The notes under the pieces: generated by a model
Told to the model about the DNA's origin: nothing
Seen by the model: only the letters and a program-made list of their open reading frames with translations
The model's database searches: none
Assembly (NCBI RefSeq): GCF_964204645.1
Contig: NC_134030.1
Coordinates: 19,039,110-19,103,109 of the forward strand
DNA from: Tubulanus polymorphus
Taxonomy: Eukaryota > Nemertea > Palaeonemertea > Tubulaniformes > Tubulanidae
DNA: 64,000 bases
Direction of reading: 5' to 3'
In this document: piece by piece, positions 1 to 64,000 of the stretch
Numbering within the stretch: position 1 is the first letter of the stretch
How the letters are laid out: each line of letters starts with the position of its first letter
Translations under genes and position numbers: made by a program

Positions 1-770
1 GGTATCACATACGCGATGGCTACTGATACATCTTTGGTCGTTGCATTGAAATTGCCACGATTTACAACCACTTACAGAGCCTAACTCTTTACTAGTTACT
101 TTATTGGCACAAAGCACAGAATGCGCTACATCTGTGACATTATAGAAATCTGTCACTGACCATTCCACTGATTTGATATATGTTATCTCATCCCTGGTTA
201 CGATTGGTGTGATAGCGAGAATACCACTATTCGCAGCCTTTGCCAGTATCGCACCATATTGAAATTTGTAATGGAATGTTTGAATCAAATGATCAATTCT
301 CAATTCATTGGATATCATACCTATGTCACCGCCGATTGTAACACACATTTCCTCAGCTCTCCGAATTGACAATCTCTGAGTATCCCAAGCTGTAAGTATC
401 TGATAGCAATGTCCTTCTATACCAATCCACCCTCGTAGACACGTTGAGTTACCTACTTCAAATGTCTGAGAATAATGACTCTTGTTTCCCCTCGAAACAT
501 TAAATTGCTGATTATTAATAGTTGTGTAGTTATTTGTGTCTGTTTCACAAATAAAAGTCGTGTGAGTCTCCTCGATTTGACACGGGAATCGAACCCAGTT
601 CGCTGAACCTCGTGGACTATTCAGTATCATCGCCGTACACGGCATATTGACGTCATTTATCGGTTGTGTTCGTAGAGGAGATATCAATCCTTGAATATAT
701 TCTGGTATCGTTTCGTTTATCATATCATTGTGAGGGCGATATAGGTGTTGTAATTGTGAGGGCGATATAG
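1..770 (-). CDS. partial receptor-like gene with C-type lectin and LDLa domains
   Basis: The minus strand is open without a stop from about 770 to the left edge, so this is one long partial exon. Reading 5' to 3' it encodes the end of a first C-type lectin-like domain (about 545-660, NWVRFPC then TTFICE), a linker rich in NxS/T sequons (NYTT, NVSR, NKSH, NSTC), and a second lectin-like domain (about 100-430). That domain opens with GWIGIEGHCYQ, has RRAEEMC in the usual helix position, and carries a late cysteine in SVLCANK. An LDL-receptor class A domain follows, with CKSWQFQCNDQRC and a later VCDT. Such arrays occur in secreted or membrane receptors, including molluscan LDLa/lectin GPCRs. 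The rest of the gene lies beyond the window, so its membrane topology is unknown. The canonical Ca-binding EPN/QPD and WND motifs are not obvious, so sugar binding is doubtful. The upstream splice acceptor could not be fixed because the exon runs into a minisatellite. Confidence 0.8.
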
Positions 771-930
771 GTCTATATCGCCCTCAAAATCACAGCATCT
801 ATTTCACCCTCACAAACGCAGCATCTATATCGCCATCACAATCGCAGCATCTATATCGCCCTCAAAATCACAATTACATCTATTTCACCCTCACAATTGC
901 AGCATCTATATCGCCCTCACAATCTGTTTC
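722..930. repeat. minisatellite, unit containing TATATCGCCCTCACAAT
   Basis: The block TATATCGCCCTCA followed by CAATTGCAGCATC recurs about six times with small changes. At its left end two copies face each other (GAGGGCGATATAGG then CTATATCGCCCTC), making a short palindrome. It overlaps the likely 5' end of the lectin/LDLa exon. Confidence 0.85.
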
Positions 931-1125
931 TGATTGCCGATTGCCGACACAAAAAATGGTCGACAATCAGGTATCTGATTGCCGATTGCCGACCCGAGAA
1001 ATGGTCGACAATCAGGTTTCTGATTGCCGAATGCCGATTGCCGACCCGAACAATGGTCGACAATCAGGTTCCTGATTGCCGATTGCCGATTGCCGACCCG
1101 AGAAATGGTCGACAATCAGGTTTCT
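926..1125. repeat. minisatellite, about 50-bp unit, four copies
   Basis: Four near-identical units contain GATTGCCGATTGCCGACCC, then AATGGTCGACAATCAGG. The apparent open frames over this block are products of the repeat. It ends about 190 bp before the outer edge of the P450 inverted duplication. Confidence 0.85.
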
Positions 1126-2058
1126 CGCGGCAATTTGAAACCGAACCACTCCCCTCATTTAAGAAAACCCTGCGCGATGGAACTATTTTGACCTATTCTG
1201 GAGTTGAACTATTGCTCAACTCCAGAACAGGTAAAAGTAGATCTGCGGGTTGGTTCCAATATTTTCAATGAGAAAAGTATCAATACGTAATTAAAAGTAC
1301 TAATCATTGAACCATTCGAACGATACAAATTCTATGTAATTACTGACGCAGAATAATGTATGCTGATCCCAGGCAGAGATCAGCTGATATTAAGCATTGC
1401 GCGCATTAATCTAATTTTGCAAATGAATTTCAATGGGCGTAATTATACTTTTGAAGTGAATGCGTTTTTAATACTGTATGCACGATTTTGAAATACAGTC
1501 GGACCTCACTAAAACGATGATCGTGGAAAATGAACAAAATCATCGTACTAACCTCTTGATAATTTCTAAGACAATTTCATAATAACCTCCATGATTACCT
1601 CATCGGATACCGTATAAACAAGTTTATGAAGATATCATTCTAGAACTATACTGTGTGTTCTGCGTGCGTCGACTACGTCGATTGTGATTCCATTTGTTGC
1701 ACTTAGGCCCTTTTGCATCAACATATTTACACTAACCAACTTTTGAGCAACCGGTCCCAGGTGTTTACATTACTTTATCATTAAGACTCCAAATATGTAG
1801 ATTTTATTGAAATTGTTAATTGTTAATGTTGTGCTTCCGGGCTTGAGTACACTACATGGTCTAAGTAACCGCGCGTTCACAAAATGTTACGATAATTTTT
1901 AGCGCAACAATCAATTCAACCCATTTAATAAAATCATGGTCGACGTTGTCTCATTTGGGTTAACCATATGCCGCAAATCCGTAACGTGGCGGTAATCTCT
2001 CGTCGGTTGGGTTAGTTCAGATTGTCGCATAGAATTGTAAAGGTACCTTTAGCTAGAA

Positions 2059-5000
2059 ATGGATCCAATAATTGTTGCATTGGTGGTAGGTTTAATCGCC
2101 GTGATTTGTATGTATTCCAAGAATCGTAAACGCTACAATCTGCCGCTTGGACCGAAAGGCTACCCTTTTATCGGTAATACTCTAGGTAAGTCGATAGCAT
2201 ATTTCGAGTTTATTTGAATCTGTGTTTTTGATTTCATTTACTACGAATATATAATATGTCAAAGTCGATACCACGGGCGTAAAAAAATCCTGACCCCTGT
2301 CCGGACATTCAAGTTTTCATATTATTTCATAAGTTCGGCATTCGACGGTCATTCACAAATGTGTAAGATTTAACGGCTAGGAATTCGACCACCATTCGAT
2401 TGGAAAAAACATTCCATATTTAGGCATTCTACTTACGACTGGATGTGTAATCATCTATTTATAAGATGGTTACTTCCTGTTTTCATTTCTAGTAATCTCA
2501 TCTAAAAAAATCATATCGACCTGTACCATTGATATCAGCTAACATTCAATCCATCTACAGTGCAGGTCGCAGGCTCTAACACCCGAGGCGTAGGTGCACT
2601 GCACTCATTCTGGTCTTTTTTTCTTAACTCACCCTTGCAAATTCGTTATTTATTCGTGCCTGATTTTAAAACGGCAGGGAAACCACTTCCTTACGAAAGC
2701 TGCGAATGTTATTCGTGGCTCTAGACAGACATTCCACTCTCAAACGATATTCAAAATGTAAAAAATTCTCCCCGCCGCACAGCAACCCCTCAATAAAGTA
2801 TACACTTTGACTGTCTTGTCGTCTAGCAGGGCCCAAAGCTGCCAGCATGAAGCGCATGACAGCGCCATCTACATTATTATTTTTGTGATACTAATCAATT
2901 GTGCGATGAGTAACATCTTATGCAAGCGTCAAAAATCCTGATACCCCTTGTCCACAAAACGTCAGGTATTCGATCGAATATTGCATTAAATGTTGTCAAC
3001 GCCCCGGAATTGTAAACAAACTGCACGTTTGTATAAAGAGCAAGTCTTTACAACGGTCAAATGCTCTCGAAAGTTTTAGCCGGTGTCAAAGGTATTCTGA
3101 TGCAAGATTGGTGTGAGCAGATGGCCAAATATGTTTATGTATCTATATATATTATACTTAATAGGAATTTCTGGTTTTTTTTTTAAAGTTTAAATCTTCT
3201 ATTTTTAGAGTATCATGCAGTGGGCCGTCCTACATGGATGCATTTTACCAATCTAGCTAAACAATACGGAGACGTGTTCCATTTCAAATTAGGTGACAAT
3301 AAACACGAAAATTAGTATTTTTGTGAACTAAATTTTCAGTTTAATTCCAATGCGAATATGTGTGTTTACTTTTTTAGGATACGGAAAACTAGAACATATA
3401 ATTGTTTTGAATAATGCCGACACGATTTGGAAAGCGTTCGTTCACACGGATAAAATCGATAACAAACCGAACATCTGGTCACGTGAGTATCGAAATGAAT
3501 ATCGAATTCAATCAATAGTTTGTAAAACTAGAAATATTCGGGCCTAAATATATGAGCATACGGTTGTTGATTGATAAGCGTGAGTCTATCCGGGTAACGG
3601 TTTTAAGATTTTCCGCCACATGAAAATCTCGCCCTTCCAAATTGAATTTCATAACACGATGATCGATGATTCACATCTTGATTAAGAAAAACATATAATG
3701 ATTTGACTATTTCTACTGAACACTAGATGATCGACAGTAATCTCTTCAGAGTGTACTGAGAATGCTAGCGAAGCACACGAATCATTTTAAGGATTGATAA
3801 CTTGAGGATATTTTGATAGGTCCTGACCCTATACTTTGATCGATACTGCAGAACTTTGGAACAGTGTCTTCGATTTGAGAATATGCGAAATACTGCTCAT
3901 GGTAGAAATAAGATTAAAGTCCACTATTTACGAATTAAAAGAATTTCAAAATCGAGAATTTATTCATTCAAAAATCTAATACACGACGTTTCGATCTCAC
4001 CCTAGAGATCATCGCCGGGTGTGAGAAATAGACTAAAAACAGGGGTATATATACAGAGGAGGACAGGTTAATTGAGTAAATTGGTGAGTGAGTAAATAAT
4101 TAGTGTTTGGCAAGGCATGAAGTAATATACTTAGACAGAAGGGAATCGTACGGAAGAGCAATGCGGCCAACAACATTTTATTTTCCGTTTAAAAAGTGGA
4201 CTTTTCGAGTTTATCTGGCGACTTTTCGACTTAATAAGTCGACTTTTCGACTTAGTAATCAATAATCGTACACTAATTTTACGAAGCTGTTAGAATGGAC
4301 GGACGATGATGTCGGAGTCCGCTGCTGACCAACAGTTACGACGGTGTTTATTAAGGTGAATTACATATCAATTTCCTCAGAATTACTTACTCGGAGAATG
4401 ATGAAAAAAAACTTACTAAAAAAATGAAAAAAAACTTACTCTGAATAAGAAAAAAAGTATTTTCTTCTGTAGTTTCTTAGTTGGAATAGCATTCGAAAAA
4501 AGTGTAATACAAAATATAAGACTTATGATAATAATAATAATAATAATAATAACATATAATAATAATACTAATAAAATTTTTACTTTTTAAAGCGCTAAAT
4601 CTCTTTATGACTCAAAGCGCTTTAAAGACAACATAGATAATTTGAAAAAGAGTATTCCGTTGAGCTAAAACATTCCAGTTGTAAGTTTCATTAAGAATAT
4701 GTGTTTTAGCGTCTCTTCTTGAAGATTAGAATCGACTCACCCTCCCTAATATGTTTTGGAAGTGAGTTCCATAGCGTTTTGGTGGGAAACTACGAAAAGA
4801 TTGGCTATCACTACGGGATGGGTGGTTTACATAAAATATAATTATGAAGACCAGATTGATTAAGATGACGACTAGGAGTATAGTGATAAAAGTTCAGACA
4901 CAGATAAGATGATGCAGAGTTATTGAAACATTTATATGTCATGAGAAAGTACTTGTGCGTGAACAATAACAATGATCCCATGACAAAATCGTAATTGAAT

Positions 5001-5349
5001 TATAAATGTATCACTATTTTTTTATCGTTTATAGTTGATTTCTTCACGGATGGTAGTCGAGATATCGTGAACGGTCAACCTCACGATCTCGTTTGGAAGT
5101 TGATGAGGAGTATTACCACAACCGGGCTCAGGTAAATAAATCGACAGAACAGATCGTGACTTTGTGCATCATGTATATAAGATATCTGATGATAAGACGT
5201 TGTTTATTGAATCAGATTTTAACTTGGCTCATGTTAACAGTCTCGGACTATTAAATCCTAGTCGTCATAGTATAGAAAAACTAGTGTTATTTCTGCTCAT
5301 GTTTGTTTGAAGACTGCTATAAATTGTATCTGTTTCTTTCATCTCCTGA

Positions 5350-5420
<71 letters not shown>

Positions 5421-8400
5421 TATACATGAACTCTTCTTTTTGACACTTGATTCTTGTTCTCCTTTTTATTGTGAAAAGCCAGTAATGTCATCAATATATA
5501 AAGATTAAAATTGAATTGACTTGAACTGTTCAGGTTTGAGCCCAACGCACACGTACAGGACCCGATAAACATAGAAACATTGAAACGCAGAAACAAACGT
5601 GTACGAAACCATGTTTTTCAATTTTTCGAAAACGTCCACGACACAGAGAATCGATCGAAATATTTTTCGGTCACCTGCTCTGCGTTTCCCTGCATCGTGT
5701 TCATTGGGCTTAATGGTGCAAGCGCAGCGAGTGGCACACGTAGAAACGAATGCTCATGGCACACGTATACCGATACACGAAAGGGAAAGCCTTTTCTGGA
5801 GTCTTTCGTCACTTGCGTTAATCCGAAACACGGTTTGCCGACGATCAGGTGGTTTCGAGATTCACTAAAACGTTGTTTCGCGTTCGTAATGTTTAGAATA
5901 GAAAAACAAGAAAAGACGCGGACACGTGAATGTCGCACTCAGATTTGTATATTTATACGTAACTTCTATCATAAAGTGAATGCGCGGAGAACGTATTTGG
6001 TAATCGTCAGCTCCTCAAACCTAGGTATTAACCCACTAGACACCGCGACTTCATGTTCCTGAACAACAAACGCTCAATTAGCCAATTTAATTTGCATATA
6101 AAGATAAAGATCAGTAGAGATGCGGTGTGAAAACTACTGATGCATTACAACCATTGGTTGAATCTCTATCGCTGTATAGATTTGGTCAATCATTGGTTAA
6201 AAGTTTGACCTTTGACCCCCTCAAACTATAGGTGGCGCTATAATACAGCGGACGTTTTGCGGAGATACAAGTTGAACGTCGACGGACATTCTGCGGTCTA
6301 ATGGGTTTTAAAGCAAATAGAAATATAATTCACATTAACTAAAACATGCCAATTATGCATTTCTGAACAAAGCCTAATTCTTTAAATCATTGGAATACAT
6401 AATGATTTCTATCTATATGTTTTATTTAGATATTAGAGATTGCTTATTATAACACCAGGAAGATATACAACGTGTCCAATACTTGACCATATTTCAACAT
6501 TGTAGGAATTCGTTGGCGCTGTCTGACAGTAAGGTTCATTCAGCCACAGATAGAGGTATTGAGGTCGTTAGTAGAAATCTGGACAAACCCTTTGATTTGA
6601 AGTCGACATTGTACCTGATGGTTTTCAACGTCATCTGCGACATGATGCTAAACAAACAGTAAGCCGCTACTGCTATGCACTAATATATTCACAAAACGTC
6701 GCACTTAGAAATATTAACGCTTATTGTGTTTGCTTGTTTTTTAATGGGGTAACGGCACCGCTACTGTGGCAATCGAGGATTCCACGTATGGCAGGTGAGG
6801 ATCCGCCAGGTTCGCTAGTGGTTACTCGGTCACTGCGCTTCAATTTCTTCTACATGTCAGTTTATATTAGAATCCATTCATTTAATTAGTAAATCAAATT
6901 CCAGTAGAACTGTACCATAATACTCTTCGGTAACGTTAATCTTGTATATATGTGGTATCTTGATGATAGGTAAGAATATCTAATGGTATCCTAAATAAAT
7001 TTGGTTAAACCTTATTTATACAGGATATCATCAGAAATTCATACCTATCATCAAGGTGTGAATCGATAATCAACAGGAACATAAACTTTATGTTTCTGTT
7101 CATTATCGATTCAGACCACGCATCGAACGTGACCAGTTCACCAATTGGTTTTTCTCTAAGGTTTGAAGCGGATGATCAAGAGTTTGAAGATTTATACCGA
7201 TCCATGGAGGCGTTGAGCGAAATATTCGGAAATGTCGGCGTACTAGAAGACGTCATACCTCTGATGAGGTATATACCGTACAAGATACCATCGACTAGGA
7301 AATTCATCGAACATTATCACCACGTTCTCGAGTTTTTGAGAAAGAACTTTTGCGAACATGTTGATAATTTCAACCGCGGTAAGACAGATGTTCAATTATC
7401 TGGGGCCAATTTGTCAAAACGTTCGGTAGAGTCAACCAGTGAATAGTTGACGTAGTGATAACTTACAGTCCGTTGTTGCTATGGTATTTTTATCCGCCGG
7501 TTATCTTCGACCAGCTTTAGGGCAAATGACCCTGCATCCAGCTCCACAGTTCTTAAATTTACTCCGAGTTAAAATAAACTCATTTTCAATGAGTTAACTG
7601 AGACAAATGTTAACTCATAACAGTGGAACTGTGGATTCTGGAGTACCAAATTCCACCGTAAATGGCGTTTGAAAAAGTGCTATTTTTTCGCCCTCCGGAT
7701 TCGCCATAACTTTTCCAAAAAAAACCTTACAATATTTTCCATATTATTTCAGTCTTAATGTTCCGTTGCATATAATCTGAAAGAACAGTTTTATACGCAT
7801 TTCCCTTATCATTTGAGTTCAATCAAATATTGGTTTTTTTCATTTTTTATTGCCGTAAGTGAAAGAGATTAATGTGTATGGAATTTAAGATCGAATTCCG
7901 AAATTGTGTTCGAGCGTTTTCTTATTTCTTTGCAGAAAATCTAACGGATATCACGGATTATCTGATAGAAGCGAGAGAAAGAACTCGTGATCGTGATCCA
8001 AAATTAGCAGATGATTTCAGCGATAGACATCTGGTTCAAATCCTCAACGATATTTTTGCAGGTAGATTGCGTCATAACCGATTTATTTATCGACATATTT
8101 TAATTTTGGCCTACATGTCAATTTCCCATCGGTCACCTTAGCCGTGGCCACTCGGAAAGGATTTGGCCCGGGCCAAATAGGCACGGATCAGGCTCGAGCC
8201 AATTTTGGCCTGTGCCTAATAACTGAGCGCACTCAAACACAAACCACTCACTCGATGCTAAACAATGCTCAGCCGCTCGTGTGATCGCGGCTCTTGGTGA
8301 AGGTTCTGGGAACTGTCAACGTCGTTTTAAGTAACTTCACCGGGTGATTCGGACCCGCCATTTCTCAGTTTTGAGTGAAACGGGTTTTTCACTAAGTCCC

Positions 8401-10151
8401 CAAACATACGTCATCAGATAATTTACGTCGACATGTCGCGAAATATCGCGTCATGTACTCACGATATGTCGACAGGTTCATGTCTACTTGACGCGATATA
8501 TCGCGATATGTCGACATCAACAAGGCGACTTGTTGAGTTGGAACGCGACGACTGGAAGCCCCTAAAAATAAGTACGCACTAACGGCGCTTGATGTGTTTT
8601 ATCTCTGAATGGAGCTCACATGTTCACAGTTTCGTGTTTTTTTTAAAGCTGGGATTGACAGTCCTAGCCAATCGTTGAACTGGATCATGTATTTTCTGGC
8701 AAAATATCCCGAGGTACAGAAGAAAATTCACGCCGAACTTGATGAACATATCGGTATGAAATTTCGCTAATAATATACGTACTTTAGTTTAATTAAGCTA
8801 GTATTCTACATCTGGTTTCCTATATCTTGTCGACAGGAGCACGACGCTTGAAAATGGCCGATAAACAGCAATTAGTCTATTGCGAAGCAGTGATGTATGA
8901 AGCGATGAGGTTGTGTCCTGCTGCACCTTTAAGCGTACATTCAGCCGCGTGCGACGTACAACTAGGTAAGATGAAACGCAAGCAATGTCCGTCTAGTTTC
9001 TTCGGACATCGGATCTAGCGACACAGTGTTACCTCACATCTGTAAATGTAGGTCACGTGGACTACATCCTCGCTTGCCAGGGGTCCGTTATCGCTCCCCG
9101 ATAACTCGCTTCCGCCACATTCCCCTGGCCTCACGAAGCGTGATTTCATTACTGGTGCATGACGTCATATATCGATTTGCGAAATACTTCCTTGTTCGGT
9201 AAAACGTTTGCTGATTGGTCCATTTAACGGGAATTCCAACAGCAGCCTTAATGTCGTTTGTTACAAGCACTGTGATTGGTACGACCGGATTCTGGTCGGC
9301 TAATAACGACTCCAACGACTCGTGAGATCAATGGGTTCGGGGAACAGATTTAGCTAAGTGGGTTCGAATCCCAGGACGGGTGAGGATGCGTGGACTAGGT
9401 CATGAGTCAAATTAAACCTTCCACAACCGTGGAACTGGATATGTAGACGTCAAATTAAACTAATTGTGAATCTGAGGCCTAAATCGACAGTTGAACACGG
9501 CATAAGTCAGTGTAGACTTGAATCCAGAGTCAAATTAAACTGGAACTGGGTCAAAAGTCTATTTAAACCTACATAACTGTGAACAACGTAACACGTTTCA
9601 GAATAAAATCCATTTTATTTTAACGTCTAATTGGAAGTAAACACACATTATTGTCAATGGAACTTGTCAAATTAAACCCGATTGAAGCTACACAGCTAAG
9701 TCTTGATTGGATTAATGTGATATTATCTGTCACCATTATAACATATAAGTATTATGTGATGCTGATTCGGGATCATTTCTGTCTATTTGCAGACGGTTTT
9801 GACATTCCTAAAGATAGTCAAGTTTGGGCGAACCTCTACGCTTGCCACCACGACAGCCGGGTCTGGGACGACCCGGAATCGTTCAAACCCGAACGGTTCA
9901 TTCACGCTGATGGGAAGTTGGTAGCTCGCCCTAAATCGTGGTTACCGTTTGGCGCCGGCCGTAGATCGTGCATCGGTGAAAACGCCGCCAGACAACACGT
10001 GTTTCTCTTTTATACGAGCCTGATGCAGAAGTTCAGTATTCGATTTCCGGACGCCAGTCCCATGAAAACGTCACCGCTAACTTCTGATTTCGTAGACAAC
10101 CCGTTTTTCTGCAGGTCGAAGCCATTCGATCTGATTATCAGTGAACGATGA
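2059..10151 (+). CDS. clan 2 microsomal cytochrome P450, CYP17/CYP1-like, copy A
   Basis: Haem-thiolate monooxygenase expected in the ER membrane. Exons: 2059-2185, 3209-3292, 3378-3482, 5035-5131, 6506-6658, 7161-7378, 7936-8061, 8649-8753, 8837-8965 and 9793-10151. All nine introns are GT-AG with consistent phases, and the sum is 1,503 nt (500 residues plus stop). Features in order: hydrophobic anchor at residues 3-18, then basic KNRKR and the hinge; C-helix W126-R130; I-helix AGIDSPSQ (304-311) with the acid D307; ExxR at E360-R363; WDDPESFKPERF (406-417); haem loop FGAGRRSCIGE (434-444) with Cys441. The hinge reads LPLGP, whereas copy B and the family have LPPGP; this may weaken folding but is not fatal. 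The FGAGxRSCIGE form resembles CYP17, but I cannot assign a subfamily or substrate. Intron 3 carries a LINE 3' end and intron 6 carries two fold-back elements. The 3' flank meets an opposing exon at 11014-11223. Confidence 0.9.
3031..3091 (+). promoter_or_regulatory. possible internal promoter and alternative first exon of P450 copy A
   Basis: Inside intron 1 a TATA-like GTATAAAGAG (3031-3040) lies 21 bp upstream of an ATG at 3061. From there a short frame (MLSKVLAGVK) reaches a donor AAAG|GTATTC at 3091, giving 31 nt ending in phase 1. That is exactly the phase needed to join exon 2 (3209). The resulting protein would lack the membrane anchor. The same segment is kept in copy B, although its TATA is changed. 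This is inference only; without a transcript it could be chance. Confidence 0.25.
3555..3830. repeat. intron 3 segment matching 26270-26535 in inverse orientation
   Basis: This part of P450-A intron 3 (for example CGGTTGTTGATTGATAAGCG, and GCGAAGCACACGAATCATTT further on) is found inverted at 26270-26535 with moderate divergence. It is absent from the same intron of copy B, where unrelated sequence (about 20940-22040) takes its place. It may be an old dispersed repeat or part of a third P450 copy. Confidence 0.7.
4495..4990 (-). mobile_element. truncated non-LTR retrotransposon (LINE) 3' end, arm A
   Basis: On the minus strand, in intron 3 of P450-A, this is the partner of the better preserved copy at 20245-20700. 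It shows the remnant of the reverse-transcriptase C-terminus, then a 3' tail with paired AGCGCTTT motifs and an (ATT)n run at 4531-4560. It sits antisense to the P450 gene and was there before the arms duplicated. Confidence 0.6.
5351..5420. repeat. (AT)n microsatellite in P450-A intron 4
   Basis: About 35 uninterrupted AT units. The homologous tract in arm B (19739-19874) is about twice as long. Long Ile-Tyr frames over either tract are artefacts. Confidence 0.97.
7402..7532. mobile_element. fold-back MITE, GGGGCC-ended family, in P450-A intron 6
   Basis: Starts GGGGCCAATTTGTCAAAACG and ends in a diverged inverted copy, with the family core AACCAGTGAATAGTTGAC and ATCCGCCGGTTATCTT. Better copies are at 62816-62944 and 58747-58873; the arm B partner is at 16764-16893. 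Confidence 0.7.
7531..7641. mobile_element. fold-back MITE, GTTCCACAGTTGTGAGTTA family, in P450-A intron 6
   Basis: Inverted ends (CCAGCTCCACAGTTCTTAA against AACAGTGGAACTGTGGATTC) enclose GAGTTAAAATAAACTC. Arm B partner at 16650-16766. Other copies are at 32339-32448, 39934-40029 and 40521-40613. Confidence 0.75.
8412..8575. mobile_element. degenerate TIR element in P450-A intron 7
   Basis: Shortened partner of the 407-bp element in arm B (15410-15816). It keeps the palindromic blocks CGATATATCGCGATATGTCGAC and GGCGACTTGTTGAGTTGGAA but has lost the middle and the clean ends. The longer block is quoted in part: its key feature is CGCGATATATCGCG flanked by TGTCGAC. Confidence 0.55.
9040..9680. 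repeat. repeat-derived sequence in P450-A intron 9 with recurring GTCAAATTAAAC
   Basis: GTCAAATTAAAC recurs near 9406, 9450, 9530 and 9667, between stretches that mention the GTGGAACTGG motif of the fold-back family. A B-box-like GGGTTCGAATCCC lies at 9361. The whole block is kept in arm B (14280-15000). It looks like layered old repeats; no complete element was defined. Confidence 0.45.
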
Positions 10152-10975
10152 AGGACAAAAAACGCGAAATTCAATTTTGATTCACTTAATTAATATCAAT
10201 TTCACTAATTTACTGTGGTTGCTGTTTTCATTCAAAAATGCTTGGTGTGCAAACTTTTTTCTCATTTCACATACGTTTTTAATGGACGCGAATTTAATGA
10301 TTACGACACACAATGTTTAGTGGTTAGAGGGTTTAATCTTAGTTAACTTTTAGGTGGTTAGGTAGAATGTGTTCGTCTTGTCTCGTTTTTATTCCAGGAA
10401 TTGTTCGCTATGACCCTTATGCGCCTCCATACATACAGAATATACATGTATGAAAAAACTGACACGATACACAAACCATACAAATAACAGACTCACAAAT
10501 TAAAACATATTTAGAATTTATTATTATCATTTGAAAATATGATTTCCTTTTAAAAGATTTACATAAAATTCTACTAGGATTACATGAAAAAGCTTGATTT
10601 AATTTGTCGCTTGGAATGTTAAAAATTCCACCATATGAAAAGCTCACCATAATAAGAGCATTTATAATATAAGTTACCTCCACTTGATTCCAATGATAAG
10701 GCAAAATTCCAATAACAATCTTAAAAATAAAATGAATGCATTAAATTTCCTCAAACAGTCATTTAAAAGCAATGAACCCTTTGAAATACTGAATTTTTCA
10801 GACATGTTTATTATACTATACCTCGTGTGTGGATCGGGGAAGTTTGTGCGAAGAATGGGTGTGTGTATTGTGGGTGCTTCACTTAATTTCCTTCATTTGA
10901 TATCGGCACATTTTATACTCGTATTTATATTCATGTATAAATATTATGTTATAAAATGTTTCGATTACTTTGAAA

Positions 10976-10981
10976 AATAAA
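10976..10981 (+). terminator. AATAAA polyadenylation signal candidate, P450-A
   Basis: First clear AATAAA downstream of the stop on the plus strand, about 825 bp away, and conserved in arm B. It sits only 33 bp from the stop codon of the opposing exon at 11014-11223, so the two transcription units would converge closely. It could instead be a retroelement tail, since (ATT)n follows. Confidence 0.45.
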
Positions 10982-11013
10982 GATTATTATTATTGATATT
11001 ATCATTATTATTA

Positions 11014-11223
11014 TTATTCACTGGTTTCGCGGGTATTATTATTCGCGGGTCGACTGAAGTATGATTCACCATACAATCCAACATCTTCCTCAGCGCCTAG
11101 GATTACGCGTGGAGCAGTATTGGATGAGTGCTGCCCCCTAGAGGTGTTAGGTTGCTGCCTGCCGGGGTCTGGTCGCAACATGTTGTCGATTCGTGCGTAG
11201 ATTGTCTCATCTTCACCGATATC
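11014..11223 (-). CDS. terminal exon of an unidentified gene, intact copy (arm A)
   Basis: Not recognised. The minus strand gives an acceptor (TTCTATTTCAG) and then 69 open codons and a stop. The peptide is hydrophilic and acidic: it begins DIGEDETIYARIDNM, continues with RPDPGRQQPN and GAEEDVGLYGESYF, and ends NTRETSE. It reads like a cytoplasmic tail; TIYARI fits the loose pattern of a tyrosine-based signalling motif. In arm B the same exon (12768-12887) is cut to 39 codons by a 1-bp deletion, but there two upstream exons remain in the spacer. Here no upstream exon is found before the arm ends, so this copy is probably not expressed as such. The coding claim rests on the open frame, splice site and phase fit, not on homology. 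Confidence 0.45.
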   Translation of the reverse strand, partial: DIGEDETIYARIDNMLRPDPGRQQPNTSRGQHSSNTAPRVILGAEEDVGLYGESYFSRPANNNTRETSE

Positions 11224-11553
11224 CTGAAATAGAATAATGCTTATGATATCCTTTCTAAATGTATGCGGATATCTAGAACCAGTCTGGACCCTGCACCCAC
11301 TCAGCCGGGATGCCCGCAGATTGACGTGGTCGTTCCAGGCTTGTTATAGATTGTTGTTTACGGGGAACATCCTACTGTACGACTAACGCCAATGAGAGCT
11401 TTACCTCCGGGTCGAAGATGTCTGTGAGCGCCTGCTATAAACCGCCCTACTGCTTCGTACCCAGCGTCGACCATACTCAAATCAGGGAAGTGTGATGAGA
11501 CACACTTCACACTCATCACACTTCCCTGCTCAAATCTAGCACCGTTAACTTAC

Positions 11554-12054
11554 TGACATCTTCAGCATCAGTCGGTAGATAGAATAACGGATAATCCCAG
11601 AAAATCAAATCGAGTTTCTCGTCTTCGGCAACACAGTTGAATACATCGGAATATCTTACCTCTCCAGGGACGTTGTAACGATTGAAGTTGTAACGGGTGT
11701 TGTCCAGAGCTCGACGATTTATATCGGTAGCCAAAACATAGCTCAAATTTGTTTTATTGCGTAGATACAACGCTGATACAACCGGTTCCGCATTTCCGCT
11801 ATTTCCAAGAATCTAGCACCGGTTTGAGTTGCTTCTGGTCAATTTTCGACAAATCCCTCGATTCCGTCCATGTAGAAGACGCCTTTGAAATTCACGAATT
11901 TGTGGTCGCAAAGCGTAAACTCGACTTGTCCCCCCCCCCGACTCCGCGATAGCCAGCTGTCGTTTTGTTAAACCCGCTTTGCGATCTTCATATAGCTTCA
12001 GTTTGGCTTCCATTTCGAGCGATAGTTTTTTTCGACCGTATACAGACGTTTTTA
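11554..12054 (-). pseudogene. methyltransferase fragment (small-domain/HemK-like fold), three lesions
   Basis: Lies in the spacer of the inverted duplication. Pieces in different minus-strand frames read as one class I SAM-dependent methyltransferase: an N-terminal part with MEAKLKLYEDRKAGL, a middle part with FVNFKGVFYMDGIEGF, motif I remnants FLEI then SGNAEPVVSALYLRN, the acidic loop YVLATDINRRAL, and the motif IV region LDLIFWDYPLFY, where an NPPY-like motif is expected. Lesions: one base too many in a run of ten G (11930-11939), a TGA after GFVEN, and a frameshift just before SGN. The 3' end is a still-good splice donor (A|GTAAGT at 11554), so this is one exon of a genomic copy rather than a processed retrocopy; later exons are absent. 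The exact family and substrate are unknown. Confidence 0.65.
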
Positions 12055-12363
12055 GAAATTGTACAATGATAATTTACAATTATTTTTCATGATTGATAAA
12101 ACCCGTCTCGATCTGCATGAGTGTATAGCATAGTATAGTATAGTATATTTCGCCGAATAGATTGATACACAGATAAGCCTATGTAATTATACTTCAATAT
12201 GATACGAAACAGTATGAACATATCATATCAATCATTGTAGCAATAGATTATGCGAGGAATTAGGCCAAGTTGGCTTAAACTAGTCCAAATCCCTCGTCCA
12301 TTCGCTGCCTCATACCGTATAAACCCTCATGTGCACACGTTACCAGACATTTAGGATACATAG

Positions 12364-12887
12364 GTTCTTCCACCAGTTCCACCTATTCAACCCGTTCCAC
12401 CTCTTCCACTCATGTCTGAGGTTTCTGATGTCGGTTTCATTGAAGGAGGTGCGTGCACTGTATCTCACGTCCAGAGATACCGCAATCCACTTAGAGAATT
12501 CTCTAAATTAATAATCGCAATCTTTTTTTTAAAATTCTTTTGTAGATGAGAACAGAGAACATGGCGCCACGACTGATCGCGTTTATGTTGAGGTTTGTGT
12601 CAAACCAGGCTAGAACTACTCATTCCCCCGTAAACAACAATCTATAACAAGCCTGGAACGACCACGTCAATCAGCGGGCATCCCGGCTGAGTGGGTGCAG
12701 GGTCCAGACTGGTTCTAGATATCCGCATACATTTAGAAAGGATATAATAAGCATTATTCTATTTCAGGATATCGGTGAAGATGGGGCAATCTACGCACGA
12801 ATCGACAATATGTCGCGACCAGACCCCGGCAGGCTGCAACCTAGCACCTATAGGGGGCGGCACTCATCCAATCTGCTCCACGCGTAA
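12364..12887 (+). CDS. last three exons of the same unidentified gene, shortened copy (spacer and arm B)
   Basis: Proposed exons are 12364-12448 (proline-rich VLPPVPPIQPVPPLPL then MSEVSDVGFIEG), 12546-12592 (DENREHGATTDRVYVE) and 12768-12887 (DIGEDGAIYARIDNMSRP, stopping at SSNLLHA). The phases 1, 0 and stop fit at both junctions. The first donor (G|GTGCGT) is weak, and the acceptor of the first exon is chosen only because the frame upstream is closed. Compared with the arm A copy, one base is missing near 12871, giving an early stop 30 codons sooner. No domain was recognised. The acidic, proline-rich composition suggests a cytoplasmic tail or a linker. It may be the remains of a longer gene whose 5' part was lost when the duplication formed. 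Confidence 0.4.
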
Positions 12888-13008
12888 TCCTAGGCGCTGA
12901 GGAAGATGTTGGATTGTATGGTGAATCATACTTCAGTCGACCCGCGAATAATAATACCCGCGAAACCAGTGAATAATAATAATAATGATAAGATCAATAA
13001 TAATAATC

Positions 13009-13014
13009 TTTATT
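13009..13014 (-). terminator. AATAAA polyadenylation signal candidate, P450-B
   Basis: Minus-strand AATAAA about 805 bp past the stop codon, at the position matching 10976-10981 in arm A. It may belong to the same old repeat tail. Confidence 0.4.
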
Positions 13015-13818
13015 TTTCAAAGAAATCGAAACAGTTTATAACATAATATTCATACATGAATATAAATACGAGTATAAAATGTGCCGATATCAAATGAAGG
13101 AAATTAAGTGAAGCACCCACAATACACACACCCATTCTTCGCGCAAACTTCCCCAATCCACACACGAGATATAGTATAGTAAACATGTCTGAAAAATTCA
13201 GTATTTCAAGAGTTCATTTTTAAATGACTGTACGAGGGAATTAAATGCCGTGTTCGATTTTTAAGGTTGCTATTGGAATTTTGCCATATCACTGGAATCA
13301 AGTGGAGGTAACTTATATCATAATGCTTTTATTGTGGTGAACTTTTCATATTTTGGAATTTTTAACATTCCAAGCGATAAAATAAATCCAGCATTTTCAT
13401 GTAATCCTAGTAGAATTTTATGTAAATTTTTTAAAAGGAAATCATATTTTCAAATGATAACAATAAATTCCAGATAAGTTTTAATTTGTGAGTCTGTTAT
13501 TTGTATGGTTTGTCCATCGTGTCAGTTTTTTTTCATGTATATTCTGTATGCTTAGGGTCATAGCGAACGATTCTTGGAATAAAAACGAGACAAGACGAAC
13601 ACATTCTACCTAACGACGTAAAAGTTAACTAAGATTAAACCCTGTAACCACTAAACATTGTGTGTCGTAATCATTAAATTCGCGTCCATTAAAAACGTTT
13701 GTGAGATGAGAAAAAGGTCCGCACACCAAGCATTTTTGAATGAAAACAGCAACCACAGTAAATTAGTGAAATTGTTATTAATTAAGTGAATCAAAATTGA
13801 ATTTCGCGTTTTTGTCCT

Positions 13819-23494
<9,676 letters not shown>

Positions 23495-24322
23495 TTTTAG
23501 GTAAGGTACCTTTACTTTTTCGTCCACACAATTCTATGCGACAAACTGAAGTAACCCACCCGACGAGAGATTTGCAGCATATGGTTAACCCAAATGAGAC
23601 AACGTCGTTCATGATTTTATTAAATGGGTTGAATTGATTGTTCCGCTAAAAATTATCGTAACATTTCCGAACGTGCGGTTACTCATGAACATGTAGTGTA
23701 CTCAAGCACAACATTAACAATTTCAACAAAATCTACATATTTGGAGTCTTAATGATATAGTACACTCTTAGATCACATGGTTCTTCGGGGGTTCTTCGAA
23801 GAACCGTGGGGTTCTTGGTGAGGCTTTAAGGTGCTTCAACAATATGGAATGCCTAAAGTTGACACAATTGTCAATTAAGAATAAAGCAGACCTGCAACAG
23901 GGAATAATTAGTATAGCTGATGAATAAAACTGATTTTCTATGTGGTGTAGGTTATATACAAAACATTTTGACTGGAAATTAGAATTGGGTTAACTTTGAA
24001 AACAATTTACTATGTATCATCGCAATATTCAAAAATTGAATATATACGGTATCCGATGAGGTAATCATGGAGGTTATTATGAAATTGTCTTTATCAACGC
24101 TCATCGTATTAGCGAAGTCCGATTGTATTTCAAAATCGTACATACAGTATTGAAAACGCATTCACTTAAAATGCAATGTATAAGTAAAGCCCATCGAAAT
24201 TCATTTGCAAAATTAGATCAATGCACGCAATGCTTGATATCTGCTGATTATAATCTGTGTCTGGAATCAGCATACATTGTTCTGCGTGTGGTATTTATTA
24301 CATAGAATTTGTATCGTTTGAA

Positions 24323-25499
24323 ATATAATTATATCATATACAGTGTATAATCAATGACAGAATTCCTTACATAAAGTAAGCACGAAATGAATACTTTAAA
24401 GTTCGAAGTAAACGCACAAAATTGGAAGCGGCATGAAAACAATCTCAACAAAGAGTGTGTAAACAAGTCAGCGAGATACTGCGGCTCAGGAAGACCTAAC
24501 ATCAGTCCTCCAACAAACGTGTTCGCGAGGTTTCTTATGAATGATCTCAAGTGATTTTTTCTTTTTCACTGGCTTCGATTAATTCTTATTTTTGCCATTG
24601 TAGTTAAAAATCATTGAAATCATCAATTGACATCTATTTATTGTTGAGATCATAATTGGCTATCATACGTACTCATGAACATTTGCATAGAAAACATTTG
24701 CAGAAAACAGTTATAGCTGCTTTGCAGCTTTATTGAGGGTTTTCTGCACTTCGCAGAGAAAACCCGGTCTGTTGATTGTTATCATTATTATTATCAATAT
24801 ACATTTTCCACTCTCATTCGTAAAAAAAATTATTTTCTTCCGGATCCGCAACTAAAAGCTTCTAAACGAATCGATGAATTCTGTTATAGATAGTTGTCAT
24901 AGATAACCCGTTATAGCAAAACGAGTCGGTTGTCTCGCGGGTTGGAGTATTTCGAATTTTAGAGCATTTTTAGAGCATTACTTGGTTTGTTTTGTACATG
25001 AATTGGTTATCACAATTTATTTATCTGCACTATAATACCCCTAAAGTGTCAGTACAAATAATTATGTTGACGAATAATCCACAAAAACAATAGCTTTAGA
25101 CGTCATCATACACTTCTTAATTGCTCTTAATTCACAAATATCATCAAGTCGAAATTCCGTTGGTGTCCTTGACCATCAACGGGTCACGTGTGAACAAGAT
25201 GCAGACATGTCAGTTAAAAGTATTCTGTGCACAGTAAAATAAGAACTGTTATATTCTACATAGCTTTCAACATGTTGTAAACGTTGTGTAGTAAAGAATG
25301 ATAGCCTACTATTGGAAGAGTGATGACAACTTACGCGAAAAAATTGATTTTCTGAAGTTTATTTTATTTCAGCTAATGAGACCACGTAGGGTACCGGTAA
25401 TGTTGTCAGTGGACAAATAAACGTAATTGGATTTCACAATAGAAATTTGGCGAAATAGAAATGAAAAAGTAATATTTGAATCAATACCACAAAAAAGCA
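24323..25499. other. intergenic, no gene seen
   Basis: AT-rich sequence outside the P450 duplication. The only structure seen is a short palindrome near 24735-24768 (GAGGGTTTTCTGC against GCAGAGAAAACCC), probably a MITE end. Confidence 0.5.
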
Positions 25500-25775
25500 T
25501 GTATGCGACAAATAAGGAAAATACAGTTAATTTCCCTGTTTTCGGCTTAAATTTGAAGTAGATGAAAACCTGTTTTCTTTGAATTGAAGCCACGGGAACC
25601 ACTTAACCTCATTTTCAAGCCCGCTTAGAATTGGCGATGTTGGGTTATTATGTCATTGATTTGCACAAAAAGCACACCAGTATAATCAAATTCCCATCCT
25701 CGATGGCAAGCGTTTCCAAAAACCCAGCAACAGTGAGTTCCGGGAACTCATTTTGACATGGAATGTCGGAATCCA
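25500..25775 (+). repeat. left arm of a second inverted repeat, 276 bp
   Basis: Runs from TGTATGCGACAAATAAGG to GACATGGAATGTCGGAATCC. The reverse complement at 29577-29852 has the same length and is nearly identical by eye. No protein-coding signal was recognised in it. Confidence 0.88.
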
Positions 25776-26269
25776 GAAGAAAAACTCCAAAAAAAACTAT
25801 TCTATCTTATGTATTACTATTATTAGGTCCACTGAATTAGGTCCACCTAAATCCGTATTATCGGGGTACTAAAATGGTCTGATCGCTTTTGTTTTATATG
25901 GCGAATTAATCGAATTCAATCGGAAACATACCCCAAGCAATATTGTTTCTGAAGTATACTTCAGAAACAATATTCTTTATTATTCTCAATTATCATTTGG
26001 TCACTGTCACCTAGAGTTGATAAACAAGGTTATGAAATTGTAATTCTGATCGTAGTATTTAATTCGAAGTAAGGATTGCATACTGCAGAGATTGTCAAAT
26101 AGTGGAAACATGCAATATTTTAGAAACCCGTGGATAATTTTTTTCACAAAGGTGTTGAGGAATATATGTATGTAGAATCATTGAATTAATGTTAAATATA
26201 AATTATCCATTTTCACGTGACCTTAATTAGCCAATGGTCTTTGCTCTATGGGCTGAGGTTCGAATCTAA

Positions 26270-26535
26270 TCAACAACTCGTACTCCTCGAATCAAAATAT
26301 CAAGTTATCAATCCTTAAAATGATTCGTGTGCTTCGCTGGCGTTCATAGTACACTTTGAAGGGATTACCGTCAATCATCTAGTGCTCCGTAGAAATAGTA
26401 ACATCGATATATGTCTTAATCAAGATGAGAATCATCGATTAACATGTTATGAAATTAAATTTGGAAGTGCTAGATGTTTATGTGGCGGATTATTACCCGT
26501 TACCCAGATAGACTCACGCTTATCAATCAACAACC
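26270..26535 (-). repeat. worn copy of P450-A intron 3 segment
   Basis: Inverse match to 3555-3830, for example TTAAAATGATTCGTGTGCTT and ACTCACGCTTATCAATCAAC. The orientation equals that of P450-B. Neighbouring P450 exons were looked for and not found. Confidence 0.65.
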
Positions 26536-28469
26536 GTGTTAACGCGTCATCTTCCTTTATAAATACATATTCAAATAATATCAGATTGCGTAGACCTGCA
26601 ATGGGCCCGATAACTAAATTATGTGTATTGATGTATATCGTATGTTGTATTATTAATCTATAAATACAATGTTTGAATTTGAAGGTCAGTATTTGCCTAA
26701 AGGTGTTCATTGCACATTTAAGACATCATCGTTTTTTGATAGTGTGGTTTTCCTATTTTCTCGCAAGACATGAAACGAAATGTAGAGATGTATTCGGATT
26801 TTCGTAGGTCCATTTTAAGTGCATAGCAGAGTACCGAATATTAGATCCCGTTGACTATTGACCTCCTCAGTTGTTTTTGTTATAGCGAGCCCATGGTGCA
26901 ACTATGGCGATATCCTCTTGTTTTTGTATAAGGTAAAAGGCTTCAATAGAAATGGCCCAATTCATTTTGGGATGGATTAGAACTAAGTATTCTTGAGAGC
27001 TCTTGAGAGCGGCTGAACGATCGTCATCAATAGGTGAACATTAGCAACCCTATAGGTTATACAGTGAGACCATCACCTAAACTGTTTCCTATGCGATCTA
27101 TCTTTCTGTAGGTTCATTGGCATAGATTTATCAAATACTGGTTGGACCACATGAAAAAATAATTTCTTTACTAGAATTTAGGGTGTAGGTGTCAGCACTC
27201 GGACCCTATTTTTCATAACTAGTCTTCATTACTGATACCTTTAATCTGTGTCGCAGTAGACTGGTCGAATTCAATATTATGTTAACCATAGCGTGCCTAG
27301 TGTCATGTGTTAATATTAACTTTCTGACTATTTATTCGTTGAAAACGAGAGCAGAAAATATGCAGTCAATATGGCTCAGTTATTTCAGAATGTCAATGTA
27401 GGCCTATATAATGCCGACACTAAAAGCCCCAGATCGTTGCTTGCTGGTGCAGGTTGAATGGAATTATTTACTGAACTGGAATTTCTTAACTGGATATTTT
27501 ATATAAACTGAAATTTCAGTGAATCTGCGATAATCCATACATAGAATATTCGTTACCCCGAATTTTGACTTCAAATTCTGAGCCCGTAATTCAGTCCCGG
27601 CAGTTGTGGTGGGTTTGTAGGGACACGCCAAATAAATAAGAGATGAACATAAGCTCTAAATAATGTTGACGGTATTAAAATGATAACAAGATGGCGACAG
27701 CGATTCCGATCTCAAAAGCCTATTTCAGGACTTTGAAACCCGTGAGGTTTGCTCCTATACTAAATGCTTTACCCGATTATGAGACAGATATCAGAAGATA
27801 TTGAATGAGGACTTATGAATCAGGCGTTAAAATCTTTTTTTTCAAATACTATAAGTTGATTCTTCAACTGGAGGTAATTCTATTTCGTCAGTAATAGAAT
27901 TCCCGAGCAGACATCAAACCAATACGTCGCTACCAATATGAAACAAAAAATTATTCAAAACAAGAAAATAGAACGCTGTAAGCAGATACCTAAATGAAAA
28001 TATCATTTAGTTAAGTTAGACTGTTCAAAGACTAAAAACTGTTCTGCTGGTACTTAAGTACCTTTATTCATGTTCATGGTCAACGTCAATAGAACAAATA
28101 GCTCATTAATATCACTGCATCGTGTCAATGCGAACTGTTTCACATATTTGATATATTTTCATGATATAGAATATCCATTCTATTTGTTTTGTTGTATGAA
28201 ACCGACACGTCTGATCATAAGTCCAACCTAATTTGCCTCATTCTCATAACAATGATAATCATATCTAATTTAACTCATTGTGATCGAAACTACACTAAAT
28301 ATATTAATATATTATTTAGATAAAACGAAACTTGCTTAAACTAGTGGATTAACATAGTAGATTTTCCATCTGAGTTCTATAAGGGTTTCTATTTTCAAGA
28401 AAATGAACAACTGAATCAAACGACCAATTGTTATCACTACACGAAAATTAAAATATCATTTGGTTTAAT

Positions 28470-28740
28470 CTTATCACACCATTCTCGCATCAGAATTACC
28501 ACGAGCACCGGCTAAAACTATTAATCTAAATGTGATATTTCTTAATGATGACACGACTATTTCGAATCAGTTGCAATGCCGCCTACTACCATGGCCTGAT
28601 AATTCACATTATTTTGTAAATAACTTTCGCATGGTTCACTCTTTCTTCGAGACCATGCATTTGACCGCTATAAAGACTTTCTTTGTAGGCCTATACTAGA
28701 GCATTTTATTTATAATTCCGTAACATTACAACATAAAGCC
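28470..28740 (-). repeat. worn copy of P450 intron 1 segment
   Basis: CTCGCATCAGAAT and GCACCGGCTAAAAC match P450-B intron 1 near 22410-22445. After an insertion of about 130 bp, CATTTGACCGCTATAAAGAC matches 22455-22475, followed by the TTATAATTCCGTAACATTACAAC counterpart (22500-22530). Together with 26270-26535, in the same order and orientation, it suggests the remains of a third P450 copy without detectable exons. Confidence 0.6.
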
Positions 28741-29576
28741 ACATAGACCGAAAGCGACCAGGCCATTCCGTCTACTCGATAATACCTATTGCACATGGAC
28801 ACGGACTTCAATAATACACACACTATACATCACTGCTGGATATTAAGAACACTTAAAAGTCAGTGTATACATTGAACATCCTCAGATTCGTGATTATTTG
28901 CTGCATATGTCCTTTCTAGCTATTATATGGGCATATACACTAATACAGATTAAAGAGCTGACATTTTATCTTTAATCAGTATTCAATCACCATCACTATC
29001 CGCTCGCGTATTGTGAATCACTTAGAAAATAACCCCAAAGTGGAAAAAGTATAATACACTGTGTCATAAAAGATCCAGTTGCGAGACGATACTGCGATTC
29101 AGCTAAACAACTTTTTCATCAATTCCGTTAATAGAAATAAAAGCAAACAATACATTTAGAATATATCAAAAATTTAAATGTTTTTGAACATTTGAATGTT
29201 TTGCTTTGCATGCTAGTAACAAAATAGATAACTGATTTGTGTTGAACCAGTTCCTTTAGGAATAAGATGAAAAGCTTATTTTTTGGTAGTAGTTCATGTC
29301 ACCTAAATTCTATTATGGCTTGTTTAACTGAAAACTTCAATAATATCTATAATGCTGGGTATATATATACACGTACGTGGGTAAGATGATAATTGTTCCG
29401 TATAATTTCCTACCGGTTAACTTTTATTCATGTATTAAAAATTGAATTAATTGAATTTCGTGGTCGATTCCTTGGCGGGTTTTGAATTCTTAATGTCGTG
29501 TCAAAATGAGGTCCGCAAATTATTTGAGTAATTGAGTCTATCGGGTCACGGTGGAGATGGGAAATTATCGAAGGCT

Positions 29577-29852
29577 TGGATTCCGACATTCCATGTCAAA
29601 ATGAGTTCCCGGAACTCACTGTTGCTGGGTTTTTGGAAACGCTTGCCATCGAGGATGGGAATTTGATTATACTGGTGTCCGTTTTGTGCAAATCAATGAC
29701 ATAATAACCCAACATCGCCAATTCTAAGCCGGCTTGAAAATGAGGTTAAGTGGTTCCCGTGGCTTCAATTCAAAGAAAACAGGTTTTCATCTACTTCAAA
29801 TTTAAGCCGAAAACAGGGAAATTAACTGTATTTTCCTTATTTGTCGCATACA
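29577..29852 (-). repeat. right arm of the second inverted repeat, 276 bp
   Basis: Reverse complement of 25500-25775. The spacer of 3.8 kb encloses the two worn P450 intron segments. No target-site duplication was seen outside the arms. Confidence 0.88.
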
Positions 29853-30159
29853 CCCTTAAAACTGCAGTCAGCGATTCTTGAATGTTTCCCGAGGATGACT
29901 CACAATAACGACTGCGTATCGTGGTTGTTGTTGTCAATCTAGTCACACAGAGTCCAAGCCGTGCCAGGAAATATCACAGGTACCCGCTAAAAAACTCAAT
30001 TTGTTGTCCATTTTGCTTCTATTTTGGTTGGATGTCCGTTGTTGTGGTGAAATCCGCTTTGTGTATCTGTTTATACTTGTTCATTTTGTGAGTGATCGGC
30101 TTAGCGTAAACGTTCCGAATTTGTCGTTAAACAGCGGTAGTTCGCGTTCTGAAGCAGCG

Positions 30160-31046
30160 ATGAACGGCACGGACTACGAAGATATCTTGGTTTACACAAC
30201 ACTCCAGAGCTTCTTCCAGAAGCCACGGACGTTCCTTCTTATAGCCCTGATCGCGTCGCCGATACTATTCGCGTTCGGTCTTTTCGGCAATTCGGCCACG
30301 TTATGTATCATGTCGAGCAACAGATTCCGGCATCTTTCCTACGCCAACTATCTGATCGCGTTGTCGCTCAGTGATTTAATGTATTGCCTTGTTTCGACAT
30401 TGATGCCTATGTTGCAGTTCTTACTTCAGACGCGAGCCCGCGGCCCGATCTACATAATGAATTCGCGTATCGGCTGTCAAATCTACCAATACGTAAGCGT
30501 CATTTCGTTGTGCACGAGTTCGTGGATGATAGTGGCTATATCTTTAGAACGGTTGGCAGTCGTAATGTTCCCTTTTTCCGCCCGTTTGATATGCACTCCT
30601 AGATTCTCGCGCGCGGTAATATTCTTCATCCTAGTCACCAATGCCGCCGTCGAGGTCAAGCGTGTTTGATTTACCTTCCCGAGTTCATCAAGTCGTCGAG
30701 GTACCATACGATTTTCGCTTTCGCATCGCCCGTCTGCCTGGTGTTGATTTCGAACGTTTTGATTATGGTTCTATTGATTCGTAGGCGAAATAGTGTGGCT
30801 TCTTCGGGCGACAAAACGGGCAAAACTAAACGCACGACTGTCATGTTGGTTACGGTATCTCTCACGTTCGCTGCATTCACCTTACCGTTGACGATCGTAA
30901 TTATGATGCCGTTCGACGCGATTGCGCTTCTATCCGTATCTCAGATACATTCGGTGAATTACGTCGTCAATTTCTACTTGTATCTTTTACTCGGCAAAGA
31001 GATCCGTACGTATTTTCTGCAGAAGTTCAAATCTTGTCGTTATTAA
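30160..31046 (+). pseudogene. rhodopsin-family GPCR, broken between TM4 and TM5
   Basis: Single-exon peptide-receptor-like GPCR in two frames. From ATG 30160 (MNGTDYEDI): TM1 with GNSATLCIM, TM2 with ALSLSDLMYCL, a TM3 region with ICL2 ISLERLAVVMFPF in place of the DRY motif, and the start of TM4 (AVIFFILVTNAA). The frame then runs off into VKRV and stops at 30669. A second frame takes over at about 30666-31046: TM5 (FASPVCLVLISNVLIMVLLI), a basic loop (GDKTGKTKRTTV), TM6 (TVSLTFAAFTLPLTIVIM) and TM7 (YVVNFYLYLLL), where NPxxY is degenerate. The rest of TM4 and the second extracellular loop, with its conserved cysteine, are missing and the frame is shifted. An intron does not explain it: removing sequence between the repeated GTCGAGGT flanks leaves the wrong frame. 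Ligand class unknown; FMRFamide/TRH-type receptors are the closest impression. Confidence 0.75.
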
Positions 31047-31573
31047 CACGCTTGCGGCAACGATGACAATACAGTGCTGCCACCAATTGTCATAACGAGT
31101 ATACTCGTAGCCTGGCGCTGGAATTGTTACATAGTCATATATCTTACATCTATATAAAAAGCTGATTCACAAACATGCAACCTAAACCAACTATCCAAAT
31201 CAACAAAAATGTTTGCTGCTAACCTGATAGAAAACGGTGCTGCCTCAAATTGCCTCTACGAGTATACACGTGTAGGCAGGCTTGCACTGGTGCTGATACA
31301 TTTAGTCAGCCTTTGCTCGAAATTGACCAATGAGCACTGAGAATGAAGTTGACTTTATTTCACATCCTTAGTCATCCAGGAACTGTCATTTCCAAATATA
31401 TAAATGCAACAAATATGGCACTGGTGACAGAACCGGAAGAACAAGTATGGTCGTATATTTGTAGCCGTAGATATTTTTTTGTAATCGAAAACTTGTTACG
31501 TCATTGAAAGAAGGTCAATAGAAAGTCCGTATTTGGACTCGAAATGTATTGAATTGTATTGAATTGAGCTTAA
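31047..31573. other. intergenic, nothing recognised
   Basis: Low-complexity AT-rich sequence. Near 31545-31566 there is a TTGAATTG-repeat tail of the kind left by retroelements. Confidence 0.5.
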
Positions 31574-31797
31574 GACGGCCTCAGTAGCTCAGTGTTGTTA
31601 TAAGGCGTGATGTTGTTGCATACACCATCAGTGCTGAAATGACAAGTGGGTTCGAATCCTGCTGGCTGCTTACGGTGCGCGGGGAACGCTTCAAAGACCG
31701 TGATCCCGACGTGAGGTTGAATGAATAATCCAATAGGGTTAGTCTCGGGAAACCAAGATGCAAGTGATGTTAAGCCAAAACAAACAAGCAAACAAAC
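31574..31797 (+). mobile_element. tRNA-derived SINE
   Basis: The head has an A-box-like TAGCTCAGTGTTG and a B box GGGTTCGAATCCTGC spaced as in a tRNA gene. It is followed by a non-tRNA body (GACCGTGATCCCGACGTGAG) and an A-rich AACAAACAAGCAAACAAAC tail. It does not fold as a functional tRNA because the anticodon arm region is overlong. Confidence 0.65.
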
Positions 31798-31799
31798 AC

Positions 31800-32338
31800 A
31801 CATCAACAACGGCGACAATTCATAATTCCAGTTATGACAAGTTAGGATCCACCAGGTGTCGCTAGCGTACAGTGACGAATCCCATTTTCTGCTTGACTGT
31901 ACATCGACTGCTATGCAAAACAAAAAAAAAAACAAAAAACAAAAAAACAAACATGACCGGTATCAAAAATGAGCCGAGAAGCGAAGAACGACGAACTAAT
32001 CTCAAATTCGCAATATCAACATTTTATTTTAAGTATAAAGAAATTAACACGGGACATACTCGATATAAAATCTTGCGAGGAAATGATTGCACTTAATAAT
32101 CGCCAAAACGGTTCACCGTAGTATTACATACATTCGTAACCGACGAGCCGTGTGGTTTCTAGACATTTGTGATCGTAACCCGAATTAAAATGTATATCGT
32201 AAACAATCGACAAAATAATAACCGTCCAAATCACGTTTCTCTTCCTCGTATATTTTCATGAACATGATTTTCTTAGTTTTAGTTTCGCTACTAAACGTCG
32301 TATATAGGTGACCAGACAATAGTCTCCTGAAAACGGCT
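31800..32338. other. intergenic with one GGATCCACCAGGTGTC repeat
   Basis: GGATCCACCAGGTGTCGCTA at about 31847 belongs to a family also seen near 6790, 18310, 36470-36640, 45150-45280, 54565 and 62980. An A-rich tract lies at 31917-31950. No gene was seen. Confidence 0.5.
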
Positions 32339-32448
32339 GGACCCAGTTCCACAGTTGTGAGTTAAGATTTGACCCTGAGTTAAAACATTGAGAATGAACT
32401 AATTTGAACTCAGAGTTAACTCTAACTCACAACTGTGGAACTGGATCC
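32339..32448. mobile_element. fold-back MITE, GTTCCACAGTTGTGAGTTA family, best copy
   Basis: Near-perfect fold-back: GGACCCAGTTCCACAGTTGT at one end and ACAACTGTGGAACTGGATCC at the other, with AAACATTGAGAATGAAC in the loop. Confidence 0.85.
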
Positions 32449-35400
32449 TGGATATTTTGCGGATGAATTATTCGGCGTAAACAAACCATCCATACATTAT
32501 TCTGGACCCGGCTCAACAGTTGTCGGTAAAGCTGGACTTATGAAATAGTTCTTGTCCAATTCGGACGCTAACGAGAACTGCGGAACAGGGTCGCGTATTT
32601 GGACACTAATCCCGGAATTGTTTTATGAGGATTCTACGGCCAGTCATCAAAGACTGGACGCGTGTGCACTTTCTTTTATAAACCTTAAAAGCAACACGAA
32701 CTTAATTCCAACAACAGCAGGACAATTTTCTAGAAAGCTTGGTTTAAGTCGGCCTTGTGAGTGCCAGCGATACGTCCAGCATGTTCTGCTTTTTGCGACA
32801 TGTTGGCCTCCACCGGTCGCAACTACTTTGCGGGCGCGAGAGACTCCGACTATCGCTGCAGAACTAAGGACGCATTTACGACCAGTTTCAACCGTTCACA
32901 ACGCATCGCAAGCAAGCGACGAATGACGAATTGTACATCTCTTTCTTGCGGAAGAGGATGTAACATTGACTCAACCAGACTCCAACTGACTCACCTTACC
33001 TTGAGTCAGGCAACTAGATATATTTACAACTCATGTCGCCGAGATTGTCAACTTTTAATGCTCTTCGGTGGCAGGTTTTTTTCCGGGGCTAAAACATCTT
33101 TTTCTTCATAGACACGATGAACACAAAACCCATGTAGTACTTAATTACTACAAAACACTAATTAACTTTATCGATATTCTAGTATATCTGAATACAATAT
33201 TGTACTTAGGTACCACGATCGTGGTAGTGATAATATACGAACAAACCCGCCTGCCAGAGTCGAATTCATCCGACAAAAAGTATTCACTAGTCGCGACACG
33301 TGAGTAAAAATATTCGCACGTGATTGCTGGTTAAGGATGAATCTTGACTACTAGAGTAACACGATGATGTCATCGTAGATATTACTGTCGCAGCTGGGTT
33401 AACAGATTAGGTCAAACAGATGTAAAGCAGTTCGGCTGGTTTTAAATGGTGAGTAGTATTCGATGGCTAGGCAACTCCTAGCCCATAAGGCGCTGAATAA
33501 GGGTACGCCATACACCACTTTCATTCTGGATCATTTTGGGGCCAAATTGTCGAACCCAGGAAGTTTTACATTACATACTTTCATAACCTTACATTTGTTT
33601 CTTTTCACAACGAAATACCAAGATTTTTCGCATAATCTCTTTTGCGGGTTCCGACATTCTTCAGGGGCAACATACTACGTATGTATATATAGCCAATGCA
33701 GTTACTGATGAAAATATCTTGAAAACGAATTTCTCCTTTAAACTTTAGAAACAGCGTGTGCAGTTGAGCTACCACGGTACGTATGCCACAAAACGGGGAA
33801 CAAAATATTTACATATTTTCTACGAATTTGTTTCGATGATTTTAAAAGTTTTGTAACATAATTTTTTTTCAGGCAAACATCCATCTGACCCCGCATTTAG
33901 TTTCAAATCCCATGTTCTTATCCTTTCCGCTAAGTCGAACCGTTTCACTTCAGTCAAGTCGAAAAATAGCCCACGACCTCGCTAAATAGAAGCCCAACGA
34001 CGGTGAATACACGAACTTCGGACAACATCTCAAAATTGTACAATCAAATCGTTTAAAAAATTCTCTCGCCACAGTTTACACATATTAAGATATATCAATC
34101 GTATTTATATACAAAGTTCGGAAGCTATCTCAGCGAGTGAAGACTGAAATTCGTAACTATTTACACGCTAACAATTTTATTTACAAAGTTTCCCTATTTT
34201 TTGCATTGAGAATGCAGAGCGCGAATCCACAATATTGACTCTGATAGGAAACTCTTCATTTTAACACTCGTCGCTATGAAATTTCCCAGCTCTTTCGTTG
34301 GTTTCATTTTTTTTTCCCGGTACGGTTTGAAATACTGAATTCGATTCGGGACACGATTTCGAAATTGTAGTTTTCCCGGATGGATCGACTGTCGACTTGC
34401 CCCGAATCGAAGCTGCGTCGATGTGACTACGAGACTTTAAATGATTTCGACACCAAAGTTCATTTTTAAAATCCTATTCATGAATATCCTATAATAGCTA
34501 ATTAATCAACCGATTCTGTATGTCTTCTTATATATATTTTTGGGTATTGTACTCTCAATCAAGCCTGCTTAAGTCGATCGGAAAATGTTGGATTGTGATT
34601 TTTTTTTTCGTACGGTATCATTCACAGACCCTTCATTTCATAAATAATTACATTATTGTCGCAGGAATCGAATTTTCTTTTTTTTGTAAAAGTCGTTGCT
34701 AAATTCTACGGTTCAAACATTCGTTTTACATTATTGAATTCCAGTCAGATGAATTTCAAGTTGGGTGGCTTGATTTGCCTGACAGTTCTAGCTACCATAG
34801 AGGTCTTGCACGTCATAGGAGACTTGCCATTGATAACGACACAGATTGATTTGGTCATTTACAAATTTAGCAGATCCGCCTTGCAAATCTTGCATTCTGT
34901 GCCAATATGGTATCGGTCACTTGATTTGAGGTCATTGCTATAAGACCTCTATAGACGACATTTGCCACTCTATTTTTGGGTTTTCTGGATATCCCTGGAT
35001 CGGGGACTACGGCTGCGTGTACATTATCAAAAATGAAGATTCGATGATAACTTTACAATCTTAATCATCGCAATGAATGTAACGTATCCCCCAACAAAAC
35101 GACAGTTCCCACCCGAACCGACTGAGCCGGGCTTGACCGTACGACCTGGTTTGGATCGGGCAGCATTTCGTGGCCGGAAGTAGGGTCTAAAATGAACAGC
35201 TCCCCGCAGTGTCAACGCTGCGATTTGAATTCGTTTCAAACATGACCACACGAGGTCGCTACACATTACACAACACCGCGTATAGTAGAGTACACCGAAC
35301 ACTAAAAATATCATGCAAGCATTATTTAAGTTACAGACTCCCGAGGTAAAATAGTATAATTCCACACTGCAACATCTATAATGATATACATACATATTTA

Positions 35401-35567
35401 TAACATTTTTCTTTTATGAGTAAAAACGTGATGTTAACACTCACTAAAAACCTCAACCGGAGCAACTTAAACCCTGTTTCCCACGATAGGCGGCGACACC
35501 AGCTTCATGTTACCGAATCGAACACGAGTCGAAATTGACCTCGAAAAACATTTAACTGAAATGATCT
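32449..35567. other. intergenic, no supported gene
   Basis: Several open frames of 60-124 codons on the plus strand (for example 32552-32926) have no recognisable domain, no matching splice structure and a biased composition. I do not call them. Confidence 0.4.
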
Positions 35568-35697
35568 GGGGCCAGTTGCACAGTCGTGACTTAAGTCCAA
35601 AAGTGGTCTTAAATCCTAAGATGACTGGTCTAAAGTTGTTAGATTGGCTATGCAACCGGCCAGTTGCAGTCTAAGCCATGACTATGCAGCCGGCCCC
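35568..35697. mobile_element. fold-back MITE, GGGGCCAGTTGCA family
   Basis: Starts GGGGCCAGTTGCACAGTCG and ends in ACTATGCAGCCGGCCCC. The interior has a nested inverted motif (GGCTATGCAACCGGCC). Related in its ends to the 62816 family but different inside. Confidence 0.65.
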
Positions 35698-36464
35698 TGG
35701 ATCTTAAACCCTTCAAGCAATAATTTAATAATTTGTGGTTACATGCAATTTTTAATGAATTCAAATTATTCACGTTTCGCTAAAACTAGAGATCGTGTCT
35801 GCTCAAACTATTGTTCCCTAATTAGCTTTCCGAATTCCGATAGCATCTCTTCCGATGCAAAATAATCTAAGTTTACCGGTCTTTTTCGTCGATTTCGAAA
35901 CAAAATAGGGCAGGATTATCGATCGAACCTATAGCTGCTGCCCTCTGTCGAGAACGAACTGAACGTAGAAACCGCTGGCCTGCGCGCGCCTAAATACATC
36001 ATCACCCATATCCACTCGCAATGGAATAAACCACCAAGCGTACAGGGCCTATAGCACAAGCAACGTACGACTAGTCACAATATGCTGGGGGTATATTTTT
36101 CAGAAGTCAGGATAGAATCGTTATTTTTTTTGGAATCAATCTCTTTTAAACCGATACAGTCGTTTATACACAAAAACACTTCTAATGATTAAAAAGAAAG
36201 TCTCTTCGTCGTGTTAACCTTCAGGCATCGCACAACTATATTATATATTAATAATAATGATAATAATTATGATAGTTATCATATTATTAAATGCGTCATC
36301 CCATACACTGCCTGTCTAAACCGCCTGAGAGTCGTCGTATATTTACTATTTTTAGTTTCAGTAATAAATTTACAGGATAAGAAATCATTCGTCGAAATGA
36401 TTTGGTCATCGGTACATCAGATGTGACATCGGTTAACGAGGACCTGGCTACGTGCCAGCCTCAT

Positions 36465-36648
36465 GTCGCAAGGATCCACCAGATGGTGCTTGTGAAAAAT
36501 AGGCTTAGCCATCGACTACACTGTGGAAAAATTCCACTTGTGGCAAGTGGGGATCCACCAGGCGACACTAGTGTGCAGTAGGACATTAACAACTGTGACA
36601 ATCGAGGATACCACTTGTGACGAGTAAGGATCCGCCAGGTGTCAATGC
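36465..36648. repeat. cluster of three GGATCCACCAGG repeats
   Basis: AAGGATCCACCAGATGG, GGGGATCCACCAGGCGACAC and AAGGATCCGCCAGGTGTC recur at about 80-bp spacing. Between them are TGTGCAGTAGGACATTAAC and GATACCACTTGTGACGAGT. This is the densest array of this family in the window. Confidence 0.75.
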
Positions 36649-39037
36649 GTGCAGTAGTATATACATTAACTATTATATTAATAGCGATTAGTTTTCGTAA
36701 TTTTGCCATAATTTGCCACAAGTTTAATCACCCTAAGGCTTTCGTGTCGATGGATATCTACCACAGCTTTGTGTGGATTAACTTCGTTGATGATATTATT
36801 CTAATCTCCAATGATCATATTCTATCTGTGCTAAATGGGGTTCTCTGTGAATATTTGCCTATTCCTGAAAACACGAAACCTATTCAAAGAGCCAGATCTA
36901 CTACTCGCTCAGATCTACTTATCAAAACCGCGATGATATCGAAAAATCTTATTTACAAATATTAAGTCTTTTTTTAAAAACAAACTTTCTACTTTTAAAT
37001 ATGTCACATTCGTGTGTGAAGCCACGAAAACCTTTCCTGTACACGAATAAATAAATAAATAAATAAATGCAATCTTTAAACATCGTAAAACTGAGGATAC
37101 AAACTCAAAACCGGTTCAACAAAGAGTTCTAGTCAACACGCGCTAGTGTGAAGTTATATTAGTTTCTTATCAGGAGATAACGTCCACGATAGCTGAGTCA
37201 ATTTGATTCTAATCGGGCCTATCTGGTATTCTCTGTGGCCTGAATACTGTTTAGGCCACTTCCCACGGTCTGGCGCTACTACTAATAACGATCATGGTTA
37301 CGGTTAAGTCAAGTACAACCATTAGTAACACCTCAACCGCTAATGCTTCTACCAGGGTGCATAGGGCATCGATGCTGATGTTCGATGAAGGATCTCGACT
37401 TTAAAACGATTCAAATGCCTAACACGGGCGCTAGCTAACGGTCAGTATTAATTCAAATACCACAACGCTCCATACAGCCAGTGCGCATGCACGACGAGTC
37501 GGTTATGGGAACATCTTCCACGCACAAGTGCACGAGGGACAACATGACGTCCCTTCGGTTATATGTAATTAGAGAATCCATTCGGGATTTTACTGAAATG
37601 GCGAATAACGCCACGATTGATATTTAGGTGCGCCCACTGTGTTCGCGAATTTAGTGAGGGTGGTAACCGCGAAGTAGGAAAGATTCGAAACAAATCTGAT
37701 TCCACGAAAACGGCGTTATCGTGATGGCACTTCGATGACGAGTGAATCTAGCTTCGTCTGGATATAACTAAAATGCAATATCGTATTTCGTACAAAAACA
37801 AAAAAAAAACTCTCGACTGAGTCTAATAAACTATGTACAAAATTACAAAATACGTAACTGACCCATCAGTATATGCTGACTAGAAATACTCAAAATGCAC
37901 AGACTGAACACACGAGACCACCACATAGAATATTCTGAATAAAACCTGCCGGGTCTAAGCACTAAATGTCGTATACCCAGTAGATGGTCAATAGGCAAAT
38001 CAATTATAATCATCATTTTACATAAATTAAAATCTAGTATTTACAAACAACGAAATGATCGATAGTGGTTGTGACAACGTGAATTTAATCAGGTATCAGT
38101 CTACAGTCTGGAATCACTCGCCGGTCATTTATCCTTGTAGCGTTAAGCTTCGGGTAAATGTCTAACACATAGTTCATTTTCGGTGGAAAATGCCTTAGGT
38201 GAAGTACTCGGCGCAAGTGTAGTGTAGACGATCAGTTTTGGAAAACGTGCTGCAGCGGAACCTCGTTACAACGAACTTCACGGGACCAGAAAATATGTTC
38301 GTTACAAGCGATAGTTCGTTAGAATCCAGTATGAAATCAATCAAATCGTGTAGGTCGACGAGGTTACGCTGTAAACGTAGTTCATTCTCAAATGGAAAAA
38401 AGTCTCACGCCGAGTCAGACCAGGCAGCAGATTGATACCCGCGATAAAATTGCTGGGGCCGCAAAAACCGTTTTATAATCGTAACTATACGTCACAGTAT
38501 TGTAATCAATTCAAATTTCACTTAAAACACTGGACATATCAAACTGCAGAATACACATGGCATATTAACATATTAGCTAGATAAGAGAGAGGAGGAGAAA
38601 GAGGATGGGGTTTAGTGAAGAAGATCACACTCATGAAAGATTCGAACATTGATATAATCAAAGAACATACTTATGACGATTTGTTAAGGTGGGGTATCAT
38701 AGTATATACACGTATCCTTTTCCATGCTTTGTACAATTCCAGTATTTATGAAAACGTATTTTGTGTGCGTTTAATGCAAAAGTTCATCTTTTTTTGAGTA
38801 TCATTTCTAACAATCAGCAGGGGAAGGGGTTATTCATCCCGAAATTTGGATTGGGTAAAATTTGATTTCTGACGGTTCGGCGACGAATATTCAAACATCA
38901 AGCTTACACCGAGCGTATACAAAAACTGTTATTCCTAGTGCTGAGAACTAAACGTCGTATAGCAGCCATCTTTAATTTTGCAGCGTGCCAGTCTTGTCAG
39001 GAGATTACATTCCGCCTTCTTGCTGCTCTATAAACAA
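36649..39037. other. downstream flank of DSCAM, probably partly 3' UTR
   Basis: No exon recognised. On the minus strand this follows the DSCAM stop codon, so some of it should be 3' UTR; no polyadenylation site could be chosen with confidence. An (AATA)n tract lies at 37046-37069. Confidence 0.4.
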
Positions 39038-40877
39038 CTACACAACGGTAAAGTTATCGGTGTAATTCTTTCCATCGTCCAATTCTAAAGTGTCGGTGCT
39101 TTTCATGGCGCCTTCCTCTTTCACCGTGCGATATTGCCTGAAAGAAAATGAAGCGAATGAGGAAAATCAAGAGGAATATATGATGAATCATTAAGGCTGT
39201 TTTCAACTGCCATGTTTAACGCCATGTCCGACGCATATTTAATTCTATGAGACACGTCTTACAACAACAATCCAGCTCCCGAAGCTGACCAAGTACACCG
39301 CATAACCAACTAACCGTAAGGATACACCCTCCCCGGGCGGGGATTCGAACCTGATGGCATTGAGATTGCCAAGGTACGCAACCCTGCCACACTAGATCGA
39401 GTACGCAGCTTAGATGATGTCATTATTAGCCAATCAGAAATCCGGTTTTAGTTTAGCCTTGTTTTATACATTGAAAGTTTATCAGTGAAATTTACATCGG
39501 CGATCATACAACGAGCAATCTGATTGGTGCCGCAAGTTTTCGTGCGGCAAAGCTGCGCACGTACCTGCGCACCCGGTCTAGGGGTGATGCCATCTAGTGA
39601 TGCCATCAGGGGTGACTCCCTACTTAGGATGTGACTTTATAGCTGATTGGACCTAATTTGCAATGGCAGCTTACCTCTCTAATAACCCGATGACCTCGTC
39701 CTCTTCCCGAGGCGATGTCAGAGCTGGTCTCACAGTCGCCGATACTAGGGGGCGACACTCGTCAGTTCCCGGTGTTTCCGGGGTTATATCATACCTAGGC
39801 AACGGTGTCCCGTGGCGACCTGTAATATGAGACAAATAAGAAACGTTATTAGTCTTAAAGACTTACTTAACTAGAGAAACGCGAGCTAATGCAACGGTAA
39901 ATGATGGTAATATGACTGAGCAGCTTAGCCACCAGGGTCCAGTTCCACAGTTCTGAGTTAAGATTTTACCCTGGGTTAAAACATTGAAAATGAACTAACT
40001 TTAACTCACGACTGTGGAACTGGGTCCAGGATATCGCGATTGGATCTTGCGTGGTGGAAAAAAGGTTCATTATCGAGATAAGACTTTGATCGTGAAAAAT
40101 GGCTCATGACACACGGTGGTGTTCACGCTTCTTGCCATGGTATTAGATACCCTAGTGTATACCGATGAACCAATTGTAACATTATCATTTGCAATCAGTG
40201 GCGTATAGGGATTATACAGGTTGTTTTTCTAATAAGGTTGGAACTAAACGAGGGCCTGGTATACCCCCCCTCCTCCCGAAAGAATATAAAAAGAGCAATA
40301 GATGCTCAGCTATGGGCTTTGAGAAAGTTTCGTTGATACAACGCATCGAAGATTTTAGCAAACAAATTTCGTATGCATGTTGGATTAGTTCTATTGTTAA
40401 CGTTTCAACTTGCTTTGAATACAAGCGAGCTAAGTTAAAAATCATCATAACCCTCGAGACACCCATTATTGGCCTGCCAATGGCCTGCTGGATTGTGACT
40501 GCATCGTTGTTGGGTCTCCTGGACCCAGTTCCACAGTTGTGAGTTAGAGTTAGTTCATTTTCGATGTTTTAACCCAGGGTCAAGTCTTAACTCAGAACTG
40601 TGGAACTGGACCCTGTAGTATCATTCTGTCGCACGTGAAATTCTTCAAAACCGATATCTGAAAATATATATACCGAGGAACAACAGGTGTGAACTATATA
40701 CCTCTATTCATGCCCAAACTGCGTCTTCTACCGCGACCGTAACGCGGTTCTGTATACGGGTCGTAAGAGTGATACCCGTCGGGTGGACTAGGGGGCGTCG
40801 GCGAATCTGTCTGTCCGTTGAACGCGTAGGTCACTTCCTCGCTGTTAGTACTAGTCGTACTAGCTCGACTGTGGCAC
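39038..40877 (-). CDS. DSCAM: DSCAM exons 23-25 of the visible set: end of cytoplasmic tail
   Basis: Exon 40877-40702 gives [20 protein letters not shown] and a basic YGRGRRRS. Exon 39819-39675 gives [20 protein letters not shown]. The last exon (39137-39038) ends [12 protein letters not shown] before TAG. The final T-V-V fits a class I PDZ ligand, as does the C-terminus of vertebrate DSCAM. The proline-rich SPTPPSPP is a candidate SH3 site. Confidence 0.88.
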
Positions 40878-43800
40878 CTAAAACGGCAAGAAGATAATGC
40901 AATTATATATTTACTTCAAAACAACTGTACATCTTTACTTGTATTTCCGTAACTATATTCGTTTGCATTTTGAATCGATGCGCAACGAGACGCCAGCGCA
41001 ATAAATTAGGGAATTATGGATTCATTTGAAAAATCATTATCCACCGCCTGCCCTAGTGTGCAGTTAGACATCGACAACTATTGAGAATTCCACTTGTTTC
41101 AAGGGAGGATCGACTATTTCCTAACTCCATTAAATGAGGAATAATATAGAATTAACGAAATCAAGAAAGATAAATGAATCCTAAATCTTAAGGCTGTAAA
41201 ATCAAGACATATTAAGATGAAAAAGATTCAAATTGTATTTTTTATAAACGAATAAACAACATACCTGGGAGGTCCTCCGCGACTCGGTCGGACTACCTTT
41301 TTGCCGACAACTTGGCCCCTATGTTTGCCCTTATGTTTGGTCCTGGGTCGACGATGGGCTGGACTTTGCTCTTTATGCTGTACCGGTCCTTCGGGCTCGG
41401 TTGTGTCACTTGAGAATCCCATTCGACTCGGTCTACTCCGTCGACCTTGACAGAAAAACGATAGAATTTAGGGTTTTTATTGGCGATTTGCTGTTTTTTT
41501 TATCAAAGTCCCTTCAAAACTCCCCCTATTTGGGCAGTAATTCACTGAAATTTCACGGCAGTCTTCAACTTGCTGGTTAAAATCAGAGTTATGACAATGC
41601 GACAACGTCATAAGATAGAATCTTAGTGGTAGAAAACTCCCATGGATTTACTTAATCAAACAAGAAGTAGGTAATTTCGGTTACCATACCAGAAAAATAG
41701 GAAACCATACTTTCTAGACGGTTGTATGAATAAGATCAGTGTGCAAGTAACTTAAATGAGATAAGATGATATTTGGAATGCCCGATCAAATTAGTAGTAG
41801 GTAATTTGAAGATGTCATGGATAACCTGTTTGTAAAGCCCCGATTGCAAAATAATTAGTGCCATTTAGTAATGTCAGATGAGGTATGACATAGATGACGG
41901 TTACCATCAATAATAATGGGGCCGTTAGAGAACAATGATTAATAGTTGGCCATTTGTTGCTGTTAATTGAGTTTTTTTTAGTCACTTACGATCGTAGATA
42001 GGCACTTCACACGCGGCCTGTCGTTTCTCGTCAGGCTTCGGAGGGGATTGCGTAAACAGCCGGATCCCTGGTTCTGTTGATTCTGAACTATCAGTCGGCT
42101 GGGGACTGCACTTTGCCCGTTCGACCTTTTTAAAAGAAATACGAATTAAGAGTCTACAATTTACTTTTATTTTCTCTCGAAAAGAAAAGAAAATATTAAA
42201 GTAACACTGCTAGCACGCTATATGAGTTTTAAAACATCGAAACGACTGTCAGACACAACTAGAGTATTCTGATGCAGTCGGAGCTGCCGGGTTTAACTAG
42301 TTCGCCACCCGGCGGAAATTTAAGTTATTAGGTATATCGTCTACTGTCAGGCGACCACGCCGAAAGCTATCGGATAACATCATCACAACCGATTGAAAAC
42401 GACGGTTAGAGTTAGGGCTTTTCTAACGATAACCACACTCAAACGTGGTGAATGGATAAAAAAATAAAAACCCACCATCTACAGATTCCACTATCTACTG
42501 TTTATTATATATTTTAGATTGTTCGAATAAATAAATTCTTGATTTTAAATTGTTTCATTCTGTAGATAGTGGGTTTTAATCTTCTTTTCTATCGGTGTTG
42601 ACCTACCTCGTATTCGAGCGGATTTGGCGGGTTCTTCTTGGCGTTCTCGTAGGCTAACATCAGTTCGTCATGGTTCGATGAAACGGTTGTAATACTGGAT
42701 ATAGCGCTGTGACGATGGCTTCCTTTCTCCGACGAACTCGACGTCGATTTCGGCTTGACGTACGGAGCCGAGGGAGTCTTCGGTCGGCTGCCGCCTGTCG
42801 TGAACAGCGAGTGAATTTGGTCCGCGCTGGCGTATTTACGAGGACTGAGAATTAGCCCTACAATCGTACAGAAAATGTTTTCACAAATACAGCTAGCGGG
42901 AAACCAGTGGCCAACAGACACAACACCGGTTGATTTCGACGAAAGTTCAGATTCAGGAATTTCATTTGTTATAAGATCATACTTCAAAATCAGTTTACGT
43001 TATCAGCGATTAGTTATAATCTCTATTGAAAGATGGCGGCACCTGTCAAACATAGTGATATATAAGTAACTATCGATACACCGCGCCGTGAGTGTAGATG
43101 CACTATAGCGGTGTGCCCGTGATTGGAAACACTGAGGTTGGAATCTATACATTTTACAAATTATCTACTTTTCATTTATCAGCATTGACCATGATTTTGA
43201 ACCTCTGAAAATGTATGGAATAAAGTCTCGAAAAATCATGGTCATCGGGTTCCCTACTGCTGACGGTGATTTAGTTTTCAGTGACAACATATTCACTCAG
43301 ATCGAAGGAAAGTTCGATATCAATTAAAATCTAAAGAAATTAAAGAACTACTAGTAGCGATACCTGGTGAAACCTTATTTGGAACACTATTGCAGCTATG
43401 GTACTCTATACGTACCTTCGTTATCGCAACCAGGAACATTTTGGTACCGCAGTACCGGCTGCCTTTCCTTGGTTGGCGGAGTGGTCCCGTGGTCAACTTT
43501 TTTATCTTCTACTTTCAAACCGGCCTACGAAACGAAATAAAATGGAAATAGATATAGCCACGAAGCAGCTGTAACGAGTTGATCAGTCGACATTCGTTTG
43601 ATCTTGCAATCTTTTGAACCCACTCATGTGAGCAGAATGCGCAGGAAAAGTAACATGTTACGTTAAAAGCATAAAGGCGTAATGTAGGGGCAATTGAAAG
43701 TGAAATGATACTTGTTTATCAATAATAAAGATAATAGGATTGATCAATACATGAAATATAGCGTGTGTTCGGGCAATACTGTTTGGACTGTTATTAGGGT

Positions 43801-46800
43801 TGGCTTGCTAAGTAGATTAGTAGGGTAAGCTTACGCTGCTGATACATCCCGCTGGCCAGGTTGGGATGCCTCCAACTAAATACCACGCCAGAAGAACGAC
43901 TAAGCTCGGTTTGTGTCGGGTTCGAGCTTCTGCGGGAGGAACCAAACTTTAGCAAGCGAGGATGATGTCCGCACTAGATGCTTAACCTACCCCGTGTTCA
44001 TGACTAAGGGGAAATTGGACATCTTATGGACATATTTCGGTAATTCTATTTCAAATATAATCGAAAGTGAGCTTTCAACAAACTGACCTCTCTTTGCGCC
44101 ATCTCTTTCTCCTTCGCTACGATATCGATATCGTCCTCTTCCTCGTCGTCTTCGTCGTCGACGTCCTCTTCAGTGTGGTGTAACGACGGTCGTATGGCTT
44201 TCTTCGTCACTACGGCCGGTTCTCTCGGGTATTGGAATGTAGCGTACGGGTTTATATTACCATCCGAATCGCCTACGATGGAACGGGTTAGAAATCGATT
44301 GAAGAATGAATGAAGGATAAATGAAGAGTGAGTGAATGAACGAAGAGTGAATGAATGAATGAAGAAGGAATGAATGAACGAAAAATAAATAAATGAACGG
44401 AATGAATGAACGAAGAATGAATGAATGAACGGAATGAATGAATGAAGAATGAACGAAAGAACGGCTACGATGGAACAGATTAGAAATCGATTGAAGAATG
44501 GATGAAGAATATATAAAGAGTGAATGAATGAATATGAATGAAAAATGAACAAACGGAACGGGACGGAACGAACGAACGAACGAACGAACGAACGAACGAA
44601 CGAACGAACGAACGAACGAAACTGGTCAGTGATACCCCAGTCAGTCGCAATCAGGGTAGCTGCAACTTACCGGAGACGGAATTCTCGAAACTGTTATCGC
44701 TGTTAGTGTGACTGTTCTGCTGGAAGGCCCACATGCGCGTGTCGTCCGGTCCAGTATCGTCCGAATGATCGGTCAATAGATTCATATTGCGGTGAGTGAT
44801 GATCGGCTCGGGCGTGTACGGCGTCTCGCGTGACGTATCCGACTCGAAGTTCAACCGTTTGTCGAGGTCGTTCATCAACGACGTTTCGGCTGTGAGATCG
44901 CGGCGAAGGTTTGGTCCCATTGAATCTAAAATGGCGATATTATCACATGACAATTGTAAACGAACGTCAATTGCCATAGTTCATTCCATTTCAAGCAAGT
45001 CTAGAATCTACTATATCAAATAATCCTCAAAAAAACCTTCTCACTTTTAACTCCCGGGATAGTTTTCATTGATTTGATTTATTCAGAGAGGGATATTCAA
45101 TTTGATTTTAAGTGAAATATAGGATGAACTGAAAAACTACGACTAGCGACATCTGGTGGATACTCACTTGCCTCGAGTAGGACAATCTATTAACAGTGGT
45201 TAATATTATTATCTATTGACATAGTGGATAATGGCCTACCGCAAACTAGCGGCACCTGGTGTTAATCCTCACTTTCCACAAGTGGAACCGACAATATTGC
45301 CAGGTTGCCGCGTACGGATTACTAGCTTAAATCCTTTACACGGAGAAAATCCGCGATCACAACACGCGATACCACTTATTTCAATTTAACATTTCCGATA
45401 TCGCACTCACTTTTATAAATCATTCGCATCTGCCTCCTTCTACAGAACAACACAACGGCTACGGCTAAAACTAGTACAAACACCAGCGTAGCGCATAGAG
45501 GCACCATTATATAGATCTTCTCATAAAACTGCTGTTCCTGTTTGTGCACAATGAATATCGGTTTAATCGTACCTGGAATCGAAGAAGAAACATTTCAATG
45601 AGAAATGTAAGTCGCAAGTTACACAGATCTCTTCGTCGTTGTCGAATAAAATCTGCTTCTGAGAAATGCATTTTAATCATCTAAACTAAGTATTATTCGC
45701 GAGTGTATATATTGCGTGGTCGATGCCGGGCCATATGAGAAATGAATCGTGATTGTTATCAGTATCATTATTAGTAAAACATCATGATTGTTAAAATTGT
45801 CTAATTTTAAGAAGAGTAAAAATGAAGCCATCAAAACCATCGAAAAAAGTCATGTGTTGGTTTTGAGAAGGTCATTAATCCCCGTTTTCACTACTTTTGA
45901 CTCATAATGAATAACGTTTATATTCTGAATTTGTTCTGCTTTTTTTGCTGCTTTCAGCCTGGAATTTAGTATGCGGCACTTTCACGAAGATTCATACATA
46001 AAACTACGAAATAATTCACAGTTTTTACAAAGAAAAATGTGAGACTTACTGCCTGTGTAGGTTAGCGTTGCAAACTGCAGTTCAGCCTCAGTCAAACCGG
46101 CATCGTTATACGCCGTGACCTTCATGATGTACCACGTGGCCGGGTGCAGGTCACGTACGACAAAATGATTCTGAAGGAAAATGTGAAACAATGAATTCGA
46201 TTCTCGAAAATTTACGGAGCCCCGAAGGTGACATGTTGATAAATAAATACATTTTCGTACGAACTAAACGATTATCATTATTAATCAAAACAAATACTCA
46301 CGACATCCGGTTCGATGTGGTTCGACACTGTCCGCCAGGTGTCGTCACCCCATACTCTATAGCGGATACTGTATCCGGTGATCGGGCAACCACCGTCTAA
46401 CCACGTGTTCAATGCCAAGGTCACCATCGTGGAATTGATGTCCCGTATGAGATTGTCCTGGGCCGGGCTTATAGCCGCTAAAATGATAAGATTGTAATGA
46501 TAAGATCATTTTGATTCGACTCACTTAGAATGATCATGTTATAGGCCGTCCCGCTAGATGGCGTAATAATCGGTAGGAAATTCTAATCAAAATTTAATTC
46601 ATCAATTATTTCGTTTCATCGACTCTTTCTTGATGTTTTCCACTAACAATTCCCGTCCTTAGATCAACAAGCGAAATCCCTTATAACTTGTAGCAAAAAT
46701 ACTGATTACTCTAAGCTTCTTGCTATATACCGAGTTCTTGGGAGTTGGCTGTTCCTAAAACATAAAATCTAAATCACAAATGATCGACTTACTTGAGCCA

Positions 46801-49800
46801 TTAGTCTTAGCAGTGACGTCCTTGCTCATATCGCCGGGCCCGACTCTATTGAACGCCTGCACTCGGAACTTGTACGTCGTACCGCAGTACAGATCCGTCA
46901 CCGTGTAGGATCGAACCTGCGCCTTCAGTTTCACGTTCTGCCAGTCCTGGAATGCTTTCTTATAATAGAAGATGAAGCCCCGAATGGCGCTGCCTCCGTT
47001 GCTGCCCGAGCGCCAGTTGATCTGAATCGATGAGGTCGTCGTCGCCGCCACTGTGACGAACGGTTGTTTCGGCGGAGCTGTAACGATACACGAATTAAAC
47101 CCGTTGTTCAAAGTCGTCTTCGTTTCTCGATCAACCCAGCGATGGTTAGACATGATTGCTTGAATTAGGTTTCAAGGCCTTCGGGGCACGCGTTCGACTA
47201 GGGGAAACTATGGGCAAGCAAGCTATTCAAAAGACAGCCAGCGGAGAGGTGTAAGGGTATGGCGGAAGCTATCTCCACCGAGGACGAAGTTATTTCCAGG
47301 TTTAGGCATTGTAAGGGGGATAAACTGAAGTAGCAGTTAAGCACTAGTGGCTAATAAAATGTTATGCAGTCTGCAGGTGGGTTTCAAAACCATACATTAT
47401 CTGTAATGATACTGCAATTTCTGATAGGTCCTTCTTTTGGATCGAACAATGGATCGATTTTGGTTTCCATAAAAAAGTGACTGTCTAATACCTTTGAGAA
47501 TGAGAAAAGCCGCAACAGTCAAGAAAAAACTGAATGAGCATTTGTTCACCCACTACATATTAATTAGCAGCTATGGGCATCACGTCTAGTCGCTACCCGC
47601 CCTGTTGTTATGACTGCATGATAAATTAGTTTTTGAAAATTGCTCAAAGAATCAGCCCGAAAGGTCAAATGCTCATTTAGTTTTTCATTGTGATTGTGGT
47701 TTAATTTTACTACACAAAATGGACCGATTCCATTCGTGATTGCATCTCTATAGCCCCAATATGTGATAGCCATGGTAGGAACGGCCCGTGATGAATTCCC
47801 GTGTAAGACGAATGCATCCCTGATATGGCTGAGGATATGCCTGATGATCCAGCCATCTAACGAACAGCTCACCCGTGTTACTGAGTCAGAAATGTGGGAA
47901 ATACTAATTCGTTCCAAAACTAGATTACCATGGGGAATGTGTTGTTGTTTTCAAAACTAGGTCACAATGGGGGATACGTTTCTGGGTCATGTTGTCTTAA
48001 AACTGGGTCATCAAATCACAATCTTCATGTAAAAGTCGATTTGATCCACCGTCGACTTATAATAATAAAGAAATCATTAAAATCTGCTTTCTTATTTTTC
48101 TCGAAAACTTGAATCGGGAACAACCGAACGCTGTTAGTGGCGAATGTTACATTTTGATTATTCAATCGCAGGTTTCGGGTTTTTGTTCGAAATTTGAGAA
48201 TGTCACGAACTCACTCACATAAAACAAGAGCTCGACTGAAACTGAAAGACGACGAGGGCGCATGCGGGAAAATATAGTCAGTGCCGAAATAAATGCAAGC
48301 ATTTCAGTGAGATTCGTGGCGACGGATTTTCTCGCAGAAAAAGATTTGTTTCTTGAAGTTCCGAGTTTTATTTTGATGATACTTAATATTTCTTCGCAGA
48401 GAATTCGTCACCGCCACCAATCCGAAACCGTGACCCAAATCCGCGATTTAATCATAACCGATAGTTTAGAACGCTTATAGAATAAATTCTAATTCATAAT
48501 TTCTTTTTAAAATTTTTTTTTCTGAATGATTGTTTGTTGTCCGGACTAAAGGTTACGATTAAATCGCCGATTTTCTCGATAAGAGGGCCGATAAATTCGG
48601 GAACAAATAAAAAACCATAAATGAATAACATCTTCTAACGAACGAAAAAAAAAATGGCGCGGACATATCGTTCATACCGAATGACGCGGAAAAGGAAATA
48701 ACGACTGAAACTCGGCAAACATTTCCACACGAACACAAAACATGCAGATTCATAGCTATACTTACAATTCCATTCGCGATTTACTTTAAAAAAATTCAAA
48801 TTCAACAATGAAATATTCGATTAGTTTTCAAAAACCTCGTGTCATGGAATAATAATCAATAGAATTTCTGTTAATTAACCTTTTTAAGGAAACGACACAT
48901 AACTCAAACATTTTTTTTTTTTGAATTAGGGTTTAAATATCGAGTCGAATTAAGTAGTTTTCTAAGTCAATCTATTAATTTTGTAAGTTATTTCCAATCG
49001 AAAAAAATCAAAAATGCACGCTTATTATACAGAACATTCAAGTTAATGTAAGTACTTAATTAAGAAATTAAATTTCACGATCTAAATTAAGTCCTTTTCA
49101 AACTTTAAATTCACAACTGTGGAACTGGAACTGGATATTTCCGATAACCTATCGTAGATCGGACATGAATTTCCAATTACATTCTCCAAAAAGAAAAATT
49201 TCACTTATCGAGATACATTTTTTTCTGTGTTTACCTTGTACAACTAATGAAACGGTGATCTCATCGGCTCCGTGCACGTTGAACGCCCTGCACGTGTAGT
49301 TAGCCGCGTCCGAACTCTCGATTTGTCGGATCTCCAAAGTTCCGTTCGGGAACACGTGAAACCGTTTACCGTTTCGGATCATTTTTCCCCTGAAAAAAAA
49401 AATCACGACAAATGTCAATAATTCGCTTCGATAACGAAATACATGTGTTTTACTAATGAATATATCAGTATTGATTGTGATGATTTCCATTGCGCAATAA
49501 TCTGATACAGTTCAGAAAGCGTTCAGACTCATCGTTTCTGGTATTTTTATCTGTATGTCTCTAAACTCTAACCATGTATCGGTCATCACTACCTAAGAAA
49601 TAGTAACGACCGAGCTGCTAGTGAAAGTAGAGTAATCTACGAGGCAAGGAATGCTTTAACGCCTGGCTGTAGAGAGGCAATGGGGATGTCTTGCCATTAC
49701 GATAATGTATGGGGCTAGAATCGATTGTTTCAGCAAACACTAGGTCTGCGACTTCCACCCGCGTCCATCCATCTGCTTCGAGGGTAATCGAACCCGTTAG

Positions 49801-52800
49801 CTTTTGGTATGAAAATGGCAAAAACGAGGTATCAGTTCTATCAAAATCGGGAAGTAAATTTCATGCTATATTTTTCTAAACTCATTACACACAACCTAAC
49901 ACTGGAACACTGCTATCAGCTATATGATGACGAAGAAAAACATGACATATCTGCCTCAGACTATATTTTCGAAGTATTTCTGGATAGAAGGTCTGGATTG
50001 ATTTATGGGGTTTGAAGGTTACTTTGAATGTTAGGGAATTTTGGTGGCCAACCTCATTGAATGTTTGACCATATGAATGCCAGAATGCCGTGTTTGTTTA
50101 CTACAAACTAACGCGAAAAGATACTTGAAAAATCAACTGGAAATGAGATATTTTGTATGTGACAATCAAGGACTTTCCCATGAATTTTCTGCGGTTTAAT
50201 TCAGACTGTTCACAATTCCTGAGTGATGGTGTGTTTCTATAGTCATACTTCACCTATGACAAATTCATTTTGTTGTTTTCTCCGACTTGATCTGCTAAAT
50301 GCGATCAATAAACTCATTCAAAGGGAAACTGTTTGATTTTACATGTGATCTAATAATCCCGACATACTTCCATGACTTTCCCTGACTATAAGCATTTTTA
50401 CAAACTCACATATCTTGATTTTTTTTTTTAAGAAAAGAGAATTCCCTGACTGTTCCCTTACGTCCGGGTAAGTTGTCACCCCGCTATATTGTATTTCCCG
50501 GCAGTAAGAATCGATTGATTAAGATTCTTACTCGAAAATGCGGGACTAGTTCAGTTATAACGACTGAGAAGATGAAAAACTCAATAAACAAAGTGCCTTC
50601 CCTACCTGACTTTCCATTTGATTTTAGGCAGGGGTTCGCCGACCGCCTGACACGGCAAGGTCACCGTTTCCCTCCAGGGACTCATAACGATACTCGAGAA
50701 ACTGGATATCCGAGCGGCGACTGTAAAAACGAGATAAAACGAGAAAATGCGTTAGTATAATCAACTTCAATAAGGCGTATATGTATATCTATATCGTTAT
50801 GATCTGCAGTATATAAAATGAAGGCATTTTCGATTCGAATTGGGTTTTCTTTTTTTTCGAACAATTCGAATCCGGACGAGAATAGAAAATTATACATTCG
50901 AATAACAGCGTATGAACGGTTCGAGTCCCATGTAAAGTATTCGTTGGAATTTAATAATTTTTTTTGGAAATTTTTGAAAAATTTCTCGGAAGAAATTTTA
51001 CGCTCGAATTGCGAGCTACGATTTCGATTTTTGAAATTTGAAAATTTTTGGTTCCTTTTTTTTAAATGAAATTTACCGCTTATTGAAGTTGGTAAACCTA
51101 AATAGTCGGAAACTTTACAAGGGTGTCGGATATGATTTCTTTTTTAAAGAGGATTTCATTCTGGAAAAACTTGTTAGAAATTTCTAGTTGAAAAAAACAA
51201 ATCCGAACATGTTTGGATGCTACGAACGTTTTCAGATGACGCCCGACAAAATAGTGTTTGGTTGAAATAGCGAAAACAATACTCCTATTATATCCGATAT
51301 ATCAGTAGAACTATTTCTTTTTAGTTTCTCTGGAAGAAATCGTCCATCAAAATCATATCTGCCAAACACCGAACGCTTGATTGCGCTAAACACGGTGCAA
51401 TTTATTACCGAAATGAACATAAAGATTAATACGAAAATAAGCAAGCTTTTAAATGAACGAAATATCGAAAAAAAATCGGGGCCAAATTATCGACAACGTT
51501 TAAACGTTAAGCGACACGACAAACATTTAAGTAAACAGTTATATATATAACATGACTAATATATACATGTATAATAGATACATATAACATAAGTAATGAA
51601 TGACCCTTTTTGTTGTTTTGGGACTGGTCGTTCCCGATACGTACCGTTTTTAACGGGCGTCTGTTTGACGCGACGGGTTTTCGGGCCCTCGCCTCGGATC
51701 GTGCGGGCCGACACGGCGAATATGTACTCGTAGTTCTTCTTCAGTTCGGCGGCTAGGTAACTGATGCGCGCCGGCTCGACGTCGATTTTGCGAAGAATCG
51801 GCTGGAATTGAGACGTAAAGCCGATTGTAGTTATTGACAGTAGTTCCTGGGTTCGGTATCACAAAAAAATAACGGGAACTGTTTCATGTCTGAATCGATA
51901 TTCAGCTACCCTCAGTTCACAGTAAAGCTTACTGCTATTTTGAATCTGCCCCACGGCGCACTGTGTCTCTAGTAACTGATATTTCAGTTTGTCAGGTGCT
52001 GCCATCTTTCAGCAGTGATTTTTAATGGTCGATAACGGCGGGCCACACGCGATATATCAATATTCTTCAATAAGGCCCGAAACATTCGGTTAAATTATAA
52101 TCAGAGGTTACTAAACAGCGATCTATATTCATTCTTCAGAATCAAACAGTACAATCCCGATGACTTCCTCGATTCAGGCAGATTCTATGCACCAACCACC
52201 TTGAAAATGTTATGACTTCCCAATGACTCGACATGGAAGATTTGGCTACGAGTGTTAAAAAAGCCAAAGAAAGCGACGGGTAATTAATTACAAATCGATC
52301 AAAATTAAAGCATACCTTATGTCCTTCGTAATGTGTCATGTATAGTATATAATTAGTGAGAATGCCGTTTTGATGAAGCGGCGGTTTCCAAGACACCATT
52401 ATACTGTCCACACCCATCGGTAACGCCTTGATGTCAGACGGTGTGCCGGGAACTGTCAATCACAAAATCAAAAATGAACGGAACATTATCGAATATCGAA
52501 TTTAAAATACAACCATTGATGTTTGACTGTGTCTGTATTGAACCGATAATATTAAATCTTACGCTAGGAACAAGAGTCATGGGTTGATAACGGGAAAGGT
52601 GGGGGGGGGTGGCCTCGTGTGAGACTCGTACTCGCTTTTTTGAGTGCCCAAAATCTTTTTTGTCGATCAAAGAAAATCGATGCACAACGAGATCGTCTAC
52701 ATTGTGCCATTGTGGACGTCAAAATGCTTTTTGGAATCTGACAAATTCCTTAAAATAGCCTCCGAGTAGGGAGGTGCACCGAATATAGCGTTTTTGATAT

Positions 52801-55800
52801 CAAAGTAGCAAAATTATAGGGTGAAGCAGTCGTTTTCAAACAAGCCCTGGGATCCGCCTCTGGAATCTGAAATGTTTTCTCTAGCTAATAGTCAATTCGA
52901 TATTTCGACTGCGATATATCCGAAACGTCAATATCAGGGATATTGATGATGTCGAATAAAACTATCTAGACCATGGAGACAGTCCGGGGTCCACCTTTTA
53001 TTTCTTAGCCTCTGATTTTCTATCGGATATTTGGTTGTCTGACGGTCGTCTTCGTACGTCAGACGTAAGACTCGCGACATTCGACATTAGACGATTACTT
53101 ACTATCTTGTAACGTGCGGATGTATAGCGGTCGACAACGGACGCCCTCGCCCATGCGCGTGTACGCCAAAACCTGCAGACTGTAGTTCGTGAATTTTTCC
53201 AGTCCTTGCAGAATCACTTTCAACTCTTTCGACACGACGAATTGGGCGTCGCTTTCGTCTGTACGACAAGGAGATAAGAAAATACATTTTGAAAATATGA
53301 AAAATTCACCCACGCTCTAGTTAGGAAAATACTGGATATGAAGAGAAAATAAACAACTTCCTTGACGCGTAAAATCCCATAATTGACATAAAAATATCAT
53401 TAAAGAAATCTACCTTTTAGACCGCAGAAGGGCGGTAGTAACCAGCGAAATATTTCTAGTAATTTTAAGTAAACTCTATATTTCAATTCACGAAGGAACT
53501 TTTTAGGATGTTTTTTTTTTCAAATAGAAAACATTTTAAGTGATTCAAATGATTTTTCTCATTCTCCGAATAGTTTTAACATCCCTAATTATCAATTTGG
53601 TTTAAAACGCGATAGAAGACACTAACCTTCGTCTTCACGTACTATTTTATACAGTACTTTATAGCCTTGGAGTACTCCGTGTAGGGTATAAAGAGGCGGT
53701 GGGGACCACATGACCATTATACTGGTCGACGATAGGGCAGTAGCGTGTACTCGCTGCGGCGGCTGACTAGGTACTGAAAATATAAAATAGAGTTCAAAGT
53801 ATTTCTGAAAAAAAAACAGTTTCAATCCAATGGGAATCGTCGTGTAGGCATTTCGAGGGTTAGATCGAAAGGTGACTGTGAAAAATCTAGTTTTGCAAGA
53901 TGGGCAAAATGTCACTTGCCCAAAAATTCATTTCATTGTGTTGCAAGGTAATTGGTTTCTGCATACGTTCACCAGATATCGTTAAATGGTGAAATTACGT
54001 GCTATGAATTGCATTCATATTCGGACATATACCTATTTCGACACCACAAAGTCACTTGCCCTAAGTTCGTAAGTGGTTAATAAGTGATACAGAAATATCC
54101 GATGGTTAACTTTGACACAAAAACGGATATTCCGTTCAAGATTTGTAAACAAGCAGTAAATGCCTCTTACCGTCCTCTAGAGTTAGAACTCCGACCTCTC
54201 TGGATCTGGGCCCGGCCCCCTTGGTGTTGAACGCTTGGACGTGCACTTCGTACTTGGTGAACTTCTCCAGATTGTTGATGACTTGTTCGGGGATGAAGTC
54301 CTGATCGACGGGTTTAGTAATGTACATGAACGGCCGAGTGCTGTTAAACACTTTATACCCGATATAGTAGCCCTTTATGATTCCGTTTCGTTTGTTAACT
54401 GTGGGTGGCTGAAAATTTGTAAAAATAGCTGTTAAGTTAAAACATGAAGCTTATTCGAAGCTGCTAATTGGGGAAATCGAAGATTGCATTGACTTGAATT
54501 CCGATTTAGAATATTCTAAGAAATGCCGCTGGGATAACGAAATCATTCTCACATAACATGTGAGGATCCGCAAGTGCGCAGTAGGACATTTCCCACAATA
54601 ATCACTAACCTCGAAGTAAACTTTGAGCGACTGTGAGCCCAACGCCTCGACTCGCACGCGTAACGGGGGTCCGGTAGGCGCTGAAACAAGCCAAACGTTC
54701 AATCATTATACCACCAAATTATTTCTACAGCCTTGTCTTTATAGATAATTGTACACAATATTTGAGATGATATCTATATCGAAGTTTAAAACCGGTAAAT
54801 CATTAGTTAGTTTTCGAGGTATAATTTCAACAGTTCTAAAGCAGCCACTTCGTTAGTCAACAGAAATAGATAATTCTGCGGAGATGGATTTCAAAAGTTT
54901 CAAGACATAATATTTCCATAACTTTAATAACTACTTTCAAGAACTATCAGTTTAGAAAACAGTAAAAAAACATATATAAACCATAAATTCTAAGGCGAGA
55001 AATGGTATTGATCTACGTTACGATATCTACATCAAAAAGTAGAAATGTCTTCACACTTACCTTCTTCAGTTGTTGTAGCTGTCAGTACCCTACTCGCCTC
55101 GCCCATTCCAACAGAATTATTAGCAAATATCCTTATATGGAATGTGTATGAGGGATGTAAACCGATGATAGAAGCTCGGGTATGACGCCCGTTCACCGTG
55201 ATATTATGCATCGGGTCGTTCCAGGTACCTGTAATAAAAGTATATGAAAATTAAGAAAAATGAATAGATCCTGGATCTGATCTGATGTTGCTTTATACGA
55301 TTTAGATGAATTCTCGACGCAAGACTTATAATCCAGACAGTTTATGTACAGCCCCTGGATATAGATAAAAACCGTTGATGACGTAATTCGAAATCATAAA
55401 CAAAAAAAAAACCGTTCGTATATCGTTTCACGGTGAGATTTAATCATTTCTCTGGTGTAAGTCTGAACTGATACGGCAGTCGTGTACGATGTCATGTTGC
55501 ATTGTCGATGTTACTCGCCAAACTGAATCTAGAAAATATATATTCTAATTTCGATAGAGAAATCGTTTCTTTTTTCTCGAATAGAAAAAACTTCCTCACA
55601 AATACACAAATCTTAAAAACGAACGAACTAAATCATTCATTAGGACCCGGGACCGAATTTTCAACGATCGTGATTAAGAACTGTAATTAGTTTAGAACTG
55701 GTTTATTCACTCCGGGTCAATACAGTTCCTTGTTTAATTAATCTAAGTGAGTTCTAAAGTTTTCAGCCTAATATTTCTAGCGTTGCGCGGGCTTGATTTG

Positions 55801-58800
55801 AAACCTTTGCGCTATATAGTGTGGGTTTGATTTCACTCCGTACCCAATTGTATACTTGTGGGGATTCAATTTTGCTCTGGGCCCGGTTCCACAGTCGTGT
55901 GGATTTAACTTAACATTGTCAACACCAGTCAGTTGTTTTAAGTTAACACCTTACATACTCTGTTCAACTCCTAAATGAAGTGCTCATAAACCTTTTGTAA
56001 AAACATTACATTTGGTTTGAAACCACCTTAAAGCATCACCCAGAACCTGAACTTAACTTAGATATAATGAAAACTTAACTTAGACATAATGAAAATGTAT
56101 AATATATGTATAAATAATTCCATAGTTACAATAAAATGAAATTGGATTGAATTGATATGTACCAAGTTCTACCGTGTGGATTTAGTTTGGCATTCGAACC
56201 ATTTCAAAGGTGTCAGGGTAATTCGACTTTGAACCGGTAATCGAGATTCTGCGGGTTTAATTTGACTGGGGTACGGGAAGTACGTAAGGCATCTTAGTCA
56301 TTGCATACGTAGCATCGGACGACTTTATGTAAATGAGATTGCCAGGCAAATTTTCACCCGCAGAAATAAGGCGCCTAATGACGTCGAAACCGAGGCGGCT
56401 CGATTTGATATTCAAATTAATCGTTATTCGATCGAATTTTAACGGTCGTCGCCGGAATCAAACATCGGGACTTAGATCCCGTTTTAAGTGAAAATTTACA
56501 AAAATCTTCCTGAAAACCCATTGCAATGATTAGATTTCCAATTCAACGCCATTATTAACTGATGCAGATATACACCCGTTATGGACCGAATTATTTTCTA
56601 GGGCTAAACGTCAATCTCTTGAATGTTCCAGAATTTGGCCTTTGATATGATTTGGGTTGGGAGTGGAAATCGAACGTTTCTTTCCAACGGTCAAATTTCT
56701 TTATTATAAAATGCAATTGGTCCAACCCTGTTCAATGTTTCTATGCGCTTCATTGAACCATACTTAAATCATTTAAGATGCCCAAAACCTAGACTCATGC
56801 AGAACCAGTTCCTATCTGCTATAGAACGAAAAAAAAGAAACAAAAACAAAAACGCTCATCTAACGTGAAAAAAAAAAAACGTTTCAGCTCGGAACTTTCA
56901 CGTAGTTATGAACTGTTGTTTTCATCAGCGACTCAACCGAAAATTAGAGTTAAAATTTTCCTGAAGCTAAGACCTAAATCCCCCTGCGAAACTCCCCAAA
57001 GCACGATTTTAAATTCAGAATTCTGATCATATAACTTCCTATTATTCGATGAGTTTTAGTTATGAACTGTTTTCTTCATCAGCGCGACTCAACCAAATTT
57101 TCCAGAGCCTGAACCCGTGGTTGAAAAAGACCCTAATCCCTGAGAAAATACGGTTTTAATTTCAGAATTCTGATCATTATTACTTTCGATTATTCGCCGA
57201 TTCTTACCGCTCGAGTTTTTATACTGCACGATGTATTGCGTAATGACGGCGTTACCGTCGAACGCGGGTCTCCACGAAACCTCCACACTCCGAGATGTCG
57301 TTTGCTCCACGTTCACGTTAGTGGGCGCTTCCGGTCGCTCCAGCACCACCAAGCGGATCATCAACGAATCATGCCCGAACGCGTTCTGCGTCGTGCACAC
57401 GTAAAATCCCGTATCGTCTCGTACGGCCGGCGAGATTTTCAGGTGAGAGCTTTTGCCCTGTTTCGTGTACAAGGTGGTGACGGTTAAACGGCGGTTGTAC
57501 TGCCAGGGTAGGTTCTCGCCGTTGAAACTCCACCCGACCGATATCGGACGGTCGCCGATCGCGTAACAGTCGATCGTGATGTTGTGACCCTTCATCACCG
57601 TGTAGTTCTTCTCGGTCTCGTCGAATCTCGCGGGAACTGAATGAAAAACAACCGTACGGTATTAAGATCGAAATATCAATTGATATAGATGACAATTTTT
57701 GAGTAAGAAAGGACAGTTACTGCGGGAACTGTCGAAGGAACAGTTACCACGGGCATTGGTAAAGGGACAGTTTATTGCATGCATTAAGGTAGGGACACAA
57801 TACCTATTGAGAAAGGGTAACTTAATGTTGGCATTTTGGGAACGCACGCTTGTCAAGGGCATTTACGAAGAGACAGCTAATGAGGCTCTTGGAGATAGAT
57901 ACACATAGTGTATTCATGGCACACTGAGTGAAGAACTGTTTGATGGTGGGGTATTCCCGACCACTGTAGATCAACGACACTTGCTGCTGACGTGAAAGAA
58001 CGTTTTGCGGAGACAAAGAGGATGGCTTTTCAGTGAAACCGTCTACACCTAGCGGACACTGTTAAGCAAGGGGCATTATAGGCATTGAGAGTCAGGGTCA
58101 GGGTGGATATTAGAATTCGGGTAATCAACTACAGGGCAGTTAGGGTCAGGGATTGACCATGACGATGACGATGATCTCTAGGGTGAGATCGAACGTCGTG
58201 TCTTATATATATTTTAGATTGAATAAATAAATTCTTGTTTTTAAATTCTTTTAATCAGTAAATAGTGGGTTTTTATCTTATTATCCGTTCAGCACGTTTG
58301 AGTGTGGTTATCGTTCTATTGACACTTACTGTGCACGGTTAGGAACACCACTTTACTGAGACCGGCTCCGATGTTATTACTCGCGTGACACAAGTAATAA
58401 CCGTGATCTCTCTCTCGGGCTGAACTGATTACCAGGGAACCATTGGGCAGAACGGTGACCCTGCTGTCGTCTAAATCCTGACCAATCACCTTATAGTTGC
58501 TCGGTTCATCACCTTTACAAATACAAATATATAAAGCCAATTATTACGAGCCTGATATTACAAGCTCTGCTTTCCTCTGGTTGCCCTGCGCTGTTATTTT
58601 ACATCAGTTTACATATATTTTGTATGAATCAAATTAATTACCTATTGTAATTGTGACTGGTATTTATTTATTGATGTAAATTATTCAGGAAAAAAATAAA
58701 TAATAAAAATGATAATTAATAAATCGAGGCTTTTCCAGATCGGTCCGGGGCCAGAGTTAACCAGTTGGTTAGAGTTAACCAGTGGATAGTTGAAAAAGAT

Positions 58801-59065
58801 GACAATTAAAAAGATCATCGTTACTAGCGTATTTATCTGCCGGTTATCTTTAACCAACTTTTAAGCAGCTTGTCCGATGAATATGAATCTATTTCAAATT
58901 GATTTAGTTATAAATCTATTTATACGGGAGGTGAATGGAATATACCTTTAGCCTTCTTCCAGATGATCTTTGGTTCAGGGGTTCCCGTCGTTTGGCAGTC
59001 CAAGGTTACGCTTTTGTCCAACACCACGTACGAGTCATCGGGTTCGACCACCCAGCGCGGAGGAA
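39038..59065 (-). CDS. DSCAM: DSCAM orthologue, 3' part (Ig8 to C-terminus)
   Basis: Down syndrome cell adhesion molecule: a type I membrane receptor acting in homophilic recognition, axon guidance and self-avoidance. Twenty-five exons (high to low): 59065-58946, 58512-58330, 57636-57208, 55228-55061, 54680-54610, 54408-54171, 53773-53627, 53258-53103, 52452-52316, 51801-51645, 50720-50606, 49389-49235, 47077-46793, 46477-46302, 46170-46050, 45572-45411, 44925-44671, 44272-44088, 43524-43416, 42857-42607, 42125-41990, 41445-41265, 40877-40702, 39819-39675 and 39137-39038. The sum of 4,358 nt is one open frame with all 24 junctions in phase (about 1,451 residues). Order: Ig8, Ig9, FN1-FN4, Ig10, FN5-FN6, TM, long tail. 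This is exactly the DSCAM layout, with Ig10 between FN4 and FN5 as the family hallmark. The start, signal peptide and Ig1-Ig7 lie beyond the right edge. No duplicated alternative exons are seen in this part. Confidence 0.93.
39325..39412 (-). mobile_element. tRNA-derived SINE head in DSCAM 24/25 intron
   Basis: The minus strand has an A-box-like CTAGTGTGGCAGGG and a B box CAGGTTCGAATCCCCG, followed by CCCGGGGAGGGTG. The arms do not form a clean cloverleaf, so I do not call a tRNA gene. Confidence 0.45.
39934..40029. mobile_element. fold-back MITE, GTTCCACAGTTGTGAGTTA family
   Basis: GGGTCCAGTTCCACAGTTCT faces CGACTGTGGAACTGGGTCC. Loop AAACATTGAAAATGAAC. Lies in the intron between exons 40877-40702 and 39819-39675 of DSCAM. 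Confidence 0.82.
40521..40613. mobile_element. fold-back MITE, second copy in the same DSCAM intron
   Basis: GGACCCAGTTCCACAGTTGT faces AGAACTGTGGAACTGGACCC. It is inserted about 490 bp from the previous copy and its loop is in the opposite orientation. Confidence 0.82.
41265..42125 (-). CDS. DSCAM: DSCAM exons 21-22 of the visible set: cytoplasmic tail
   Basis: Exon 42125-41990 encodes [18 protein letters not shown] then [11 protein letters not shown], matching the conserved DSCAM tail block around SESGICRFTASPPKP. Exon 41445-41265 is strongly basic ([19 protein letters not shown]), a possible nuclear-localisation or phosphoinositide-binding stretch. The acceptor of the second exon is the unusual TGTCAAG. 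Confidence 0.87.
42607..43524 (-). CDS. DSCAM: DSCAM exons 19-20 of the visible set: cytoplasmic tail
   Basis: Exon 43524-43416 encodes a short hydrophilic segment ([20 protein letters not shown]). Exon 42857-42607 contains [15 protein letters not shown], a serine-rich run and [16 protein letters not shown]. The last piece corresponds to the conserved EELARAYEHAK block of DSCAM tails. Confidence 0.87.
44088..44925 (-). CDS. DSCAM: DSCAM exons 17-18 of the visible set: juxtamembrane tail
   Basis: Exon 44925-44671 begins [20 protein letters not shown] and has [15 protein letters not shown]. Exon 44272-44088 has [12 protein letters not shown], a conserved tyrosine motif in invertebrate Dscam tails, and then an acidic run [18 protein letters not shown]. 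The intron between them is 398 bp and almost wholly tetranucleotide repeat. Confidence 0.88.
44277..44632. repeat. GAAT/GAAC tetranucleotide array filling a DSCAM intron
   Basis: Repeats of GAATGAAT and AACGAACG, with a pure (CGAA)n run at 44569-44620. It contains two copies of an insert GGAACRGRTTAGAAATCGAT-like sequence (44281 and 44470). It abuts the acceptor of exon 44272-44088 on the minus strand, where it acts as the pyrimidine-rich tract. Confidence 0.9.
45411..45572 (-). CDS. DSCAM: DSCAM transmembrane exon
   Basis: Encodes a short extracellular stalk ([12 protein letters not shown]), a hydrophobic helix [20 protein letters not shown] and a basic stop-transfer [11 protein letters not shown]. 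Both ends are in phase 1. A single copy is present: the paired alternative transmembrane exons of Drosophila Dscam1 are not seen in the flanking introns. Confidence 0.92.
46050..46477 (-). CDS. DSCAM: DSCAM fibronectin type III domain 6 (two exons)
   Basis: Exon 46477-46302 gives [20 protein letters not shown], and exon 46170-46050 gives [18 protein letters not shown] then [11 protein letters not shown]. The intron splits the domain at phase 0. The GGCPI and ATWY blocks are typical of the last DSCAM FN3 domain. Confidence 0.92.
46793..47077 (-). CDS. DSCAM: DSCAM fibronectin type III domain 5 (one exon)
   Basis: [20 protein letters not shown] then [39 protein letters not shown] and a C-terminal KDVTAKTNG. 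The whole domain is in one phase-1 exon, as CGTWYKF-type FN5 domains are in the family. Confidence 0.93.
49235..50720 (-). CDS. DSCAM: DSCAM immunoglobulin domain 10 (two exons)
   Basis: Exon 50720-50606 holds [20 protein letters not shown] and KIKWK. Exon 49389-49235 holds [20 protein letters not shown] then [19 protein letters not shown]. The cysteines in LPCQA and YTCRA and the tryptophan in IKWK form the Ig core. The intron is phase 2, 1.2 kb. Confidence 0.92.
51645..52452 (-). CDS. DSCAM: DSCAM fibronectin type III domain 4 (two exons)
   Basis: Exon 52452-52316 holds [20 protein letters not shown] and [18 protein letters not shown]. Exon 51801-51645 holds [20 protein letters not shown] and [10 protein letters not shown]. 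Phase-0 intron. Confidence 0.92.
53103..53773 (-). CDS. DSCAM: DSCAM fibronectin type III domain 3 (two exons)
   Basis: Exon 53773-53627 holds [20 protein letters not shown] and [12 protein letters not shown]. Exon 53258-53103 holds [28 protein letters not shown] and LYIRTLQD. Close to the LNGILQGFRV and [20 protein letters not shown] blocks known in the family. Confidence 0.93.
54171..54680 (-). CDS. DSCAM: DSCAM fibronectin type III domain 2 (two exons)
   Basis: Exon 54680-54610 holds [20 protein letters not shown] and VYFE. Exon 54408-54171 holds [37 protein letters not shown] and [10 protein letters not shown]. The tryptophan usual in strand B is replaced (KVYFE). Confidence 0.92.
55061..55228 (-). 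CDS. DSCAM: DSCAM fibronectin type III domain 1, second half
   Basis: [20 protein letters not shown] then [20 protein letters not shown] and [10 protein letters not shown]. It completes the FN3 domain begun in exon 57636-57208, across an intron of about 2.0 kb. Confidence 0.9.
57208..57636 (-). CDS. DSCAM: DSCAM immunoglobulin domain 9 plus first half of FN1
   Basis: The Ig part runs from [20 protein letters not shown] through [20 protein letters not shown] to [17 protein letters not shown]. It is followed by the linker [14 protein letters not shown] and the FN3 strands [20 protein letters not shown] single 429-nt exon spans the Ig/FN3 border, as in vertebrate DSCAM. Confidence 0.93.
58330..59065 (-). 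CDS. DSCAM: DSCAM immunoglobulin domain 8 (two exons)
   Basis: Exon 59065-58946 opens [20 protein letters not shown] and has [18 protein letters not shown]. Exon 58512-58330 has [20 protein letters not shown] and [20 protein letters not shown]. The incoming phase 1 requires a further upstream exon ending in G, which is not in this window. Confidence 0.92.
58747..58873. mobile_element. fold-back MITE, GGGGCC-ended family, in DSCAM Ig8 intron
   Basis: GGGGCCAGAGTTAACCAGTT at one end and TCTTTAACCAACTTTTAAGC at the other. The core AACCAGTGGATAGTTGA matches 62816-62944 and 7402-7532. Confidence 0.7.
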
Positions 59066-60329
59066 CTGTAACAGAAAACGAAACGGACACATTCAAAACG
59101 CAATTCTCAATATTTCAATATTCACTCGATAGATCCGTTCAAAAGAATAAAAACGTAAGAACGATATCTGAGAATATGAACGATCGAACACTTCGTGAAT
59201 GTCAATTCAGATTGCAACGGCTCTAAATTACGGATAAGATTTCGTTGTTTAACTTAAGGCCTGTTTTGTTGCGTCAGAAAAACCAAAATGAGCTAAAGAC
59301 TATTCATTAGTTGATAGGCTATAAAACGAAATGAGTTTAGACTGGTCATAATTGTAGTAAGATTTAGCTCAAGGAGAAAATTTTAAAAATCCTAAACTAC
59401 TCTCACATTGTAAGTTTAACTCAAGTCATTTTACACTAACGCAGGCTTGCGGTGCCAATTTTCACGTGGGCTGGTGGTTCTCAAAGCGCTCGGAACAGCT
59501 GTTTTTTTTTTAAAGTCAAATGTAAGGAGGACCAATTTCAAGGCTCCTCAAAGTACATCGCCGTATTTTGTTAAAAAGTAACCTTGAAAGAGATTTATGA
59601 GCAAAAGAATTCCTTTCTTCTAAGTACAGAGATATAAACGATGATTGTGCAATAAGGGACGTGTTTCTGAGGATCCACGTATATCTTCCATTCAGAACCG
59701 ATTCTATTGAAGATCTGCGAACAAACTTTCACATTAAAGTCGTTTTAATTTCTACGATTTACGTAAAGTTCTACGCACAATGGCATTAACGTCTCGGAGA
59801 CACGCGTCGACTGACAGCCGTAACAACGTCACAATCAGCGCCAGCGTTACTCAACGTATAACGCCGTTCGCGCGAGTGATATAGTGACGTTAATTTGGCG
59901 TTTTTCTTATTTTCCGTTCGCGTAATTAAAACTCGTAAAATTTAATTAATGGCGTTAATTTAAACTTAGGATGTTTTAATTCGGCGTCGGGTTCAAAGCG
60001 ACGTATCGATTTAGCAGCGCGTTAGACAGATAGCGGAGACGGGGAGGTATGGCTTGGCGGGTCGTCACGTCCCCGGGGGTGACGTTGCCGAGAGTAATTG
60101 TCTAATTAATGGATGATTCAGACGCGCGGATCATTTAACAAATCACTCGCATATATCGGCGCGCGATTAAACTGTTTAAAATCTAATCAATTTCCGTGAA
60201 AAAGTCAGGACGGAATTTCTATCGAGAAATGATCGCGCAGAAATCGGTAAAGTTGAAACTCGAACGAATGGAAAAGTACAAACTAAAAAATGAATTTCCC
60301 AGGGTTGGATTTTTTCGAATCAGCAACCC
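59066..60329. other. presumed DSCAM intron with a TAATTA-rich stretch
   Basis: No exon found. Between about 59890 and 60190, TAATTAA, TAATTAAT and TTAATTTAAA cores recur beside higher-GC blocks (GGGAGGTATGGCTTGG, GTCCCCGGGGGTGAC). This composition could mark a homeodomain-bound regulatory element, but nothing beyond motif density supports it. Confidence 0.3.
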
Positions 60330-60414
60330 GGACCCAGTTCGACAGTAATGCGAGTTGAACTTTGACTCCGAGTCAACTCATTTCAAATGAACTGATTTTT
60401 ACCCGGGGCTAACT
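60330..60414. mobile_element. truncated fold-back MITE, GTTCCACAGTTGTGAGTTA family
   Basis: GGACCCAGTTCGACAGTAAT and the loop TCATTTCAAATGAACTG are kept. The right end is lost at the border of the next element. Confidence 0.6.
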
Positions 60415-60415
60415 C

Positions 60416-60546
60416 TTAAGCCCAACGCGCACGACGCGGAACACAGGGAACATGTTAGATAACTTTGTTTCCAGAAACTATTTTTCACGCAATACAAAAA
60501 CATGCTCTGTTTCCATGTTTCCTGTGTCATGTGCGTTTGGGCTCAA
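60416..60546. mobile_element. fold-back MITE, AGCCCAACGCGCACG family
   Basis: TTAAGCCCAACGCGCAC faces GTGCGTTTGGGCTCAA, with AACACAGGGAACATG against CATGTTTCCTGTGT inside. A relative begins at 5536 in arm A (TTTGAGCCCAACGCACACG). Confidence 0.75.
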
Positions 60547-60576
60547 CTACTATCCGTGGAACTAATATAATGAAAC

Positions 60577-60730
60577 GAGTAGTACTGAATAGGTTAACAA
60601 TGTATTTGACGCACGAGCTTTCGCTACTAATGAATAGAAGCTTCATCAGGTGAATGAGAGAGGAAGCGTCTATATATTAGTAGCGAAAGCTCGTGCATCA
60701 AATAAATTGTTAACCTATACAGTGCTACTC
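60577..60730. mobile_element. fold-back element, ACGAGCTTTCGCTACTAAT arms
   Basis: GAGTAGTACTGAATAGGTTA faces TAACCTATACAGTGCTACTC. The arms are about 55 bp each and continue through GCACGAGCTTTCGCTACTAA. No coding content. Confidence 0.8.
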
Positions 60731-60918
60731 GCCTGGTTGTGTATATTTACGCCCAGGTTAACACGGCTCCTAGTCTACGAATCCACTCAACGGTGGAACT
60801 GTGGATCTCGAGGGATAATAATGAGTTACAAATATACACGAAAGCATTGTTTGTTCGTTTTTGAAACAGGCGGATTATTGAAATCTTTCCGCCGCGCATT
60901 TTAATCCCTGTTTTACAG

Positions 60919-61182
60919 TCACTATTCACCAGCGGTAGATACGATATAGACCTCATCGCTGATGCTAGTATCATTGAATTTATTCGCACAAAAATCAGAT
61001 ACGAGTCGGATAATTGTTTTCGACCGCAATCTGTGCTTGATAATCCTTGCATTGATAGCAAAATGACAGTGTTAGTAGCCTCTAGCTGCCCTGGAGATAA
61101 GAATATAAATAGCTGTACGTATAATAATGCTGAACTGGCACGCGACTGGTGTGGGTCTATTTTTGTAGGCGGCATCATTTGA
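60919..61182 (+). CDS. doubtful cysteine-rich open exon
   Basis: Not recognised. After an acceptor-like TGTTTTACAG there are 87 open codons with several cysteines: SDNCFRPQSVLDNPCIDSKM, VASSCPGDKNINSCTY and ARDWCGSIF. The spacing resembles a small disulphide-rich extracellular domain. Against this, the opposite strand is open over the same stretch, no upstream exon was found, and the frame starts just upstream at 60865. It could be a fragment of a gene nested in the DSCAM intron, or chance. Confidence 0.25.
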   Translation, partial: SLFTSGRYDIDLIADASIIEFIRTKIRYESDNCFRPQSVLDNPCIDSKMTVLVASSCPGDKNINSCTYNNAELARDWCGSIFVGGII

Positions 61183-62815
61183 AAATATCGAAATTTGGAA
61201 AAAACGATTTCAGTTTAAGATCGTTGTCCAATTTAGCAATACTACGTGTCTGTTTGCCTCGTGCAAACAGTAACAAAAGAAGTGTGTTGTGAGTGATGTA
61301 AATATCGTCAAATTAAGGCTAAGTTTGCTTGGTGTTAAACTGCTGGAAAGTTCTGTTCTCCAAAAATTGTTTCATAGGCAAAATTCAAATTTCAACAGGC
61401 GACGATGTTATTCAGTTTGAAATGGGTAATTCTGGCGATGATGGTATACGCCTACTCAATCAACGGGTAAAACAGAAATCTACGTTTTTCGTAGTACTAG
61501 TCTTTTTGAAAAAGAGTTACGCGCGCCTTAGTGAAAAGCGAATATACAGGGCGAAACGCAATTTGCGGGTATTGTTCGTTTGAGCGACTCCATCTTGTCG
61601 AAGTGCACTTCAAACGACCTGGAATCCGAGCTAAATTCGAAAAATAGATTAACAAAAACTACAAAAACGACGTCGATTGTTGCAATCAATACGCGGGGTT
61701 GCGTGGTAACGACGTACTATCGTCGAACGCTTTGTAGTTCATCTGTTTTGAAGATGGTTTCCTATTTAACCCGGGCACAAACAAACTTTGATTAGAAAAC
61801 CCACTCGGACCTGTTTATCTTTTTTTTCCCCGCATGCCATGCCGAGATTTTAAACGAAAAATCGAGCGCCGTGGGAACGACCAGCCGTCGCTCGTTCCAA
61901 TCGGTCACAACCCGGTGGTGATGATAATGATGACGTAATCACTCGGCAACGAACGCCGCTACGGTTCGACGCGCGTCACCGATCCAAAGAAACGATTTTC
62001 TTTTTTTTAAATTACGGTTCGCAGGTCATTAACAAGCGATGGATCGGTGAACCCGGAATTCAAGAAATACCGGAGTAAACGTCCTTTTCGCTCGTCGAAC
62101 ATGGCGAGACCTCAACCCAAACGCGAGCTCAAAGGAAAGCGATTTTCACGAAGTATGTTCCGTCATCGCGAGCAAGTTGAAAATATTGAGGCGTAAATAA
62201 TCTACGCGAAGAATTGCGTAAAAATCCTGCAACATATTTTGCACGGCCCTCATTTACACAGCCTCTCGTGTGGGTGAGTGCGAAGGCGCAACTCATTAGG
62301 CGTGAAGCCCAGTTGGGGAGTTCCCCGAGTACATTTTGAGAATTTGAATAGATTTAGATGCTTGCCCTGCTGAAGTCAGTGAATATCTCATATAACAAAG
62401 TCAATGAAACATAAATGTAATCTATTCAATTTTCGTTGAATATAGAAATAGCGGAACGGGATCTCATCTCTATAGATGCAATTGTTAACTGTGAAATTAT
62501 AAGCAATTGTTAACTGTGAAATTATAAACATATACCGTTAAGAGGAGGGGGTGATTAAGTCCAGGCACGTGTAAAATCTAGTCCACGTTTCAGCGTGAAG
62601 TTTTAGATTTAACGCTCGCATTAGACGCCACGAGCACCTGAGCTCGGCACCTGCACAATCGAATCAGCTACGGGGAAAGTACATCAGCATCAATGAATAC
62701 TGGGGAATGGTCCTGTGGCAAGCGAGCACCCACTTTAGGTGTGTATGCAATCGATGATTCGTAATATATTTCTCCCTGATTTCATTGTTCTGCTTTTTTC
62801 CGGGTATAATGAACA
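61183..62815. other. presumed intron, nothing recognised
   Basis: Short open frames only, without domains. No Ig-type exon for DSCAM was found on the minus strand. Confidence 0.4.
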
Positions 62816-62944
62816 GGGGCCGGTTGCTCAAAAGTTGGTTACAGTTAACCAGTGGATAGTTGACATAGTGACGATTAAAAGTTCATTTTTGCTATAGTAT
62901 TCATCCGCCGGTTATCTTTAACTAACTTTTGAGCAACTGGCCCC
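62816..62944. mobile_element. fold-back MITE, GGGGCC-ended family, best copy
   Basis: GGGGCCGGTTGCTCAAAAGT faces ACTTTTGAGCAACTGGCCCC, 129 bp in all, with the core AACCAGTGGATAGTTGAC. Reference copy for the family. Confidence 0.87.
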
Positions 62945-63847
62945 TGAATTTTATGATTCGACTTTTGGAAATTGGAGAGTCTCCAGGTGTCACTAGTGTG
63001 CAGTCGGCTCTTATTATGTAATACAATTGTAAATACTTCTTGATGTCCCTCTGTATACCTCTCGTTGAGGTGATGAGTGTACTTACGAGGGACATTAAGA
63101 TTATAAGTAAGATAATATCAGTTGCGGGTGGGAAAAGTTCCCTGAGAAATATTGCCTTTGTGTTTTCAAAAGGGCACGGGAAAATTGCGATGGGAGCACG
63201 TGCTTGTTGTGCTCCAGTCAGGATACGCCCTGTGGCTGGCTATACGGATCTGAATCGCGGTCATTCATTAACCGTGTATATATAAGGCATGTACGCGCCT
63301 AACTATAGACGTTTCAATTACCGATTTGAGAGCGTGGGGTACATAGGTTACGTGTCGAGCACATTCTCGAGTAGGTGCAGTTTCGGCGCGATAAGTCAAA
63401 ACGGCCTCCTTTCAATCACGTACAGGTAGCACTTCTGAATAAGCAAATACGTGATTTAATTACTGGGTTATATTTCCCGGATATTGGGTTAGGTTACCGG
63501 TCGGGTCTGCTCGTCGCCGATAAAGGGATAAAGAAAATCCGATTGGTATTTGTTTTTTTTGTCGCTGCCGTAAAAAGGGCAAATGAAGGATTCGGCGACG
63601 CTTAGCTCGTAATATGAAAATGACAGCGCGTGTTTTGTGCGACTGCAGATTACAGAATTCAATTTGTTTCTACATAAATTCAGTCTTTGATACGCGAAGC
63701 CAATTAGCCCACGTCCGAACAAGGCGAAAGTGCTATTAGCAACATTTGTGATATATTGTGTCTGAGGGAACGGGTCAGCTGCGGACGTACAGCGATGTCT
63801 AAGATCAGAGTCCAGCCTTAGCTCCTTTTTGTTCTATACACTGTGCC
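62945..63847. other. presumed intron, one dispersed repeat
   Basis: CCAGGTGTCACTAGTGTGCAGT near 62981 is another member of the GGATCCACCAGG family (last two bases of the quoted motif are variable). No exon was seen. Confidence 0.4.
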
Positions 63848-64000
63848 AATTTCTTAAAACAGTTCGACCTAATTTCATGTTTGTTTTACTAATCTAACTC
63901 TAACAATTTAAGAGCAGGCTAAACTCATTTTGGTTCTATAACCAATCTAACAACTTAAGACCAGTCTAAACTCATTTTGGTTCAATAACCAATCTAACAA
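63848..64000. repeat. tandem repeat, about 50-bp unit, running off the right edge
   Basis: Units contain CTAAACTCATTTTGGTTC, then ATAACCAATCTAACAA. Two good units and one worn unit are visible. A related piece occurs inverted near 59275-59330 (AACCAAAATGAG, ATGAGTTTAGAC). Confidence 0.75.

Follow-up and report, generated by a model that had tools for sequence, protein, structure and literature searches.

Tandem P450 clusters in animals form by local expansion, have conserved intron positions, and are usually arranged head to tail. Long inverted repeats in Caenorhabditis carry convergent or divergent pairs of paralogous genes, for which recurrent gene conversion between the arms has been proposed (PMC1803023). 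In the part of that report drawn on here, the arms of a divergent pair are 95.7–99.2% identical within each of three species, and the arms of the convergent hsp-16 locus are 100% identical in C. elegans, 83–94% identical in C. remanei, and <61% identical in C. briggsae (PMC1803023). Human fold-back duplications, as described in the portion of the source used here, have spacers of 766–70,466 bp and inverted microhomology of 2–8 bp (PMC3907307). In Folsomia candida, 11 of 15 blocks are palindromic within scaffolds, according to the portion of the report used here (PMC5490193).

The locus described here is a mirror-image pair of genes for a detoxification-type P450 enzyme in a 64-kb window, i.e., the whole stretch of DNA that was analysed (C6:19,039,110–19,103,109), from an assembly of 268 Mb in 77 contigs in which no COX1 match was found. 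The window contains no N. A first-pass annotation had described two inverted arms of about 10.0 and 11.7 kb around a 1.26 kb spacer, and self-BLAST of the window recovered this geometry, with arms of 10.05 kb (1315–11365) and 11.70 kb (24322–12626) on either side of an unduplicated spacer of 1,260 bases:

1315..11365, plus strand: arm A, inverted and probably derived (self-BLAST, arm alignment)
12626..24322, minus strand: arm B, oriented like the four remaining modelled genes of the family (self-BLAST; strands of P1–P4)
11366..12625, no strand: unduplicated spacer, without a matching inverted block

The inverted blocks form a chain that runs from 1315–1633/24322–24025 to 8459–11365/15530–12626, with unaligned stretches in between. 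Identity is 75% in the outermost block and 85–92.5% in the other blocks, and the strongest inverted block scores 4,289 bits. Chance was rejected as the source of the arm pair: in 20 of 20 dinucleotide shuffles of window positions 1–25000, the inverted match reached at most 44.6 bits. The inverted pair is real, well resolved, and ordinary in kind.

Rebuilding the exon models also upheld the claim that the arms hold two intact, convergent ten-exon P450 genes with equal exon lengths and about 22 of 500 residues apart:

2059..10151, plus strand: P450 gene A, ten exons, PF00067 match with E 2.3e-91
2059–2185, 3209–3292, 3378–3482, 5035–5131, 6506–6658, plus strand: gene A exons 1–5 (exon model)
7161–7378, 7936–8061, 8649–8753, 8837–8965, 9793–10151, plus strand: gene A exons 6–10 (exon model)
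13819..23494, minus strand: P450 gene B, ten exons (exon model)
23494–23368, 22313–22230, 22146–22042, 20195–20099, 18617–18465, minus strand: gene B exons 1–5 (exon model)
17134–16917, 16347–16222, 15342–15238, 15154–15026, 14177–13819, minus strand: gene B exons 6–10 (exon model)

Exon lengths are the same in both genes (127, 84, 105, 97, 153, 218, 126, 105, 129, and 359 bases), GT/AG boundaries are present in all nine introns of each, and neither contains an internal stop. Each gene encodes 500 amino acids, of which 478 are identical between the two and 22 differ. The PF00067 match, from a Pfam scan of gene A only, spans profile positions 1–452 of 462. The P450 motifs FxxGxRxCxG (heme-binding), ExxR, and PERF are intact by eye in both translations. 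In A alone, the PPGP hinge motif, which is important in P450s, has lost one proline; B and P1–P4 all have P at residue 30.

Among the best 10 of the 60 matches shown (305 solved sequences matched), gene A is closest to CYP1A1, CYP1A2, CYP17, CYP2D6, and CYP2R1. Within solved structures only, CYP3A4 scored 100–104 bits versus 209.6 for the top match, and neither CYP4 nor mitochondrial P450s were among the 60 shown of the 305. Gene A is accordingly classed as a clan-2 type P450, its nearest relatives of solved structure being CYP1/CYP17/CYP2; CYP1, CYP2, and CYP17 belong to clan 2. In NCBIfam, eight bacterial-type P450 models were matched, every one far under its cut-off. The two products are predicted to be, probably, membrane-bound monooxygenases that would differ slightly in substrate preference and be driven by partly different promoters. 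It had been proposed that such a pair can double gene dose. This seems doubtful from the flanking sequence, because A and B share homology for only 744 and 828 bases, respectively, upstream of the ATG, and a replaced stretch falls within it.

The replaced intron segments noted in the first-pass annotation are real in both self-BLAST and the arm alignment (A 3510–4258 opposite B 22014–20932; A 6967–7086 opposite B 18168–17209):

3510..4258, no strand: arm A intron-3 segment absent from B, with a repeat at 3558–3790 within it (self-BLAST, arm alignment)
20932..22014, no strand: arm B intron-3 segment, opposite A 3510–4258, parts of which match intron 3 of P2 and P3
17209..18168, no strand: B intron-5 stretch of about 0.96 kb, opposite 0.12 kb in A (6967–7086; self-BLAST, arm alignment)

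The repeat at 3558–3790 in A intron 3 is 98% identical to a repeat in P2 intron 9. Further pairs of non-homologous segments are A 1634–1770 versus B 24024–23763 and most of A 8272–8458 versus B 16012–15531. An intronic AT microsatellite is unequal in length between the arms (37.5 units at 5349–5424 and 68.5 units at 19737–19874), and a 52-base minisatellite of 3.9 copies (932–1125) lies about 190 bases outside the outer edge of arm A.

Six members of the family were modelled (A, B, and P1–P4), all on the same chromosome (C6). P1, P2, and P3 are neighbouring copies in one orientation (C6:18,958,919–18,991,152, minus strand), and P4 is located at C6:18,526,428–18,518,813, also on the minus strand. 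Among the six, only A is reversed, with B and P1–P4 all on the minus strand. P1–P4 share the ten-exon plan of A and B, with 6 additional bases in exon 6 of P1–P3 and 3 additional bases in exon 1 of P2. At the protein level, P1–P3 match A or B at 381–402 of 500 residues and P4 at 341–348 of 500. In a tree of the six modelled genes, which leaves out relatives elsewhere such as those at C6:22.567 Mb, on C3, and on C2, support for A and B as each other's closest relatives is 100%, and the branching of P1–P3 is poorly supported (50–83%).

A genome-wide search with PF00067 returned at least 104 matches, the majority of which are single exons. C3 carries another inverted P450 pair (11,564,006–11,567,916 and 11,577,527–11,582,586), with divergent genes of a more distant P450 type, main pieces that are 79–96% identical, and about 9.6 kb between the arms; inverted P450 duplicates are therefore not unique to A and B in this genome. 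Near-full-profile P450 matches in a single open frame of 500–561 codons were found at C2:4643792, C9:14429001, C3:24731013, C8:16598657, C3:8388919, and C4:20870700, and these six are probably intronless genes, since almost the whole profile lies in one open frame. P450s of a different type occupy the plus strand just past P1 (C6:18934717–18947699).

The spacer between the arms contains remnants of other sequence:

11364..12013, minus strand: methyltransferase pseudogene carrying a hairpin insert of 46 bases besides frame changes and an in-frame stop
11483..11528, minus strand: the 46-base insert in the pseudogene, with a 17-base inverted repeat and flanked by 7–8 base direct repeats
12120..12365, no strand: dispersed repeat; at least 31 of the 43 listed places match this part of the query

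The count for the dispersed repeat is a lower bound, with 40 of 67 candidates scored. Pfam matches to pieces of the spacer methyltransferase are weak and under the curated cut-offs. Its relatives form a dispersed family, of which two lie in tandem at C7:562381–565133 and the others at C6:19318165 and C10:3191617 (L020–L023), each readable in a single open frame. The stop in frame, the frame changes, the insert, and the absence of a 3' end present in these relatives led us to reject a working methyltransferase gene in the spacer. The insert site is uninterrupted in all four relatives. Membership of the 46-base insert in a dispersed transposon family is unsupported, as it has a single copy genome-wide at up to 3 mismatches.

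Homology of the pseudogene to L020–L023 stops at window position 11364, the inner edge of arm A. The match ends at base 2106 of L020, and the homology of L020 to L021–L023 continues for 63–111 bases beyond. Past the break point, 41–43 more codons are common to L020, L021, and L023; L022 follows this reading for only about 7 residues and is possibly broken itself. Because the methyltransferase homology ends at the inner edge of the arm, it appears that another gene was broken where arm A joins the spacer. Outside the spacer, the methyltransferase tail had no significant match in C6:18.95–19.10 Mb (best other E 0.99).

We consider it probable that the pair is an inverted segmental duplication within a clan-2 type P450 family, in which B is the original and A arose by fold-back or template switch. 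On three grounds, the derived copy is most likely to be A: B shares the orientation of P1–P4, the methyltransferase break lies at the inner edge of A, and the intron-3 segment of B matches intron 3 of P2 and P3. These intron-3 matches are weak (72% over 176 bases and 76% over 204 bases), and the B segment is probably ancestral; the matches might be a dispersed repeat instead. With sister genes used to assign residue changes to lineages, 9 of the 22 fall to A and 7 to B, with 6 unassigned, and such nearly even counts give no indication that A is newer.

Under the proposed mechanism, the fold-back or template switch would have started inside the methyltransferase copy downstream of B, about 10–12 kb of B would have been copied backwards to yield arm A, and the 3' end of the methyltransferase copy would have been removed. 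A deletion must be added to the model because the tail has no significant match nearby. From the TCCC common to L020, L022, and the arm edge, where the relatives stand in for lost ancestral sequence, we infer a candidate junction microhomology. A fold-back or template switch fits because an inverted copy, an unduplicated kilobase spacer, and short microhomology are its expected traces. Since then, substitutions, indels, and repeat insertions would have driven A and B about 6% apart at silent sites and at well-aligned noncoding sites; homogenisation would have been slight, and exon 6 would have taken on extra amino-acid change.

Divergence between A and B places the duplication in time. By NG86, dN is 0.021 and dS is 0.071, with dS values of 0.059 and 0.050 from two other methods; against P1–P3, either gene gives an NG86 dS of 0.31–0.46. 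This agrees with the earlier assessment that the duplication is neither new nor ancient. A local identity filter retained 7,907 of the 9,901 columns in the arm alignment and removed 1,994. In the kept, well-aligned columns, 417 of 6,412 noncoding positions differ (6.5%), which understates the difference across whole arms because the two outermost 400-base windows of the unfiltered alignment differ by 18–20%.

The first-pass annotation had also held that such a pair would be prone to cruciform formation, deletion, and gene conversion, the last of which bears on an alternative account of these values, namely that the inverted pair is old and has been kept alike by recurrent conversion between the arms. 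Noncoding divergence is uneven across 21 bins of 300 columns (112 columns left over; chi-square 46.8, 20 df, p = 6e-4), with the peak of 11.7% in the outermost bin, but the p-value rises to 0.014 when that bin is dropped. Three identical runs of at least 100 bases occur in the aligned arms. An exon-10 run of 241 bases is the longest, with a permutation p of 0.014 under uniform placement, but of 0.056 with the exon-6 differences held fixed. Silent divergence (0.05–0.07) and noncoding divergence (6.5%) moreover agree with each other, as they would after a single event. Gene conversion between the arms is thus weakly suggested by the sequence, and that part of the earlier claim stands only to this extent; our reading is that there has been little conversion since duplication. 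We regard the maintenance of an old pair by recurrent conversion as unlikely, and it would in any case be compatible with an origin by fold-back or template switch.

Differences between the two proteins are concentrated in one exon:

7161..7378 in A (plus strand), 17134–16917 in B: exon 6, with the most nonsynonymous differences of all exons (arm comparison)

In the 218 bases of exon 6, 12 differences are nonsynonymous, versus 13 in 1,285 bases elsewhere (p = 6e-5). Synonymous differences are also somewhat more frequent there, with 5 in 218 versus 16 in 1,285 (p = 0.21), and the ratio of nonsynonymous to synonymous differences in exon 6 is not significantly different from that in the other exons (p = 0.13). 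We draw no conclusion of selection on exon 6, because its synonymous rate is raised as well and the ratios do not differ significantly. It is also the least conserved exon when A and B are compared with P1–P3 (mean identity 0.664), so fast change in exon 6 is a trait of the family. On P450 maps, exon 6 presumably covers substrate-recognition sites 2 and 3. That the mirror layout serves as a diversification device, in which pairing of the arms sometimes homogenises the heme-binding exon 10 and exon 6 diverges fast to give a shared catalytic core with different substrates, is a speculation to which we give very little credence. In a related speculation, read-through transcripts over the spacer would fold into long hairpins and give rise to small RNAs against the P450 family.

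The arrangement of P1–P3 as neighbours in one orientation makes another history conceivable, in which a P450 copy was inserted from elsewhere or one member of a direct tandem pair was inverted. This would require an extra event, and inverting A alone must break the DNA at both edges of the arm, whereas the gene broken at the A edge of the spacer is explained directly by fold-back. We therefore doubt insertion or inversion and prefer fold-back or template switch from B. An assembly artefact, in which two divergent alleles of one locus were joined in opposite orientation, is unlikely: noncoding divergence of 6.5% in well-aligned columns could be allelic in very polymorphic marine invertebrates, but the window is free of N, homology ends at both outer edges without the matching flanks that alleles would be expected to share, the junction falls at a defined point within the methyltransferase copy, and no third close copy of the arm-A query 1318–3000 (1,683 bases) is seen, because its matches other than A and B cover at most 189 query bases among the 36 listed.

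Several other features were identified in the window. An inverted pair of 276 bases (25500–25775 and 29577–29852), 98.9% identical and about 3.8 kb apart, could represent the ends of a young DNA transposon. A rhodopsin-type GPCR gene is present at 29899–31043, in two overlapping frames with 7tm_1 matches. Minus-strand open frames at 46758–57661 contain Ig and fibronectin III domains, including one DSCAM-type fn3 match just under the cut-off; we read the Ig/fibronectin and GPCR domains as the gene content of an animal. A long minus-strand open frame at 1–783 resembles C-type lectin and LDL-A modules by eye, with no Pfam match.

Among the papers listed on P450s with palindromes or inverted repeats, on palindromes, and on the mechanism of inverted duplication, no title or opening of an abstract described a locus resembling this one. 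The closest systems share individual traits with it. Human fold-back duplications are alike in having an inverted copy, a kilobase-scale spacer (disomic in the human cases), and, putatively here, short junction microhomology; in the portion of the source used, however, the human cases are large, found in patients, and often located beside terminal deletions, whereas A and B are about 10 kb, interstitial, and diverged (PMC3907307). Folsomia candida likewise has invertebrate genes placed in palindromes by inverted duplication, although its blocks, as described in that part of the report, hold multiple genes in a parthenogen, and here there is one gene per arm (PMC5490193).

A and B represent a well-preserved case of an ordinary route of gene-family growth. 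The event cut through a gene that can still be recognised, so that one junction of the inverted duplication remains readable, and the sister genes hint at the original arm. The pair could offer a test of the lifespan of inverted gene pairs in animals, and of whether an exon presumed to influence substrate choice outpaces the rest in divergence after duplication. Like tandem P450 clusters, it reflects local growth of a family, but with one copy reversed. The Caenorhabditis pairs, in the part of the report drawn on, are similar in that mirror-image paralogues flank a short spacer that is not duplicated, again in an animal (PMC1803023). Compared to the two Caenorhabditis examples given there, the blocks here are 75–92.5% identical, signs of homogenisation are weak, and one species is represented (PMC1803023). 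The A/B pair is a new example of the known inverted paralogous gene pairs rather than a new kind.
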